From the NCBI RefSeq assembly GCF_000151315.2, contig NW_011887301.1, forward strand, positions 1,058,368-1,122,367: 64,000 bases of DNA. Reading direction: 5' to 3'. The notes beneath the pieces are model-generated. The model had not been told where the DNA came from, ran no database searches, and was given only the letters and a program-made list of their open reading frames with translations. Position 1 is the stretch's first letter, and each line of letters opens with the position of its first letter. This document shows positions 1 through 64,000 of the stretch, in pieces. The DNA comes from Capsaspora owczarzaki ATCC 30864 (taxonomy: Eukaryota; Opisthokonta; Filasterea). A program made the translations under genes and the position numbers.

Positions 1-422
1 CATGCAGCCCACAAACTCCTCTGGCCATGTCCAGCGACGCTCACATCACACCCTGCGCGGTCCTCGGATACTCAGGTGTCTCTGGCCTTGGGCGAGCGGC
101 TTGGCTACGAGAGAACCTTCTAGGAATCAGCCAGAATAGTAAAACCACACCTCCTTGCTATTTCTGATTGCCTCCAAACAGAAACCTGGTTCCTCGACCT
201 TGGTCGAATCCCGTCCGCCGGAGCCAATTCAACAAGCGAGGCAACTATCTGGGGCGATGATGGCGAGGCTGATGGAGTGGTTTTCATGCAGTGACTCCGG
301 GCGAAACGCTGCCTGCCGGGTGGCGTCGAAGTTTTTGTTGCAGAAAGAATTTGTCATGTTGTCGTTCTTGTTGCAGCGGTCAGTCTTTATTTTCCTACGT
401 GCCACAACATCCTTCCACCCTC
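1..422. other. Window edge and upstream region of first gene
   Basis: No gene could be supported here. Short open frames exist but none resembles a known protein or has a splice-supported continuation. The last part is presumably promoter and 5' leader of the gene starting at 423. Confidence 0.4.
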
Positions 423-1950
423 ATGCCGAGACTTGAATTGCTGTTCCAACGTCGATCGATACTATTGTCGGTCTGTCTTGCATGCATTCTGCTGAGTTTG
501 CTCGCCCTACTGCCATACGGCGGAGAAGAAACCAGCCACCACCCATATATCCGCGCTCGCCTTGGGCGACATGCCTTGAGTCATGGCGACCCAAGAATCG
601 GTTCTGAAAAATCTGGACTCGATGCGAAGCAGTCGCCAATTGAGGCCCGCGTGCTGCATAACAAGAACGGTGTGGTTCAAAGTTTCAACGCTCCCAACAT
701 CACAACGGACGTAACCTCCGCTTCGACCTGGTCGTCGTCCCCGTTCGCGTGTGATGACTACTTTGCTCGCAACAACGTGCTGCTCGTACTGCACTTCAAC
801 CAAGCTTTGCCGCAGCACTACGACCATGACAAGTACTTTCGAGGTGCGTTCCGAGATGTCGTCCTATCCATTCCGGAGGCCTCCAGCGACCCCCAATCCA
901 ACCAGTTCGTGTGCCCCGATGGCTACGCGGGAAGATATACATACTACTGTCTCTCAAGCATCATGCTGCGCCATCCGGGATATCGTGGCTACCTTTTCGT
1001 CCATTTCGACGTCTTCCTCAAGTTCTGGCAATTACGCGACATGCCATTGGACACCATTTGGACAAGCCAGTTATATCAACACCACAACAACTCAGACTGG
1101 GTCCACTGGGGTCGGCCATGGGGCATGAAGGCTCTCAACAAGATGTACGAACGAGCTTCGGGCGATTGCAGTTCGCGCGCCCACCGATCCGAAACATGTC
1201 AGCTCATCGACGTGTGGACGAACAAAGGCGGGTTGGCCAACTTCCGGTTTGGCGGTTTTTCGGATGTGGCATACATTCCCTCGGAGCACGTTCGCAACTT
1301 TGGTAAGGGTTGTTTGAAAGTAGTTTGTTCTCCGTGCGGCCGACGCTGTCGCCTCCCGCTTGGATGTTGTTCGAGCAACATTCATATCCTATTCACACAA
1401 AACTCATTGTCTTCTGCCTCTCCCCACAGTCTGGTTCTCATCGTACGCCCACTTGGCCAGGCTTTTTGCGGAGATTACCTTTCCGTTATTTGCGAGCCTG
1501 TCGCAAGAGTCATTCAAACTGCTCCATCCTGAGCTACCGGACGGTGCAGCTACCACCCATAGCGTGCTAAAAGGCGCCAACAACTTGACTCCCAATGTTG
1601 CAGAGTTGGCGACTTGGTTTTACGCGGTTTGCACTTCCGACAGCGTGCACTTTTGCCATCGCACGGACTTTCGGGTTCCCTCGTTAGCTGCCTTCTACGA
1701 TTCAGCCATGAGTGCATGCAGCGCGTCTCGCTTCCCATCGACCTTGGATCTGGACGTCGATTACATGTCGGACTTGAGAGCCCAGCAATCCTCCGGCATT
1801 CGTTTGGCTGCATACGGGCTGCTCCTGGTGTGTTCGTTGATCCTGGGCGCGGGGCTTGTGCGATTTGTGGCCCGCACCATTGCAGCAGCTCAGAAGGATC
1901 GCAACACGAAACCAAGCGCCGCTTCATCCGGGCATTGCAGTGCCATTTGA
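423..1950 (+). CDS. Putative glycosyltransferase-like membrane protein, uncharacterised family
   Basis: Two exons (423-1302 and 1430-1950, phase 1 intron with GTAAGG donor and CCCCACAG acceptor) give about 466 aa. The first in-frame ATG is at 423; the open frame further upstream has no ATG. A hydrophobic segment at residues 10-30 looks like a signal anchor, and a second near the C-terminus (about 425-450) is followed by a basic tail. The middle contains a pattern I recall from uncharacterised invertebrate and protist proteins: an aromatic-rich YYCLSSIMLRHPGYRGYLF stretch, then a HFDV motif in the place of a DDV-type motif, a WGM motif, and GFSDVAYIP before the intron. That layout resembles a Golgi-type nucleotide-sugar transferase fold, but no catalytic assignment can be made. 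It converges on SAM50. Function is inference; gene structure is well supported. Confidence 0.72.
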
Positions 1951-2299
1951 AACGTTCAGGTCTCAAACTCCTGCTTTCGTTAGCTTGCTACTCGTGTTCC
2001 GCATCAGTTCTCTGTCTTGGTAGAGCCAAGAGATTTGTTATTTAGTTATTTTATTGAACCGCGTTGCCTTTGTTTTTTCATGTAAAACCCCTTGATATCG
2101 AAACGACTCTTCTGAAAACGCTCGATTCTTTCACTATTGCGGGACTACTAATCGCATTAAGACCACCCAGCAGTTTGTAACAATTGCACTTTGTGAAACC
2201 TAGAGATTGGGTCGTTTGCAGGTCTCTGCATTTTGCTTTTTTCGTGAGGCAACAATGCAAAACCCAAAACCCAGAGCCATGAAAAACAGATAAATTCAA
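1951..2299. other. Convergent 3' spacer
   Basis: This is the space between the 3' ends of the plus-strand membrane-protein gene and the minus-strand SAM50 gene. It is AT-rich and presumably holds both 3' UTRs. No open frame of note was seen. Confidence 0.5.
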
Positions 2300-4667
<2,368 letters not shown>

Positions 4668-4863
4668 ACAAAAGTGATGAAGGAAGAAAGGAAAGAAGGA
4701 GAAAAAGGAGTGCACTTTCCAAAAGAATACAGCAAGCAGTTTTAAACTAAAGTGCTGTACCGTGTACAAAAGTGATGAAGGAAGAAAGGAAAGAAGGAGA
4801 AAAAGGAGTGCACTTTCCAAAAGAATACAGCAAGCAGTTTTAAACTAAAGTGCTGTACCGTGT
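4668..4863. repeat. Exact 98-bp tandem duplication upstream of SAM50
   Basis: Two identical 98-bp units (4668-4765 and 4766-4863) immediately precede the SAM50 start codon, in its promoter or 5' leader. The units are purine-rich on the plus strand. Confidence 0.95.
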
Positions 4864-5633
4864 TGAGATGTTCAGCCGCACGGAGGCGATGAACGGACGA
4901 AAGCAGCTTCATGCGAGAACGCCCTTGCAGACAGGAGGCCTAACTCACTCAGAACTGAACCATCATCGCCTCGCGTTTCCCTACAATCACAACCTCACTC
5001 AATCTCTCCTTTAAATACATGCTGCTCGTTTTTCATAATTCTCTCTTTTTCATAATTCTCTCTTTTTCTCAGATTGACATTGACCATCCATTCCGTATTT
5101 GGACGAGTCAGTCTTTTTTTTTTCAAATTGTAAGTTTTCCCGCCTTTTTTTCTTGTTCTTTTTCTCTCTTCTTTTGATTGTGACCTTGTTTTTGAGTTGA
5201 TGATTTCATAACGAGTGCACTGGGCTCTGATTTCAATATCCTGGGAAGGCTCAAAGCAGCAATTTCTAGGCTGAAGACTACTCTCGTTTCTGATCACAAC
5301 AATCGTCACACACAACAAAAATCTCGCCATCTTTTTTTTTTTTTCCTTCTTCTTCTTTTTCGTTCTGCTTTCGTTCTTCCGTTTTTGACTGTTCGCCTTT
5401 CGCTTCCTTCCTTCTCGTTATGCCTTTTCGCCTTCTTCTTCTTTTCCACTCACTTTGCGATTTGCTTTTGCTTCGTTGGTTAGATCATCTTTTGAAAGAT
5501 CTCGCGATCTCCACATGGCGCCGGTTTCGTTCTGACCGCGTGGTCGGCCGTCCCCGCCCCTCCCCCTTGTGCTCTGCTCTGCTCTTCCCCTTCGATGACA
5601 AAGCACATTGACGCATTGCTATTGCATCCACAG
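4864..5633. other. Pyrimidine-rich intergenic region
   Basis: A T/C-rich region between SAM50 and a possible small plus-strand gene. It contains an exact 17-bp tandem duplication at 5031-5064 (TTTCATAATTCTCTCTT twice). It could hold a 5' leader or untranslated exon for the downstream gene. No convincing coding sequence was seen. Confidence 0.4.
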
Positions 5634-6145
5634 TTGCAGTCAGCCCGCCGCTACTCGAGGCGCTCTTGATCACTCGGTAGGCACTCTCCATTCAATCTCT
5701 TTCTCACTCTTTCCTTTCCTCCCCTCTTTCCACCATCTCGCGGCGATGATTGTTCGACAAAAAAAGGCGATGCACTCGTGTGTCCCTTTTTACAAACTAG
5801 AGTTACTGAACATATTCTTGTTGATAACATGCTCTGTCAATGACTGCCCACTTTATTCCTTTCCTTTCGTTGTTCTTCTCCCTCCTTTATGTCTCTCGAT
5901 TCATTTTGCTAAACTTGTTTTATCTTGATTCTCTTGTTATTTTGTAGCTCCTATACCGAGACGTTGACGTGGATGACGGACAAACACGAAAACCAAACAG
6001 CCGCTTTGCTTCTTCTGGTAAGCACCATCTTTCCTCGCACAGACCCCTCCCAACTCCCAAGCCACTCCAATCTCCTTTCTCTGTGTTATGATGCACAATT
6101 TATTCTATCTCGTAGGGTCTTCAACCCAGTGACGCTCGTTATTAA
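5634..6145 (+). CDS. Possible small spliced gene, unidentified (start not found)
   Basis: Three short segments flanked by good splice signals can be joined: 5634-5676 (acceptor ATCCACAG, donor GTAGGC), 5948-6017 (acceptor TTTTGTAG, donor GTAAGC) and 6116-6145 (acceptor CTCGTAG). Their frames connect to give PPLLEALLIT, then YTETLTWMTDKHENQ, TAALLLLGLQPSDARY and a stop. No start codon was located, so an upstream exon is needed. Another splice-like segment before 6300 would be 3' UTR. I do not recognise the product. The support is splice-site quality and frame continuity only; it could be a noncoding spliced transcript. Confidence 0.3.
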
Positions 6146-6370
6146 AGCTAGATAGTACCTGAACACTTTCATTTTGAGTCGCTTCTTTGCATTTCACTCC
6201 CTCCCTCAGCTGATTTGCCTGAAACTTACTTTGCATCTTTTTGTGCTTGTAGTGTAGATTCTGGTGTTCCGTGGATCGGCTTCAACTCGAAATGCTCGGT
6301 AAGTAATTTGCGAAAGACAGCTACAAAATATTCTTGATACAAATAAAAGTATATTTGGTTTCATATCACT

Positions 6371-6510
6371 TCAATCACTTCGTGCAACACTCTGAACTCG
6401 AGCAAGTCGCAATCAATCGGGGGAGGAAGAGAAGAAGAAGTCAATCACTTCGTGCAACACTCTGAACTCGAGCAAGTCGCAATCAATCGGGGGAGGAAGA
6501 GAAGAAGAAG
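6371..6510. repeat. Exact 70-bp tandem duplication
   Basis: Two identical 70-bp units (6371-6440 and 6441-6510) end just before the eIF2D stop codon region on the minus strand, in its 3' flank. They are not in coding sequence. Confidence 0.95.
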
Positions 6511-6520
6511 AAGACAGCCG

Positions 6521-9500
6521 TCAGTGCTTCTTGCTGACTTTATCTTCAAACTGAATGTACTTTTTGGGTACACGGCACTCTGTGACGAGATAGTTTGTAG
6601 CGGCCGACGCGGCGTCACCTTGAACGACAACGACACGCGATCCATTCGGTTCAACCGTAACTGCATAAGCACACAAACAAAAGCCAGTGAGATTTCTCCA
6701 ACCAAAAAATTGAAACGGAAAAAAAAGTATCGGCACAAATCCTCACGCACCTGCGGCACTTGCCGCGGCAAGCTTCGACAGTTGCTTGGCCATGCTATCG
6801 AGATTAATCTCCAGAAGATCTGCGTGATTGATCACGGTGACGAGCTTGCGGCCGACACGTTTTTCAGTGCGAATCAGGACGTGCTTGACGCGATGTTTGC
6901 TGTTATTTCCGCAAGGGACAAACAAAAGTGAGGATGGTGATGATTCAACCAGCAGAGGAACTTTCACAACGTCTCTGAACCCAACAAGGGCATACCGAAC
7001 GACTGGATCATCTCCAGGAATGTCAAGGCGATGGTAGGGTCGCATTTCAGTCAGGAGCCTGCGCGCATTGTTTGTTTTGGTCGGTTGGTTTTCCAAGGGT
7101 TGGCTTCAGGCAAGCAAACAAAGAGCAAAGATTCGGACGCTTACCTCTTGGTAAGATCGTCACGCGCCAATCGGCTCACTCCAGACGCTCGTTCTTCTTT
7201 CGTCAACAAAAGATCGGCCAACTGCGGGTCAATATTAATCATTCTGCATTCCCATTAAAAATGAGAAAACCAGAGAATCGAAGATGGTTCAAGTGAGCAC
7301 TCTTCGAGACCCCCGTTGCCAGATTTCCAAGAAATGGGAAACTCAACCTGCGATCGTTGTCGACAATCAGCTTGTGGCGCACGAAATATCGCGACAAGGC
7401 ATCTCGAGCCTCACTGGCGGTGTAAACAGCTTCCTTGCTGCACAAACAAACACGAGCAATGAGCAGCCTGCGACACCATCCAGTAATTTCACAACCTTCA
7501 ACTTTTGCACCAACCCGAAATGGTGGAATGCCTTGGCTTCAGGAACCGGCAATGCATCACTCGAGGAAGCAGCAGCTTTGGCATCACCGTGCTCCTTGAG
7601 CAGCTCCTCATGATACTCTGTAAAGATGGGACGCGCTGCCGTCCAGGCACCATACAGCTCGAGAATGGACACGTTGGGCTCGTCCTCTTCCACGACAGCA
7701 GCCGTCTTCTTCTTTGCCTTGTACACGGGAACTACAAAAGCGACAAGGCTGCAGCACAGAAACGGGGAGATTAGTCTTTTGAGGTTTGGACGGAATCCCA
7801 CCGACCCAACCCAACAAAAATACAAAATGAAAAAAACAACAACAACAGCAAACAACTTCCATACTCTGGATGCGCTCGATTGACGGAAGCAAGGCTTTCA
7901 ACGCCCTTTTGATATTCTTTCAGCTTGATGACGCCACGTTTCTGCATCTCTTGGAAGAACTTTGAGACCTGCAGGGAGGGGGAGTTATTCGATTTCTTGA
8001 TTCGTGAGCAGTGCCATCGCCAAATGAAACGAGCTTGAAGCGAGTCAAGCCATACCTTCTTGTACTTTGTCTTTTTCAAATCCAGCTCGACATCCGGTGG
8101 ACGGCAGGCAAGCATGTGTGTCGAAAACAGAACACTGTTGGTGATGGGCAGCTGCTTGTCCTCGACGAGTGTTTTCAAGGCATGGAAGAAGCACGTCTCG
8201 AGAAGAGCATCGTGATCAATGTCGTCTTCCTGGACAGGTGCAGCAGCCCCCGAGGTGCTGGCTTCAGAGCTGTTCGCGCTCGACTCGACAGCAGGTTCTT
8301 CTGCAGCAGGAGCCGGGGCAGAAGAAGCGGAAGAAGAAGAAGAAGCAGACGAAGATTCAGCCTCTTCCTCTTCTTCTTCATCGTCGGAAAAGTCCAAGTC
8401 ATCTTCTTCTGTAAACATGGAAGCAAGTGAGATCCTGAGTTCCAGTACCAGAGCGCTGCTTCTGTGCATGCTCAGCCAGGCTCGAAAAGACCTTACCAAG
8501 CGATGCCACGAAAGGGTCGGGCAACTGCGGCAGCTTGCCCTTGCCACCCGACAGCCATAATTGATCGCCCATTGTGTGAAGCACCTCCAGCGCTTTCCCA
8601 CGCGGACCCATGGTCTGGATTTGCTTTGCATCGACGACAACTCGGCCGACACAAACAGCCGCTCTGTAGTTTTTGGGGTCAGTGTAGAATGTGTGAGCCC
8701 GGATTCATCTCGGAGAGCGAAAAAGAGAGTTGACAGAGTTCCTGACAACTCGCGAGAATTCAATTGAGTCGGCAAGCGGCCTTACCCGCCATTGCCCAGG
8801 ATGGTAACGCCACGAACTTGGTCGATGGAGATTGGCTCGAGCTCCTGCACCAAGTGTTGCACATCCAGCAGTCGTCCGACAACCGTTACGCGAGAGAGAT
8901 CCGGTCGCCGCACAATCACACCAGGTAGCATGAGATCTGCACACGGCACCGGTACAAAAGCTCAGAAATTATGCACGAAGCGACATCGGGAGACCAATAT
9001 TCACTGTTACCTGCGCCGTTCTCGATGCGCTCGAATGCATTGTCGGACGTGACAAATGTTGGGACGAGTGCTGGAATTCGCCAGAGCATGTAGACTGGTG
9101 CAGATTCACAGATAGACGAGATGCATGTATCGTGAGTGTTTGAGCAGTGAGGAAAAAGAAAAAAAGCCTACGCCTTGAGCAAAGGCATTGCCACAAAATT
9201 GTCACCTGTTGGCACAAGCAAGCCCGAGTCCAACTCGAACAGCAATGGCTGGTTGGTCGTCGTGCTCGTGTAGATGGTGACGGGATCGCCGCCAAAAGTG
9301 ACGACCTTGGTGATGGTCAACGCCTCGTGCTCGTCCCAGAGCGGCAACCGGTCCTGTTGCTTGCTGGTGGCATCGGCGTCGGCAGAGTCAGCATTCGTAT
9401 CAGCATCAGCACGAGGCGCAGCGGCTGGGGCCGGGGCAGGGGCAGCAAGCGCAGGCGCATGTGCGCCAATCTGGGCCAGGATGCGCTGTCGCAGCTTCCG

Positions 9501-9557
9501 CTGGTCGCTCGAGCGCATCATGACGCTTGTCTTGATGTGAAACGGTTTCCTGAACAT
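6521..9557 (-). CDS. EIF2D: eIF2D / ligatin translation factor
   Basis: eIF2D delivers tRNA to the ribosomal P site independently of GTP and helps recycle 40S subunits. The N-terminus MFRKPFHIKTSVMMRSSDQR (start 9555-9557) matches the family. The first exon ends at 9206: joining LLVPT to VYMLWRIPALVPTF (exon 9011-9094) restores the conserved segment. Then come a PUA-type region (DLMLPGVIVRR, GPRGKALEVLHTMGDQLW), an acidic Ser/Ala-rich linker of about 60 residues, a SWIB/MDM2-like region (PVYKAKKK to HHFGLVQKLKVVKLLDG), and a C-terminal SUI1 domain whose last exon reads VEPNGSRVVVVQGDAAS, ATNYLVTECRVPKKYIQ, then VSKKH and stop. At least nine exons. The order of domains and length are normal for the family; the acidic linker is longer than I expect. 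It shares a divergent promoter region with the PARP gene. Confidence 0.9.
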
Positions 9558-9903
9558 GGCTGATTGCGTGGATGGGCGATATATATGCGGGGGTTGGTTG
9601 AAGCGGAAAACAACGAAACGACCGAAACAATGACTGTGCGTGTTTCACTTTTGGCGAAAGTTGCATTGGGAAGAATGCTCAAAAAACGCCCACAACCATG
9701 TTATTAATATTTATTGCAAGACCATTACAGCTTCCAAAGGTCAGCCCCATCCACAAGAGATCCGACAAGAAACCCAAGATAACAAAAACAAAAACAAAAA
9801 CGAAACAAAAACCCCGTAATGCAAAATCCAGTCATTTTTTCTTTTTTTTTTTTTTAGGTTTTTGCTTTTTCACTTCTCGTCGAGCTCGATCAACACACAA
9901 CAA
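9558..9903. promoter_or_regulatory. Divergent promoter region between eIF2D and PARP
   Basis: 346 bp separates the two start codons, which face away from each other. It contains A- and T-runs but no motif I can name with confidence. Shared or bidirectional promoter function is inferred from geometry. Confidence 0.5.
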
Positions 9904-11502
9904 ATGGCTGGACGATGGCAGCGCGCTGAGGACAGTCGACGCGGATCGCAGGATGTCTGGGTGGACTACGACGCCAAGCTGATGGCGGTTGTTGAAGCCG
10001 CCTTCAATGTAACGCTGCTGTTTCACTCCATTTTTGCAACTCCAACACAGGACAGGGGATCGCCAACATGACGAACGACGAAGCGGAGCGAGCGAGCGAT
10101 GGAGCGTGCAATGCTGGGATTTGGCGCCGCAACGCGAGACGCCGAGCCAAGCAGCAGACAATGCGAAAGCGAGCAGACTATTGACTGGCAATTTTGAATG
10201 GAAAAAAAAAAAAAAAAAAAAAGCCAGCCAAGAAAAAAAAAAAAAAATCAAAACGAAGCGGTTTTTTGTTTTGTTTGCAACTCATGCAAAACTGGCGCCA
10301 AAAAAATCACAAGTCGTCCGAAATCAGACCAAAAGTCATTCGGAAGTGTTGTCTGTTGATCACGAAAGGTTGATCAGCGGGAAAAAAAAAACCAAAACAA
10401 AACAAAAAGACAAATGCGAGTTGAATACGATTTCAGCAAAGTCCGAATCGCCGGCTTTTTTGGAACGAAAAATCGTTTTTGATGGCATCGATGACTTGAA
10501 CAACATTGATTGCTCATCTTGACTTGCGTGTGGTTGACACTACTGTTGTTGTTAGGCTGGACTGAAGCGCGTGGATGTCGACGACGAGCGTTTCATTGAT
10601 CTCTCAGATCCAAAGCAATTTCTGCAGCGGCGCAAGGACGATCCTTCTCGCCGTCGCCTCGTGCGTCGTCTGGTCGCTGGACAAGACCCCGATGACGAAG
10701 ATGACGAGCCCGCTGCGGCTGCTGCTCCTGCCAAGAAAGGGAAGGCTGCTGCTGCCGCTGCTCCTGCTGCTCCTGCTGCCGCTGCTCCTGCTCCTGCTGC
10801 TGCCGCTCCTGCTGCAGCAACCACTGCCACGAACGGGTCCAAATCCAAGCCTGCAGCTGCTGGCGCTCTCGATCCTGCCAACATGAAGGTGACACAACAG
10901 CAGTTCAAGTTGGATTTCTTCTGTATGTTTCTTGCGCAAAAAAAATTCGCGCCCTCACTTTCCCCATCCTCGCAGGTCATTGAGCTCCAGTACGAGCTGC
11001 TCAAGCGCGGACTAAAGTCCAGCGGTGCCAAGAAAGAGCTGGCAAAGCGATTGCAAGAAGCGCTGGACGAAGAAGATGACGAAGAAGATGAGGAGGATGA
11101 GGAAGATGAGGAGGACGACCAAGCTGCCGCTCCTGCCGCTGCCGCTGCCGCTGCCTCTGCCTCCGCCAAGGCTACTTCTGGCCCTGTCAAGCGACCTGCC
11201 GACGAGGACGAAGAGGAAGAGGACGAGGACGATGGCCAGGACGACATTCGCTGGTTCTGGGCGGGCGACTCTTCCAAGGGCAGCCAGGACATTTGGGTCG
11301 AGTACGACGCGGCCACGTCCAAGATTCTCGAAGACTCCTTCACCAAGAAAGAACAGGAGGCCAAGGTCGATTCGCAACGCTACGTCGATCTCCGCAACCC
11401 CAAGCTCTACCTGCAGCGCCGCTACGACGATCCCAACAAGCGACGCACCGTCAAGCGTGAGCTCATTCCCAAGGCTCCCAAAGCTCCCGCTGCACCCAAG
11501 CC

Positions 11503-11543
<41 letters not shown>

Positions 11544-12729
11544 CCCATACCAACAAGAAGGCGCGGACGGACGATCCAGCTGCTGCGCCTGCAGCCGCCG
11601 CTGTCGCTGTTCCTGCGCCTGCCCCTGCGCCTGTGGTTGGCCACTTGAGTCTGCCGAACGTGCCACACACCTGGACCAACTTTTCGGACATGAACTACTA
11701 CGAGGTCAACGTCACTCCGGGCTCCAAGGAGGAGCTTGCCGTGTCTGAGGCGCTCACCTCCACCGTCCAGGCGATGCACCAGCAAAACACGACCAACCAC
11801 AAGATTGCATTTTCGCAGCTCAAGCCCAGCCGTGTGGTTCGCGTGCAGAATCCAGGGCTGTGGCTGCGCTACAACGCCCGCTTGCAGCGCATCACGCAAT
11901 CCCTGCCTGGTGGCAAGGCCGCCCCAGTGGCCAAAGTGAAGACCAACACCAGTAAAGTGGTGTCGACGCTTGCACCAAACGCTCCCGTCAACGAATTCTT
12001 CCTCTTCCACGGACTGAACGCGAGCTTTGTGGACGACATTACCCAGCTCGGCTTCGACCCGCGCCATTGCTCTCTGGACGGCATGTTTGGCGCTGGCCTG
12101 TACTTTGCCGAGGATTCCTCAAAGTCCAACCAATACACCCACTCTGGCAAGTGCAAGGCCAGCGGTGCGGTCGCGCTCGGCAAACAAGGTACCTGCGGCT
12201 GCGTCAAGTCGGACGAATGCTGCATGCTTCTGTGTCGCGTCATTCTCGGCGACACCCTGGAGGAAGTGGTTCACCGAGGCAACAAGCCTGTGAGTTTTTT
12301 TTTTGATTTGTTGATTTGTCGAACCAAGTGCGGTTGATTGCCATTTCTAACTTGCCATTTCCACGCGAATTTTGTTTCCCCAAATGGCTGTTTTGTTGAC
12401 CCCCCTCACTGTTTCGCTCACTCTCCTCTTTCTCAACCAACCCTTCAGGGCGACTTTTGGCACAACCGCAGGAAAGAACCCACCAAGCCGAACGGCAAGG
12501 ACTTTTACAACTCCGTTCTTGGCGAAGCGCGCACCAACAAGTCATCCGCCAACTTGAACTTCCGCGAATATGTCGTACGTTTGTGGTGATTATGTGACGG
12601 AGTGAAATTGCGCGTGGTAAAGGGGGTTTTCTGGTTGTGGCAATGTTTCTAAGTGTTCACCTCTTCCACCAGGTGTATGAGAGCAGCCAAGTCTACCCCG
12701 AGTACAAGGTGTACTACCACCGTTCATAG
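9904..12729 (+). CDS. Poly(ADP-ribose) polymerase with two WWE domains and a SAP domain, tankyrase-like catalytic core
   Basis: Five exons (9904-10008, 10556-10888, 10976-12289, 12449-12574, 12673-12729), all phase 0, encode 643 aa. WWE domain 1 spans residues 1-75, split by the first intron. An Ala-rich linker follows, then a SAP DNA-binding helix pair (about 147-180, LLKRGLKSSGAKKELAKRL), an acidic stretch, WWE domain 2 (about 236-308, GSQDIWVEYDA), and a PARP catalytic domain (about 371-643). Catalytic residues visible are the His in LFHGLN, the Tyr in GAGLYFAEDSSKSNQY and the Glu in REYVVY, giving an H-Y-E triad expected for chain elongation. A GTCGC ... DECC cysteine cluster sits where tankyrases bind zinc. 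The C-terminus YESSQVYPEYKVYY is typical. It likely acts in the nucleus on DNA-bound targets and binds iso-ADP-ribose through WWE. The two WWE domains share GSQD(V/I)WV(D/E)YDA, implying internal duplication. Confidence 0.9.
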
Positions 12730-12938
12730 TACACTCTCACACACACACTTTTCTTCTCAGTGCCTGAGCGTGTTTCCGTCATTCTTCGTTTCTGTCGCGC
12801 GAGCTCGTTGATCTTTGGTGTTTTGTACGTTCAATGGACAAGTCCGAAAATCAGTTTCTGCATCTTTCATTTACTACAATGAATAGATAAGAGCACTCCA
12901 AGTGGGGGCAGCATTGATAGCATCACATGATGCCTTGA

Positions 12939-15900
12939 TCAGCTGAACGCGTAGCCCGACGACCCGAACTAGAGCAAACGACGAAAGCGGCACCAGTCAG
13001 CAATCTCACAACGTCGAAAGCCTTCTTGAGCTGATCGTAGGATTGGATGCGCGTCGGAATCTTGAGGTTGAGGTAGCTGCAACACACAAAAACGACGCGA
13101 AAATCACGTTCAGGGGAGATAGTTAGGAATCAAACAAAACATCACAATCAAACAAGGGAAAAAACCAAACAAAAAACAAAACAAAAACAAACAACAAACA
13201 ACAAAAACCACCATTTACCAAGTGCTGCTGGTCGGGAGAGCGCTGCTGGTCGGGAGAGCATTGGCTGTCGGCGAGATCGTCCAGGTTTCGTCCTGGAATG
13301 TGTGAGCAAAGCCAAACACGGGCGGTTGCGGACTGCCAGACCACAGCATGAGGAGATTGACCAACATGTCCTGGTCGAGTGATTGGACGTACTGCCAAAA
13401 CCAGTCCACGATCGGGGACGAGCTTGCAAAGTCCACAAGGCAAAAAAACAAAAAAACCCCGACGATGGCGGCGACGAAGAAACAGTGAGAAATAGTGAGC
13501 ACTCATGCAGACCCCACCCCTCAAATCCAATGGTACGCTGTCGCTTACCGCATCACAGAGCGCCACTCGGCAATGTTGATTTTGTCAACACCTCGAAGGG
13601 ACGTCGACAGCTCCCCGGGACTCAAGGCACGGAGATACGTGGTCGAAATCACCTCCAAAAGCCCGGAGCGCAGTGCGGCCAACTGAACTTGCCGGTTGTA
13701 GAACATGCGAGCACGGAGTTGAAGGTCAACAAACTGCTTGACGTTGGCCGACGTGACACTCAGCTTTTCGCCATTGGGCACAAGAGGAATGGTGGTGCTA
13801 CCGTTCTCGGTCGTGTAGGTGAATTCGAGATTGGCCGCAGCCAAATCCTGGGCACTTGTGTGCAGCAGTTTTTCCATGGAGGCGGCAAACGCCGGGTCGA
13901 CGCTTGCCAAATCCGCCAGCTCCAGCTCCTCGTCCACAAAGAACTTAAAGTACGCGAGAGGCAACGGAAGACCGAACGGAATGTCGCTGATCAGCGCGAC
14001 GGCGAGCATCCGCCCAATGCAACGGTAGCAAGCAACCATGAGCTTGTTCATCTTGTTTTGTGCAAAAGGCGCGACCACAACCGATCTGGCGTCTCCGGAC
14101 GGAACAAACAGAACACCGCGCTGGTTGTCATGCGTCGTGCTCGCTGCGGGAGCCGATGTGTGGGAAGTTTGGGAGCTCGCCGCCGTCGCGCTCGATCCAG
14201 CCAGAATGGGGATGGGAGTGGGCTGCCCTTCCTCCTCGTGAGCGCTCGGAGGTGCCGCGGGGAATGTCGGGATTTCGCCGCGGGACTGGTGGCCACCTCG
14301 ACCTCGACCTCGACCACGACCACGACCACCACGACCACGACCTCGACCCGCCTCGCGAACACTGCCACCATGGCGGGAATCAGGATTCGAGTCACCGGCT
14401 TCGGTTGAGGCGCCCGCGCGCTTGAGAGCCGGCCAATGGCCCTGCAGAGGCAGATCCAGGACATTCTCTCCCATGTGCGCGTGGAAATCGCCGCTGCGGG
14501 GTGCGCCAAGAATGTCACAGAGCATCAGAGAGAAGAACTCGCGGGTCGGCCCCGATCCCATGCCCTCTTCTTCCAAGAACGTGACACCAAAGTCACAGAT
14601 GAGCGCAGCGGGATTGGCGTGGACGACGTGTTGCACAGCTTGGCGGAAAAAGTTGTCGCGGGGCAGCCTGAGCTCGAAGGACAGGTCCTCGTCGGGTTGG
14701 TTTGAGCGTGCGAGGTAGCCAAGCCACTTGAGCTTGGACGCGAGGGGAACAATGTTGGGAATGTCAAACAAGAAGGACGATCCGCTCAGCAGGCTGGTGT
14801 CGTCCTTGACCAAGCTTTGAATGGCGCCCGCGTGCTTGATGCAAAACTCTTTCAGGCCAGAGGGCACGTATGTCAGACGGTGTTGCTGACGGGCAATCAA
14901 CCATTCACGCGCTTGACGCAGCTCGGCGTTTTCAGAGCTCTCGTCGTCGAAATCCGAGTGGTTCGAGTCAGAGTATTCGGAGCTGCCCCAAGCGTCTTCG
15001 GCCTCACTTCCAGAGCGGCTCATAGAATCATCATCATACTCGTCATGCCAGCCCTCATCGTCGTCGTCATCGTCGCCATTGCGAGAGTAGCCGTGCTGTG
15101 ACTTGCGCTGCTTCTTGGGTTGAATTTGCGACATGCCAAACGCATAAACCGGGTCGTCTTTGCAGGCGGTGGAGGTGGCAAACAGCTGCTGGGAGAATGG
15201 ACGAGCTGCCGAGACTTGCGAGGCAATTGCTTTGAAAAGGTTGCTCGGGTTTCGGCTGTTCTGCTTGCCTGCCTCGAGAGAAGCCCCTGATTTGCCCTTG
15301 CCCTTGCCCTTGCCTTTGCCTTTACCTGCGCTGGAATCTGTGTCGTCACTGCCGGGTCCCACTATGGCCGCTGAAGCAGGAGCAGGCTCAATCAGGTAAC
15401 ACCAGCGATGGAAGGCCTGGAACAGGAAGCTAATGCGATCCGAGTTCCAGACCTGCAAGTCCGGTGTGACGATGGACATGAACCGATCGAAATTCTGCCA
15501 GACAGCGTTTAGGTCTGGGAAGAAGGACGTTTCGCTGAGGCCCGACAGGGAGGAGGAGGAAGAGGAGGAGGCCGACGACGACGACAAAGCAGAGGATGAT
15601 GTCGAGGCTTTGGCGGACGTGGATGCTGACGGCGGCGAGGGCAGCAGAAAGCCCTGCCGAAGCTGGACACGTTGTTGGCGGAAGCACTCTGCAGCAGGCG
15701 CTACCGAGAGCAGCCAGAAGTAGAGATCGGTGAGCGGACCAAATTGCTCTCGCAAGACACCGCTGGATGCGTCAAGATTGAAGATCAGCAGTCCAGAAAT
15801 AAACTGAATGCGCTGTTCGAAGCGGCGAAGCATTTCTGGCGACTTGAGCCAGGCAGCTGCAGGTTGTGCCTTGAGAATCGCAACAGCTTCGTTCAGCAGG

Positions 15901-18481
15901 GTGATGGGGGTGTTGTGGGACAGCATGGCTTCGACTAGAATTCGCTGCTGATCCTCTGTGAGGATGGTAGTGTGTTTGGCAGACTGGGCCGGTGCCGCGT
16001 TTTTCTTGTTCGTCTTGGAGGCTGCAGACTTGTGCGTGATGTGGTCCTAACAAGCACGCAAAATGGCAGTCGACAAAAAAATGAGGACATCTTCAACCAA
16101 CCACAACGCCCGATAGCAAGAGCAAAACTTGAACAAAAGAACCCCCCTTGAGCATTGCTCTCGTTTCTTACAAGCGTCAGGCGCAAAATGCGCAAAAACT
16201 GAGTCCGCTGGGGACCTTCAGAGCAAGTCAGGAGGGCCTTGATTGCCAGAAACAAACGCTCAATGCCAAAGACATCCATGGCCATTGCGCGAAAGCGGTG
16301 CGACGACAGGGTCGCCAACACGTTTGAGATGTCGTCATAGCGCAGCAAAGGCTCAAAGCAGCGCACGACAGTAGCCTGCATCTTCTCAATCGCACGAAGC
16401 GACGCCAAACTCTTGTCAAGAGTTTCTGACAATTCGTTGATTTTGTTCTGGGCATCGTTCAGGCGTTCCTCTTTGAGCTTGGCCAACATCTCGTGATGAG
16501 CACCACCAGCACCAGCAGCAGCTGTCGATCCAGACGCACTCGCACTAGCATCGGACGCAGAAATCGTAGACTCGGTGAGCACTCCACTAGAGATGGGAGC
16601 AGGCGTGGATTCGGGTGGGGTCGGGGCTGTCGCCTTTGTCGTCGTCGCTGCTCCTCGAGCACCACGACCACGACGCTGCGTCGGTGGCGCGGGCTGCTGG
16701 GAAGGAGTCACAACGGCGGGAGCATCAGCCGGGAGCGGGGCTGCGGTCTCTGGAGCAGGAGTGGTCGAGACTTCAGCAGCTGAGCTTTGCGTCTGCGTGC
16801 GACCGCCACGTCCGCGGCGACGGCCATTTCTCGGGCGATCGGCTACAGTTGCCGCAGAAACGGTCAAAGTGGCCGCGGAAGTGTCGACCTTGGGAGTGTT
16901 GTCACCGCCATTCTCGGTGGCATGACCATTGGCGAGCAGAGTTGGTTCGGAACTTGGCACCTGTTCCGTCGGGGCTTGAGGCTGTCGACCACGCCGTCCT
17001 CTGCCCGCATGGCCTCCTCGCGTTCCGGTGCTGGGCGCTGCTGCGCTCGCGCCTGAAGCACTTGAAGCATCGGTAGACGGTTCTTGATCCATCTGCAACA
17101 GCTTTTGCGCAGCTCTGACCAATCGTTGGGTCGCGAGGAGCGACCGCTGGTCTTGAGCGGCCTGCTGCTCGGCGCGGTCGCGCAGTTGTCCGAGCACGCG
17201 TTCATGGTTGTGCTCGCACGTCATCAGCGGGGTTCTCCGGTTGTGATCTCTGATTGTCAGATCGGGCTTGGCATTGACCAGCAAGTTGACCATCTCAAAC
17301 CTGCTGAACTCGACTGCACGATGCAGCAGGGTGCTGTGCGAAAAAAAAAAAAAACCGTCCAAAAAACAAAAAAACAAACAAACAAACAAACAAACAAACA
17401 AACAAACAAACAAACAACCCCCAAACAAACAAACAAAAAACCCCCAAACAAACAAAGAAAAACCAAAGAAAAACGAGCACAAAATCAGAAACAGCCACAA
17501 AAGAAACTTTCAAACACCATCGGTTTTCTTTGCCACGGGGCCAATCAAAACACCGCGCAATACAAGAGAAGCAGCGCTACGCACTTCGATGCAATCGTGG
17601 AATTGATGAACAGGCCAACGTTGCTGCCTAAACGTTGCTCTGCATTTCGTCAAGCGATGAGTGTCCAGCAGAACAAACCCAACACAACAAGCGAACAACG
17701 TCCAACATCGCTTCCAACAACGACAACAACAAGAAACCACTTACTAGCCAGGGTGAGGATGTATTCCATGCACCCGACGGCGCCAACTTGCGCGGCAAGG
17801 TGAGCATAGGGATGACGGTCGTTCCAGATTTTATCCGCCTGCCATCCCACGAACAGGGCAAAGATTGAATCCCGATAAGCAAATCAAAATCAAAGCCAAA
17901 TCGGTAAGGCGCTCATCCGACCGAGCGGAGCATTCCGAACGACAACGACGACGAGGTTGGAGCCCACGTACCTTGTTCGGATCCAGCCCCTCCAAGGCGC
18001 ACTTGTCGATCGCTTGCGCCAGGATATGCGTATGCTCTTCCAAGGCCCGCAGCAGCCACACCTGGTCGTTCTCGAGCGCCACGTCGCACAGCTCTGGAAA
18101 GACCGAGTGGACTGGCGGTTTGGTGTCGGGTAAAGTCACCTCCTTCGCCCACGCGTCCATCAGCACAACGAGGTTTTTCTATTATAGCAGAACACACACA
18201 TCGGATCGCAGATGAGCAAGTCGTCACGGACCGCCAGACATTGGGAGATGGGGTTGTTTGATCTTGGCGGGAAAAAAAAAAGCATTGCGAGCGACTACCA
18301 CAACGCACATCCACATCGAAGCAATAACGGGGGCACACGTACCTGAGCTGCATCCCACTTGCCGAGCCGCAGTTGGTCGAACAGCCCAGTCCAGCCAGTT
18401 GGGTTTTCTAGCAATGGCTGGTTGTCGCAATGGCTGGTTGTCCTTCTTCCGGTCTGCCTTGCCAGCCGTGGCATCGATGGC

Positions 18482-18517
<36 letters not shown>

Positions 18518-18802
18518 CTGCGTCGTCGCGCTCGTTGACGGATAGTTGGGGTCGAGCTCCGACAGATCCAGCACTTCAGTCAGCCTGTGCACTGTGTCCG
18601 CGGTGCTCATCTGCTTGTGGTTTGGGGCCAGGTGGCTTTTGTACATGGGCCCATCGAGAAAGTGGGCAGCCATGTAGAGCACCACCCAGCGGTTGGGCGT
18701 CACGAGCGAGACTGTAGGCACACCGTCGTCACCGTCGACTTCAACGACAACGTCGTCCGCCTTTCCTCTCCGCTGCGTTCTGCGACCGGGTCCGACTCGC
18801 AT
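12939..18802 (-). CDS. Ankyrin-repeat HECT-type E3 ubiquitin ligase (HACE1/TRIP12-like)
   Basis: A long multi-exon gene with start at 18802 (MRVGPGRRTQ). The order is: an Asn-Ser repeat; ankyrin-like repeats (HPYAHLAAQVGAVGCMEYIL; STLLHRAVEFSRFEMVNLLV; LTIRDHNRRTPLM); a long Ala/Thr/RG-rich linker; a helical middle region; and a C-terminal HECT domain. HECT landmarks are LPRDNFFRQAVQHV, FGVTFLEEEGMGSGPTREFF, YRCIGRMLAVALISDIPFG and SPIVDWFWQYV. The catalytic Cys of TCYLNLKIPTR is encoded across a splice junction. The last intron is only 41 nt (12969-13009) and the protein ends FGSSGYAFS. About 110 residues of RG- and Pro-rich sequence interrupt the HECT N-lobe. A 16-bp duplication (18411-18442) shifts the frame in the first exon: one copy gives GLFDQLRLGKWDAAQ running in phase into KNLVVLMDAW. 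The cytoplasmic or nuclear target is unknown. Confidence 0.85.
13224..13259. repeat. 18-bp tandem duplication beside the HECT active site
   Basis: Two identical 18-bp units (13224-13241 and 13242-13259) encode ALPTSS twice, directly before the active-site Thr-Cys. Family members normally have one such LPxAS segment, so one copy is probably extra. The duplication keeps the frame. Confidence 0.9.
17371..17418. repeat. (AAAC)n tetranucleotide repeat
   Basis: About eleven AAAC units inside an intron of the HECT gene, with looser A/C-rich repeats continuing to about 17460. Simple-sequence repeat only. Confidence 0.9.
18411..18442. repeat. Exact 16-bp tandem duplication in HECT-gene exon 1
   Basis: GCAATGGCTGGTTGTC occurs twice in tandem (18411-18426, 18427-18442). 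Sixteen is not a multiple of three. Downstream of it the frame that makes sense (GLFDQLRLGKWDAAQ, in phase with the next exon) is offset by one from the frame upstream, exactly as expected from one extra copy. Confidence 0.95.
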
Positions 18803-19089
18803 GTCAAAGGAACAATGGAACAATAAGAAAAAAAAAAAAAAAAAAAGAAGTGAGTTCATTGAAGTAAATTCAGCAAACAGCAAAAAAAAAAGCAACAAAA
18901 CCATCGAGTTTTTGATGATGATCAACAGTATTGGTTTTGTTTTGCTTGCTTTTCAAGTGTTTCACGTTTTGCTGGATTTTCGTCTATAAAAAAAGGCGGG
19001 AAAAATCGAAATGTTGAAACAGTCCTTTTTGTTGTTGGAGTTTGGCTTTTGAGACTCTGTGCTTTTGAACAAACACAATAGACGAGAAA
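18803..19089. promoter_or_regulatory. Divergent promoter region between HECT ligase and ALC1
   Basis: 287 bp separates the two divergent start codons. It is A/T-rich with poly-A runs at about 18829-18847 and 18881-18890. Bidirectional promoter function is inferred from layout only. Confidence 0.5.
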
Positions 19090-22000
19090 ATGCAGCAGTT
19101 GCGAAGTGTGCTGAACGCGTACGAAGACGAGTTTGCAGCCTTCTCTGAGCAATGGTACGCAACAGGAGCGATTTCCCGCCAAAAAGACAAAACTTGACAA
19201 CGGCGTGTGTTGCTGCTTGCTGCTTGCACTCAACACCTGCTTGCATTTTTTGGCTTCATTGACGTTTGATTGCTCAAAGGGATACATGCACTGCGACGTC
19301 GCTGCGCACAGCGGGAATCAGCCCAGCGACAAAGCTGCGGCCGTACCAATTGGAGGGCGTTGACTGGCTCGCGCGAAAGCTCGCCTTCCGCGCGCACCTC
19401 AGGGCATTGCTCGGCGTGCCTGCTGGCGAAGTTGCGTCGGCATCATTGCGCTCTGGCGACGGGAGCATGGACTTGGGGCAGGATGACGGGTCGTCGTACA
19501 GCAACCGGGTTGCCGGCAATTCACGCACAAGCAACGCCGCACTGACAATGGCAAAGGCGCTGTGCAACCACACAGGCGCCATTCTCGGCGACGAAATGGG
19601 GCTCGGCAAGACCTTGCAGTCGATCGGTGTCATCCAGCTCGCGCGGTCGCGGCTGCTTGACACAACTTTTGCGGCAACCTCCGCTGCCAAGCCGTGCCTG
19701 GTGGTTGCACCACTCTCGGTGCTGGACAATTGGGCCGCAGAGCTCGAAAAGTTTGCTCCGTCGCTGGCTGTCGTGTCGTATGCTGGAAGCAAGGAAGAGC
19801 GGCAGTCGCTTGGCGAGGTAACGATATAGGATGGGGTTTGGTTTGTTGTTGGTCTTTTCGCTGTTTCGTCTTTGCAGCACGAAAATGCCCACGAACTGCC
19901 ATCACGCTTTACATCTAATCAAACACATTGTCTCGTAGACCCTCGTGCGACAAACTGCAGCCATGGCTCGTGGCTCGATGCATCGAAATGGTCCGGTCGA
20001 TGTCATTCTCACAACCTTTGACATTGCCATCAAGGACGCGGAGGTGCTGCAATCCATCTCCTTCTCTGCCATGGTCGTGGATGAAGCCCACCGGCTCAAG
20101 AATGCCGAGTCTGTCCTGTTCCAGACCCTCAGCCAGTTCTCCTGCCCCTTCCGGCTGCTCTTGACTGGCACCCCCGTGCAGAACAATCTCAGCGAATTGT
20201 ATTCGTTGTTTCGGTAAGCGGAGCATGGTCGTGATGTGTTTTTCATTGATTGCTGTTGTTTGGGTTGCTGACCAAGTTTTGTATTTTTTTTTTTGTTTTT
20301 TTTTTTTGGTTTTTTTCGTTTTGCTGTTCACAGTTTCGTGGCACCCAAAGTTTTCACGGAATCCCTTCGCGAAGGGTTTCTGGAAACATTTGACGAGGTC
20401 GCCTCCGACGAAGAGTCTGCCACAGAGCTACACTTGATGCTCATGCCGTTTTTGCTTCGTCGCGAAAAGGCGCAGGTCGCGGCCGATCTACCAGCAAAGG
20501 AGGAGGTTGTGCTCCAATGCACACTCACCCAGCTCCAGAAAAAGTACTACAAGGCGATTCTCAAGAAGGACATTGACGCCTTTGCCAACCCCACGAAAAC
20601 GCGACTGATGAACATTTTGATGGAGCTGCGCAAGTGCGTCAATCACCCGTACCTGTTTGACGGCGTCGAGCCAGAGCCGTTCCAGCTGGGGCGCCACCTC
20701 ATTGATGCCAGCACCAAGCTGCGCATGCTGGACGCGCTACTGCCGTTCCTCAAGCAGCGGGGTCACCGCGTCCTGATTTTCTCCCAGATGACGCGCATGC
20801 TGGACATTCTGCAGGACTACTTGCACTTTTGTGGCTACGGCTACGAGCGACTCGATGGCTCTGTTCGTGGCGAGGAGCGCTTTCTAGCCGTGAACAAGTT
20901 TAATGGGGCGCAACGGCGACCAACGAACAAGCAGGCGGCAGCCAAGCCAACCCCAGCGTTCAAAGCACCCCGTCGAAACGTGATTGATTCGGATGACGAC
21001 GACGATGAGCCTGTGATTACCAGCTCAAACAGCCACAACAAGGAAAACGACCGCAGCACCACCAGCAACAACATCGACGACGACGACAACGACTGCTTCG
21101 TCTTTCTCTTGAGCACCCGAGCCGGCGGTCTTGGCTTGAATCTCGTGTCGGCAGACACTGTCATCTTTTTCGATTCCGACTTCAACCCTCAGGCAGACCT
21201 ACAAGCAGCAGCGCGTGCACATCGCCTCGGCCAGACGCGGCCGGTGCGCGTGATTCGTCTCGTCGCGCAGCACACAGTGGAAGAGATTGTCTTGCGAAGA
21301 GCTCAACGCAAGCTCGAGCTCACTCACGCGGTCATCCAAAAAGGCCATTTTGGGGGAGGCACGCAATCTGCAGCGCAGCCAGGAGAAGTCTCGGGCGCGA
21401 CTGGCGATGAGCTCTCGGACATGCTCAAGTATGGCGTCGAGCACTTGTTTGTCACTGAATCCGTGGACGACGACGAGTTGACCGATGCGTATTTGACGAG
21501 TCTGGTGGGCGACACTGATCCCAAGACGCAACACTGGCTGCCGATGGCGGCGCCTATTGCCCGCGAGTCCGTATCGGATGATGACGCAGCTGCAGAGTCC
21601 ACAGGCCCGTCCCGACAACAGCAGCAGCAGCAACAACACCACCAACACCAACACCAACAACAACCCCAGTCGGCAAAGGACGAAGAGGTCTCGGACAGCC
21701 TGTATTTGTGGGAAGGACGCGACTACTCGGAGCAGGCTGCCGCCAAGCCTTCGCGGGCAAAATCCCCACCACACCCGCATGGATTCGATGCCTTGCTGGC
21801 GGAAGCCGAGGGCGAGCGATCAGCAACCGAGAGTCGCTCGGGCATGACGATGGATGGGCGGCAGCGCCGGGCGCGGCGACCACGCAGCGATGACGAGGGC
21901 GACAGCCAGGACGAGCGTGCCTCGAAACTATCGCCCGCCGAATTGCTCGAGCGGCGACGCCAGCGCGAAGAAGCCGAGTTGGAGCGACAACAAGAGCGGC

Positions 22001-23394
22001 TGGCACAAAAGGCCAAGCGACAAGCGCGCGAGCGAGCCAAGAAGCTCGAGCTGTGGAAATCGCACGGTTATCACTCGCAAAATCTCGTCGAAATGCTGGA
22101 TGCTGTTGCCAGTGGGACCGAGCAGGAATTGGAGGAGGAGGAGGACAAGGCAGAAGACCAACACCACTACGAGTACCTCAGCGCGTCATTGCCCGTGCTT
22201 GTGCGCGCTTTGCTCGACAAACCTCAAGCTGCAGGACCACAGCGCGCGGTCTTGCGCCGCTGCAGCAGCAGCAGCAGCGTTGTCGACGAAGATGACGAGG
22301 ACGAAATCAACTTTGTTTCCGGGGACGTGACGCGCCCTCAAGTCCAACCGGGCGAGTCGTGCGTGGTTGTGCATGTCGTGGATGACGAGGGTCGCTGGGG
22401 TCGGGGCGGCGTGTTTTCCGCGCTGGATCGTCACGCCTTGGCCCGCGGTACCCGCGAGCTGAAAACAGTCGGCGATTGCTACGAACGGGCGGCCGAGATG
22501 GACGATCTGCATCTGGGCGACGTCCATTTGGTTGAGCTCGCGTCGTCCGACTCCACCGCGCGTCGTTGGGTCGCCCTGCTCGTCTGTTTTAAACGGGATC
22601 GTAATGGAAACCTGGCGCCCCTTGCGCAAGCTGCCTTCACTACGGCTCTCGAGAAGATTGCAACGTTTGCGCTCGGAGTGCAAGCCAGCGTCCACCTGCC
22701 CCGAATTGGGCACAACATGCGAGGCACCGACTACTACTCGATCGAGCGCATCATCCGCAGCCGCCTGGCACGCGCCGGTGTGCACACCAGCATTTACTAT
22801 TATTCCAAGCATGGTGGAAGCGCAGCACCCGCACATGGCCAACCTTCGTCGTCGTCGTCGTCGTCGTCGGGTGTCAAAGCGTCGTCGGCAAGCTCTGGAG
22901 GAGGAGAAGAGGAGCAAGGTCGCAAAGTACCCGGTCGTCAGCCACCAAAAAAGTCGACATTGAGCGATTCGCGTCGTGTCAACGACATGGATACGGAAGA
23001 TGAGCTCGAGGAGGCGGCTGCTCCGGTCAGACAAGCTGCTCCGGTCAGACAGTCTGCTCCGGTTTTTGCCAAAGAGCATTCAATGACCTCTGAGCCGATG
23101 ATGCAGCAGCAACACGACGACGATGCAGATCCCGCCTTGCCTGACACGTTCGTTGGCACCAACATTTTGCTCTCACCGCAGCTGTCTCCGGATGTCAAGC
23201 GTCGTCTGCAGCGCTACATTGTTGCCTATGGCGGGACAATTGTCAAGCCAGCAGAGCTCGATTTGTGCACGCATGTCGTCGTGCCATCCTTGGACTCTGC
23301 TGCATCCGACCGTGATAATGGAAACGCGCCCGCGGTGCTTCCCAGCTGGATTGACGCTTGCATTGCTGCTGGCTCGCTGGTGCCCATCCGCTAG
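19090..23394 (+). CDS. CHD1L: ALC1/CHD1L-type SNF2 chromatin remodeller with macro and C-terminal BRCT domains
   Basis: Four exons (19090-19154, 19280-19817, 19939-20213, 20334-23394) encode about 1312 aa. The SNF2 ATPase begins [15 protein letters not shown], with Walker [10 protein letters not shown], Walker B DEAH, and [19 protein letters not shown]. The helicase C lobe ([64 protein letters not shown]) contains an insertion of about 60 acidic or Asn-rich residues between VNKFN and [12 protein letters not shown] Gln/His-rich and coiled acidic linker follows. The macro domain (about residues 948-1121) has [44 protein letters not shown] and YYSIERIIR, which match the PAR-binding macro domain of ALC1. 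The last 85 residues form a BRCT-like domain ([11 protein letters not shown] to [12 protein letters not shown]), which human CHD1L lacks. It is expected to slide nucleosomes at PARP-marked DNA damage. A polyadenylation signal AATAAA is at 23487. Confidence 0.93.
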
Positions 23395-24593
23395 TTGTTC
23401 TTGTCTGTCTGTCTGCGTTGATTTGTGTGATGGATGCACAAACATCACACCACTTTGCGAAACGTTATCACATGTAACGAGCTGTGAATAAACGAAACTT
23501 GATTTTTTTTTTTAATTGTTGATCCATTTTGTTTTGGGTTTTTGTTTTTTCTTCACTGCGATCTGTCGCTTGATGCGTTGCTGTCAGAGCTGAGTGCGTA
23601 TCTGATCTCCTCACGCGAGGCCTCTGCTTTGATTGCAACCTCAGCCCGCTGCCGAGTTGAAGTCAAGTTACCGCTTAAAGCCATAAAATTAAAAAAAAAA
23701 AAAAAAAGCCCACTCTTTTTTTTTCTTTTTTGTTAATTTTCGTTTTTTTTTTTTTTTTTTTTTTTGTAAGTCCGACAGCGCTTTTTGTATGATTGATTTG
23801 GCTTTTGTCTTTCGTCTTTCATCTTCATTCTTTAGTTTGTACTCTCTGTGATCATCCATCTCGTTGTCTGTCTTGGGGGGGGGCGGTGGGACTTCCTCTT
23901 CTCTAACGCTGCCTCGTCCGGTGCGTTCTCCAACGACGAAACTTGCTCTTCCAATTGGCTGAAAATCAAACGCTTCTTTTTTTTTTTTTTTTTTTTTTGG
24001 AGTTCTACTCGCTTTCCCCTCCCCTCATTCGCCAGTCTCAGCACATGTCATTGCTCCATCCATCAACCCATCCATCCATCCATCCATCCATCCATCCAAT
24101 TCATCATGGTGGAGTGGACAGCGCGAGTCGCATGATGGTCGACCCACAACACGACACCGTTTTTTTCTTTTTCTTCCTTTCTTCCTCTCTTTTTCTGCCT
24201 TTCTCCCTCTCTCTCTCTCTCTCTTCATCGGGATTTCGATTTGGGAATCTCTATTGTCTTGGCGTGAACATTGAGACGCTCCATCCTCGCTGCTGTTGCT
24301 CCACTTTGTCGCTTTGTTTCGTTTTGTTGTTTTGAGCTTCCACAACATTTTAAAAAGCCTTTTTCAAACAACAACAAACCGCAATGCAAAAGCAATGGCC
24401 CCGACCGCCGGCTTTTCGGCCATCTTGAAGCTTCTCATTGCTTGAAGCAATGATAAAACACTCAATTGTGCAAAGTTGATGACAGCGATGTTTTGTTGAA
24501 TAGAGTCGCAGGACTGCAGCAACTCACGTTCATTTTGTTGCTGTTGACAGACTCTTAACTCTTAAAAAGGCAGACAGACCGACATCAACGGAA
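23395..24593. other. Intergenic region, T-rich
   Basis: Between ALC1 and the lipase gene. It holds the ALC1 polyadenylation signal (AATAAA, 23487-23492), several long poly-A and poly-T runs, a TCCA repeat near 24056-24100 and a CT repeat near 24210. No coding sequence is supported. Confidence 0.6.
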
Positions 24594-25093
24594 ATGGTCA
24601 CGCAATTGGTGCAGTCGCTGTTCGTGCAGGCAGCGGAAACCGAGCTCGTCGGCTTGGGCGTGACGCTCGTCGCAGCCGCCGCGCTGTACTTGTGGAAGGA
24701 GAGCTTTTTGCCAACGCGCGGATGGATCCAGGACATGTTTGGCCAAATGTTCTCAATGATGTTCTTGGGCTACCTGCTGCTGTGCGCGTACTGCGCAGAG
24801 TACGCAAAGTCGGTGAATGGTGCGTGGTACCGCCCAGATTACTTTGTCAAGGCCGTGTACCAGGCGTTCATTTCTCGCCCACACGTCTCGACGACCAACG
24901 AGACGCCCTGCATGTCTGTGCGCTACTTTGCCGAGTTCCACGGCTTTGTTTGCGAGGAGCACGACATTTCCACCGATGACGGCTTTATTCTGCCCATGCA
25001 GCGCATTTATCGCCAGGCCGCCAAGGACGCCGCGGCTCGTGCCAGCCCTGCTGATGCGTCTTTTTCTTCTTCTTCCTCTTCTTCTGCCACCGC

Positions 25094-25133
<40 letters not shown>

Positions 25134-26271
25134 GTTGGAGGATTCCGCCCCGTGCTCGTGCAGCATGGCCTGATGCAGTCGTCGGGAATTTTCGTCACGA
25201 GCGAACGCGCCGACTCGCTTGCCTTTTACCTGGCCGATCTGGGCTATGATGTCTGGCTGGGCAACAACCGCACCGTCCTCGAAAAGCATGCCAAGTGGTC
25301 GACTTCCGACGAACGCTTCTGGGACTGGTCTCTCGACGAAATGGGCAAGATTGACTTTCCAAACCAGATTGACCATGTTTTGCGCACAACCAACCACGCC
25401 AAGCTCTGCTACATTGGCCACTCGCAGGGCACTGCTCAGGCCTTCATTGGTCTCTCCGAGGACCCCGAGCTCAGCCAGAAGATTTCCCTGTTTGTCGCTT
25501 TGGCCCCGGCCTTCTACATTGGCCCGCTCGGCCACTGGGCGCTGGACTATCTGAGCAACGCACCCCGTGCCGAGTTCCGCACCTACTTTGGCGACAAGGC
25601 GTTCATTCCCATCATGTGCGTCGTTCAACGAAACCTCAACGTGACCGCTTTTGCGTCCGTGGCCTATCACATGTTTGCCTACCTGTTCAACTGGGGCGAT
25701 GCACTCTGGGACAAGACGCGCAAGAACAAGTACTTTATGTTTACTCCTCGACCGGCAAGCTGCAAGCTCATCCAGCACTGGTGCGACGCGAGCCGTGCGG
25801 GCCAGCTCGTTCCCTGGAGCGCAAATTGCATGGTCACGGCTGCCCGATCTTCTGCCACCCCACCTTCGACGCCTGTCCTGGCCGAAGACGATCCTCTGGT
25901 ATGGAGTGGTGTTCTTTTTTGTTGAGTCCGAGCAGGGTCCGTTTTGAGTTTGCGCGGCGCTAACGGAATTGTTTTGTTTTCGATTTGTTCTTGTTGGTCA
26001 TTTCGAGCAGGAAACCTTCCCCTCAACTGCCCAGCGCCAGTACGATCTTCGCAACCTCACGTGCCCGATCGCTCTGATGTGGGGCAGCAAGGACAAGCTT
26101 GTGCTTGGACAGAAGCTGACAGACCAGTTGCAATCCTTGGGCGCTACCCGTATTGTCCACGCGGAAAGCATTCAAGACTACGAGCACATGGATTTGATCT
26201 GGGGCATGGACTGCCGCACTCGCGTTTTCGACAAGATTTCGCACCTGATGCAGGATCATCACCAAGCCTGA
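24594..26271 (+). CDS. Acid-lipase-like alpha/beta hydrolase, membrane-anchored
   Basis: Two exons (24594-25898 and 26011-26271, phase 0) encode 521 aa of the lysosomal acid lipase / sterol esterase family, which cleaves triglycerides or steryl esters. Residues 15-35 and 45-66 are hydrophobic and look like membrane anchors rather than a cleaved signal. Family features are EEHDISTDDGFIL, the oxyanion HGLMQSSGIFV, YDVWLGNNRT, WDWSLDEMGKIDFPNQID and the nucleophile elbow IGHSQGTAQAF. The remaining triad members are probably the Asp in MWGSKDKLV and the His in YEHMDLIWG. An insertion of about 25 Ser/Ala residues lies just before the oxyanion loop (around 25060-25135). Yeast steryl ester hydrolases are likewise membrane-anchored, so lipid-droplet or ER localisation is plausible but inferred. 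Confidence 0.9.
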
Positions 26272-26491
26272 AGGATTTCTTCAGCCTCGTGCTTTGATTG
26301 ATATTCTCTGTTTTAGTTTGTATTCCCTTTTCTTTTCAACTTTCTGTGAGTTGACTTGATTTCTTTTGTTGAGATTTTTTGTGATTGTGTTATCACGTTA
26401 CTACCCATGTAGAGCATTTCTACGAAAAACAAAAACGATTGTGTTTACTGATGGCAACAGCAAGTTTGAAACAATGCCCATCTCCATCTGA

Positions 26492-31174
<4,683 letters not shown>

Positions 31175-32276
31175 CTGCAATGGAAATGAGAGGGAAAAAA
31201 AAAAAAAAAAAAAAGAATGGATTTTGCATTGAGATGCATTATGAGATTGATAGTGAGCTTGTCGAGCTTGTAAAGAGCGATGTGGGGGGAGAGGGGCGAG
31301 TAAGAGAATTACAAAGTGCTCCATGAGTGGTCAAAAATGGTCAAGGGGGTGAGTTTCTCAGCTGGTGCGTGAGTAGTTCTCAGTTTGTTTGGCTTCCGTT
31401 TCGCAGGTCTCAGAGACGCGAGGTGTTCACAAGGTTGGCGCGTTGCCTCGATACGCTCATAATCATCATCCTTCATCACCATTCTCATCCTTCAGCTGCA
31501 ACAGTCTTTTGTACTTTTTCCATCTGTCTTTTCCCTCCTTTTTTTTTTTTTTTTTTTTTTGTTCTCTTTTCTTTCTTCTAAGGTGAGCCGCGCACACACC
31601 CCGCGGCGCCTCCGCTTTGACCCGCATTCACAGCAACTCTATTTGCATGACTTGATTTGCGGCAATCCATCCATTGATCACTGGGCTCTGCAATGAGTCA
31701 TCCAACAGCGTGGCAATGAAACCAAGAAGAAAAAAAAATCGAATGTGTCGGGACTGAAGCTTTCTGTTCCCCTCCCCCTCTTCAGCGAGTCCGAACGCGT
31801 TGCGTGGTGCCACAAAAGCACTGTGCTCAACGCTCTTTACATTTGTCATTGAGGCGGGTGAAGCGAGGCCGGGCATTGGCACAAACGGGAACTGCGTTGC
31901 TCCCATCAGAGCAGAGCTGCGAAATCCCCAGCCTCTACTCTCCCGCACGGCGTGCAGACTCCGCTATTGCGTTTCACAAGAGTTCGTTGATTGTCATCGC
32001 AGAGGTGGTTGTCTGGTGGACGCTCAAAGGGGGAAGTGGGAGAAATGGGGGAAATGGGGGGAATGGGTCGCTGCTTCTGCCAAGCATCGAATTCAAAAAA
32101 GAAAAAAAAAAAAAAAAAGGCAACAAATCACGCCTTCGCTGAAACGTTGGGATTCGGTGCGAAGAACGGAATAACGATGATGATGCCATTGTCGGAAGCA
32201 AATACCAAATGACTCACCGCAATCAATACCACTTCGTTGTAGCCACGACTGGTGTCGCGTTCGGTGCCTCAAAACC
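31175..32276. other. Divergent upstream region between SF3B3 and the laminin-like gene
   Basis: About 1.1 kb between two divergent start codons. It includes poly-T (31538-31560), poly-A runs and a probable SF3B3 5' UTR intron next to 31175. No coding sequence is supported. Promoters for both genes presumably lie here. Confidence 0.5.
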
Positions 32277-35200
32277 ATGAACAAGACTCCGCGGGCTACT
32301 CTTCTGCTGCTGCTTGTGCTCGCACTGATCAGCGCGTCCGCACATGGTGTGTCTATTGTCACCGGACCCTCGGACAAGGTGGTGTGCGCCGAGCAGAACG
32401 TGCATCTCAACCTGCTTGTCGGCGAGACTGGCGGCGAGACCAACTGCTGCACTGCGACTGTCGAGCGTGCCATCAAGAACGACGACGAGTGGGTTGCCAT
32501 CCCGACCGTGAGCGCAACCACCACTGCTGTGGACGCCTCCTCCTCGAACGTTGCCATCGAGCTTGCCCCGAGCCAAGTCAACGACGAGTTCACCTACCGC
32601 ATCACCATCGAAACGCTCGACGGCGCCACTGTCACATCCCAAGAGTTCTTCCTGGCCTTCTCTCTCCCGGCAGTGTTGCAAGCCCCCGAGACCAACGTTG
32701 CCGCCCAGAGCGCCATTTCCGTCACGGCCCAGCTGACTCCTTTGCGTCAGGAGCCCGAACTCAGTGTCATTCGCTTTACCAACTCTGGTCCAGGCTTTCT
32801 GCAATTCCGCCAGTCCTCCAGCAGTGTCAGCGATTTCGAGTACGAGGTGGTGGACAATGTGAACGCAGACACCATGTTTGAGATTTTGCCCACGCTGACG
32901 CTCGACACGAGCACCATTCTGCTGGTGGACCAAGCGGATGCCGACCACTTTTTGGCATGGCTCGACGCCTTCTTTGCCCAGTCGCTCCAGTACCTGAGCG
33001 ACCCCATCGGCGCCAGCTCTGTCGCCATTGCCCTTCGTGACTTTAACGGCCTGTCGTTTACGTCCACCAGCACCTGGCTTGGCATTTACACTGCCGCCCA
33101 GGCGCAAATCCACGACGCCGGCGCCATCGCGGACTTTGAAGCCGAGTTTGGCGGCCGCACCTTCACGTTGCTGTTTTCCGCGCCAACCAAAGTCGACGTG
33201 GTTGTGCGCAACTCGCAGGGCTCCTACCTTGGATGGATGACGTCTCCCCAAAGCCTGACGGCTCTCACGCAGATTGATGCCACCCAGTGCGCGCACAAGT
33301 GGTTCCTCGACAACTCGCGCCTGAAGGCCTCCTGCTCATCAACTCGCGCTCTGTCGCACCTGCTGACCGCTCCGCTCCTGGGCACCGCTATTCTGCCCAC
33401 TTCCCAAATCGCCATCATCTCGCAGTACACGACCAGCTCGCGCACCACCAGCGCCATCACCGACAGCACGTACTCGATCGGCTCGGGGGCTACCAGCTCG
33501 GCCGTCGGCGTGTGGTCGAGCCGTCGCTGCCAGCAGGTTGGCACATCGCACCTGCAGTCGCTGCTCGAGTGCGCTGCCCAAGACGACAACCCGACCTACC
33601 GTCAGGTCCACATCGAGCTCGGCGCCTTTGGCTTTGGCATCAAGTACGTCACCGTCGACCTCACCCACTACCCGCTGCCGTACCCCGTCGATGGCCCTTC
33701 TGCCGCCATCCTCCCGCGCCAGTCCGGTCACTCGACCTCGACCAAGTCCCGCCTCGAGCTGTGGGTTGCCCTCGCGCCCTCTGGCACGTGGATTGATGTG
33801 ACCGACTCTGTTACCGAAGATTTCACCCGCGACTGCGTGAGTCGCGGCCAGCGCCAGCGCCCGTGCCGTGTCACGTTCGACGTGCTCGAGTACCTCCGCG
33901 CGAGCGACACCATTCTCGGCAACCAGGCCATCTCCGACCTGCGCCTCGTGTTTGACGGCATTGAGCCCTCGTCGCTCGATCTCGACGCCGCCTACCGCTA
34001 CTTTGGCATCTCCGAGGTGCAGGCGATCGGCACCTGCATCTGCAACGGCCATTCGTCCACTTGCAACTACGCCACCGGCCAGTGCACGGGCTGCGAGCAC
34101 CACACGCAAGACGACACCTGCGGTTCGTGCGACAACACGCACTGGGAAAACCGCCGCAACTCGCTGCCTGCCGAGGTGGTCAACTGCGATCTCGCTGCTC
34201 CCGCCGTCGACAACGTGCTGGTCTGTGACGGTCCGGCCCTGGCCGACATTGACGTGTCCGAACTCGAGTCGCTGTTCTTTGAATCAGGCGGCCGCAGCGG
34301 TGTGATTGTTCCCGGCGTTTCTGCGCGCGACCTGCCCTCTGCCATCTTCTCCAAGTTCTTTGCCACTGGCGGCGCGTGCGTTCTCTGCAACTGCCACAAC
34401 CACTCGCTTGCTGACGCCGGCCAGAATGTCCGCGGCTGCGACGCGTCCACCGGCGTCTGCAACTGCGACCCGACCACCGAGACAACGGGCGACCACTGCG
34501 AGTCGTGCCAGGCCACTTGGTGCCGCTCCACCAGCCCATGCAACAACACCCCCTTGTCGAGCAGCGATCTGTACGCGTGCCGCCTGCAGTCGTGCAGCAA
34601 CGAGCGCTGCGACTGCAACGGACACTCCACTTTGCCCCAGGTCGGCGGCTTTGATCAGTGCGACGGCAACGGCTGCGGCTGCTCGTGCAACCCTGCCGAC
34701 GGCGTCACTGGCCCCCACTGCGAGAGCTGTCTGCCTGGCCACTTTTCGAGCACTGGCGACGGTGTCGATGGCGAGACATGCGAGCCCTGCTTCTGCAATG
34801 GCCACAAGGGCTCGCCCGAGACGTGCGACGTTTCTGGCGGCAACTGCGACCAGGCGGGCGACCCCTGCCAGGACAACACGACCGGCTTCAACTGCGAGCT
34901 CTGCCTCGACGGCTTCTACCGCCCGTTCCGCCCCGACGGCTCCATCGACCCCACTGACGACTGCATTCCCTGCGCTTGCAACGGCCACGGCGTCGGCCCC
35001 GCTCTGTGCAACCCCAATGGCGGCGTGTGCGACTGCGACCCGGCCTCCAACTCTGAGGGCGATCAGTGCCAGTCTTGCATTGTTGGCTTCTGGAGTGCCA
35101 CCGGCAACGCCGAGTCGGGCACCTCGTGCTCGGCGTGCGAGTGCAACGGCCACAAGGACTATGTCTCGAACGAGTGCAACGCGCTTGGTGGCGACTGCAT

Positions 35201-38200
35201 GACTGACTTTTCTGGCGCTCCCCAGCCCTGCGACGGCAACACGAACGACTTCCACTGCCAAGGCTGCGTGGCCACCTTCTTCCGTCCTTGCACCGTTGGC
35301 GTGCCGACCGCTTGCTCTGCTGTCGACTACACGGACGACTGCTCGCCGTGCGACTGCAACGGCCATTCCGTGTCGCCCATCGGTGGGTTGGACACTTGCA
35401 ACGCCGAAGGCGGTCTGTGCACCTGCACCAGCTCGAGTAACTCTGAGGGCGACAGCTGCGAAAACTGCAAACCCAACACTTGGAACGACTTTGGCAACTC
35501 TGAGGACGGCCGCGACTGCGCCCCGTGCGCCTGCTACGGCCACTCGGCCACCTGCAGCAACTTTGGCGTGTGCTCTGGCTGCCAAGGCAACACCGAGGGC
35601 AACAATTGCGAGCAATGCGTTGCTAGCAACAGCCGCGTCAATCCTGCCGCATTTGTTGGCTGGGACTTGCCGACGCCCGACCCGGCAGTGATTACCACCA
35701 TGCGCGAGCAAGACTGCACCCCTTGCAACTGCAACGGACATTCGCTCAACAATCCCACCATTGCGCCGGGTATCTGCACGCCCGAGCTCGGCATCTGCCT
35801 GAACTGCGGCGGCAACACGGCCAACGGCGCTGCCAACGAGTGCGACACTTGCGTTCCCGGCTTCTTCCGCCAGCTCACCAGCGCCGGGTTTGATCCTGCC
35901 AGCGACACCTGCAACGCCTGCTCCTTGGTCGACGGCGACTGCACTTCGGACGCGCTCACCGACGCCTGTCGCCCGTGCTCTGAGCAATGCTTTGGTGCCA
36001 ACACCATGTGCGGTGCCGACACTGGTATCTGCCAAGAGTGCGCTCTGTCGCACGCCGAGAGCCACCGCTGCGCCTCGTGCCAGAACGGCTACTTTGGCAA
36101 CCCTGCTGGCGGTATTCCCTGCACCCCTTGCAAGTGCTACCACTCTGCGCCGAGCAAGTTTGACCTGCTGACCGAAACCGAGATTGGCACCTTCCAGCAG
36201 TGTCTCTTTGACAACAGCCTTGGCGGCGTCAGTGGCGGAGCGCAGACGTGCATTTTCGACCACAGCGTCAACCCTGACGACGCTGCTGCTGATCCCCAGA
36301 GCGCCATTCTGTGCAGCTGCCCTCGCTCCATTCCCGGCGGCTTCTTCAACATTATTTCGTCGGGTGTCGTGTACGAGGGCCGCACGTGCGACTCGTGCAA
36401 CCAGGACGCGTACTTTGGCCAGCCCACGCAATGCCTCACCCCTGGTGTTGGCGGCAGCGGTCTTGGCGACTGCTTGTCGTTCGACACTTGCAACGAGTGC
36501 ATTTGCAACGGCAACATTGACGAGTCGAGCATGATGGACAACTGCGACTACTCTGCGGGCAACCCCAGCAACCTGATCTGCGAGGCCTGCCTCGGTCATT
36601 CGACCGGTCCCAACTGCGAGGTCTGCGAGGTTGGCTACTATGGCGACCCGACCCGTCTTGACACTCCCGGCACCATCGGCACGGGCTTTATTCTCGATGC
36701 CTCTGGCGAGTCGCTCAAGTGCTTCCAGTGCGACTGCAATGGCCACTCGATTGCACGTGTCGTCCCTGGCACCGAGGGTGACGTCCACAACGATACCTGC
36801 ACCACGGTTGCTCCTGGCTTTGTTGGCAACTACACTTGCGACTGCGACTCTGCCAACGGCTACACTGGCCCGACCTGCCGCGAGTGTCTGCTTGGCTACG
36901 AGCAAATCGCCCTCGGCGGCAACCTCTTCCGCTGCGATCCGTGTGACAACTGCACCCGCGACGCCGCTGCCATCATCTACGGTCTTATTGCAGATTACCA
37001 ACACACCATGTCTCTGTCGCAGTCGGTGGCCGCATCGACAGCCGCGATTGCCGCAGAGATTACCGCCATCAAGGACTCGCTTGGCCTCGCTCGTCGCGAT
37101 GCTGACGCTGTTGCAGGAAAAGCAGCCACCATCATTGCATTCCTGCCCACCGTTCAGCCTCTGGCCTCAGACGATAAGGCCCGCTCCCAGCAATTGAATG
37201 ACCTGCTTGAGGCCTTTGACGACCAGACCGCCCAGCAAGCCACCGAGCTGACTGCCCAGCTTGCCGGTCTGCTCGAGGATGCCAGCCAAGTTGGAAACAT
37301 GCTTGAATCCCCCGTTGTCGACCGTCTTCATGACGCCACGTCCACACTTGCCAACCTGCTTGCCCGCAACACGGCCAACCGCGATCAGCTTGTCACTTTG
37401 GAGACATCCCTCGAAAGCACCATGACGGCCTTTGCCAGCTCTTCCAACTGGCTGTCCACACATCTCCAGTTTGCAGTCGATGGTCGCGAAGAGCTGGATG
37501 CCGCAGCTGAAGGCCTCAAGTATGATCGCGCGGAAATGGAAGATTCGGTGGCAAAGCCCCTCAACAAGCTGACTTTGGTCTGGGAGTCTGTTGCTGCTGC
37601 CCTGGAGGCTCAAAGCTCGGCCGACTTGATGGCTCTTGTTGAGCGCGCGGGCACCGATGCTCTTCGCCGCCTTGATGCGCTCGCCGCCCGAGTCTCCAAA
37701 CTCGGCTCGCTCACCAACCAGGACAAGGTGCTGCTGTCCACTAATCGCGACACTTTGGCCGAACTGTCGGCTCGTGCCACGCTCTTGGAGGCCGATCTGG
37801 CCAACAAGGAGCTGGAGCAGTCCCATGCCATCATTGTCATCGCGCTCGGTGGTATTGACCAGGCTGTCCGCCAGTTTGCTGAGCAAGCCGGGTTGGCGGA
37901 AGACCACCTCATGGCATCGTTGCGCGACCTCGACCCGGCAAAGGCCCCGCATGTGACTGAGCTGGTTGAGCGAATTTCGACCGATCTCGAGCAGCACCGA
38001 ACCGAACTCGTCGATTCGTCAGCTGCCATGATTCAAGAGCTTCGCGCCGCATCGGCTGCCGCGTTTGCCACCGCCCAGACCAACTTGGCAACCGTCCAGA
38101 GCCAGAACGCGCGCCTCATGGTGCTGCAAAGCATGCTCGAGTTGATTGACAAGGCTGCGCACAAGGCTCTGAGCCGCGTCTCCGACCTCCTCGCAGGCTC

Positions 38201-39137
38201 GCGCATTTCCACCTTCACTGCCGCCGTGCAGGCTGGTACCGAGTCTGCCCTGTCTCCACTCGAGCGTCAAACATTCAACGAACACGGCAACAAGCTGATG
38301 GCAACCGCCGCAACCACGCTGACCCTGTCGCGCGAGATTCTCGACAACTTTTACGAGCGCCATCGCGCCATGCTTGTCCAATTCGGTGCCATGCTCAACG
38401 CCAACCCCGTTCAGGTTGATCGCCGTCAAGTTCAGTTTGACATGAGCGCTTTCGCATCTGTGCGCGAGGAACTTGGCCAAACCGCCAAAGTGGTTGCCGT
38501 CGAGTCCAGTGATGCATTGCACGAGCTTCAAACGGCCATCACATCGCGCGCCGGTGCATTGGCATCCATGCTGCAATCTGTCAACGTCGAGCTGAGCCGC
38601 ACCTTCTCGTCCATTCGCGCACAAACGTTCAAGGAGCTCACTGCAATTTCCGCGACCGTGGACAGCCTCCCAAGTGCCGTTGCCATGGTCGCGCGTGGCG
38701 TGGAAGACGAGCTGGCCGCGTTCGCTGACGAGAGCGAGCGGCAGTTTGCTGTGCTGCCCGACGTCGAAGCCGACGCTGTGGCATTGTTTGTGGCCGCATT
38801 CCGCGCTGAGGTTGGCGTGATTCGTGAGCGTCTCACGGAAACCAACCTGCTCGTGTCGGCCATCGAACAGGCCATCCAAGTCCAAGCAGACATTCTGGAT
38901 GGCGCGCACCGCACCAGCCAGGCCACTCTGCAGGATCTTCGAAACATGGACGCCAATGTCCGAGAATTCCTGTCCCTGCCCCCAGAAGCGTCCTTGACCA
39001 CGTTGAACTCTGCGACTGGCTTGCGGAGCTTCCGCATGACCGCGTCCAGTGCCTCGGGCCGCGCCGATCTATCCGCTCAATCGTATATTGAGTTCCTCCG
39101 CCAAACCGTGTCCAATACTCAATGTATCTTGCGGTAA
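32277..39137 (+). CDS. Laminin-like secreted protein (N-terminal domain, EGF-like LE repeats, coiled coil)
   Basis: One uninterrupted reading frame of 2286 aa. A signal peptide is clear (LLLLLVLALISASAHG). Residues 25-585 form a large domain ending in FGISEVQAIGTCICNGHSST; its exit sequence resembles the boundary between the laminin N-terminal domain and the first LE repeat. Residues about 585-1555 hold roughly twenty laminin-type EGF repeats with the CxCNGH pattern (for example CACNGHGVGPALC, CDCNGHSVSPIGG, CNCNGHSLNNP). At about 1553 a CDPCDNCTRDAAAI motif begins an almost Cys-free helical region of about 730 residues rich in Ala, Leu, Glu and Gln, predicted coiled coil. The chain ends with a single Cys (NTQCILR). 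This is the layout of laminin beta/gamma chains, where paired Cys start the coiled coil and a Cys near the C-terminus links chains. There is no LamG domain and no membrane anchor. The absence of introns in 6.9 kb contrasts with neighbouring genes. Confidence 0.85.
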   Translation: MNKTPRATLLLLLVLALISASAHGVSIVTGPSDKVVCAEQNVHLNLLVGETGGETNCCTATVERAIKNDDEWVAIPTVSATTTAVDASSSNVAIELAPSQVNDEFTYRITIETLDGATVTSQEFFLAFSLPAVLQAPETNVAAQSAISVTAQLTPLRQEPELSVIRFTNSGPGFLQFRQSSSSVSDFEYEVVDNVNADTMFEILPTLTLDTSTILLVDQADADHFLAWLDAFFAQSLQYLSDPIGASSVAIALRDFNGLSFTSTSTWLGIYTAAQAQIHDAGAIADFEAEFGGRTFTLLFSAPTKVDVVVRNSQGSYLGWMTSPQSLTALTQIDATQCAHKWFLDNSRLKASCSSTRALSHLLTAPLLGTAILPTSQIAIISQYTTSSRTTSAITDSTYSIGSGATSSAVGVWSSRRCQQVGTSHLQSLLECAAQDDNPTYRQVHIELGAFGFGIKYVTVDLTHYPLPYPVDGPSAAILPRQSGHSTSTKSRLELWVALAPSGTWIDVTDSVTEDFTRDCVSRGQRQRPCRVTFDVLEYLRASDTILGNQAISDLRLVFDGIEPSSLDLDAAYRYFGISEVQAIGTCICNGHSSTCNYATGQCTGCEHHTQDDTCGSCDNTHWENRRNSLPAEVVNCDLAAPAVDNVLVCDGPALADIDVSELESLFFESGGRSGVIVPGVSARDLPSAIFSKFFATGGACVLCNCHNHSLADAGQNVRGCDASTGVCNCDPTTETTGDHCESCQATWCRSTSPCNNTPLSSSDLYACRLQSCSNERCDCNGHSTLPQVGGFDQCDGNGCGCSCNPADGVTGPHCESCLPGHFSSTGDGVDGETCEPCFCNGHKGSPETCDVSGGNCDQAGDPCQDNTTGFNCELCLDGFYRPFRPDGSIDPTDDCIPCACNGHGVGPALCNPNGGVCDCDPASNSEGDQCQSCIVGFWSATGNAESGTSCSACECNGHKDYVSNECNALGGDCMTDFSGAPQPCDGNTNDFHCQGCVATFFRPCTVGVPTACSAVDYTDDCSPCDCNGHSVSPIGGLDTCNAEGGLCTCTSSSNSEGDSCENCKPNTWNDFGNSEDGRDCAPCACYGHSATCSNFGVCSGCQGNTEGNNCEQCVASNSRVNPAAFVGWDLPTPDPAVITTMREQDCTPCNCNGHSLNNPTIAPGICTPELGICLNCGGNTANGAANECDTCVPGFFRQLTSAGFDPASDTCNACSLVDGDCTSDALTDACRPCSEQCFGANTMCGADTGICQECALSHAESHRCASCQNGYFGNPAGGIPCTPCKCYHSAPSKFDLLTETEIGTFQQCLFDNSLGGVSGGAQTCIFDHSVNPDDAAADPQSAILCSCPRSIPGGFFNIISSGVVYEGRTCDSCNQDAYFGQPTQCLTPGVGGSGLGDCLSFDTCNECICNGNIDESSMMDNCDYSAGNPSNLICEACLGHSTGPNCEVCEVGYYGDPTRLDTPGTIGTGFILDASGESLKCFQCDCNGHSIARVVPGTEGDVHNDTCTTVAPGFVGNYTCDCDSANGYTGPTCRECLLGYEQIALGGNLFRCDPCDNCTRDAAAIIYGLIADYQHTMSLSQSVAASTAAIAAEITAIKDSLGLARRDADAVAGKAATIIAFLPTVQPLASDDKARSQQLNDLLEAFDDQTAQQATELTAQLAGLLEDASQVGNMLESPVVDRLHDATSTLANLLARNTANRDQLVTLETSLESTMTAFASSSNWLSTHLQFAVDGREELDAAAEGLKYDRAEMEDSVAKPLNKLTLVWESVAAALEAQSSADLMALVERAGTDALRRLDALAARVSKLGSLTNQDKVLLSTNRDTLAELSARATLLEADLANKELEQSHAIIVIALGGIDQAVRQFAEQAGLAEDHLMASLRDLDPAKAPHVTELVERISTDLEQHRTELVDSSAAMIQELRAASAAAFATAQTNLATVQSQNARLMVLQSMLELIDKAAHKALSRVSDLLAGSRISTFTAAVQAGTESALSPLERQTFNEHGNKLMATAATTLTLSREILDNFYERHRAMLVQFGAMLNANPVQVDRRQVQFDMSAFASVREELGQTAKVVAVESSDALHELQTAITSRAGALASMLQSVNVELSRTFSSIRAQTFKELTAISATVDSLPSAVAMVARGVEDELAAFADESERQFAVLPDVEADAVALFVAAFRAEVGVIRERLTETNLLVSAIEQAIQVQADILDGAHRTSQATLQDLRNMDANVREFLSLPPEASLTTLNSATGLRSFRMTASSASGRADLSAQSYIEFLRQTVSNTQCILR

Positions 39138-39235
39138 AAAAACAAAAGGTTGTTATCGCTGATGTTGTTGACTTTTTTTTTTCGTTTTTTGAGTTTGTTG
39201 TCGTGTATTGTTAAACTATTTAGTTAATTTTGAAC

Positions 39236-39474
39236 ATGGAGTTCAAGGTAAAAAAAGCAAGGGGAAGTATATTGAGCTCTGAGTTCCTAGTGATCGCGAG
39301 TGCATGGTCTGTTGGAGCGCCCCAACGAATGCCAAATTAATGCCGTGCTGCCACGCATGTGTCTGCGTTGCATGTGCCCAAGAAATGATACAGCGTCAAG
39401 ATAAGTGCATGATTTGCCGAGTCCTTCCGACCACCTATGAAACTGGCAAATTCAACCAGACTTTTGTTCCGTGA
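39236..39474 (+). CDS. Very small RING-finger protein (probable two-exon gene)
   Basis: A complete C3HC4 RING is encoded at 39301-39474: Cys at positions 1 and 4, then Cys16, His18, Cys22, Cys25, Cys36 and Cys39 of this segment (CMVCWSAPTNAKLMPCCHAC, later CVACAQEM and CMICRVLPTTYETGK), ending FNQTFVP and a stop. The frame has no in-frame ATG before the first Cys. A 12-base first exon ATGGAGTTCAAG (39236-39247) with donor GTAAAA and a weak acceptor CGCGAG before 39301 would give MEFK-CMVCW in phase, for about 61 aa, with a 53-nt intron. Introns of this size exist in the window (41 nt in the HECT gene). Likely a ubiquitin-ligase-type zinc finger. It could instead be the last exon of a longer transcript, or a pseudogene; the RING itself is plain in the sequence. 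Confidence 0.55.
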
Positions 39475-39833
39475 GCCGTTTTGTTTTTTGTTTCTTGTTG
39501 ATAATGATGTAGATCATGATGTTGCTGTTGCTGCTGTTGATGTTCAAACAACAAATCCATAAAAGCTGTCGAAAACCAAACATCGCTCAAAGACTCTGCG
39601 GACAATGAGATTGTCGAGCTAACAACAATTAAGATGAGTGTTGTCAGTGGACGTCGCAGTAAAGCGGTGGAGATGCAACACGAATGAAGAGCACATAAAT
39701 AGGGAGAAATTCGAAACGAATATGAATCAGTCTAAACGGCTCAGCGCAACACGCACTCATTCCTCACATTTAAAAAACACAGACTGAAACACAAAAACTT
39801 TCAATCAACAGCAACTTTGACTATGCAAACAGC

Positions 39834-41425
39834 TCAGAACGAGGCAGGGACCTCTGGCAGGCCGAATTCGTCCACTGCCACGGCTTTTTGACCGCTCGCA
39901 GGGGAGGACAGCTCGCCGGTTGGGGCTGCAGGAGCTCGCGTCGCATCGTCCAGATAGCTTGTATCGCTCTCGGAAGCAAACTCGTCTCCAAGCATGTCCA
40001 GCTCTGTGAAGCCACGAGTGCATCAATGCAAGAGCCAATTACAGGTGAGAAGTGTGCAGGAGGACGACGAGCAATGCGATGGTTTGACAATGTTTCTCAC
40101 CAGCTTCAAGATCTGCTTCGTCCACGTCTTCTCCGAGCCCATACGATCGGGACAGTGATTCCTGAACTTCGTTTGCCTGATCGAGCAAGTCCTCCATCTC
40201 GTCTTGGATGTCCTGTGGTGGTCGTCAGCGAGTGAACGGGTTTGTGAGGTTTCTTCTAGTCCGAGGAGATTTGCCACACTGTGCCAAGCAATTTCAACCA
40301 TCCACCAACCTCAATCTTGTCAATGTTGATCTTTTTGTACTGGGTTTTCATTTCCTTGACGCCAACCTTCATGGCGTTGACCTGAGTTCAAACAACAGAA
40401 AAAAAAAAGCAACAAACAACAGATGAGTTGGTGCCTTGACGACCTGCTTTTCAAACACAATGAAACAAGACAAGTCAGCAGCAAAACTTCCATACCGTGG
40501 TGATGGTGTCTTTCATTGTCTGAGTGGCGAAATTGGCCTGTTCCATATTGAACGACTGCTGCATCAATTGGTCGCGCTGCGCCTCGTACATGCGTTTTTG
40601 CTTCAAGACACGCATGGCCCGTTGCTTGAGCAGTTGCTGCAAGTTTCAAAACAGCCCCCCCCCAAATTACAAGCATCATGATGAGTTTCGCAGCCTAAAT
40701 CTCAGAAGCACAGCAAAAAAATGAAGCGCTCAGAAAAGATGGACCGCCTCAACGAGTCCGGCTGCGCAAAACCCAACGGCGCAACAAACTCGGACAATCC
40801 ACACTTGGAGTGCATCCTGTTCTCTCACCTTGCCATGTCCGTCTCGGGTCTTGGCGAGCTGGTCCTTGTACTTTTTGAGCTCGACGTCGAGCTTTTCAAT
40901 CTTCTTCTCAATGGACTCGCCACGCGCGTCCGTCTGTCAACAGCAGAATTCACAACATGAACATGAACATGAACATGGCACACAGATTTCAGAAGTGAGT
41001 GTCGGTGAGTGTCGAGTCGAGTCCAATGGTCTGTCATTGGGAAAGGCGGATGGTGACGCAAACATCGGTCGGTTCGCCGTTCTCAAGCAGCGCCGCCCCA
41101 CACGAGCGAGAGACGCGGTGTGTAATGCTGGGCTGATGACCAGCTTGGCAAGAACAAAAAACAACAAAACAAAACAAAACGAGTGGCGTCGGAAGTGCTC
41201 GACGTAAAGGCAGCAAGAGCAGCAACGGAACTGCTCAGGTTGATGCGGCCGCTGGTCTCACTCGTTCCATCACACACTTCGAAGAGGAGGAGGAGGGGGG
41301 GGGCAAACAGAATTGACAAGAAACAAAAAGGGGGAGGGGGTTTCGTGATGACTTGCGTTGGAGATGGCGTCGGTGAGCGTTGGCGGGGGCTGCGTTGGCT
41401 TGCCCATGCCAAACATGCGCTTCAT
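39834..41425 (-). CDS. CHMP5: ESCRT-III subunit CHMP5 / Vps60
   Basis: A Snf7-family protein of the ESCRT-III machinery acting in multivesicular-body formation. The first exon (41357-41425) encodes [20 protein letters not shown] and ends with a GC donor (GCAAGT). The second exon starts at 40933 with [20 protein letters not shown]. Further exons give [65 protein letters not shown] and SLSRSYG. The C-terminus is [13 protein letters not shown], nearly the same as animal CHMP5. Length of about 220 residues is normal. Five or six exons. The phase across the GC-AG intron is correct. It is divergent from the tetraspanin gene. Confidence 0.93.
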
Positions 41426-41877
41426 TTCTGAGAATTGGACGATGTAAAAAAAAAAAAAATAACAGAGTGATCTCCAAGTGTGACAAGTGAGGAGAGTATA
41501 TTATGGCAGCGACGAATCATCACTACATGCAGAATTCGTTTGATCCGTGTCTTTTGTCTGTAGTTTTTTTTTTGTCTTCTCGTCTTGCTCGATGCACCTG
41601 CCTTGCTCGATATCGATGCACCTGTCTTGCTCGATGCACCTGTCGTTGCATGTTTGATAGCCCTTGTGCGCTTGCGAATGTCTGCGGTCGGAAATGGATG
41701 GTTTTTCTTGCGTGTTTTGCGACTCCTTCTTCACAATAAACCACCTCACCTCCCTCACTTCCAGACATGTTGTACAGCTGTAATTTTATTTCAAATACAC
41801 ACACTGGTTCTTTTTGCCATTCCACTTCTCAATTCGTCGTCGTTGCCATCATCTCAGTCTTCATTATTTTCGTCAAG
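41426..41877. promoter_or_regulatory. Divergent promoter region between CHMP5 and tetraspanin
   Basis: 452 bp between divergent start codons, with a poly-A/T run near 41446 and three imperfect repeats of TTGCTCGATGCACCTG around 41585-41645. Promoter role is inferred from layout. Confidence 0.45.
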
Positions 41878-44050
41878 ATGGTCAAAAACGCCAAGTGCTC
41901 GAAAGCCTTCCTCATTGTCTACAACTTGTTTTTTGTGGTACGTTCGTTCATTGTCTTTGTGTTCTTTTCAAGCGTGCGAGTTGAGCATGACTGAGCAGTC
42001 ATGACTGGCTCTCTGCTGAGCGCGTGGCTGAGCGCATGAGCAATAAAACCATGTGTGAAAAACCAAGAACTGACTTTTTTTTGTGTGTGTGTGCTTTTGC
42101 TTTGCTGTCAAACACGACAACACTTTGTTTGACCCTTCTACTGCTGCAACACTGTAGCTGCTTGGCGGCGGCATGCTCGGGTTGGGCATCTACGGGCGCG
42201 TTGGCTACGACCAGTCGCTGAGCCTGCTCACCGAGGACAACCTCAACAACGCCTGCTACGTGCTGATTGCATGCGGCGCGGTCGTCTTCCTCACCAGCTT
42301 CCTCGGCTGCTGCGGCGCCATGGCCGAGAAGACCTGGATGCTCAAGATTGTAAGTCAGAGAGCGCGAGAGAGAGAGAGAGAGAGAGGGACAGTGAGGGGT
42401 GAGAGTCGAAGTGAAGATTCAAAAAAAAAAAAAAAAAAAAGAAGCAAAACCCAAATCAAGGCGGGCTTCGTTGCGAAGGGGGCAAGGCAACACTGTGGGG
42501 GGAGCGAGCGAGCGAGCGAAAAGGGGGGCCGCAGGGGAGCTTGAAGAAGGAAGAAGAAATGGAAGGGCGAGCAAAGCGACATGCTTCCGAGCAGAGGACG
42601 GCTGTCGAGGAGAGACCGCGTAAAAATCGATGATGATCTACGCAAAGTGTATTGTTTTGGGTATTGTTTTGGGTTTTTTCTTTTTATTGTGTTTTGAGAC
42701 TTTTTGCTTTTTCTCTTTCGTGATGCGGTTTCTGCTGCTTCGACTTTTTGATCTGTCTCCTCGACTTTGGTGGGGAACACGTCCTTTTGTTTGTGTTGAA
42801 CAGCAAAGCAACAACAACAACAAAAAAGGGGCGGTCACTTTTGATCTATTTGAACGAACCGCGATTGTTTTTTTTTTTTTTTTTTTGTCTGTGTTCTTTC
42901 TCTTTGATCAGCAGAACTGCTGCTTCTGCTTTGTCGCGTCTTCTGCTGTGACTGACTTGACAAGCATTGGGGAAGCGGCAAATGAGCAAGAGCGATTTGT
43001 TGCTAGGAGGTGACATTCGTGGAGGAGGGGAAGGAGGGGGGCGGGATGTCAACGATGACGAAAGGCTCGCCACAGTTCTTTCAATGGAGCGGCCATCATT
43101 CGGTGACCCCGTGTGATGTGCTTTTGCCAAGATTTTGCTCGAGCTTTTCGATTTTGGAATGGAAGGAGGGGAAGGAGGAGAAGGAGGAGGTGTGTCAGTG
43201 TGTTTGATCCAATGCAATGGGTGACACCTGCTCAGATCTAAACCGCCTTTTCGTGTTGACTAAATTTGGTGCGTTCGCATTTGCTTGGTCTGTAGTACAC
43301 TGTCATCATGACCATCACCCTCCTGCTTGAAATTGCCATCGCTGTGCTCGGCTTTGTCTACCGCACCAAGGTTTGAAGGATTTGTTTGACAAACCTCAAC
43401 GAAAACACACCCGAAACGCATTCGCTCATCAAACTCAACTTGTTCGAACAGATGAACGGCATTGTCACGGACCAAATCACCGACCAAATCACCAAGGCCA
43501 AAGCGGGCGACGCCAACGCCATCAACCGCATGGACGTGCTCCAGAACGATGTAAGCCCACTTTTTGTTCCCCCCCCCCCTCCCAATTCGACATCTGGACA
43601 TTGCACTCACCGGTGCCTCCTAACTGACTCTTTTCTTCTTGAACAATTCCTTAGTTTACTTGCTGTGGTATCACCAGCTACAGTGACTGGAACCCCCAGA
43701 CTCCTCCCCAGTCTTGCTGCGAGCACAATGAGAGCTCCCCAACTTGCGGCTCGACCACTTCCAATCTTTACGATCGCGGCTGCGCTTCCGAGTTCTCGAG
43801 CTTTATGGAAACCAACCTCCTCGCTATTGGCATCACTGCTGTCATTATTGCTGTTCTTCAGGTAACCAATCCGATTGTTGCTTCGTTGTTTCAGGCATTT
43901 TTTTTTGTGTGTGTGTGTGTGCTTGTACGGTTTCGTGGCTCATTCATGCTGATCGACTTTCCATTTTCTCGCTCTTTCTCCCTCCAACAGCTGATCTCCA
44001 TCTCCGCTGCTCGTTCTGTGTACCATGACATTGAGGGCACCTACGCTTAA
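41878..44050 (+). CDS. Tetraspanin
   Basis: Six exons (41878-41937, 42158-42349, 43296-43370, 43452-43550, 43655-43861, 43991-44050), all phase 0, encode 230 aa. Four membrane segments are visible: AFLIVYNLFFVLLGGGMLG, CYVLIACGAVVFLTSFLGCC, MTITLLLEIAIAVLGFVY and LLAIGITAVIIAVLQLI. The small first loop is short and the large second loop contains the hallmark TCCGI, then PQSCCEHN, TCGSTT and RGCASEF, six cysteines able to form three disulfides. A short basic N-terminus (MVKNAKCSK) carries a Cys that may be palmitoylated. Tetraspanins organise membrane microdomains, often with integrins. The intron at 42350-43295 (946 nt) is the longest seen in the window's smaller genes and is full of simple repeats. 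Confidence 0.94.
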
Positions 44051-44355
44051 AAGTGCAACTCTGGTTTTTGTTTGTCCTCGTTTAGTCTCGATTTTCGCGC
44101 TTCCCAAGTGTTCCTTTGGCTTGTTGCCTTCGCCTTCTACTTCTCAGAGCATTGTTTTGTTTGTGCCTAGATTGTGAGATTTGCTCCGGCCGCCAAGGTT
44201 AGTTTCGCCAATGAACTTTTGCTTTGGTTGAAATTTTATTTTTTGAAGTGTATCCAACATAGAGCGATTCAAACGCCACATCTCGGCGAGACTCGTTGGG
44301 TCGAACTTGAACATGCCAACCCTCGCGCATTTGTCGGATGATGGGATGACGCGCT

Positions 44356-47172
44356 CTAGGCATCGTTGTTGACTTCAACGTTTGTGTACACAACGTCCGA
44401 GGTGGAAGTCTGGACGTGCGGATTCTCGTAAGCGGGCAGCTCTGCAACCGGGGAGCTGGAGCTTGAGCTCGGAGCTTCGTACGCGATCGAGTGCCTCGCT
44501 GCATTGCTGTTCGAGTTGCTGTAGAAAGGGTGTTCCGGCACTGGCGGAGGACGGATGGAGTCGTACAACCCTTCCCCAGACTGCTGATCGCTGCCAAGCC
44601 GATGGGTCTGAGCCAGAAATTCGGCCATTTTGGCCGACGCAAACGGATTTCCGCTGGGACTCGCTGCGTTGGTGTGCAGTGGAGGATTGTTCGCCTCTGC
44701 ATACATGGCCGCTTCGTTCCCATGATCGGAAAGAGGATTGGCCAGCATGGCTATCGTGGACATGGGAAGGTCCACAGTTTCAGAGCGTGCACGTCGAGAT
44801 GATAGAGCAGCTTCAGGCTTGCGGGCATTGCGGCGGCGGCGACGCGCAACCAGCACAAGCACGAGGATGAGGACAATCAGGAGCACACCAGCAACAACCA
44901 CCACAGGAATAATGACAGCCTTGTCGATCGAGCTCGCTGCTGCAACGCTGCAACGAGCGTTCGTCGCGTTCGTGCACACCACGTTCGCATAAGCACAGTC
45001 GGGTACAGCCGCGCAGGCCAAGCATTGCTCGGCGTCACCCGCAGTTGCGTTTGGCGAAATGTACGTGGTGGACTTGCAAGTCTCGCAAATCGAGTCATCC
45101 AGAGAAGTGCAAGTCACAGAAGCGCAGTTCGTCACGTTAGTGCAAGCGCTGCACGTGCGGTCGGTCAGATAGGTGCAAGCAACCACCTCAAACTCGTTGG
45201 AGGCGCACTCAAGACACGAGTGACACGTCGCGCTCGTCGTATTGTAGAACGTGCCGACAGGGCACTGCACGCACACAGAGTCGGTGGTGTCGGTGCACGA
45301 TACTTGAGCGCAGTTTTCAAGCGGCGTGCATTGCGTGCAGTTTCGGTTGGTGGCATGCGTGCACGCTTGCGACTCAAACGTGCCAACCTCGCAGGTGTCG
45401 CACGCCGCACACGCGTCTTGAGATGGCAGAGCAACGTCAGAAGAGCCGGGCACCAGGTAATGCTCCGAAGCACAGGCAGAGCAGCGGCCGTTGATTGGCG
45501 AGGTGCAGGAAACTGGCACATTGCAATTGCCAATGGCAGTGCAGACTCCGCAAACACGATCGACGGATGGACTGCACGGGGACAGCGAAAAGTTGCCCAC
45601 ACCGCAAGACGCGCACGCAGTGCAAACATCAGACACTCCTGAGCGCAGAGTCAAGTAGAAATCCGTCGCACAAGTGTAGCAGCGGGTGTTGCCAGCACCA
45701 TAGCAGGTCTGCTGAGATGCGCAGTTTGAGACCGATGTGCACGAAGTGCAAACTCGGTTGGTCGACGTGGTGCAAGCAACCGATTCAAACTGGCCCAGTG
45801 CACATGTGCTGGCGCATGGCGAGCAGACATCAGCACCGCCAACAGTCGTCCGATAATAGCCGGATGCGCACGCCGAGCACTGTGAGTTGCCGCTTGTCGT
45901 GCACGTCACTTGTCCAACACAGTTTGCAACGGACGTGCATGTGGTGCAGACGCGATCAGCTGCGGCGCCGCACGCTGCGCTTTGGAACTGACCGACAGCA
46001 CAGCTGCCCGAGCAAGGAGCACAGCGATCGGGTGTGGATCCGGTTCCAGCAATCAAGTAAAAGTTGCTGGCACACGCAGTGCATCGAGAGGTACTGCTGG
46101 ATGAACACGAAAGCGTGCCTCCACAGTTGGCGATCGCTGGGCATGCCGTGCACACTCGGTTGCTTGCCGTCGTGCAAGGGGTTGTTTCAAAAGTTCCTGT
46201 GGTGCAGGCCGCAGTGCAGCCCTGGCACGTGTCGCTCGAGGCACCCGCCACTTTGTAAAAGTTCGCGGCGCAAGTCGAGCAGCGCGAGTCCGTGCTCGAT
46301 GTGCATGTTGTGCTCGAGGCGGCGCACGAGGTGACGGCAGTACACGAAGTGCAAATGCGGTTGCTCGTGGGAGTACAATCCTGCGATTGAAAGGAGCCAG
46401 CAGAGCATGCGGACGTGCAAGAAGTGCAGGCAGTTGCAGACGACGAATCATGGTCCCATGTTTCAGTGCCGCAAGTGGTGCACGTCGTGCCGGCTGCGGG
46501 CGCATAGTTTCCAGGAGGACAAGTGATCGCCGCGGTGGCAGAGTTGGAATCGTGATCAAACGAGCCCGCGGGAACGTTAAAGTTGGTGCAGGGTCCAGCC
46601 TTGGCTCCGGTTGAAGTGTCCGTGCCCGCGCTGCAGGCAACACAGGCTGTCTCAACCAACGAATCGTGATCCGTCATGCCAGCAGGGCACTGGAAATTAA
46701 ACACAAACTGACCAGTGGTCAGTCTGTCGGAGTTTGCATTGGTTCGATCGCCCGCGTACCGGCACAAGTGCAAGTAGTAGAGTGTGCCGGAAGTGGCAGG
46801 GAATGAGATGGTTGATTGGCGGACGCAGCTGTCGTCGGCCAGCTGGTTGAGATTAGTGCCAAAATTATTGACGCAAGAGCCACTCGAAAGAAAAATGATT
46901 GTGTCGTCAGTAGTCAAGGAGCATGTGGTCGTGTAGATGGTTCCCGCGGTTGCTGGTGTGTACTGCCAGGTCAAACACTTGCCTCCACCACTGCCAGTGA
47001 TGGCGGTGTTCTCCCACGGCGCGTTGTACTGGCCAATGGATCCGCTATATGAGCGTGCCGCACCACTAGACCCGGTGAACGCTGGTGCGCCAGAGCATGA
47101 AGCGGATTGTGCGCGGGCCGAGTGAACGGCACAGAGCACAACCAGCAGAATTGCCAGTCGCAACGTCGCCAT
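44356..47172 (-). CDS. TNFR-like cysteine-rich type I membrane receptor with tyrosine motifs in the tail
   Basis: A single-exon frame of 938 aa. The start at 47172 (MATLRLAILLVVLCAVHSARA) gives a clean signal peptide; the longer frame upstream lacks one. Residues about 25-170 form a separate Gly/Ser/Cys-containing domain. Residues about 175-740 are tandem cysteine-rich repeats of about 40-75 residues with TNFR/furin-like spacing (C-x-x-C, TNRVCTxC, FYxxxG), for instance TASNRVCTACPAI. A transmembrane helix (IIPVVVVAGVLLIVLILVLV) is followed by ARRRRR and a tail of about 165 residues. The tail has a Pro-rich RPPPVPEHP and several tyrosines, including YSNS, YENP and YTNV, which fit the pYxN consensus bound by Grb2-type SH2 domains, plus LYDSI. 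No kinase or death domain is present. A signalling receptor role is inference. Confidence 0.82.
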   Translation of the reverse strand: MATLRLAILLVVLCAVHSARAQSASCSGAPAFTGSSGAARSYSGSIGQYNAPWENTAITGSGGGKCLTWQYTPATAGTIYTTTCSLTTDDTIIFLSSGSCVNNFGTNLNQLADDSCVRQSTISFPATSGTLYYLHLCRYAGDRTNANSDRLTTGQFVFNFQCPAGMTDHDSLVETACVACSAGTDTSTGAKAGPCTNFNVPAGSFDHDSNSATAAITCPPGNYAPAAGTTCTTCGTETWDHDSSSATACTSCTSACSAGSFQSQDCTPTSNRICTSCTAVTSCAASSTTCTSSTDSRCSTCAANFYKVAGASSDTCQGCTAACTTGTFETTPCTTASNRVCTACPAIANCGGTLSCSSSSTSRCTACASNFYLIAGTGSTPDRCAPCSGSCAVGQFQSAACGAAADRVCTTCTSVANCVGQVTCTTSGNSQCSACASGYYRTTVGGADVCSPCASTCALGQFESVACTTSTNRVCTSCTSVSNCASQQTCYGAGNTRCYTCATDFYLTLRSGVSDVCTACASCGVGNFSLSPCSPSVDRVCGVCTAIGNCNVPVSCTSPINGRCSACASEHYLVPGSSDVALPSQDACAACDTCEVGTFESQACTHATNRNCTQCTPLENCAQVSCTDTTDSVCVQCPVGTFYNTTSATCHSCLECASNEFEVVACTYLTDRTCSACTNVTNCASVTCTSLDDSICETCKSTTYISPNATAGDAEQCLACAAVPDCAYANVVCTNATNARCSVAAASSIDKAVIIPVVVVAGVLLIVLILVLVLVARRRRRNARKPEAALSSRRARSETVDLPMSTIAMLANPLSDHGNEAAMYAEANNPPLHTNAASPSGNPFASAKMAEFLAQTHRLGSDQQSGEGLYDSIRPPPVPEHPFYSNSNSNAARHSIAYEAPSSSSSSPVAELPAYENPHVQTSTSDVVYTNVEVNNDA

Positions 47173-48358
47173 CTTGTTGCGCTCGGTCGTTTTGGTCTTT
47201 GAGAAGCTGAGGTAGAAATCGAGCGCCTGCGAGCACAAAAGAGAAAAACAAACAGTGCGATGCGACGATGGGACAATGTAGATCTTCATGGTGAGTTGAA
47301 CAGTTTGTGTTGGGAAGAGATCGGTTCACACAAAACAAAAGGGATAAAGTCGCAACGAATCGCAGCACCATGTCCACACTCTCAAGTCATAACTGTCCAA
47401 TGGTTGTGGAAGAAACAGTAGCGGCAACAAATCCGGAAGACCGCGAGAAGTTTGTTATCAGTTTGTTTATTAACACAACCCCATGGCAATTATTCCCCTT
47501 TTGTACCACCCTGCCGTTCACTGTCTCGCCGACCCTGCCCTCAACCAAGCAAAAAGGTCATAAAATGACCAAGTGAAAACAAGTGGCTGGCGGAGTGCCT
47601 GTGCACAAGTTGATGAGGAGCCCCCTTTCCACAAACAACCTCGGATCAAATCGAAAACCCAACAAAAAAGGAACATAATGAAGAAACTCAAACAAACCGC
47701 AGCCGACACGATCGCACGAGTCAGTGCCAAATGCATGCCGTGATCAGCCACATGTTCAGCGATTCCCGTCGAAGAGTTTTTCAGGGAGAGAGAGAGAGAG
47801 AGAGAGAGAGAGCATTGAACAAAACATGGACAAAGCAGATCTCGCTTACAAAAAAAAAAAACGAAACCGCGAGGCTGAAGAAAACAACAAAACCAACAAA
47901 AGAAGCAACGATAACAAAACAAAAAACAACGAGTGGACTGGTAATTATCAACCAGAAGCGTCTTTGTTTTCTATTGGTCCTCAATTGCAGTTGTACAAAA
48001 AGTAGGTCTACATGTGTGTGTGCTCAACGCAGGCATCACTACAACGCATGGCCATGTTTCTTCAATGCCCATGCATTGGTTTGAAAGCGGCAGTCAGCAG
48101 ACACGCGCGTGGTTGGGGCAAACCTCAAACCTCAACAACTGCCACACGTGTTCCAGTTCTGCTTCGACCTCACAGCCAAGTCCTCCTCACGATGGCCGTT
48201 CCAAGATAGAAAGGCGATTATCGCGGACATGAAAACGGCCTTCTGCTGCCGCAGTGCACATGCCGCCAACTAGTGCGTTCTGATCCGAAAACATGACATT
48301 CCGACGCTTGGAGAACGCTGAAACTGTCGTCGCGTAGGTCAAGCATCGACAAGATTGC
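47173..48358. other. Intergenic region
   Basis: About 1.2 kb between the receptor start and the 3' end of the polymerase kappa gene. It holds an AG repeat (47785-47812) and A-rich tracts. Small open frames on both strands showed no recognisable similarity. It should contain the receptor's promoter. Confidence 0.5.
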
Positions 48359-48560
48359 TCAGCTTATCTTGTTTTGCCGCTGAATCATTCGCTCCAATGT
48401 AGTAGATGTACTCGATTGTGGTGCTTGTCTGCCAGTGAAATGAACCAAAACCAAAAGTAAAGGGTTGATAAGGAAACAAAAACCAAAAAACGAGCAAAAA
48501 ACAACCACAAACCAACCCTTCACCTCTTTGTTGTCCCAGATGTGACGCCAGTTCTTCCAA

Positions 48561-48597
<37 letters not shown>

Positions 48598-51444
48598 ATC
48601 ATCATGCTGTAAAATTCGCTTGATGGTCTGCTTCGTGAGGCACTCATCGACATGATCAGTAAACTCAACCAGGTTCTGGCAGACTTGTGGCCTTTGACAG
48701 ATCGGACAAACGTGTGATGGTTGGCTAGGAGTATTAGCTGCAGTGGATGAAGAATCGGCGGCACTCGGATCCAGCCGAGGGCGCTTGAAAGCCGCTGCAG
48801 TCTGCTCTGTTAAGCGATGCTTCATCGCTTGGTACATTGTTGTTGCCGTGTGGATGCGACCGTTGCTCACAGGTGCGCTTCCAAGACTTGGAAGTGCCCC
48901 TCTTGAGGAGGCGGCTGTCCCGACTTGCTGGCCGTTTGGGTGTGATGCGTTGTCCAGAGACGCCGAGTCGGCCGCAACCGCAGCCCAGTCATCCTCGTCG
49001 TTATCGCCGTCCTCGGCATCACTATCGTCCGAAATTTCAATGGCATCGTTGGAACACACCCTTTGCCTTTGCCGCGCTGCTGCCTTACGATCTTTACTGG
49101 CATTGCGCGCTTCAATCTCGGAAGTCAGATGCCTCGAGCTCAAAGCGAAAAACCGCTCAATGCCGCTGGCCTTGGCGTGGGCAGTGCTTGGCGTGCTGTC
49201 CAGTAGCTCGCCCTCGCCAGCGCCCGGGGTGGAACCAATCGTGTTGCTGATAGAGGAAGAAGAAGAAGGAGGAGGAGGCTCGGTAACGAGCGCAGACAAC
49301 CGCACCCCCATCAAGCGGAGTCGCAGCGGCCCGCCTGCGCGCTCGCTCTGCTGGATTTCGTCCTGCAGAATCTTTGAGGCCAATTCAAACATCTCTGAGG
49401 CAGAGGAAATGTACCGCTGTGAGGAGGCTGCGCGGGTAAACATGCGAAAATCCACCATTTTTAGCTTGACGGTGACGGTTCGGCCGCGAAGCTTGCACGA
49501 GTTCACATCAGCCGCCAGCTTATGGCACAGCTCTTCGCACTTGGCCAACAGGGCGGTGGGCGTGTTGATCTCGCGAAAGGTGCGCTCGACCGAAATGCTC
49601 TTGCGATCATTGTCTGGAACGGCAAAGCCAAAGCCAAACGCTGCCGTCGGGGTGGCGACTGCATCGGCTTTGACAGCCTCTTCGTACCGACTAGACCCAG
49701 CACCGAGTGACACGCGCAGGAAGAAATCAAACGAAATGGGGGAGAAGAGCTGAAACAGGTCGTACCGGTGCGCAAACATGTCCTCGCAAGTCACAATGCC
49801 CAGCCCATTGAGCATGCGCTCTGTCACCTTGCCAATGCCAGACACTTTGCGGACGGGCAGCTTGGCGACAAAGGATTTCAGCTGTTCCAGATCGCCAGGC
49901 AAGTGGTACTGCCCATTCGGCTTGTTCAGATCGGAGCAGATTTTGGCGAGCATGCCGTTCGGCGCAATCCCCGCGGAGGCGGTCAGCTGCGTGGCAGCCT
50001 GGATTTTGCCCCGAATCTCTCGCACCACGTCTGCCGAGGATACGCCGTCGGGAACCACTTGGCGCATATGTCGCGTCAAGTCCAGATACGCCTCGTCGAG
50101 ACTGGCAGCGGTAAAGTGCGGATCGTACTGCGCCAGAATCTCGCGTACCTGCGTACTGACTTGGGCGTACTTTTCAAAGTTTGGGCGCACAATCACCAGC
50201 TCGGGGCAGAGTTTCAGGCCAATGTAGCCGGGCATGGCGCTTCGGACGCCAAACTTTCGCGCGACATAGTTCGCGGTGCTGAGCATGGACTGCGAGCCAA
50301 CTGCCATGGGCTTGTCGGCCAGCGACGGGTCGTCTCGCTGCTCAACGGCTGCAAAGAACATGTCCATGTCCAAGTGGACAATCACGCGGTCCAGGTTGCG
50401 GGCCGCCTCCATCAGGTTGACTTGCCTGTCGACCGTTGCGTAGATATGCCGAAACTTTTGTCGCAGGATGGCGGTGGCGGGTGCGGCCGTTTGTGGCGCA
50501 GAGCGTGATGACCAACTGTCAGGAGCAGACTCGAGTGAGCGAGCGGACGACGAAGAAAGTGCGGTGGATGAAAAAGCAGAAGCAGAGACGGCGGTAGAAG
50601 ATGAAGAAGAAGAAGAAGAAGAAGAAGAAGAAGACCCGACGCCCAGTGTAGCCGACGTGGAAGCAGATGACAATGCTGCCGACAGAATTTCCGCAAGCGG
50701 ATCATCGGGGTAGGCAGCGACCACAAGCGCCATTTCGCGGCGAATCGCGGCGAGCTGCGAGCGCAACGACTCCAGCCGCTGCGTGACGGACGCGTCTTTG
50801 CGCACTTCGTTCTTGAAAAAGCGCGAGTTTCTGGACGCCTCGTAGATGATTGCATTCGCTCGTTGCTTGTCGACGCTCTCAAGGCCGGCCTTGTCCTGGT
50901 TGAGGGAAAGGCGCGAAATCAGACCGCTGTTCTTTTCCGCCAATGCCAGCCCCACCACCACCGAGGAGCGGTTTGCGACCTCCGGCGGCGGTGATTTCAA
51001 AGCAGAAGAGTATCGGCTGCCATCGCTCAGACCTGGTTGCTCGGTTTCCATGCTTGCGCCAGAGGGTGCGTCGGTCTTGCTCAGGCCGTCATCATCAGCG
51101 CCGTTGCCTGCATTCGCTCGCACGACCGGTGTGCTTGTCGCATCCGCGTGTGATCGCTGCGGCCACCTTCGCAACGGTCTGCTGGCCACTCCAGCTGTTT
51201 GAACCGGTGCATCTGCGGCTCCGAGTGTTGACCCGAGCAGCGCAAACGCCGTCTCAGCGGCCGGCTTCAGCAGCGCCTGAGCGAGTCGTCCTGCTTGCTC
51301 CTCCTCTGCTAGCTCCTCTGCTTGCTCCTCTGCCTCTGCCTCTGCGTCTGCGTCCAGATCGCTCCAGCTCGTGTCGTCCAACCAGTCCAAGTCCTCCCGC
51401 GGCTGAATCGCCTCGTCGTCGTCGTCGTCTTCGTCCGCTTCCAT
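48359..51444 (-). CDS. POLK: DNA polymerase kappa (Y-family translesion polymerase)
   Basis: Two exons (48524-51444 and 48359-48428) encode about 996 aa. The start is the ATG at 51444 (MEADEDDDDDE); the frame extends upstream only to a GTG. The N-terminus is acidic, then an N-clasp-like region (EASRNSRFFKNEVRKD) is interrupted by a Ser-rich insertion. The catalytic core has VIVHLDMDMFFAAVEQRDDP with the metal-binding Asp, STANYVARKFGVRSAMPG, the SLDEAYLDLT motif with the catalytic Asp-Glu, and LPVRKVSGIGKVTERML of the thumb. The little-finger region includes KSISVERTFRE and LRLMGVRLSAL. A single UBZ4 zinc finger (CPIC ... HVDEC) near the C-terminus binds ubiquitin. A Gln run follows (CAG repeat near 48563-48597), and the last exon gives TLERMIQRQNKIS. 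Animals usually have two UBZ fingers; only one was seen. Confidence 0.93.
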
Positions 51445-51618
51445 TGAACCTGAACTGTCAGGAGTTCTTGTCTGAGCCGAATACTGTTTCACTTCACCAC
51501 AAAAATGACTGAAGCTCGGCTTCCCAAAGTAAAGTGTGAATCTGAGCGAATCGGTACTTTGCCTTTTGTTTGCTGTTTCTGAGCAGATCAGTTCTTTCTT
51601 TGCTTTTCCATTTCTGCA

Positions 51619-54600
51619 ATGTCCTCCAGCGATGGACTGCCACCCACCGCTGCCACCGCTGCCACCGCTGAACCATCAGACCTCGCTGCTGCTGCTATTG
51701 CTGCACCCTCATCGTCATTGTTGCACCAGCAGCAGCAGCAGCAGCAGCAGGGTCCTCGGACTGCGCGCAGTGTCGTGAGCTGGACCGACCAGTCCCACCA
51801 CCTGCGCCGCTTGGCTGGCGATCTGGCGCCCGGCGAGGTCGCGCTGCTGCCTGGGATTACGCTGCACCGCTTGGTCGCTGCACTCCAGCTCATGGACGCC
51901 AAGATGGACGCCGGTCAGTCTCCCTTCAGTGGGTGATTTGGGGCTGCAGTGCACTCACTTGGACTGTTGGTGACTGTTAGGGTGCGTGCCATTGGCAAGG
52001 GGTCAGGCGGCCACGTTGGACGACGCGCTCGATCGAAACTTGCTCAAGACGAGCGGATTTACACATGCCGAGCGGATTGGACTGATGGACGCGCTGCTGG
52101 CGTGCGAGGCTGCGTGGCTGGGCGGGACGCAGCTGCCGCAGTCGCTCTTCACATGCATGTACTTGCACAAGACGCCCAGCGCAATCACGGCAGATCCCAT
52201 TCTGATGCCAGTGCTCACGGCCATCTTGAGGACGTGCGAGCACATCCGAATGATTGTCATGCGCGCAGACGTGTACCATGAGGAAGACATTCCGCTGCAA
52301 ACCCACGGCTTTACCACCTGCAACGAGATCTCAAACGGCAAGATGGCGCACATGCTGCAAGATGTGGAGCGGCATTTGCTGGCAGAACTGAACGGACTGC
52401 CGGCCGACAGCACCGCCGCCAAGGAGGTCGCTGCGCTTCGGGCGCGCGTCGGCTTCCGTCGCAGCTTCTTCAAGGCGCTCGTGGCATTCGACGCCATCAA
52501 GTGCGAGCAACTTGACAGTGCCAGGCAGCTGGTCAAGGAAGCGGCACAGCATCTCGCAGTGATTCGCGACACCCTTGCGCTCGGCGAAGGCATTGGCCCT
52601 TGCGAGCAGCACGCCGGCCAGTCCATCCACTCCTTCCCCAACGCCGATGCAACAGCCACGCCGCCGCGCCCAGGCAGCACCCTTCCTTCCAACCCATTCA
52701 TTGTTCCCTTCTGGTTGGCGTCGCAGCCACTGGCCGCAAGTCGCATTCCCACCCGTCCCGCCGCGTGTGCGCTCTTTGGCACCATTTTGGACGAGTTGCT
52801 GTTTTCAAGTCGCGTGACAGAGTGCACGACGCTTGATCATGCGTTGGTGAGTCGTCGAGGGGGCGGTTTGTGTTTGTTGTAATCTTTTGTTATCATTGCG
52901 CTCAACAACACCGACATTGCTCGCTCTGATTCGCCATCTCACCCGTTGCTTGGTCCAGGATTTCGTCATGCTCTTCAATTCTCGGGATCCAAACGTCCTG
53001 TCCCGCTCCCGCCTCCATGCGACACTGATTCAAATGCGAAATGTCGTTTTCGGGCTTCACCCGCTTTCCGAGTGGATTGCAGCGTCAGTGACCACGTTTT
53101 GCAACCCGCTCTCGCTCGTCCCGGCCGCCTCACCCAGCGACTTTTCCGCCAATGATGTTGTCAAGGCGCAATTGAAGACCGCTCTGGCGTGTTGTGAGAA
53201 GGTGAGCCCGCAAGCACCCCCATTCTCCTCTTCACTCGTGACGGTTGTTGGCTCATGGTAATTGCCTTTTTGTTCTGTTTGCTCTCGCCTGCTTGTCGTG
53301 CTCCAGGTCGTCTTGCACATTTTGCGGGCAGTTTCGCTGAATCGAGGGCGCGAGCGAAGGCGGATTGCTAGAATGCTCTCCACACTTGAAGAACTTCATG
53401 CGGACGTCGAGCAGTGCGACTTTGAAATCTACCACCTCTGGCAGTCTCAATATGTACAGCAAGCGCCGTCGTTCTATCAGCTTTTGCTTTTGTTTTTGAT
53501 TTGTACTCATTTTCCTCTCTCTCGCCTCTTCCTCCCTTCTCTTCTCTTCTCTTCTCGCTTCAGGCCACCCCTGAACAACTTGCAGAAATCGACGTCAGTG
53601 CACCCAAGGTGGACCAAATAGGCACATGGGTTCTCAACCTCAAGCTGATGATGTGCGAGCGATTCGTGCTGCATGGTTTCCGGCTAAATCTGTTTGCACC
53701 TCGTGAGCAAGGCACGATGCTGCGCTACGCCGACTACCTCTTCAGCTGCGATGTTCAGATGTTTGACCATGTGATTCAGTTCCATTTCCGTCAGCTTGAG
53801 CTCAACAGTAAGGGGGCCCCCCTGTTGTTTGTTCTTTTGTCGTGTGACTTTTGCAAGCTTCACCTCCACACTAATCCTCTTTTTTTCGGTCTTTGCCAGT
53901 GAAAACCGCCGCACGACGAAAATCGGCCAAAGCAAAAGCAAAGAATGTGCTTGCAGAATGGCTGGAAATCGTTCAGCTCCTCCGCAAGGTCCCACAACTT
54001 GTTCTCAAAGCGCTTCAGGTGGCTCACTCTGGCCTCGTGCACGCCGGCATGCTCGCGCCTCCACACGGCATTTTTGACGTGGAAGAAGTGCGCTACTTGC
54101 GACGTGTGATGCCCTTCTTTAGCCTGGCTTCTCCCGCCCCGGTGACGTATGAGGCGTACCGAGCGAGTCAATCGCAAGACGCCAATGTCCGTTCGCCTTT
54201 CATTTCTGATCATGGGGCGTTTTGTTTTGGATTGGAAGGGAGGGACACGTGCAGTTCGTTTTTTAACTTTATTTTGTGTTTGTGTGTGTCTCTGACCAAC
54301 AACAGTTTGATCAAATGCTCAAGACGGCTGTCGAGTTGCTCACCTTTGCGCGCCCAATGCTGGAGCGCCTGTTGCCACCGCCCACCGCACTCACACCGGC
54401 GCAAACGGCACTCCCTGCCAATCAGAGGCCCGGTTCGCTGCATGGCACCTGGAAGCACATTACATGCCTGCCAGACATGTGGATGGAGGCAAGTAGCTTT
54501 GACAGACGCCATGGTTTTGTGTTGTTTTGCGTCCTTGGACTCACTTGGCGAAAACCAATCGCAGGAGCTTAACGCGTTGCTCAAGGTCATCAAGATGAAC

Positions 54601-54735
54601 CTCGTGGTTCTCGGCCTGGTGCGTGCGCCGACGTACAACAAGAGCGCGCAACAAGCAGTGCTCGATTTTCAGCTGCATCCGTGCTACCCGATCGTCCGCT
54701 TGGTGAACAGACCTTCTCCGCCCAAGGATGTTTGA
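51619..54735 (+). CDS. NAA35: NAA35 / Mak10, auxiliary subunit of the NatC N-terminal acetyltransferase
   Basis: NatC acetylates Met-Leu/Ile/Phe N-termini; this large subunit anchors the catalytic NAA30. The start at 51619 is the first ATG (MSSSDGLPPTAA). Exon 1 (51619-51913) has a poly-Gln run, then LLPGITLHRLVAALQLMDAK, the conserved DAKMDAG at the first splice. Exon 2 (51981-52845) holds LDRNLLKTSGFTHAERIGLM, LFTCMYLHKTP and AFDAIKCEQLDSARQLVKEA. Later exons include DFVMLFNSRDPNVLSRSRLH, DVEQCDFEIYHL, IGTWVLNLKLMMCERFVLHG and ADYLFSCDVQMFDHVIQFHF. The C-terminus reads NALLKVIKMNLVVLGLVR, AVLDFQLHPCYPIVRLV and ends PPKDV. There are about nine exons with short introns. Overall order matches animal NAA35. 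Its start lies 175 bp from that of polymerase kappa. Confidence 0.93.
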
Positions 54736-54859
54736 TGTCGCTCTGTTTACCAATACAAGTCAACCAGAGCAACAAAACCAGCCGAGAAGAAAGTCCAGAA
54801 AAAGAGCAAAAACTGAAAGAATATTTTTTGTTTTTGGGGAAAGGGTATGTCGTCGACGC

Positions 54860-54985
54860 ATGAAACAAGTCGTTTCCATAGAATGGGGAAAGCTTGCGAT
54901 TAAGTCGTTCGTCGCGTATGGTGGCGCGATTGTTCTGTTCATGAAGGAGACACTGTCACCAGCTCTTCAAAAAATACGCGCCTGA
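54860..54985 (+). CDS. Possible 41-residue small hydrophobic protein
   Basis: An ATG-to-stop frame encoding MKQVVSIEWGKLAIKS, then a hydrophobic stretch FVAYGGAIVLFM and a basic end KETLSPALQKIRA. The shape (short soluble N-terminus, one membrane-length segment, charged end) is like small mitochondrial or ER membrane proteins. I cannot assign a family. It lies 125 bp after the NAA35 stop, possibly within its 3' UTR, so chance is a real alternative. Confidence 0.25.
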   Translation: MKQVVSIEWGKLAIKSFVAYGGAIVLFMKETLSPALQKIRA

Positions 54986-56110
54986 AACAAAAGACCACGC
55001 TGCTGATCATCGCTTTTTCCAGAGAAAAGGCATTCAGGTCCAGCATGGCTCCTTGATATCCTCGGTTCGCACCCGGCCTTCCAGCACATCGACCATAACG
55101 GCGGCATCCTGAGAGGCACAGAGCTACTTCGAGGCCAATGGAAAGTAGAGCGTTTCAAAAAGCGCGCGCTTTTTTGGCGGTTTTTTTTTTCTTTTCAGAG
55201 TCTTTATCATTTTCCATGCGATCAATGCTCATCGGGTCCTTCCAAAACTCCCAACGTGCCGAAGCAAAATCCCTCCCGCCAAAACACCAAACTCTCGCAG
55301 TGAATGCTTTGCTTTTTTCAACTCTCGACTGTCATCGCTTCCAAGCAAACGAAAAACACACAGCAAAGACTTGTCTGCAAAAACAAACGGACTGCAGCAA
55401 AAAAACTAGAAGCGAAAAAAATCAAAAAAAAAAAAAAAAAAAAGCACATGGCTTTTTTCAGTTTTCTTCTCTTTTGTCTCTTTCGTTCGTTCGTTCAATG
55501 CTGGAAAGTCAGATCCGCAGTGCTGCTTTTGTGCGCAAACGAAGGTCTCTGTTGTTGTTGAAGTGTTTCAGTCGCCGAAGAATGAAAGTGAGGGCAAAAA
55601 GGAGAAGGCAACACTGTTTGAAAGAGCGACGAATTGGAAGTCAAACAGAATCAAAAAACGGCAGCAAAAGGGAAAAAAATAGAGGAAAACGCAATGGAAA
55701 AAGCATTGAAAAGCACATTGAAAAAAAAAAACAGGAAAATAAAAAAAAAAATAACCACCAAAAGGTAGCTGAAAAACAGGCAACAGTCTGATAGGGAAGA
55801 AAACGCAAAATAGAAACAGTTAGTAACGAGTTAAACCGCATTAGAACGAAACAAAAAAAAGCAACAATTGATTATTTTACCATTCAAGACTGAGCGAAAA
55901 CCGACGCTTCCTTCTTTGGAATTACTGTCGCTGATGAACACGGTTTAGCTTCAAAAAGTGAGCCCGTTTGTGATGATCAGTCTGTATTACTGTACTGTTC
56001 TGTTTGGAAAATCCAGTAATGCTGGAGATGGACGAGAGGAGGAACACAATCCGTTCGTTTTTCAAGATGTTTTCAGCTTTGAATCCCCCTCCCTTCCCCC
56101 CTTCCTCCCA
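54986..56110. other. Intergenic region upstream of the IPT-LRR gene
   Basis: About 1.1 kb, A-rich from 55400 to 55870 with poly-A runs. Two short minus-strand stretches look protein-like (see rejected list) but cannot be joined into a gene. It should include the promoter and 5' leader of the gene starting near 56111. Confidence 0.45.
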
Positions 56111-59100
56111 ATGTCCTTTTCAATATCGAACGAATATCATCATCATCATCATCACCATCATGCAATTTCTGCTCAGCTCGGCTCAGTCGACAATTCACTT
56201 TCGCATTTGATCGCAGTTGAAGCGCGGACGCCGAATTTGGTAAGCGTTCGATTCTTTGTGCTGACGCTATGGATATGGATATGGATATGGACTCTTTGTC
56301 GCTGCGTGTGGCTCAATGCATGGCAGCACTTTGCCCTACTAGGCTTTTGTGACGTCTCCCCAATGGAGTACCCGGCGTGGACGTGCTTGTACAGCCGCGA
56401 CGCGAGGCGTGCTGGGGCACCACTCGCCACTGCCGCGCTCGCCATCCACACAGACGCGCCCATCCAGCTCCAGGTGAGTGCTGCTCAATGGTTTGTGTGG
56501 AGATGAGTTTTGCGATGGGCGAGTCGGCAGTCCGGTCAAAGTCATCATCCACCTCGACCCCTTCAATTCTACTCATTTCGCTCGCTGTCGCTCAATGACC
56601 ATTCTGAATTGGGGGTGTTGTGTGTGTTCAGTATGGAAAACACTTTCATGGACGAAAGCGCGAAATCAAGGACTTTCCAGTTGTGTCGGTACAGCTCGTC
56701 TCGAGCGCTACAAGCTCAGTCTCGTCAAGCAGTAGCAGCAGCAGTAGCAGTAGCGCATCCTCATTCAACAAGAATAGTAGTGCTGCCATGCCCAAGGACA
56801 GTAAAAGTATCGTGACGGAAGCGCTGACGGCGCGCGATGTGCCGCTCGCGCCAGGCCGCACCCTCAAACTGGGCTTGAGGCTCATCAAAGGCAAATCGCC
56901 GTTTGCACTGCTCGCAGATCCGGCTCGGTTTGTTGCTGGCTGGGATGCACGCGAGCATCGTCCGGATGTGTTTAACGGCGGGGCTATGGTTGGCCACTTT
57001 CTCACGAGCGAAGTTTCCGGCAAGGGTCACAACAAGACCGAGTTTCATGTCGAGGTCGCCTTGTTTGAATGCGACGCCACTGCAAATCTTGTTGTAGATA
57101 GCAGCAGCTCCTCTTCTGACGCGGGCAGCGGGCCGTTCATCTCGCTGTCTTCCACCGACAACGCCGAGCTGCTCTTTCTCTACGTTTCGAAGGGATTTTA
57201 CGTCAATTCCCGCACCCAAAAGGCTGGTGCGGACGCGGGCGATGCTGATGCGTCGCTGTTGGGCACTGATGGATTCGATCTGCCTGCTACAACAGCCAAA
57301 GAATTGCCATCGCACTCCACCGGCCGACACCAATTTATGCTGGATTTGTCAGGCGGCCGCCCGCCCCAACAACAACAGCAGCAGTCCCAGCACCTTCCTT
57401 CAACCTCACCACAATTCTTGTCTTTTGCAACTCCCCAACCCGTGACGGATGCCGACGTTGGCGACTTGCTGGCCCCTGCGTCGGCTGGATTATTGGACGA
57501 TCCTCTGCAAGGACTAACGCCCTCGCTGGCCACTCCAGGAACGGTGTCTGGCTTCCTGAGTACTTTCCAACAGCAGTCATTCGGCTTTACACCCTCGCCG
57601 ATGGTGACAGAGGACACTGTATTAGCTTTGCCCACCTCCGCCTCCATCCAAATGGGACGAACGTCCGACAACGATGACGGTTTCTTTTCTACCCTCGGAG
57701 AGCTGCTCGACCCTGCACTTCCACTTGGCATTCCTCTCGACACGCCGTCAGATCTGCACATACCATTTCCCGAAACGCCCCACCTGGCACCACAGCAACA
57801 ACAGCAACAACAACAGCAACAGCATCTGCTTCAACCACAGCCATTGGACACACCTCTCGGACTCTCTGCTTTCTCGGCGCTGCCGCTTGGTGAGATGCCG
57901 ACTGAGCGCGACTTGCCCCTCCAAGTCGGTACGCCGCTGAGCAGCACAGCCTCTCTACTCTCCGACAAGTCTGCTGCCGCCTCGCCCTCAGCCTATTCAA
58001 TGTCGTCAATGTCATCATCAAGCATTAGTGGCGGAGTGTCCTCTTCCATGACTGGCGACGATGTGCCGACCGTGGATCTCGATGCTCTCGTTCGCTCGCT
58101 GTCTGTGACGGAACACCGCCAAAGCGTGAGCGCCATCACCATCTATCTTAGCCCCAAATCGGGCCGCGAGGGAACCGAGATTATCCTGGTCGGGTCGCTG
58201 GACTTTCCTCTCGATGTCTTTATCAACTTTGGTTGGCTGTTCTTGCAATGCGAAGAAGTTATTCCAGGGCAACGGCGCGTTCTCAAGCTTAGGCAAGTGG
58301 GCATTTGTTTGTGTTTGTGTTTGCATGGATGGCAAAAAAATCCCATCATCCCCAGCGTCTCATTTTGCACATCTGTTTGTTATATATTTGCTCCGCAGTC
58401 ATGTTCCATCGTATGAAGCCGCCGTCTCGGGATTGGTCAATCGTAACGATTACAAGCGGGGCTGTGTGCCCGTGTCGGTTTTCTCGTCGGACTTGCAGTC
58501 GGGCTCGACAAACACGGAAATCTTCACGTATGACACGTTCCAGGAGACGGGCTTGGACCGCCCTCAAACGCGCCGTGGTCGTGGGGACGACGATAATGAC
58601 GACCCCGAGTACCGCGACCGCGCGAAACGCTTCCGCACACTTGACGTGATGGAACGCATGCTGCGCTCGACGCACCAGCTGGAGCAGTCCTCATCCAACC
58701 TCTCGTCCATCATGCAAGGGTACACGACCACCAGCCATGCGTCCAATCGGCTGCTCCATCTCATGTCGCTTGATTTGCGTGGCAAGTTGGAATCCCAGGC
58801 CGAACAGCTCGCAGTGCGCTCCGCCATCCATCGCGAACTGATGGAGCGCTCCGTTTTGGCCGCCCTGCACCATCTGCGAGACATCTGGCACTCGGGAGAC
58901 ATGAATGGCCTCGACTTGGACGGGATGTCGCTTCTCCATTATGCAGCCATGGGCGGCCGAGACATGCTCGTACAGTTCATTCTGCAGCATGGTGGCGATG
59001 CTGGCGTCCTCGACAGCCGTGGCAGGCCGTACACCCTACCGACCGGGCCCATCCGCGCAGTGCGTTCTCCGCGGTCTGGCGCTTCGCCGTCGTCCTGGCT

Positions 59101-61207
59101 GCCGGCCGACCACTCATTCAAGCACTCTTGGCGGCACTCGGTTGGAGATGCATCGTCAGGGTCCCTGAGCCCCAAGCTCAGTGGTGCGACCTTCTCCTCC
59201 TCTGCGGCACCCGAAGTGTCAATCACCACAGCCGCAGCGTCTCTGGTGTCGCACAGCGCCCCTGCGTCGCACATTCCGACTCGCCACGCAAGTCCCGCAG
59301 TGGCCGAGCCTTGGCTTCAGACACCCATCTCGGGCCAAGTCCCACCGCTGCCCACCAACGTGTCCGCTGCCGCGGCCGCTCACGCCCTGTTGCCTCGCAA
59401 GCGCTCTTCCAGCGATGCTCGCTCATCGGTCGGTCCGGTCGACAGTGGGAGCGCAGCTTCCGGCGAGGTCTCGCACGGTGTCCCCGCCGTTCAGGAGGTC
59501 GCGTCAGCCGTGGGCCTGGATGAAACGGGCACCAATACCAGCAGCAGCGCTCCTCCGCCGCCTCCTCCTCCTCCTCCCCAAGCTGTGCTGCCGACAACAT
59601 CGGAACCCACACGTCCAGGGGTGCCAGCTGCTGGTCGACCGCTTGCTGCACGCGCTCGACCCCACTCGTTCCACTATAGCTTGCTTCGCCCCCAGTGTCA
59701 CGCTGCCCAGGTGCAAGTGGACGCTCTGTCAACCCGATTGACGGCGCTCCAACTGGAAGGGCGATTTTCGCACCTCGCACCCGACGGCGGCACGCTTGAG
59801 AACAGCGCGACAGCTTCTGCAAACCTTTCACCCGCCACCCAAAGCCTGCTACAAAGCCTCCCGACCGACCTTCAGGCGACCATTTCTGCCTCGAGCGACC
59901 TCACATCATCCAATCCTACGCACATTTCCCAGCTTGCGGAACTGGCAGAATTGGTGCGAGCGTTGGGCTTGTCGAGCGATGCCCTCTCTTCGCTCATCTC
60001 GCTCACCGGGCTGCCCGAGAAGCTGACGGTGCTTCCACTCTCCAACAACCACCTCAAAACCCTGCCCCGAGAAATTGCGCAATTCAAAAGCCTCGAAATG
60101 CTCCTTCTCGACCACAACCAGCTGTCGCGTGTCGACTATGTGCACTCCTTGCCAGATCTCGCCAAATTGTGGTTGCACAACAACTGGCTCGAGAGTATTC
60201 CGTTCGGGCTTTGCCAGCTCAAGGGGCTGAAGACACTCCTTCTCCACTCCAACCAAATCACAACCATTCCGCCTGAATTTGGAGAACTGGCCGAGCTGGA
60301 GGTGCTGTCCCTCGACCACAACCTCCTTACGTCCATTCCCCCTCATTCGCTCGGTCGTCTCACGCGCATGGTCAAGCTGAACCTGAACAATAACCAACTG
60401 ACAGGCCTGCCTGCCGACATTGGCAATCTGACGAGACTCAAGACGTTGAGTCTGCACGACAACTGTTTGAGCTCGTTGCCAACCAGCTTTAGCGCGTTGG
60501 CCAATGTCAAGCGCCTCTCGTTGGCAGGCAACCGCTTCGCCACGATTCCTGTCGAAGTCTGTCGCCTTGCCAGCTTGGTCGAATTGAATATGGATAACAA
60601 TGCAATCACCGCCATTCCTCCGGCTCTTGGAGAGCTTGGTCAGGAGCTGCACACCCTCAGCCTGGCTCACAATTTCCTGACACAGCTGCCCGGTTTGAGC
60701 AAGCTGGCAGGCCTGCGCAGCTTGGACGTCTCCTTCAACAAGCTGACCAAGCTGTCCCCTGAAATTGGACGCATGACGCGGTTGAACATTCTTTTGCTGA
60801 ATGACAACCAGCTCGTGACCTTGCCTCCCACCATCCGCATCATGGCCAAACGATCGCTCAAGGCTCTCCGCCTTGCCAACAACCCTCTGTACAGCGGCGT
60901 CGAGTCGCTCACGCAAACGTACGAGATCCCCTCCTTGTTTGCCCTCTGTGCGCAAAAGATCTTTGAATGTGATCGGCAGGAGGATTTAGCCTCGTTGACG
61001 CCGGGGGTTTTGGCATACCTCAAAAATCCTCGTCGCTGCTTCATTTGTGCGCGCCACTACTTTGAGTCTCCTGCTCGGTTTGTGTCGTTTGTCAACATTG
61101 GCGGTATGCGCGTCCCGCTGGACTATGAACTGTGCTCTATTCGCTGCGTTGGGCGCGTGCAACGTGGGTTTGTGCGCTCCGACAAGTGGAAATTTGCGTT
61201 TGACTGA
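56111..61207 (+). CDS. IPT/TIG-domain, ankyrin and leucine-rich-repeat fusion protein (transcription-factor-like N-terminus, LRRC58-like C-terminus)
   Basis: Four exons (56111-56239, 56327-56473, 56632-58292, 58399-61207) give about 1581 aa. The last intron has a GC donor (AG|GCAAGT). An N-terminal region (HFALLGFCDVSPMEYPAW, YGKHFHGRKREIKDFPVVSV) may be an immunoglobulin-like DNA-binding domain but is not recognised. A low-complexity Ser/Gln-rich stretch resembling an activation domain follows. An IPT/TIG domain lies at about 593-720 (ITIYLSPKSGREGTEIILVG). One clear ankyrin repeat is at about 815-855 (DGMSLLHYAAMGGRDMLVQF), then a disordered linker. About thirteen LRRs of 23 residues span 1176-1480 (LPLSNNHLKTLPREIAQFKS). 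The C-terminus has CFICARHYFES, RVPLDYELCSIRC, a cysteine cluster as in LRRC58. IPT plus ankyrin recalls CAMTA, NF-kB or fungal Mga2. The start is uncertain: an in-frame ATG also exists at 55973. Confidence 0.8.
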
Positions 61208-61436
61208 TGTTCGAGAGCTTTGCTGTCCAAAGTCCATTTTAGTGTTTATAAGAACAATAACAAAATTGAATAACTCAGATTTGGTGCAGATTTTGGTGCG
61301 GTTTTTTTTTTTAATTGCATGCACGTCACAAAAAATACAGCACAGTACAGGTTACAAATACATCAATGTCAGAAGGTGTCAACCAAACTCTTAAACGCTA
61401 CTGAAAGCAACAGAAAAAGCACCTCCTCCCCTGCGC
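61208..61436. other. Convergent 3' spacer
   Basis: 229 bp between the convergent 3' ends of the IPT-LRR gene and NUB1. A/T-rich with a poly-T run near 61302. Nothing else was seen. Confidence 0.5.
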
Positions 61437-64000
61437 TCATTGCAACTTGGCCAGCAAGGACTGATAAAAGTGTGCGACAGACTCCTCTTCGTCGAGATTC
61501 ATGTCAAGATAGGCGAGAGAATCTTTGGAAATGGTGGGCAAGATTTCGTTCGCAATCACTTGGCGGGTGTGCTCGGTATCGTCCATAAACCCATCGTCGT
61601 CGTCGTCGTCGTCGCTGTCAACGGGCGTGGCACTGGCTCCGGAACCAGGGGTGGCAGGAGCATCCTCAACCCCAAACTGCTCCTTTTGAAGTCGCTCGAA
61701 GGCGCGGTTGAGATCGCCGTCGCACTCTGCCAACGTCTGCTGGATGCGCTCCGCTGGCATGTAAATGCCCATCGAAGACAGCAATGCGGTAAGGTCGCCG
61801 AGGTTGCCCGTACCCATCCTGGCAGCAGGCGAAGGCGGAGCCGAGCCGGAGGAGCCGGCAGCGCTCGTCCGTCGGCGATGATGCGTGGGCTTGGCGAACA
61901 GCTGCGGGCATGTGGTCAGGAGCTGCATGGCAATCTCCAGGTTGTTGTTGGCCTGTCGCAGCGCAGCGCCGGCGGCGTGCTTGGGGAAGCCGGTCGAGTG
62001 CAGGTACTGGAAAAGATTGACGTCAACCCACTCGCCCCGAGTGGTGCGTCCCAGCCGACGCTGCAACTCGCGGTTGAAGCGGCTTTGCTCGTGTTGCTCG
62101 CGGTGCGTTTGCTCCTGCTGCCGGTGGGCAAAGTGGAGCTCGAGGGCGCGGGAGACGTCGTTCGGCTCGCGAAGCGCGACGCGAGCCTGCGTCGACGTCA
62201 ATCCCATCGTCATGAGCTGCTCCACCGCTGCCGGGTCGGGCTTCATGCTGGTAATCTCACGAGTCACCTCCTCGAGCAGACGAGAGCACTCGGCACGCGC
62301 CGACACGACGGCCGAAGCGACTGCTGTCGGGTTTGAGCCTGATGCTGCTGGGCGGCGCGCAGCCGTCTCGTGGAAGAGCACGGCAGCCTTGAGCAGCTTG
62401 AGACGAACGAGAAAGACCATTTCTGGGGGCACGGCACCCTCGCGGGTTCGCCGCAGACGCTCCAAGTTGGCACCGTAGCTGCGCTTGAGCGTTGCTTCGC
62501 AGGTGGCAAGTCGGCGCGTGGCGTCCGGCAACGAGGTCACGTCGCGGAGCATCAAGTAGCAGTACACAATGTCGAGCTGGAGGAGACCCAGGTTGTCGAC
62601 GTTGTCTAGAATGTCGCTGCGGCATTTGGCAAACTCTGCGTCCGCCTCCAGCAGGAATGTGAGGGCAGACGAATAGAGACGCTGTCGCTCAATCTCCACT
62701 GGCTGGGGCAGCGCGCGCTGTGGTGACGCCAGAGGTGCGAGTGCTGCAGCAGCGGCTGTCAATCCTTGATTGGTAGAAGTGGTGGTAGTGGTGGTGGTGG
62801 TGGTGGTGGTGCTGGGGGTCGCGGACGCCGATTGCGGCAGCGGCGAGCTTGGCAAGAATGTGGGCGGGAAGAGCGGCGGCGCCGTCGTGTACAGACCTGC
62901 GCTCGGGCTGCTCGGGACGCTTGATGCCGGGCTCGATGGCTGGCTGGCGCGCGGGCTCGACAGTCTGCTGNNNNNNNNNNNNNNNNNNNNNNNNNNNNNN
63001 NNNNNNNNNNNNNNNNNNNNNNNNNNNNNNNNNNNNNNNNNNNNNNNNNNNNNNNNNNNNNNNNNNNNNNNNNNNNNNNNNNNNNNNNNNNNNNNNNNNN
63101 NNNNNNNNNNNNNNNNNNNNNNNNNNNNNNNNNNNNNNNNNNNNNNNNNNNNNNNNNNNNNNNNNNNNNNNNNNNNNNNNNNNNNNNNNNNNNNNNNNNN
63201 NNNNNNNNNNNNNNNNNNNNNNNNNNNNNNNNNNNNNNNNNNNNNNNNNNNNNNNNNNNNNNNNNNNNNNNNNNNNNNNNNNNNNNNNNNNNNNNNNNNN
63301 NNNNNNNNNNNNNNNNNNNNNNNNNNNNNNNNNNNNNNNNNNNNNNNNNNNNNNNNNNNNNNNNNNNNNNNNNNNNNNNNNNNNNGCTGCGTCGCGGACG
63401 CAGCCAGCCGGCGGTGCTCGTCCTCGCGCTGGCTGTGGCTGGCGGGCGACTCCATATGGTCCACCGCAGCATCCAGCGCGACGGGTGTGAGGACGGCCAT
63501 CGCGCGCACCGTCGTCATGACCACAGTGGGTGTAGTGCTACTAGCAGCAGCAGGTGAGATTGGCGTCGATGATGCGAGCGCAGGAGCGCTGCTGCTGCTG
63601 CTGTGGCTGGGCGTCGGAGTGGTTGGCGGCGATGGCTGTGGCGGGAGCTTGAACAACGTGGCGAGCGTCATGTCGGCGTGCTCACGGGGCAGCTCAACCA
63701 TGGATGATGATGATGATGATGAGGATGAGGATGCGGATGCTGATGGGGTGGCAGAGACAATGCGGCCGGCGGCAATCAGCTTGACTGCGTACGCTGACGT
63801 TGCTGGCTGACTGTTTCGAGCGGCAGTGACAATGCTCTCGACCAGCCACTGCACCGACGCGCTCGACTTTGCAGCGATGGTCACAGACGACGGCAGTAGT
63901 GGTGCTTTTGGAGCAGCGTCGGATGTGGTGGTGGTGGTGGTGGTGGTTGACGAGGAGGATGTGGATGAGGCTGAGGATGACAGGCGAATCACCACAGTGA
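61437..64000 (-). CDS. NUB1: NUB1-like NEDD8/FAT10-binding UBL-UBA protein (partial, N-terminus outside window)
   Basis: NUB1 carries NEDD8 and FAT10 conjugates to the proteasome. The stop is at 61437-61439. The C-terminal half matches the family: LGLLQLDIVYCYLMLRDVTS, LKRSYGANLERLRR, LVRLKLLKAAVLFHETAA, then three UBA-type domains (AAVEQLMTMGLTSTQARVAL; FQYLHSTGFPKHAAGAALRQ; LTALLSSMGIYMPAERIQQT) and an acidic tail DSDDDDDDDGFMDD ending SLLAKLQ. Upstream of the gap, residues encoded around 63770-63900 (VQWLVESIV, AVKLIAAGRIVS, MTLATLFKL) look like a ubiquitin-like domain with Ser-rich insertions. The frame is open to the window edge, so the start lies beyond 64000. The 415-base gap (62971-63385) hides part of the protein, and whether the two sides share a frame is not known. 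Confidence 0.85.
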   Translation of the reverse strand, partial: TVVIRLSSSASSTSSSSTTTTTTTTSDAAPKAPLLPSSVTIAAKSSASVQWLVESIVTAARNSQPATSAYAVKLIAAGRIVSATPSASASSSSSSSSSSMVELPREHADMTLATLFKLPPQPSPPTTPTPSHSSSSSAPALASSTPISPAAASSTTPTVVMTTVRAMAVLTPVALDAAVDHMESPASHSQREDEHRRLAASATQXXXXXXXXXXXXXXXXXXXXXXXXXXXXXXXXXXXXXXXXXXXXXXXXXXXXXXXXXXXXXXXXXXXXXXXXXXXXXXXXXXXXXXXXXXXXXXXXXXXXXXXXXXXXXXXXXXXXXXXXXXXXXXXXXXXXXXXXXXXSRLSSPRASQPSSPASSVPSSPSAGLYTTAPPLFPPTFLPSSPLPQSASATPSTTTTTTTTTTTSTNQGLTAAAAALAPLASPQRALPQPVEIERQRLYSSALTFLLEADAEFAKCRSDILDNVDNLGLLQLDIVYCYLMLRDVTSLPDATRRLATCEATLKRSYGANLERLRRTREGAVPPEMVFLVRLKLLKAAVLFHETAARRPAASGSNPTAVASAVVSARAECSRLLEEVTREITSMKPDPAAVEQLMTMGLTSTQARVALREPNDVSRALELHFAHRQQEQTHREQHEQSRFNRELQRRLGRTTRGEWVDVNLFQYLHSTGFPKHAAGAALRQANNNLEIAMQLLTTCPQLFAKPTHHRRRTSAAGSSGSAPPSPAARMGTGNLGDLTALLSSMGIYMPAERIQQTLAECDGDLNRAFERLQKEQFGVEDAPATPGSGASATPVDSDDDDDDDGFMDDTEHTRQVIANEILPTISKDSLAYLDMNLDEEESVAHFYQSLLAKLQ
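62971..63385. other. Assembly gap (415 N)
   Basis: A run of N inside the NUB1 coding region. The flanks are Ser/Pro/Ala-rich low-complexity coding sequence, which is a likely reason for the gap. Confidence 1.

Follow-up and report, generated by a model that had tools for sequence, protein, structure and literature searches.

The question raised by this locus of Capsaspora owczarzaki is whether one gene can join an IPT-ankyrin transcription factor half to a leucine-rich repeat (LRR) protein resembling LRRC58, as the initial annotation had proposed, and what kind of protein this would be. All coordinates given here are positions in the window, the 64-kb stretch of DNA that was analysed (C10:1058368-1122367), and searches of the organism's own genome covered 27.46 Mb on 29 contigs. 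Two GAPDH qPCR primers published for this species (PMC9170242) have exact matches in that genome, 0.53 kb apart, within what by eye is a GAPDH gene, whereas one coYki primer from that paper had no match at up to one mismatch. Judged from the sequence, we favour, with a probability of about 0.5, a single Capsaspora gene encoding an LRRC58-like Elongin B/C-CUL2 substrate receptor that carries a long extension at its N-terminus. The gene model is described by the following features.

56111..61207, forward strand: complete gene model of 4 exons encoding 1581 aa (splice model)
58293..58398, forward strand: intron 3, GC-AG type, whose removal would put exons 3 and 4 in one frame
59039..59956, forward strand: linker of low complexity, rich in S, P and A, aa 860-1165, an open stretch in the gene's frame

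The splice model comprises exons at 56111-56239, 56327-56473, 56632-58292 and 58399-61207 and is translated into 1581 aa with 0 internal stops. Its start codon at 56111 is uncertain, and a second in-frame ATG lies upstream at 55973. An alternative splicing model that took 56342 as acceptor and closed exon 3 with GT donors was rejected, each variant containing at least 14 stops. As GT donors in that place lead to stops, a GC-AG donor is required for intron 3; the donor found there, AG|GCAAGT, is of this class and agrees with the GC-AG intron consensus. The reading frame of the spliced model is real. Moreover, the claim that the last exon runs unbroken from the putative IPT end to the Cys tail was confirmed, since 58399-61207 is a single exon with one open frame that also takes in the weak ankyrin repeat, the linker and the LRRs.

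The linker has 0 stops in 308 codons (59024-59947). Under a first-order Markov null matched for composition, 517/20000 runs were stop-free and therefore the openness of the linker is by itself modest evidence. With codon log-odds derived from 15 further long frames in the window, the linker scored 0.037 in the gene's frame against a null of -0.063 (sd 0.031), a score reached in 1/2000. Across the whole linker the log-odds were positive in the gene's frame only; in its first half one reverse frame came close behind (0.021 vs 0.028). The synonymous-codon score was no better than null in two tests (411/2000 and 507/2000) and was slightly higher in another frame than in the gene's own, and G+C was flat over codon positions. 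Therefore, the codon signal of the linker derives from its amino-acid content. Intergenic DNA on the two sides has a G+C of 0.42 and 0.38 and the three introns have 0.42-0.51, whereas the linker stands at 0.65 overall. Neither AATAAA nor TATAAA was found in exon 4. Three donor-like sites (59060, 59288 and 59713) and one acceptor-like site (59404) lie inside the linker, making splicing within it possible. Thus, of the long in-frame linker originally described, the absence of stops and the codon log-odds stood up, while the synonymous test was null and splice-like sites were present. From the sequence, a single gene across both halves is likely.

The C-terminal half, as judged from its sequence, is the best founded part of the protein and contains four features.

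60023..60895, forward strand: 13 leucine-rich repeats, aa 1188-1478, with cores in register
60929..60961, forward strand: BC-box-like motif PSLFALCAQKI, aa 1490-1500, a candidate Elongin C-binding helix, aligned with LRRC58
60995..61021, forward strand: cullin-box-like LTPGVLAYL, aa 1512-1520, degenerate
61037..61147, forward strand: Cys cluster and putative zinc loop, with CxxC at aa 1526-1529 and CxxxC at aa 1558-1562, by alignment with LRRC58

The 13 LRR cores are spaced 22-25 aa apart, in line with the thirteen or so repeats first reported, and Pfam LRR_4 matched the protein with an E-value of 1.1e-36. A regular expression for LRRs gave 15 matches on aa 1165-1581, two of them out of register, whereas 1000 shuffled sequences gave 1.6 on average and never more than 6. 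In an AF2 model of the LRRs and tail, the LRRs were folded and the tail was given no confidence (block means 23-32). Pfam, the regular expression, AF2 and VIA-align 2 all place the LRR solenoid ahead of the tail, as in LRRC58-like CRL receptors. LRR proteins were among the 50 matches listed for VIA-align 2 and LRRC58 was not, which excludes nothing. In a search with the LRRs and tail as one query, LRRC58 was absent from the best 60 of 408 matches.

Searched on its own against PDB sequences, the tail had one match below E=1, which was LRRC58 (9T7V chain B, E 0.033); there was no match in NCBIfam and no relative in viral contigs (1 stretch tried). The LRRC58-like Cys cluster of the initial annotation is thereby upheld. 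The alignment spans LRRC58 residues 255-336 and so takes in both its Elongin-binding part and its Cys loop. In excerpts of the published work, residues 256-291 of LRRC58 are the putative ELOB-binding region, whose deletion abolishes CUL5, ELOB and ELOC binding (PMC12589099), and cryo-EM shows a BC-box, a cullin-box and a zinc loop (PMC13156300); the tail match overlaps both 256-291 and the part of LRRC58 bearing these elements. PSLFALCAQKI aligns with the BC-box region of LRRC58 and four tail Cys align with the Cys loop of 9T7V chain B, zinc binding being putative. The tail motifs were called with what we take to be the BC-box and CUL2 cullin-box consensus sequences. The first of these also matches once within an LRR, at aa 1330, whilst LTPGVLAYL keeps the Pro and one hydrophobic residue of the second and differs in two places. 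Pfam returned a weak treble-clef match for the Cys cluster (VATC, E 0.019, under cut-off). In an alignment of this tail with two others from Capsaspora, PSL..L does not vary and the Cys cluster reads C, C, C and C/H/H at its four positions.

Excerpts of two reports describe LRRC58 as an Elongin BC-CUL2/CUL5 receptor for CDO1, to whose degradation it was tied in 2025-2026 (PMC13156300, PMC12589099), and it had earlier been annotated as a BC-box protein (cited in PMC13156300). Given this and the LRRC58-like tail, the earlier suggestion of a ubiquitin adaptor holds. From the motifs and the published biology of LRRC58 we infer a function of the LRRC58 type, in which the LRR solenoid would bind a substrate, the BC-box and cullin-box would bring in Elongin B/C and CUL2-RBX1, and the bound substrate would be ubiquitylated and then degraded. 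More tentatively, the N-terminal half, in which a basic patch is seen, might direct the receptor to a partner or perhaps to the nucleus, so that degradation would be local.

Potential partners and relatives were identified in the Capsaspora genome. A CUL2-type cullin gene is present on C1 and an Elongin C gene on C8. Moreover, C1:2709730-2711265 aligns with residues 43-366 of 9T7V_B in one stretch (E 2.6e-62). Two LRRD1 chains gave slightly lower E-values over the LRRs only, whereas the LRRC58 match runs through the tail. This gene adjoins CDO1, the gene of the known LRRC58 substrate, at a distance of 453 bp, and by sequence is likely the Capsaspora LRRC58 orthologue. The window protein was set aside as the orthologue, C1:2709730-2711265 matching over both LRRs and tail. 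Like LRRC58, the window protein has an LRR solenoid followed in the same order by a BC-box-like motif, a degenerate cullin-box-like stretch and a putative Cys loop, but it carries ~1180 residues ahead of the first LRR, and the tails of this protein and the likely orthologue share just 29% identity. A further gene, C1:2382443, shares with it LRRs, a BC-box-like motif (PSLFELAARKV) and a Cys/His cluster, but the two are 25% identical when compared over the tail.

The N-terminal half contains Q/S-rich stretches, a basic patch (KRFR), one ankyrin repeat and a candidate Ig-like domain, and the following features were delimited.

56632..57345, forward strand: exon-3 part of the N-terminal region, aa 93-330, with no detectable family in Pfam or the own genome
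58123..58546, forward strand: stretch that is IPT-like by eye, aa 590-695, interrupted by the intron at 58293-58398 and without support from sequence tests
58898..59026, forward strand: one weak ankyrin repeat at aa 813-855, matched by Pfam Ank_5 below its cut-off (E 0.0017)

DUF3446 was the one Pfam match to aa 1-334 (E 1.1) and fell on Ser-rich sequence; a trimmed query gave no match. In the rest of the genome nothing fell below E 0.05, four matches having E-values of 0.06-0.95. Close relatives of this region were sought in collections not made for eukaryotes, with 0 confirmed of 36 stretches in viral contigs and 0 of 288 in prokaryote genomes. The AF2 model of aa 93-330 had a mean pLDDT of 32.6. 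No 19-residue segment of the protein exceeded a hydropathy of 1.43 and thus there is no clear membrane anchor.

Residues 594-690 show by eye the IPT-like pattern I..sPk.G..GT.I.l.Gs..F....v.i.FG, followed by the basic patch and then the ankyrin repeat. The stretch had no match in Pfam at E<=10 (filters discard most matches above ~0.1), in PDB sequences or in NCBIfam, and hhalign against five TIG domains of the own genome gave a probability of 0.1%. With an HMM built from six own-genome TIGs, the two domains of the region scored -1.8 and -0.9 bits, the best 25 rows being all shuffles (at least 25/500) at 1.8-4.6 bits. The Pfam search for TIG, Ank and LRR domains called for at the outset returned LRR_4 and a sub-threshold Ank_5, and no TIG match in the window protein. 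For the ankyrin repeat, the best single stretch against designed ankyrins had an i-E of 0.00058 among the three alignments listed; the far lower whole-sequence E-values sum several matches to the same residues. In the rest of the genome the IPT-ankyrin part had four matches (E 0.006-0.78), 3/4 of them over the ankyrin part. One ankyrin repeat can thus be retained, below the Pfam cut-off.

Mga2/Spt23, CAMTA and NF-kB are IPT plus ankyrin transcription factors, and CG-1 is included among the Pfam profiles. The window protein resembles them in its possible IPT-like pattern by eye, basic patch and ankyrin repeat, but hmmscan against Pfam found no SPT23_MGA2_DBD, CG-1, Rel or TIG match in it, and it has one ankyrin repeat rather than several. 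Unlike Mga2, it is without a clear membrane anchor. The sole SPT23_MGA2_DBD match in the genome search was at C1:1717419 (E 2.1e-42) and therefore an Mga2 identity for the window protein was set aside. Searching the genome with the Rel profile gave no match, even though a Capsaspora NF-kB has been described (excerpt of PMC8677719). Since the profile missed a published protein, a profile miss is weak evidence, and the IPT label of the N-terminal half is unsupported, not disproved. The IPT/TIG domain of the initial annotation thus remains a pattern seen by eye, and the transcription factor half built upon it failed the sequence tests made.

An unlikely alternative is that the locus holds two genes, the upstream frame stopping at ~58300-58420 and an LRR receptor gene having its start within exon 4, perhaps at the earliest Met of the frame there (aa 730, 58649), in which case the fusion is an artefact of the model. 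Reading through intron 3 does give exon 3 an in-frame stop of its own (frame 56608-58416), the single-gene model depends on a rare GC donor, and the halves were joined in a gene model from DNA alone. Against this, the donor fits the consensus and brings exons 3 and 4 into one frame, and intron 3 is non-coding in composition (G+C 0.42, positive codon score in 0 frames). Moreover, no in-frame ATG occurs between 58964 and 60098, so a separate LRR gene would have its start within the ankyrin repeat or upstream of it, or splice from elsewhere; unless spliced from another start, its protein would still retain the linker and all or part of the repeat.

The LRR part may instead be a scaffold whose degenerate tail no longer binds Elongin or cullin, the architecture being neutral domain shuffling. 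The degenerate cullin box and the weak tail match speak for this, but none of the four Cys positions is lost and the BC-box-like motif is likewise retained, and we regard such a scaffold as improbable. We have greater doubt about a DNA-bound ubiquitin ligase in which an IPT-ankyrin factor (Rel-, CAMTA- or Mga2-like) is fused to the LRRC58-like receptor. The pattern at aa 594-690, followed by the basic patch and repeat, would suit it, and with the published Capsaspora NF-kB (excerpt of PMC8677719) also missed by the Rel profile, a profile miss tells little against it, but the Pfam, PDB and own-genome TIG tests lend it no support and the Mga2-type match lies at C1:1717419. Very doubtful, on the same sequence, is its fuller form, a DNA-binding IPT-type regulator with a built-in CUL2 receptor that would act as a ligase on its own target genes and degrade factors there. 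In weighing the favoured receptor, we counted for it the open frame, 13 LRRs, BC-box-like motif, four Cys, CUL2-type cullin and Elongin C gene, together with the splice model, the linker codon signal and the lack of an in-frame ATG in the linker. Counted against it were the tail E-value of 0.033, the absence of LRRC58 from the best 60 of 408, the two departures of the cullin box, the lack of AF2 confidence in the tail and, for the extension, the null synonymous-codon test.

With the IPT half unsupported, what remains on the sequence evidence is a putative receptor architecture that is testable and was not found described in the literature searched; among the matches listed from open-licence literature, titles and abstract openings describe no such architecture. 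Domain fusions are common in protists. Capsaspora is a unicellular relative of animals in which gene disruption is workable (excerpt of PMC9170242). If the N-terminal half binds DNA, the protein would be a chromatin-aimed ligase within one polypeptide. Moreover, a further LRRC58-type receptor, with so long an N-terminal half, would open the question of how ligase receptors acquired targeting domains outside animals.

Lying immediately downstream of the LRRC58-like gene is a gene on the minus strand (window 61440-62969) that encodes UBA domains (Pfam UBA, E 2.2e-10), a second ubiquitin-related gene adjoining it. Further along the same contig (C10), a tandem pair of Skp1-like genes is found on the minus strand at C10:1246958-1248896 (loci L025-L028). 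Also on C10, a double-TIG frame is present in two copies with equal scores, at C10:546301 (L001) and C10:552031 (L002), approximately 5.7 kb apart, and these are perhaps the product of a recent tandem duplication.

Elsewhere in the window, a plus-strand frame (20272-23391) carries a SNF2/helicase C-terminal region, and the best match of its end domain is the DNA ligase 3 BRCT family (E 2.6e-22). Laminin-type EGF domains occur in a 2317-aa frame (32184-39134, plus strand), and five TNFR-type cysteine-rich stretches are found in a single minus-strand frame (44359-47325) of this unicellular organism.

The likely Capsaspora LRRC58 orthologue is found on another contig, C1, within the locus L041 (C1:2706500-2714500), together with a CDO1-type gene:

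C1, stop ends at 2711265, plus strand: likely LRRC58 orthologue
C1, open frame ends at 2711719, minus strand: CDO1-type gene

The two are convergent and separated by 453 bp. Among the four papers retrieved by a literature search, none combines Capsaspora with LRRC58. In mammals, CDO1 is degraded by LRRC58, and one report describes the pair as co-evolving partners (PMC12589099). A likely receptor gene thus adjoins that of its substrate in a unicellular holozoan.
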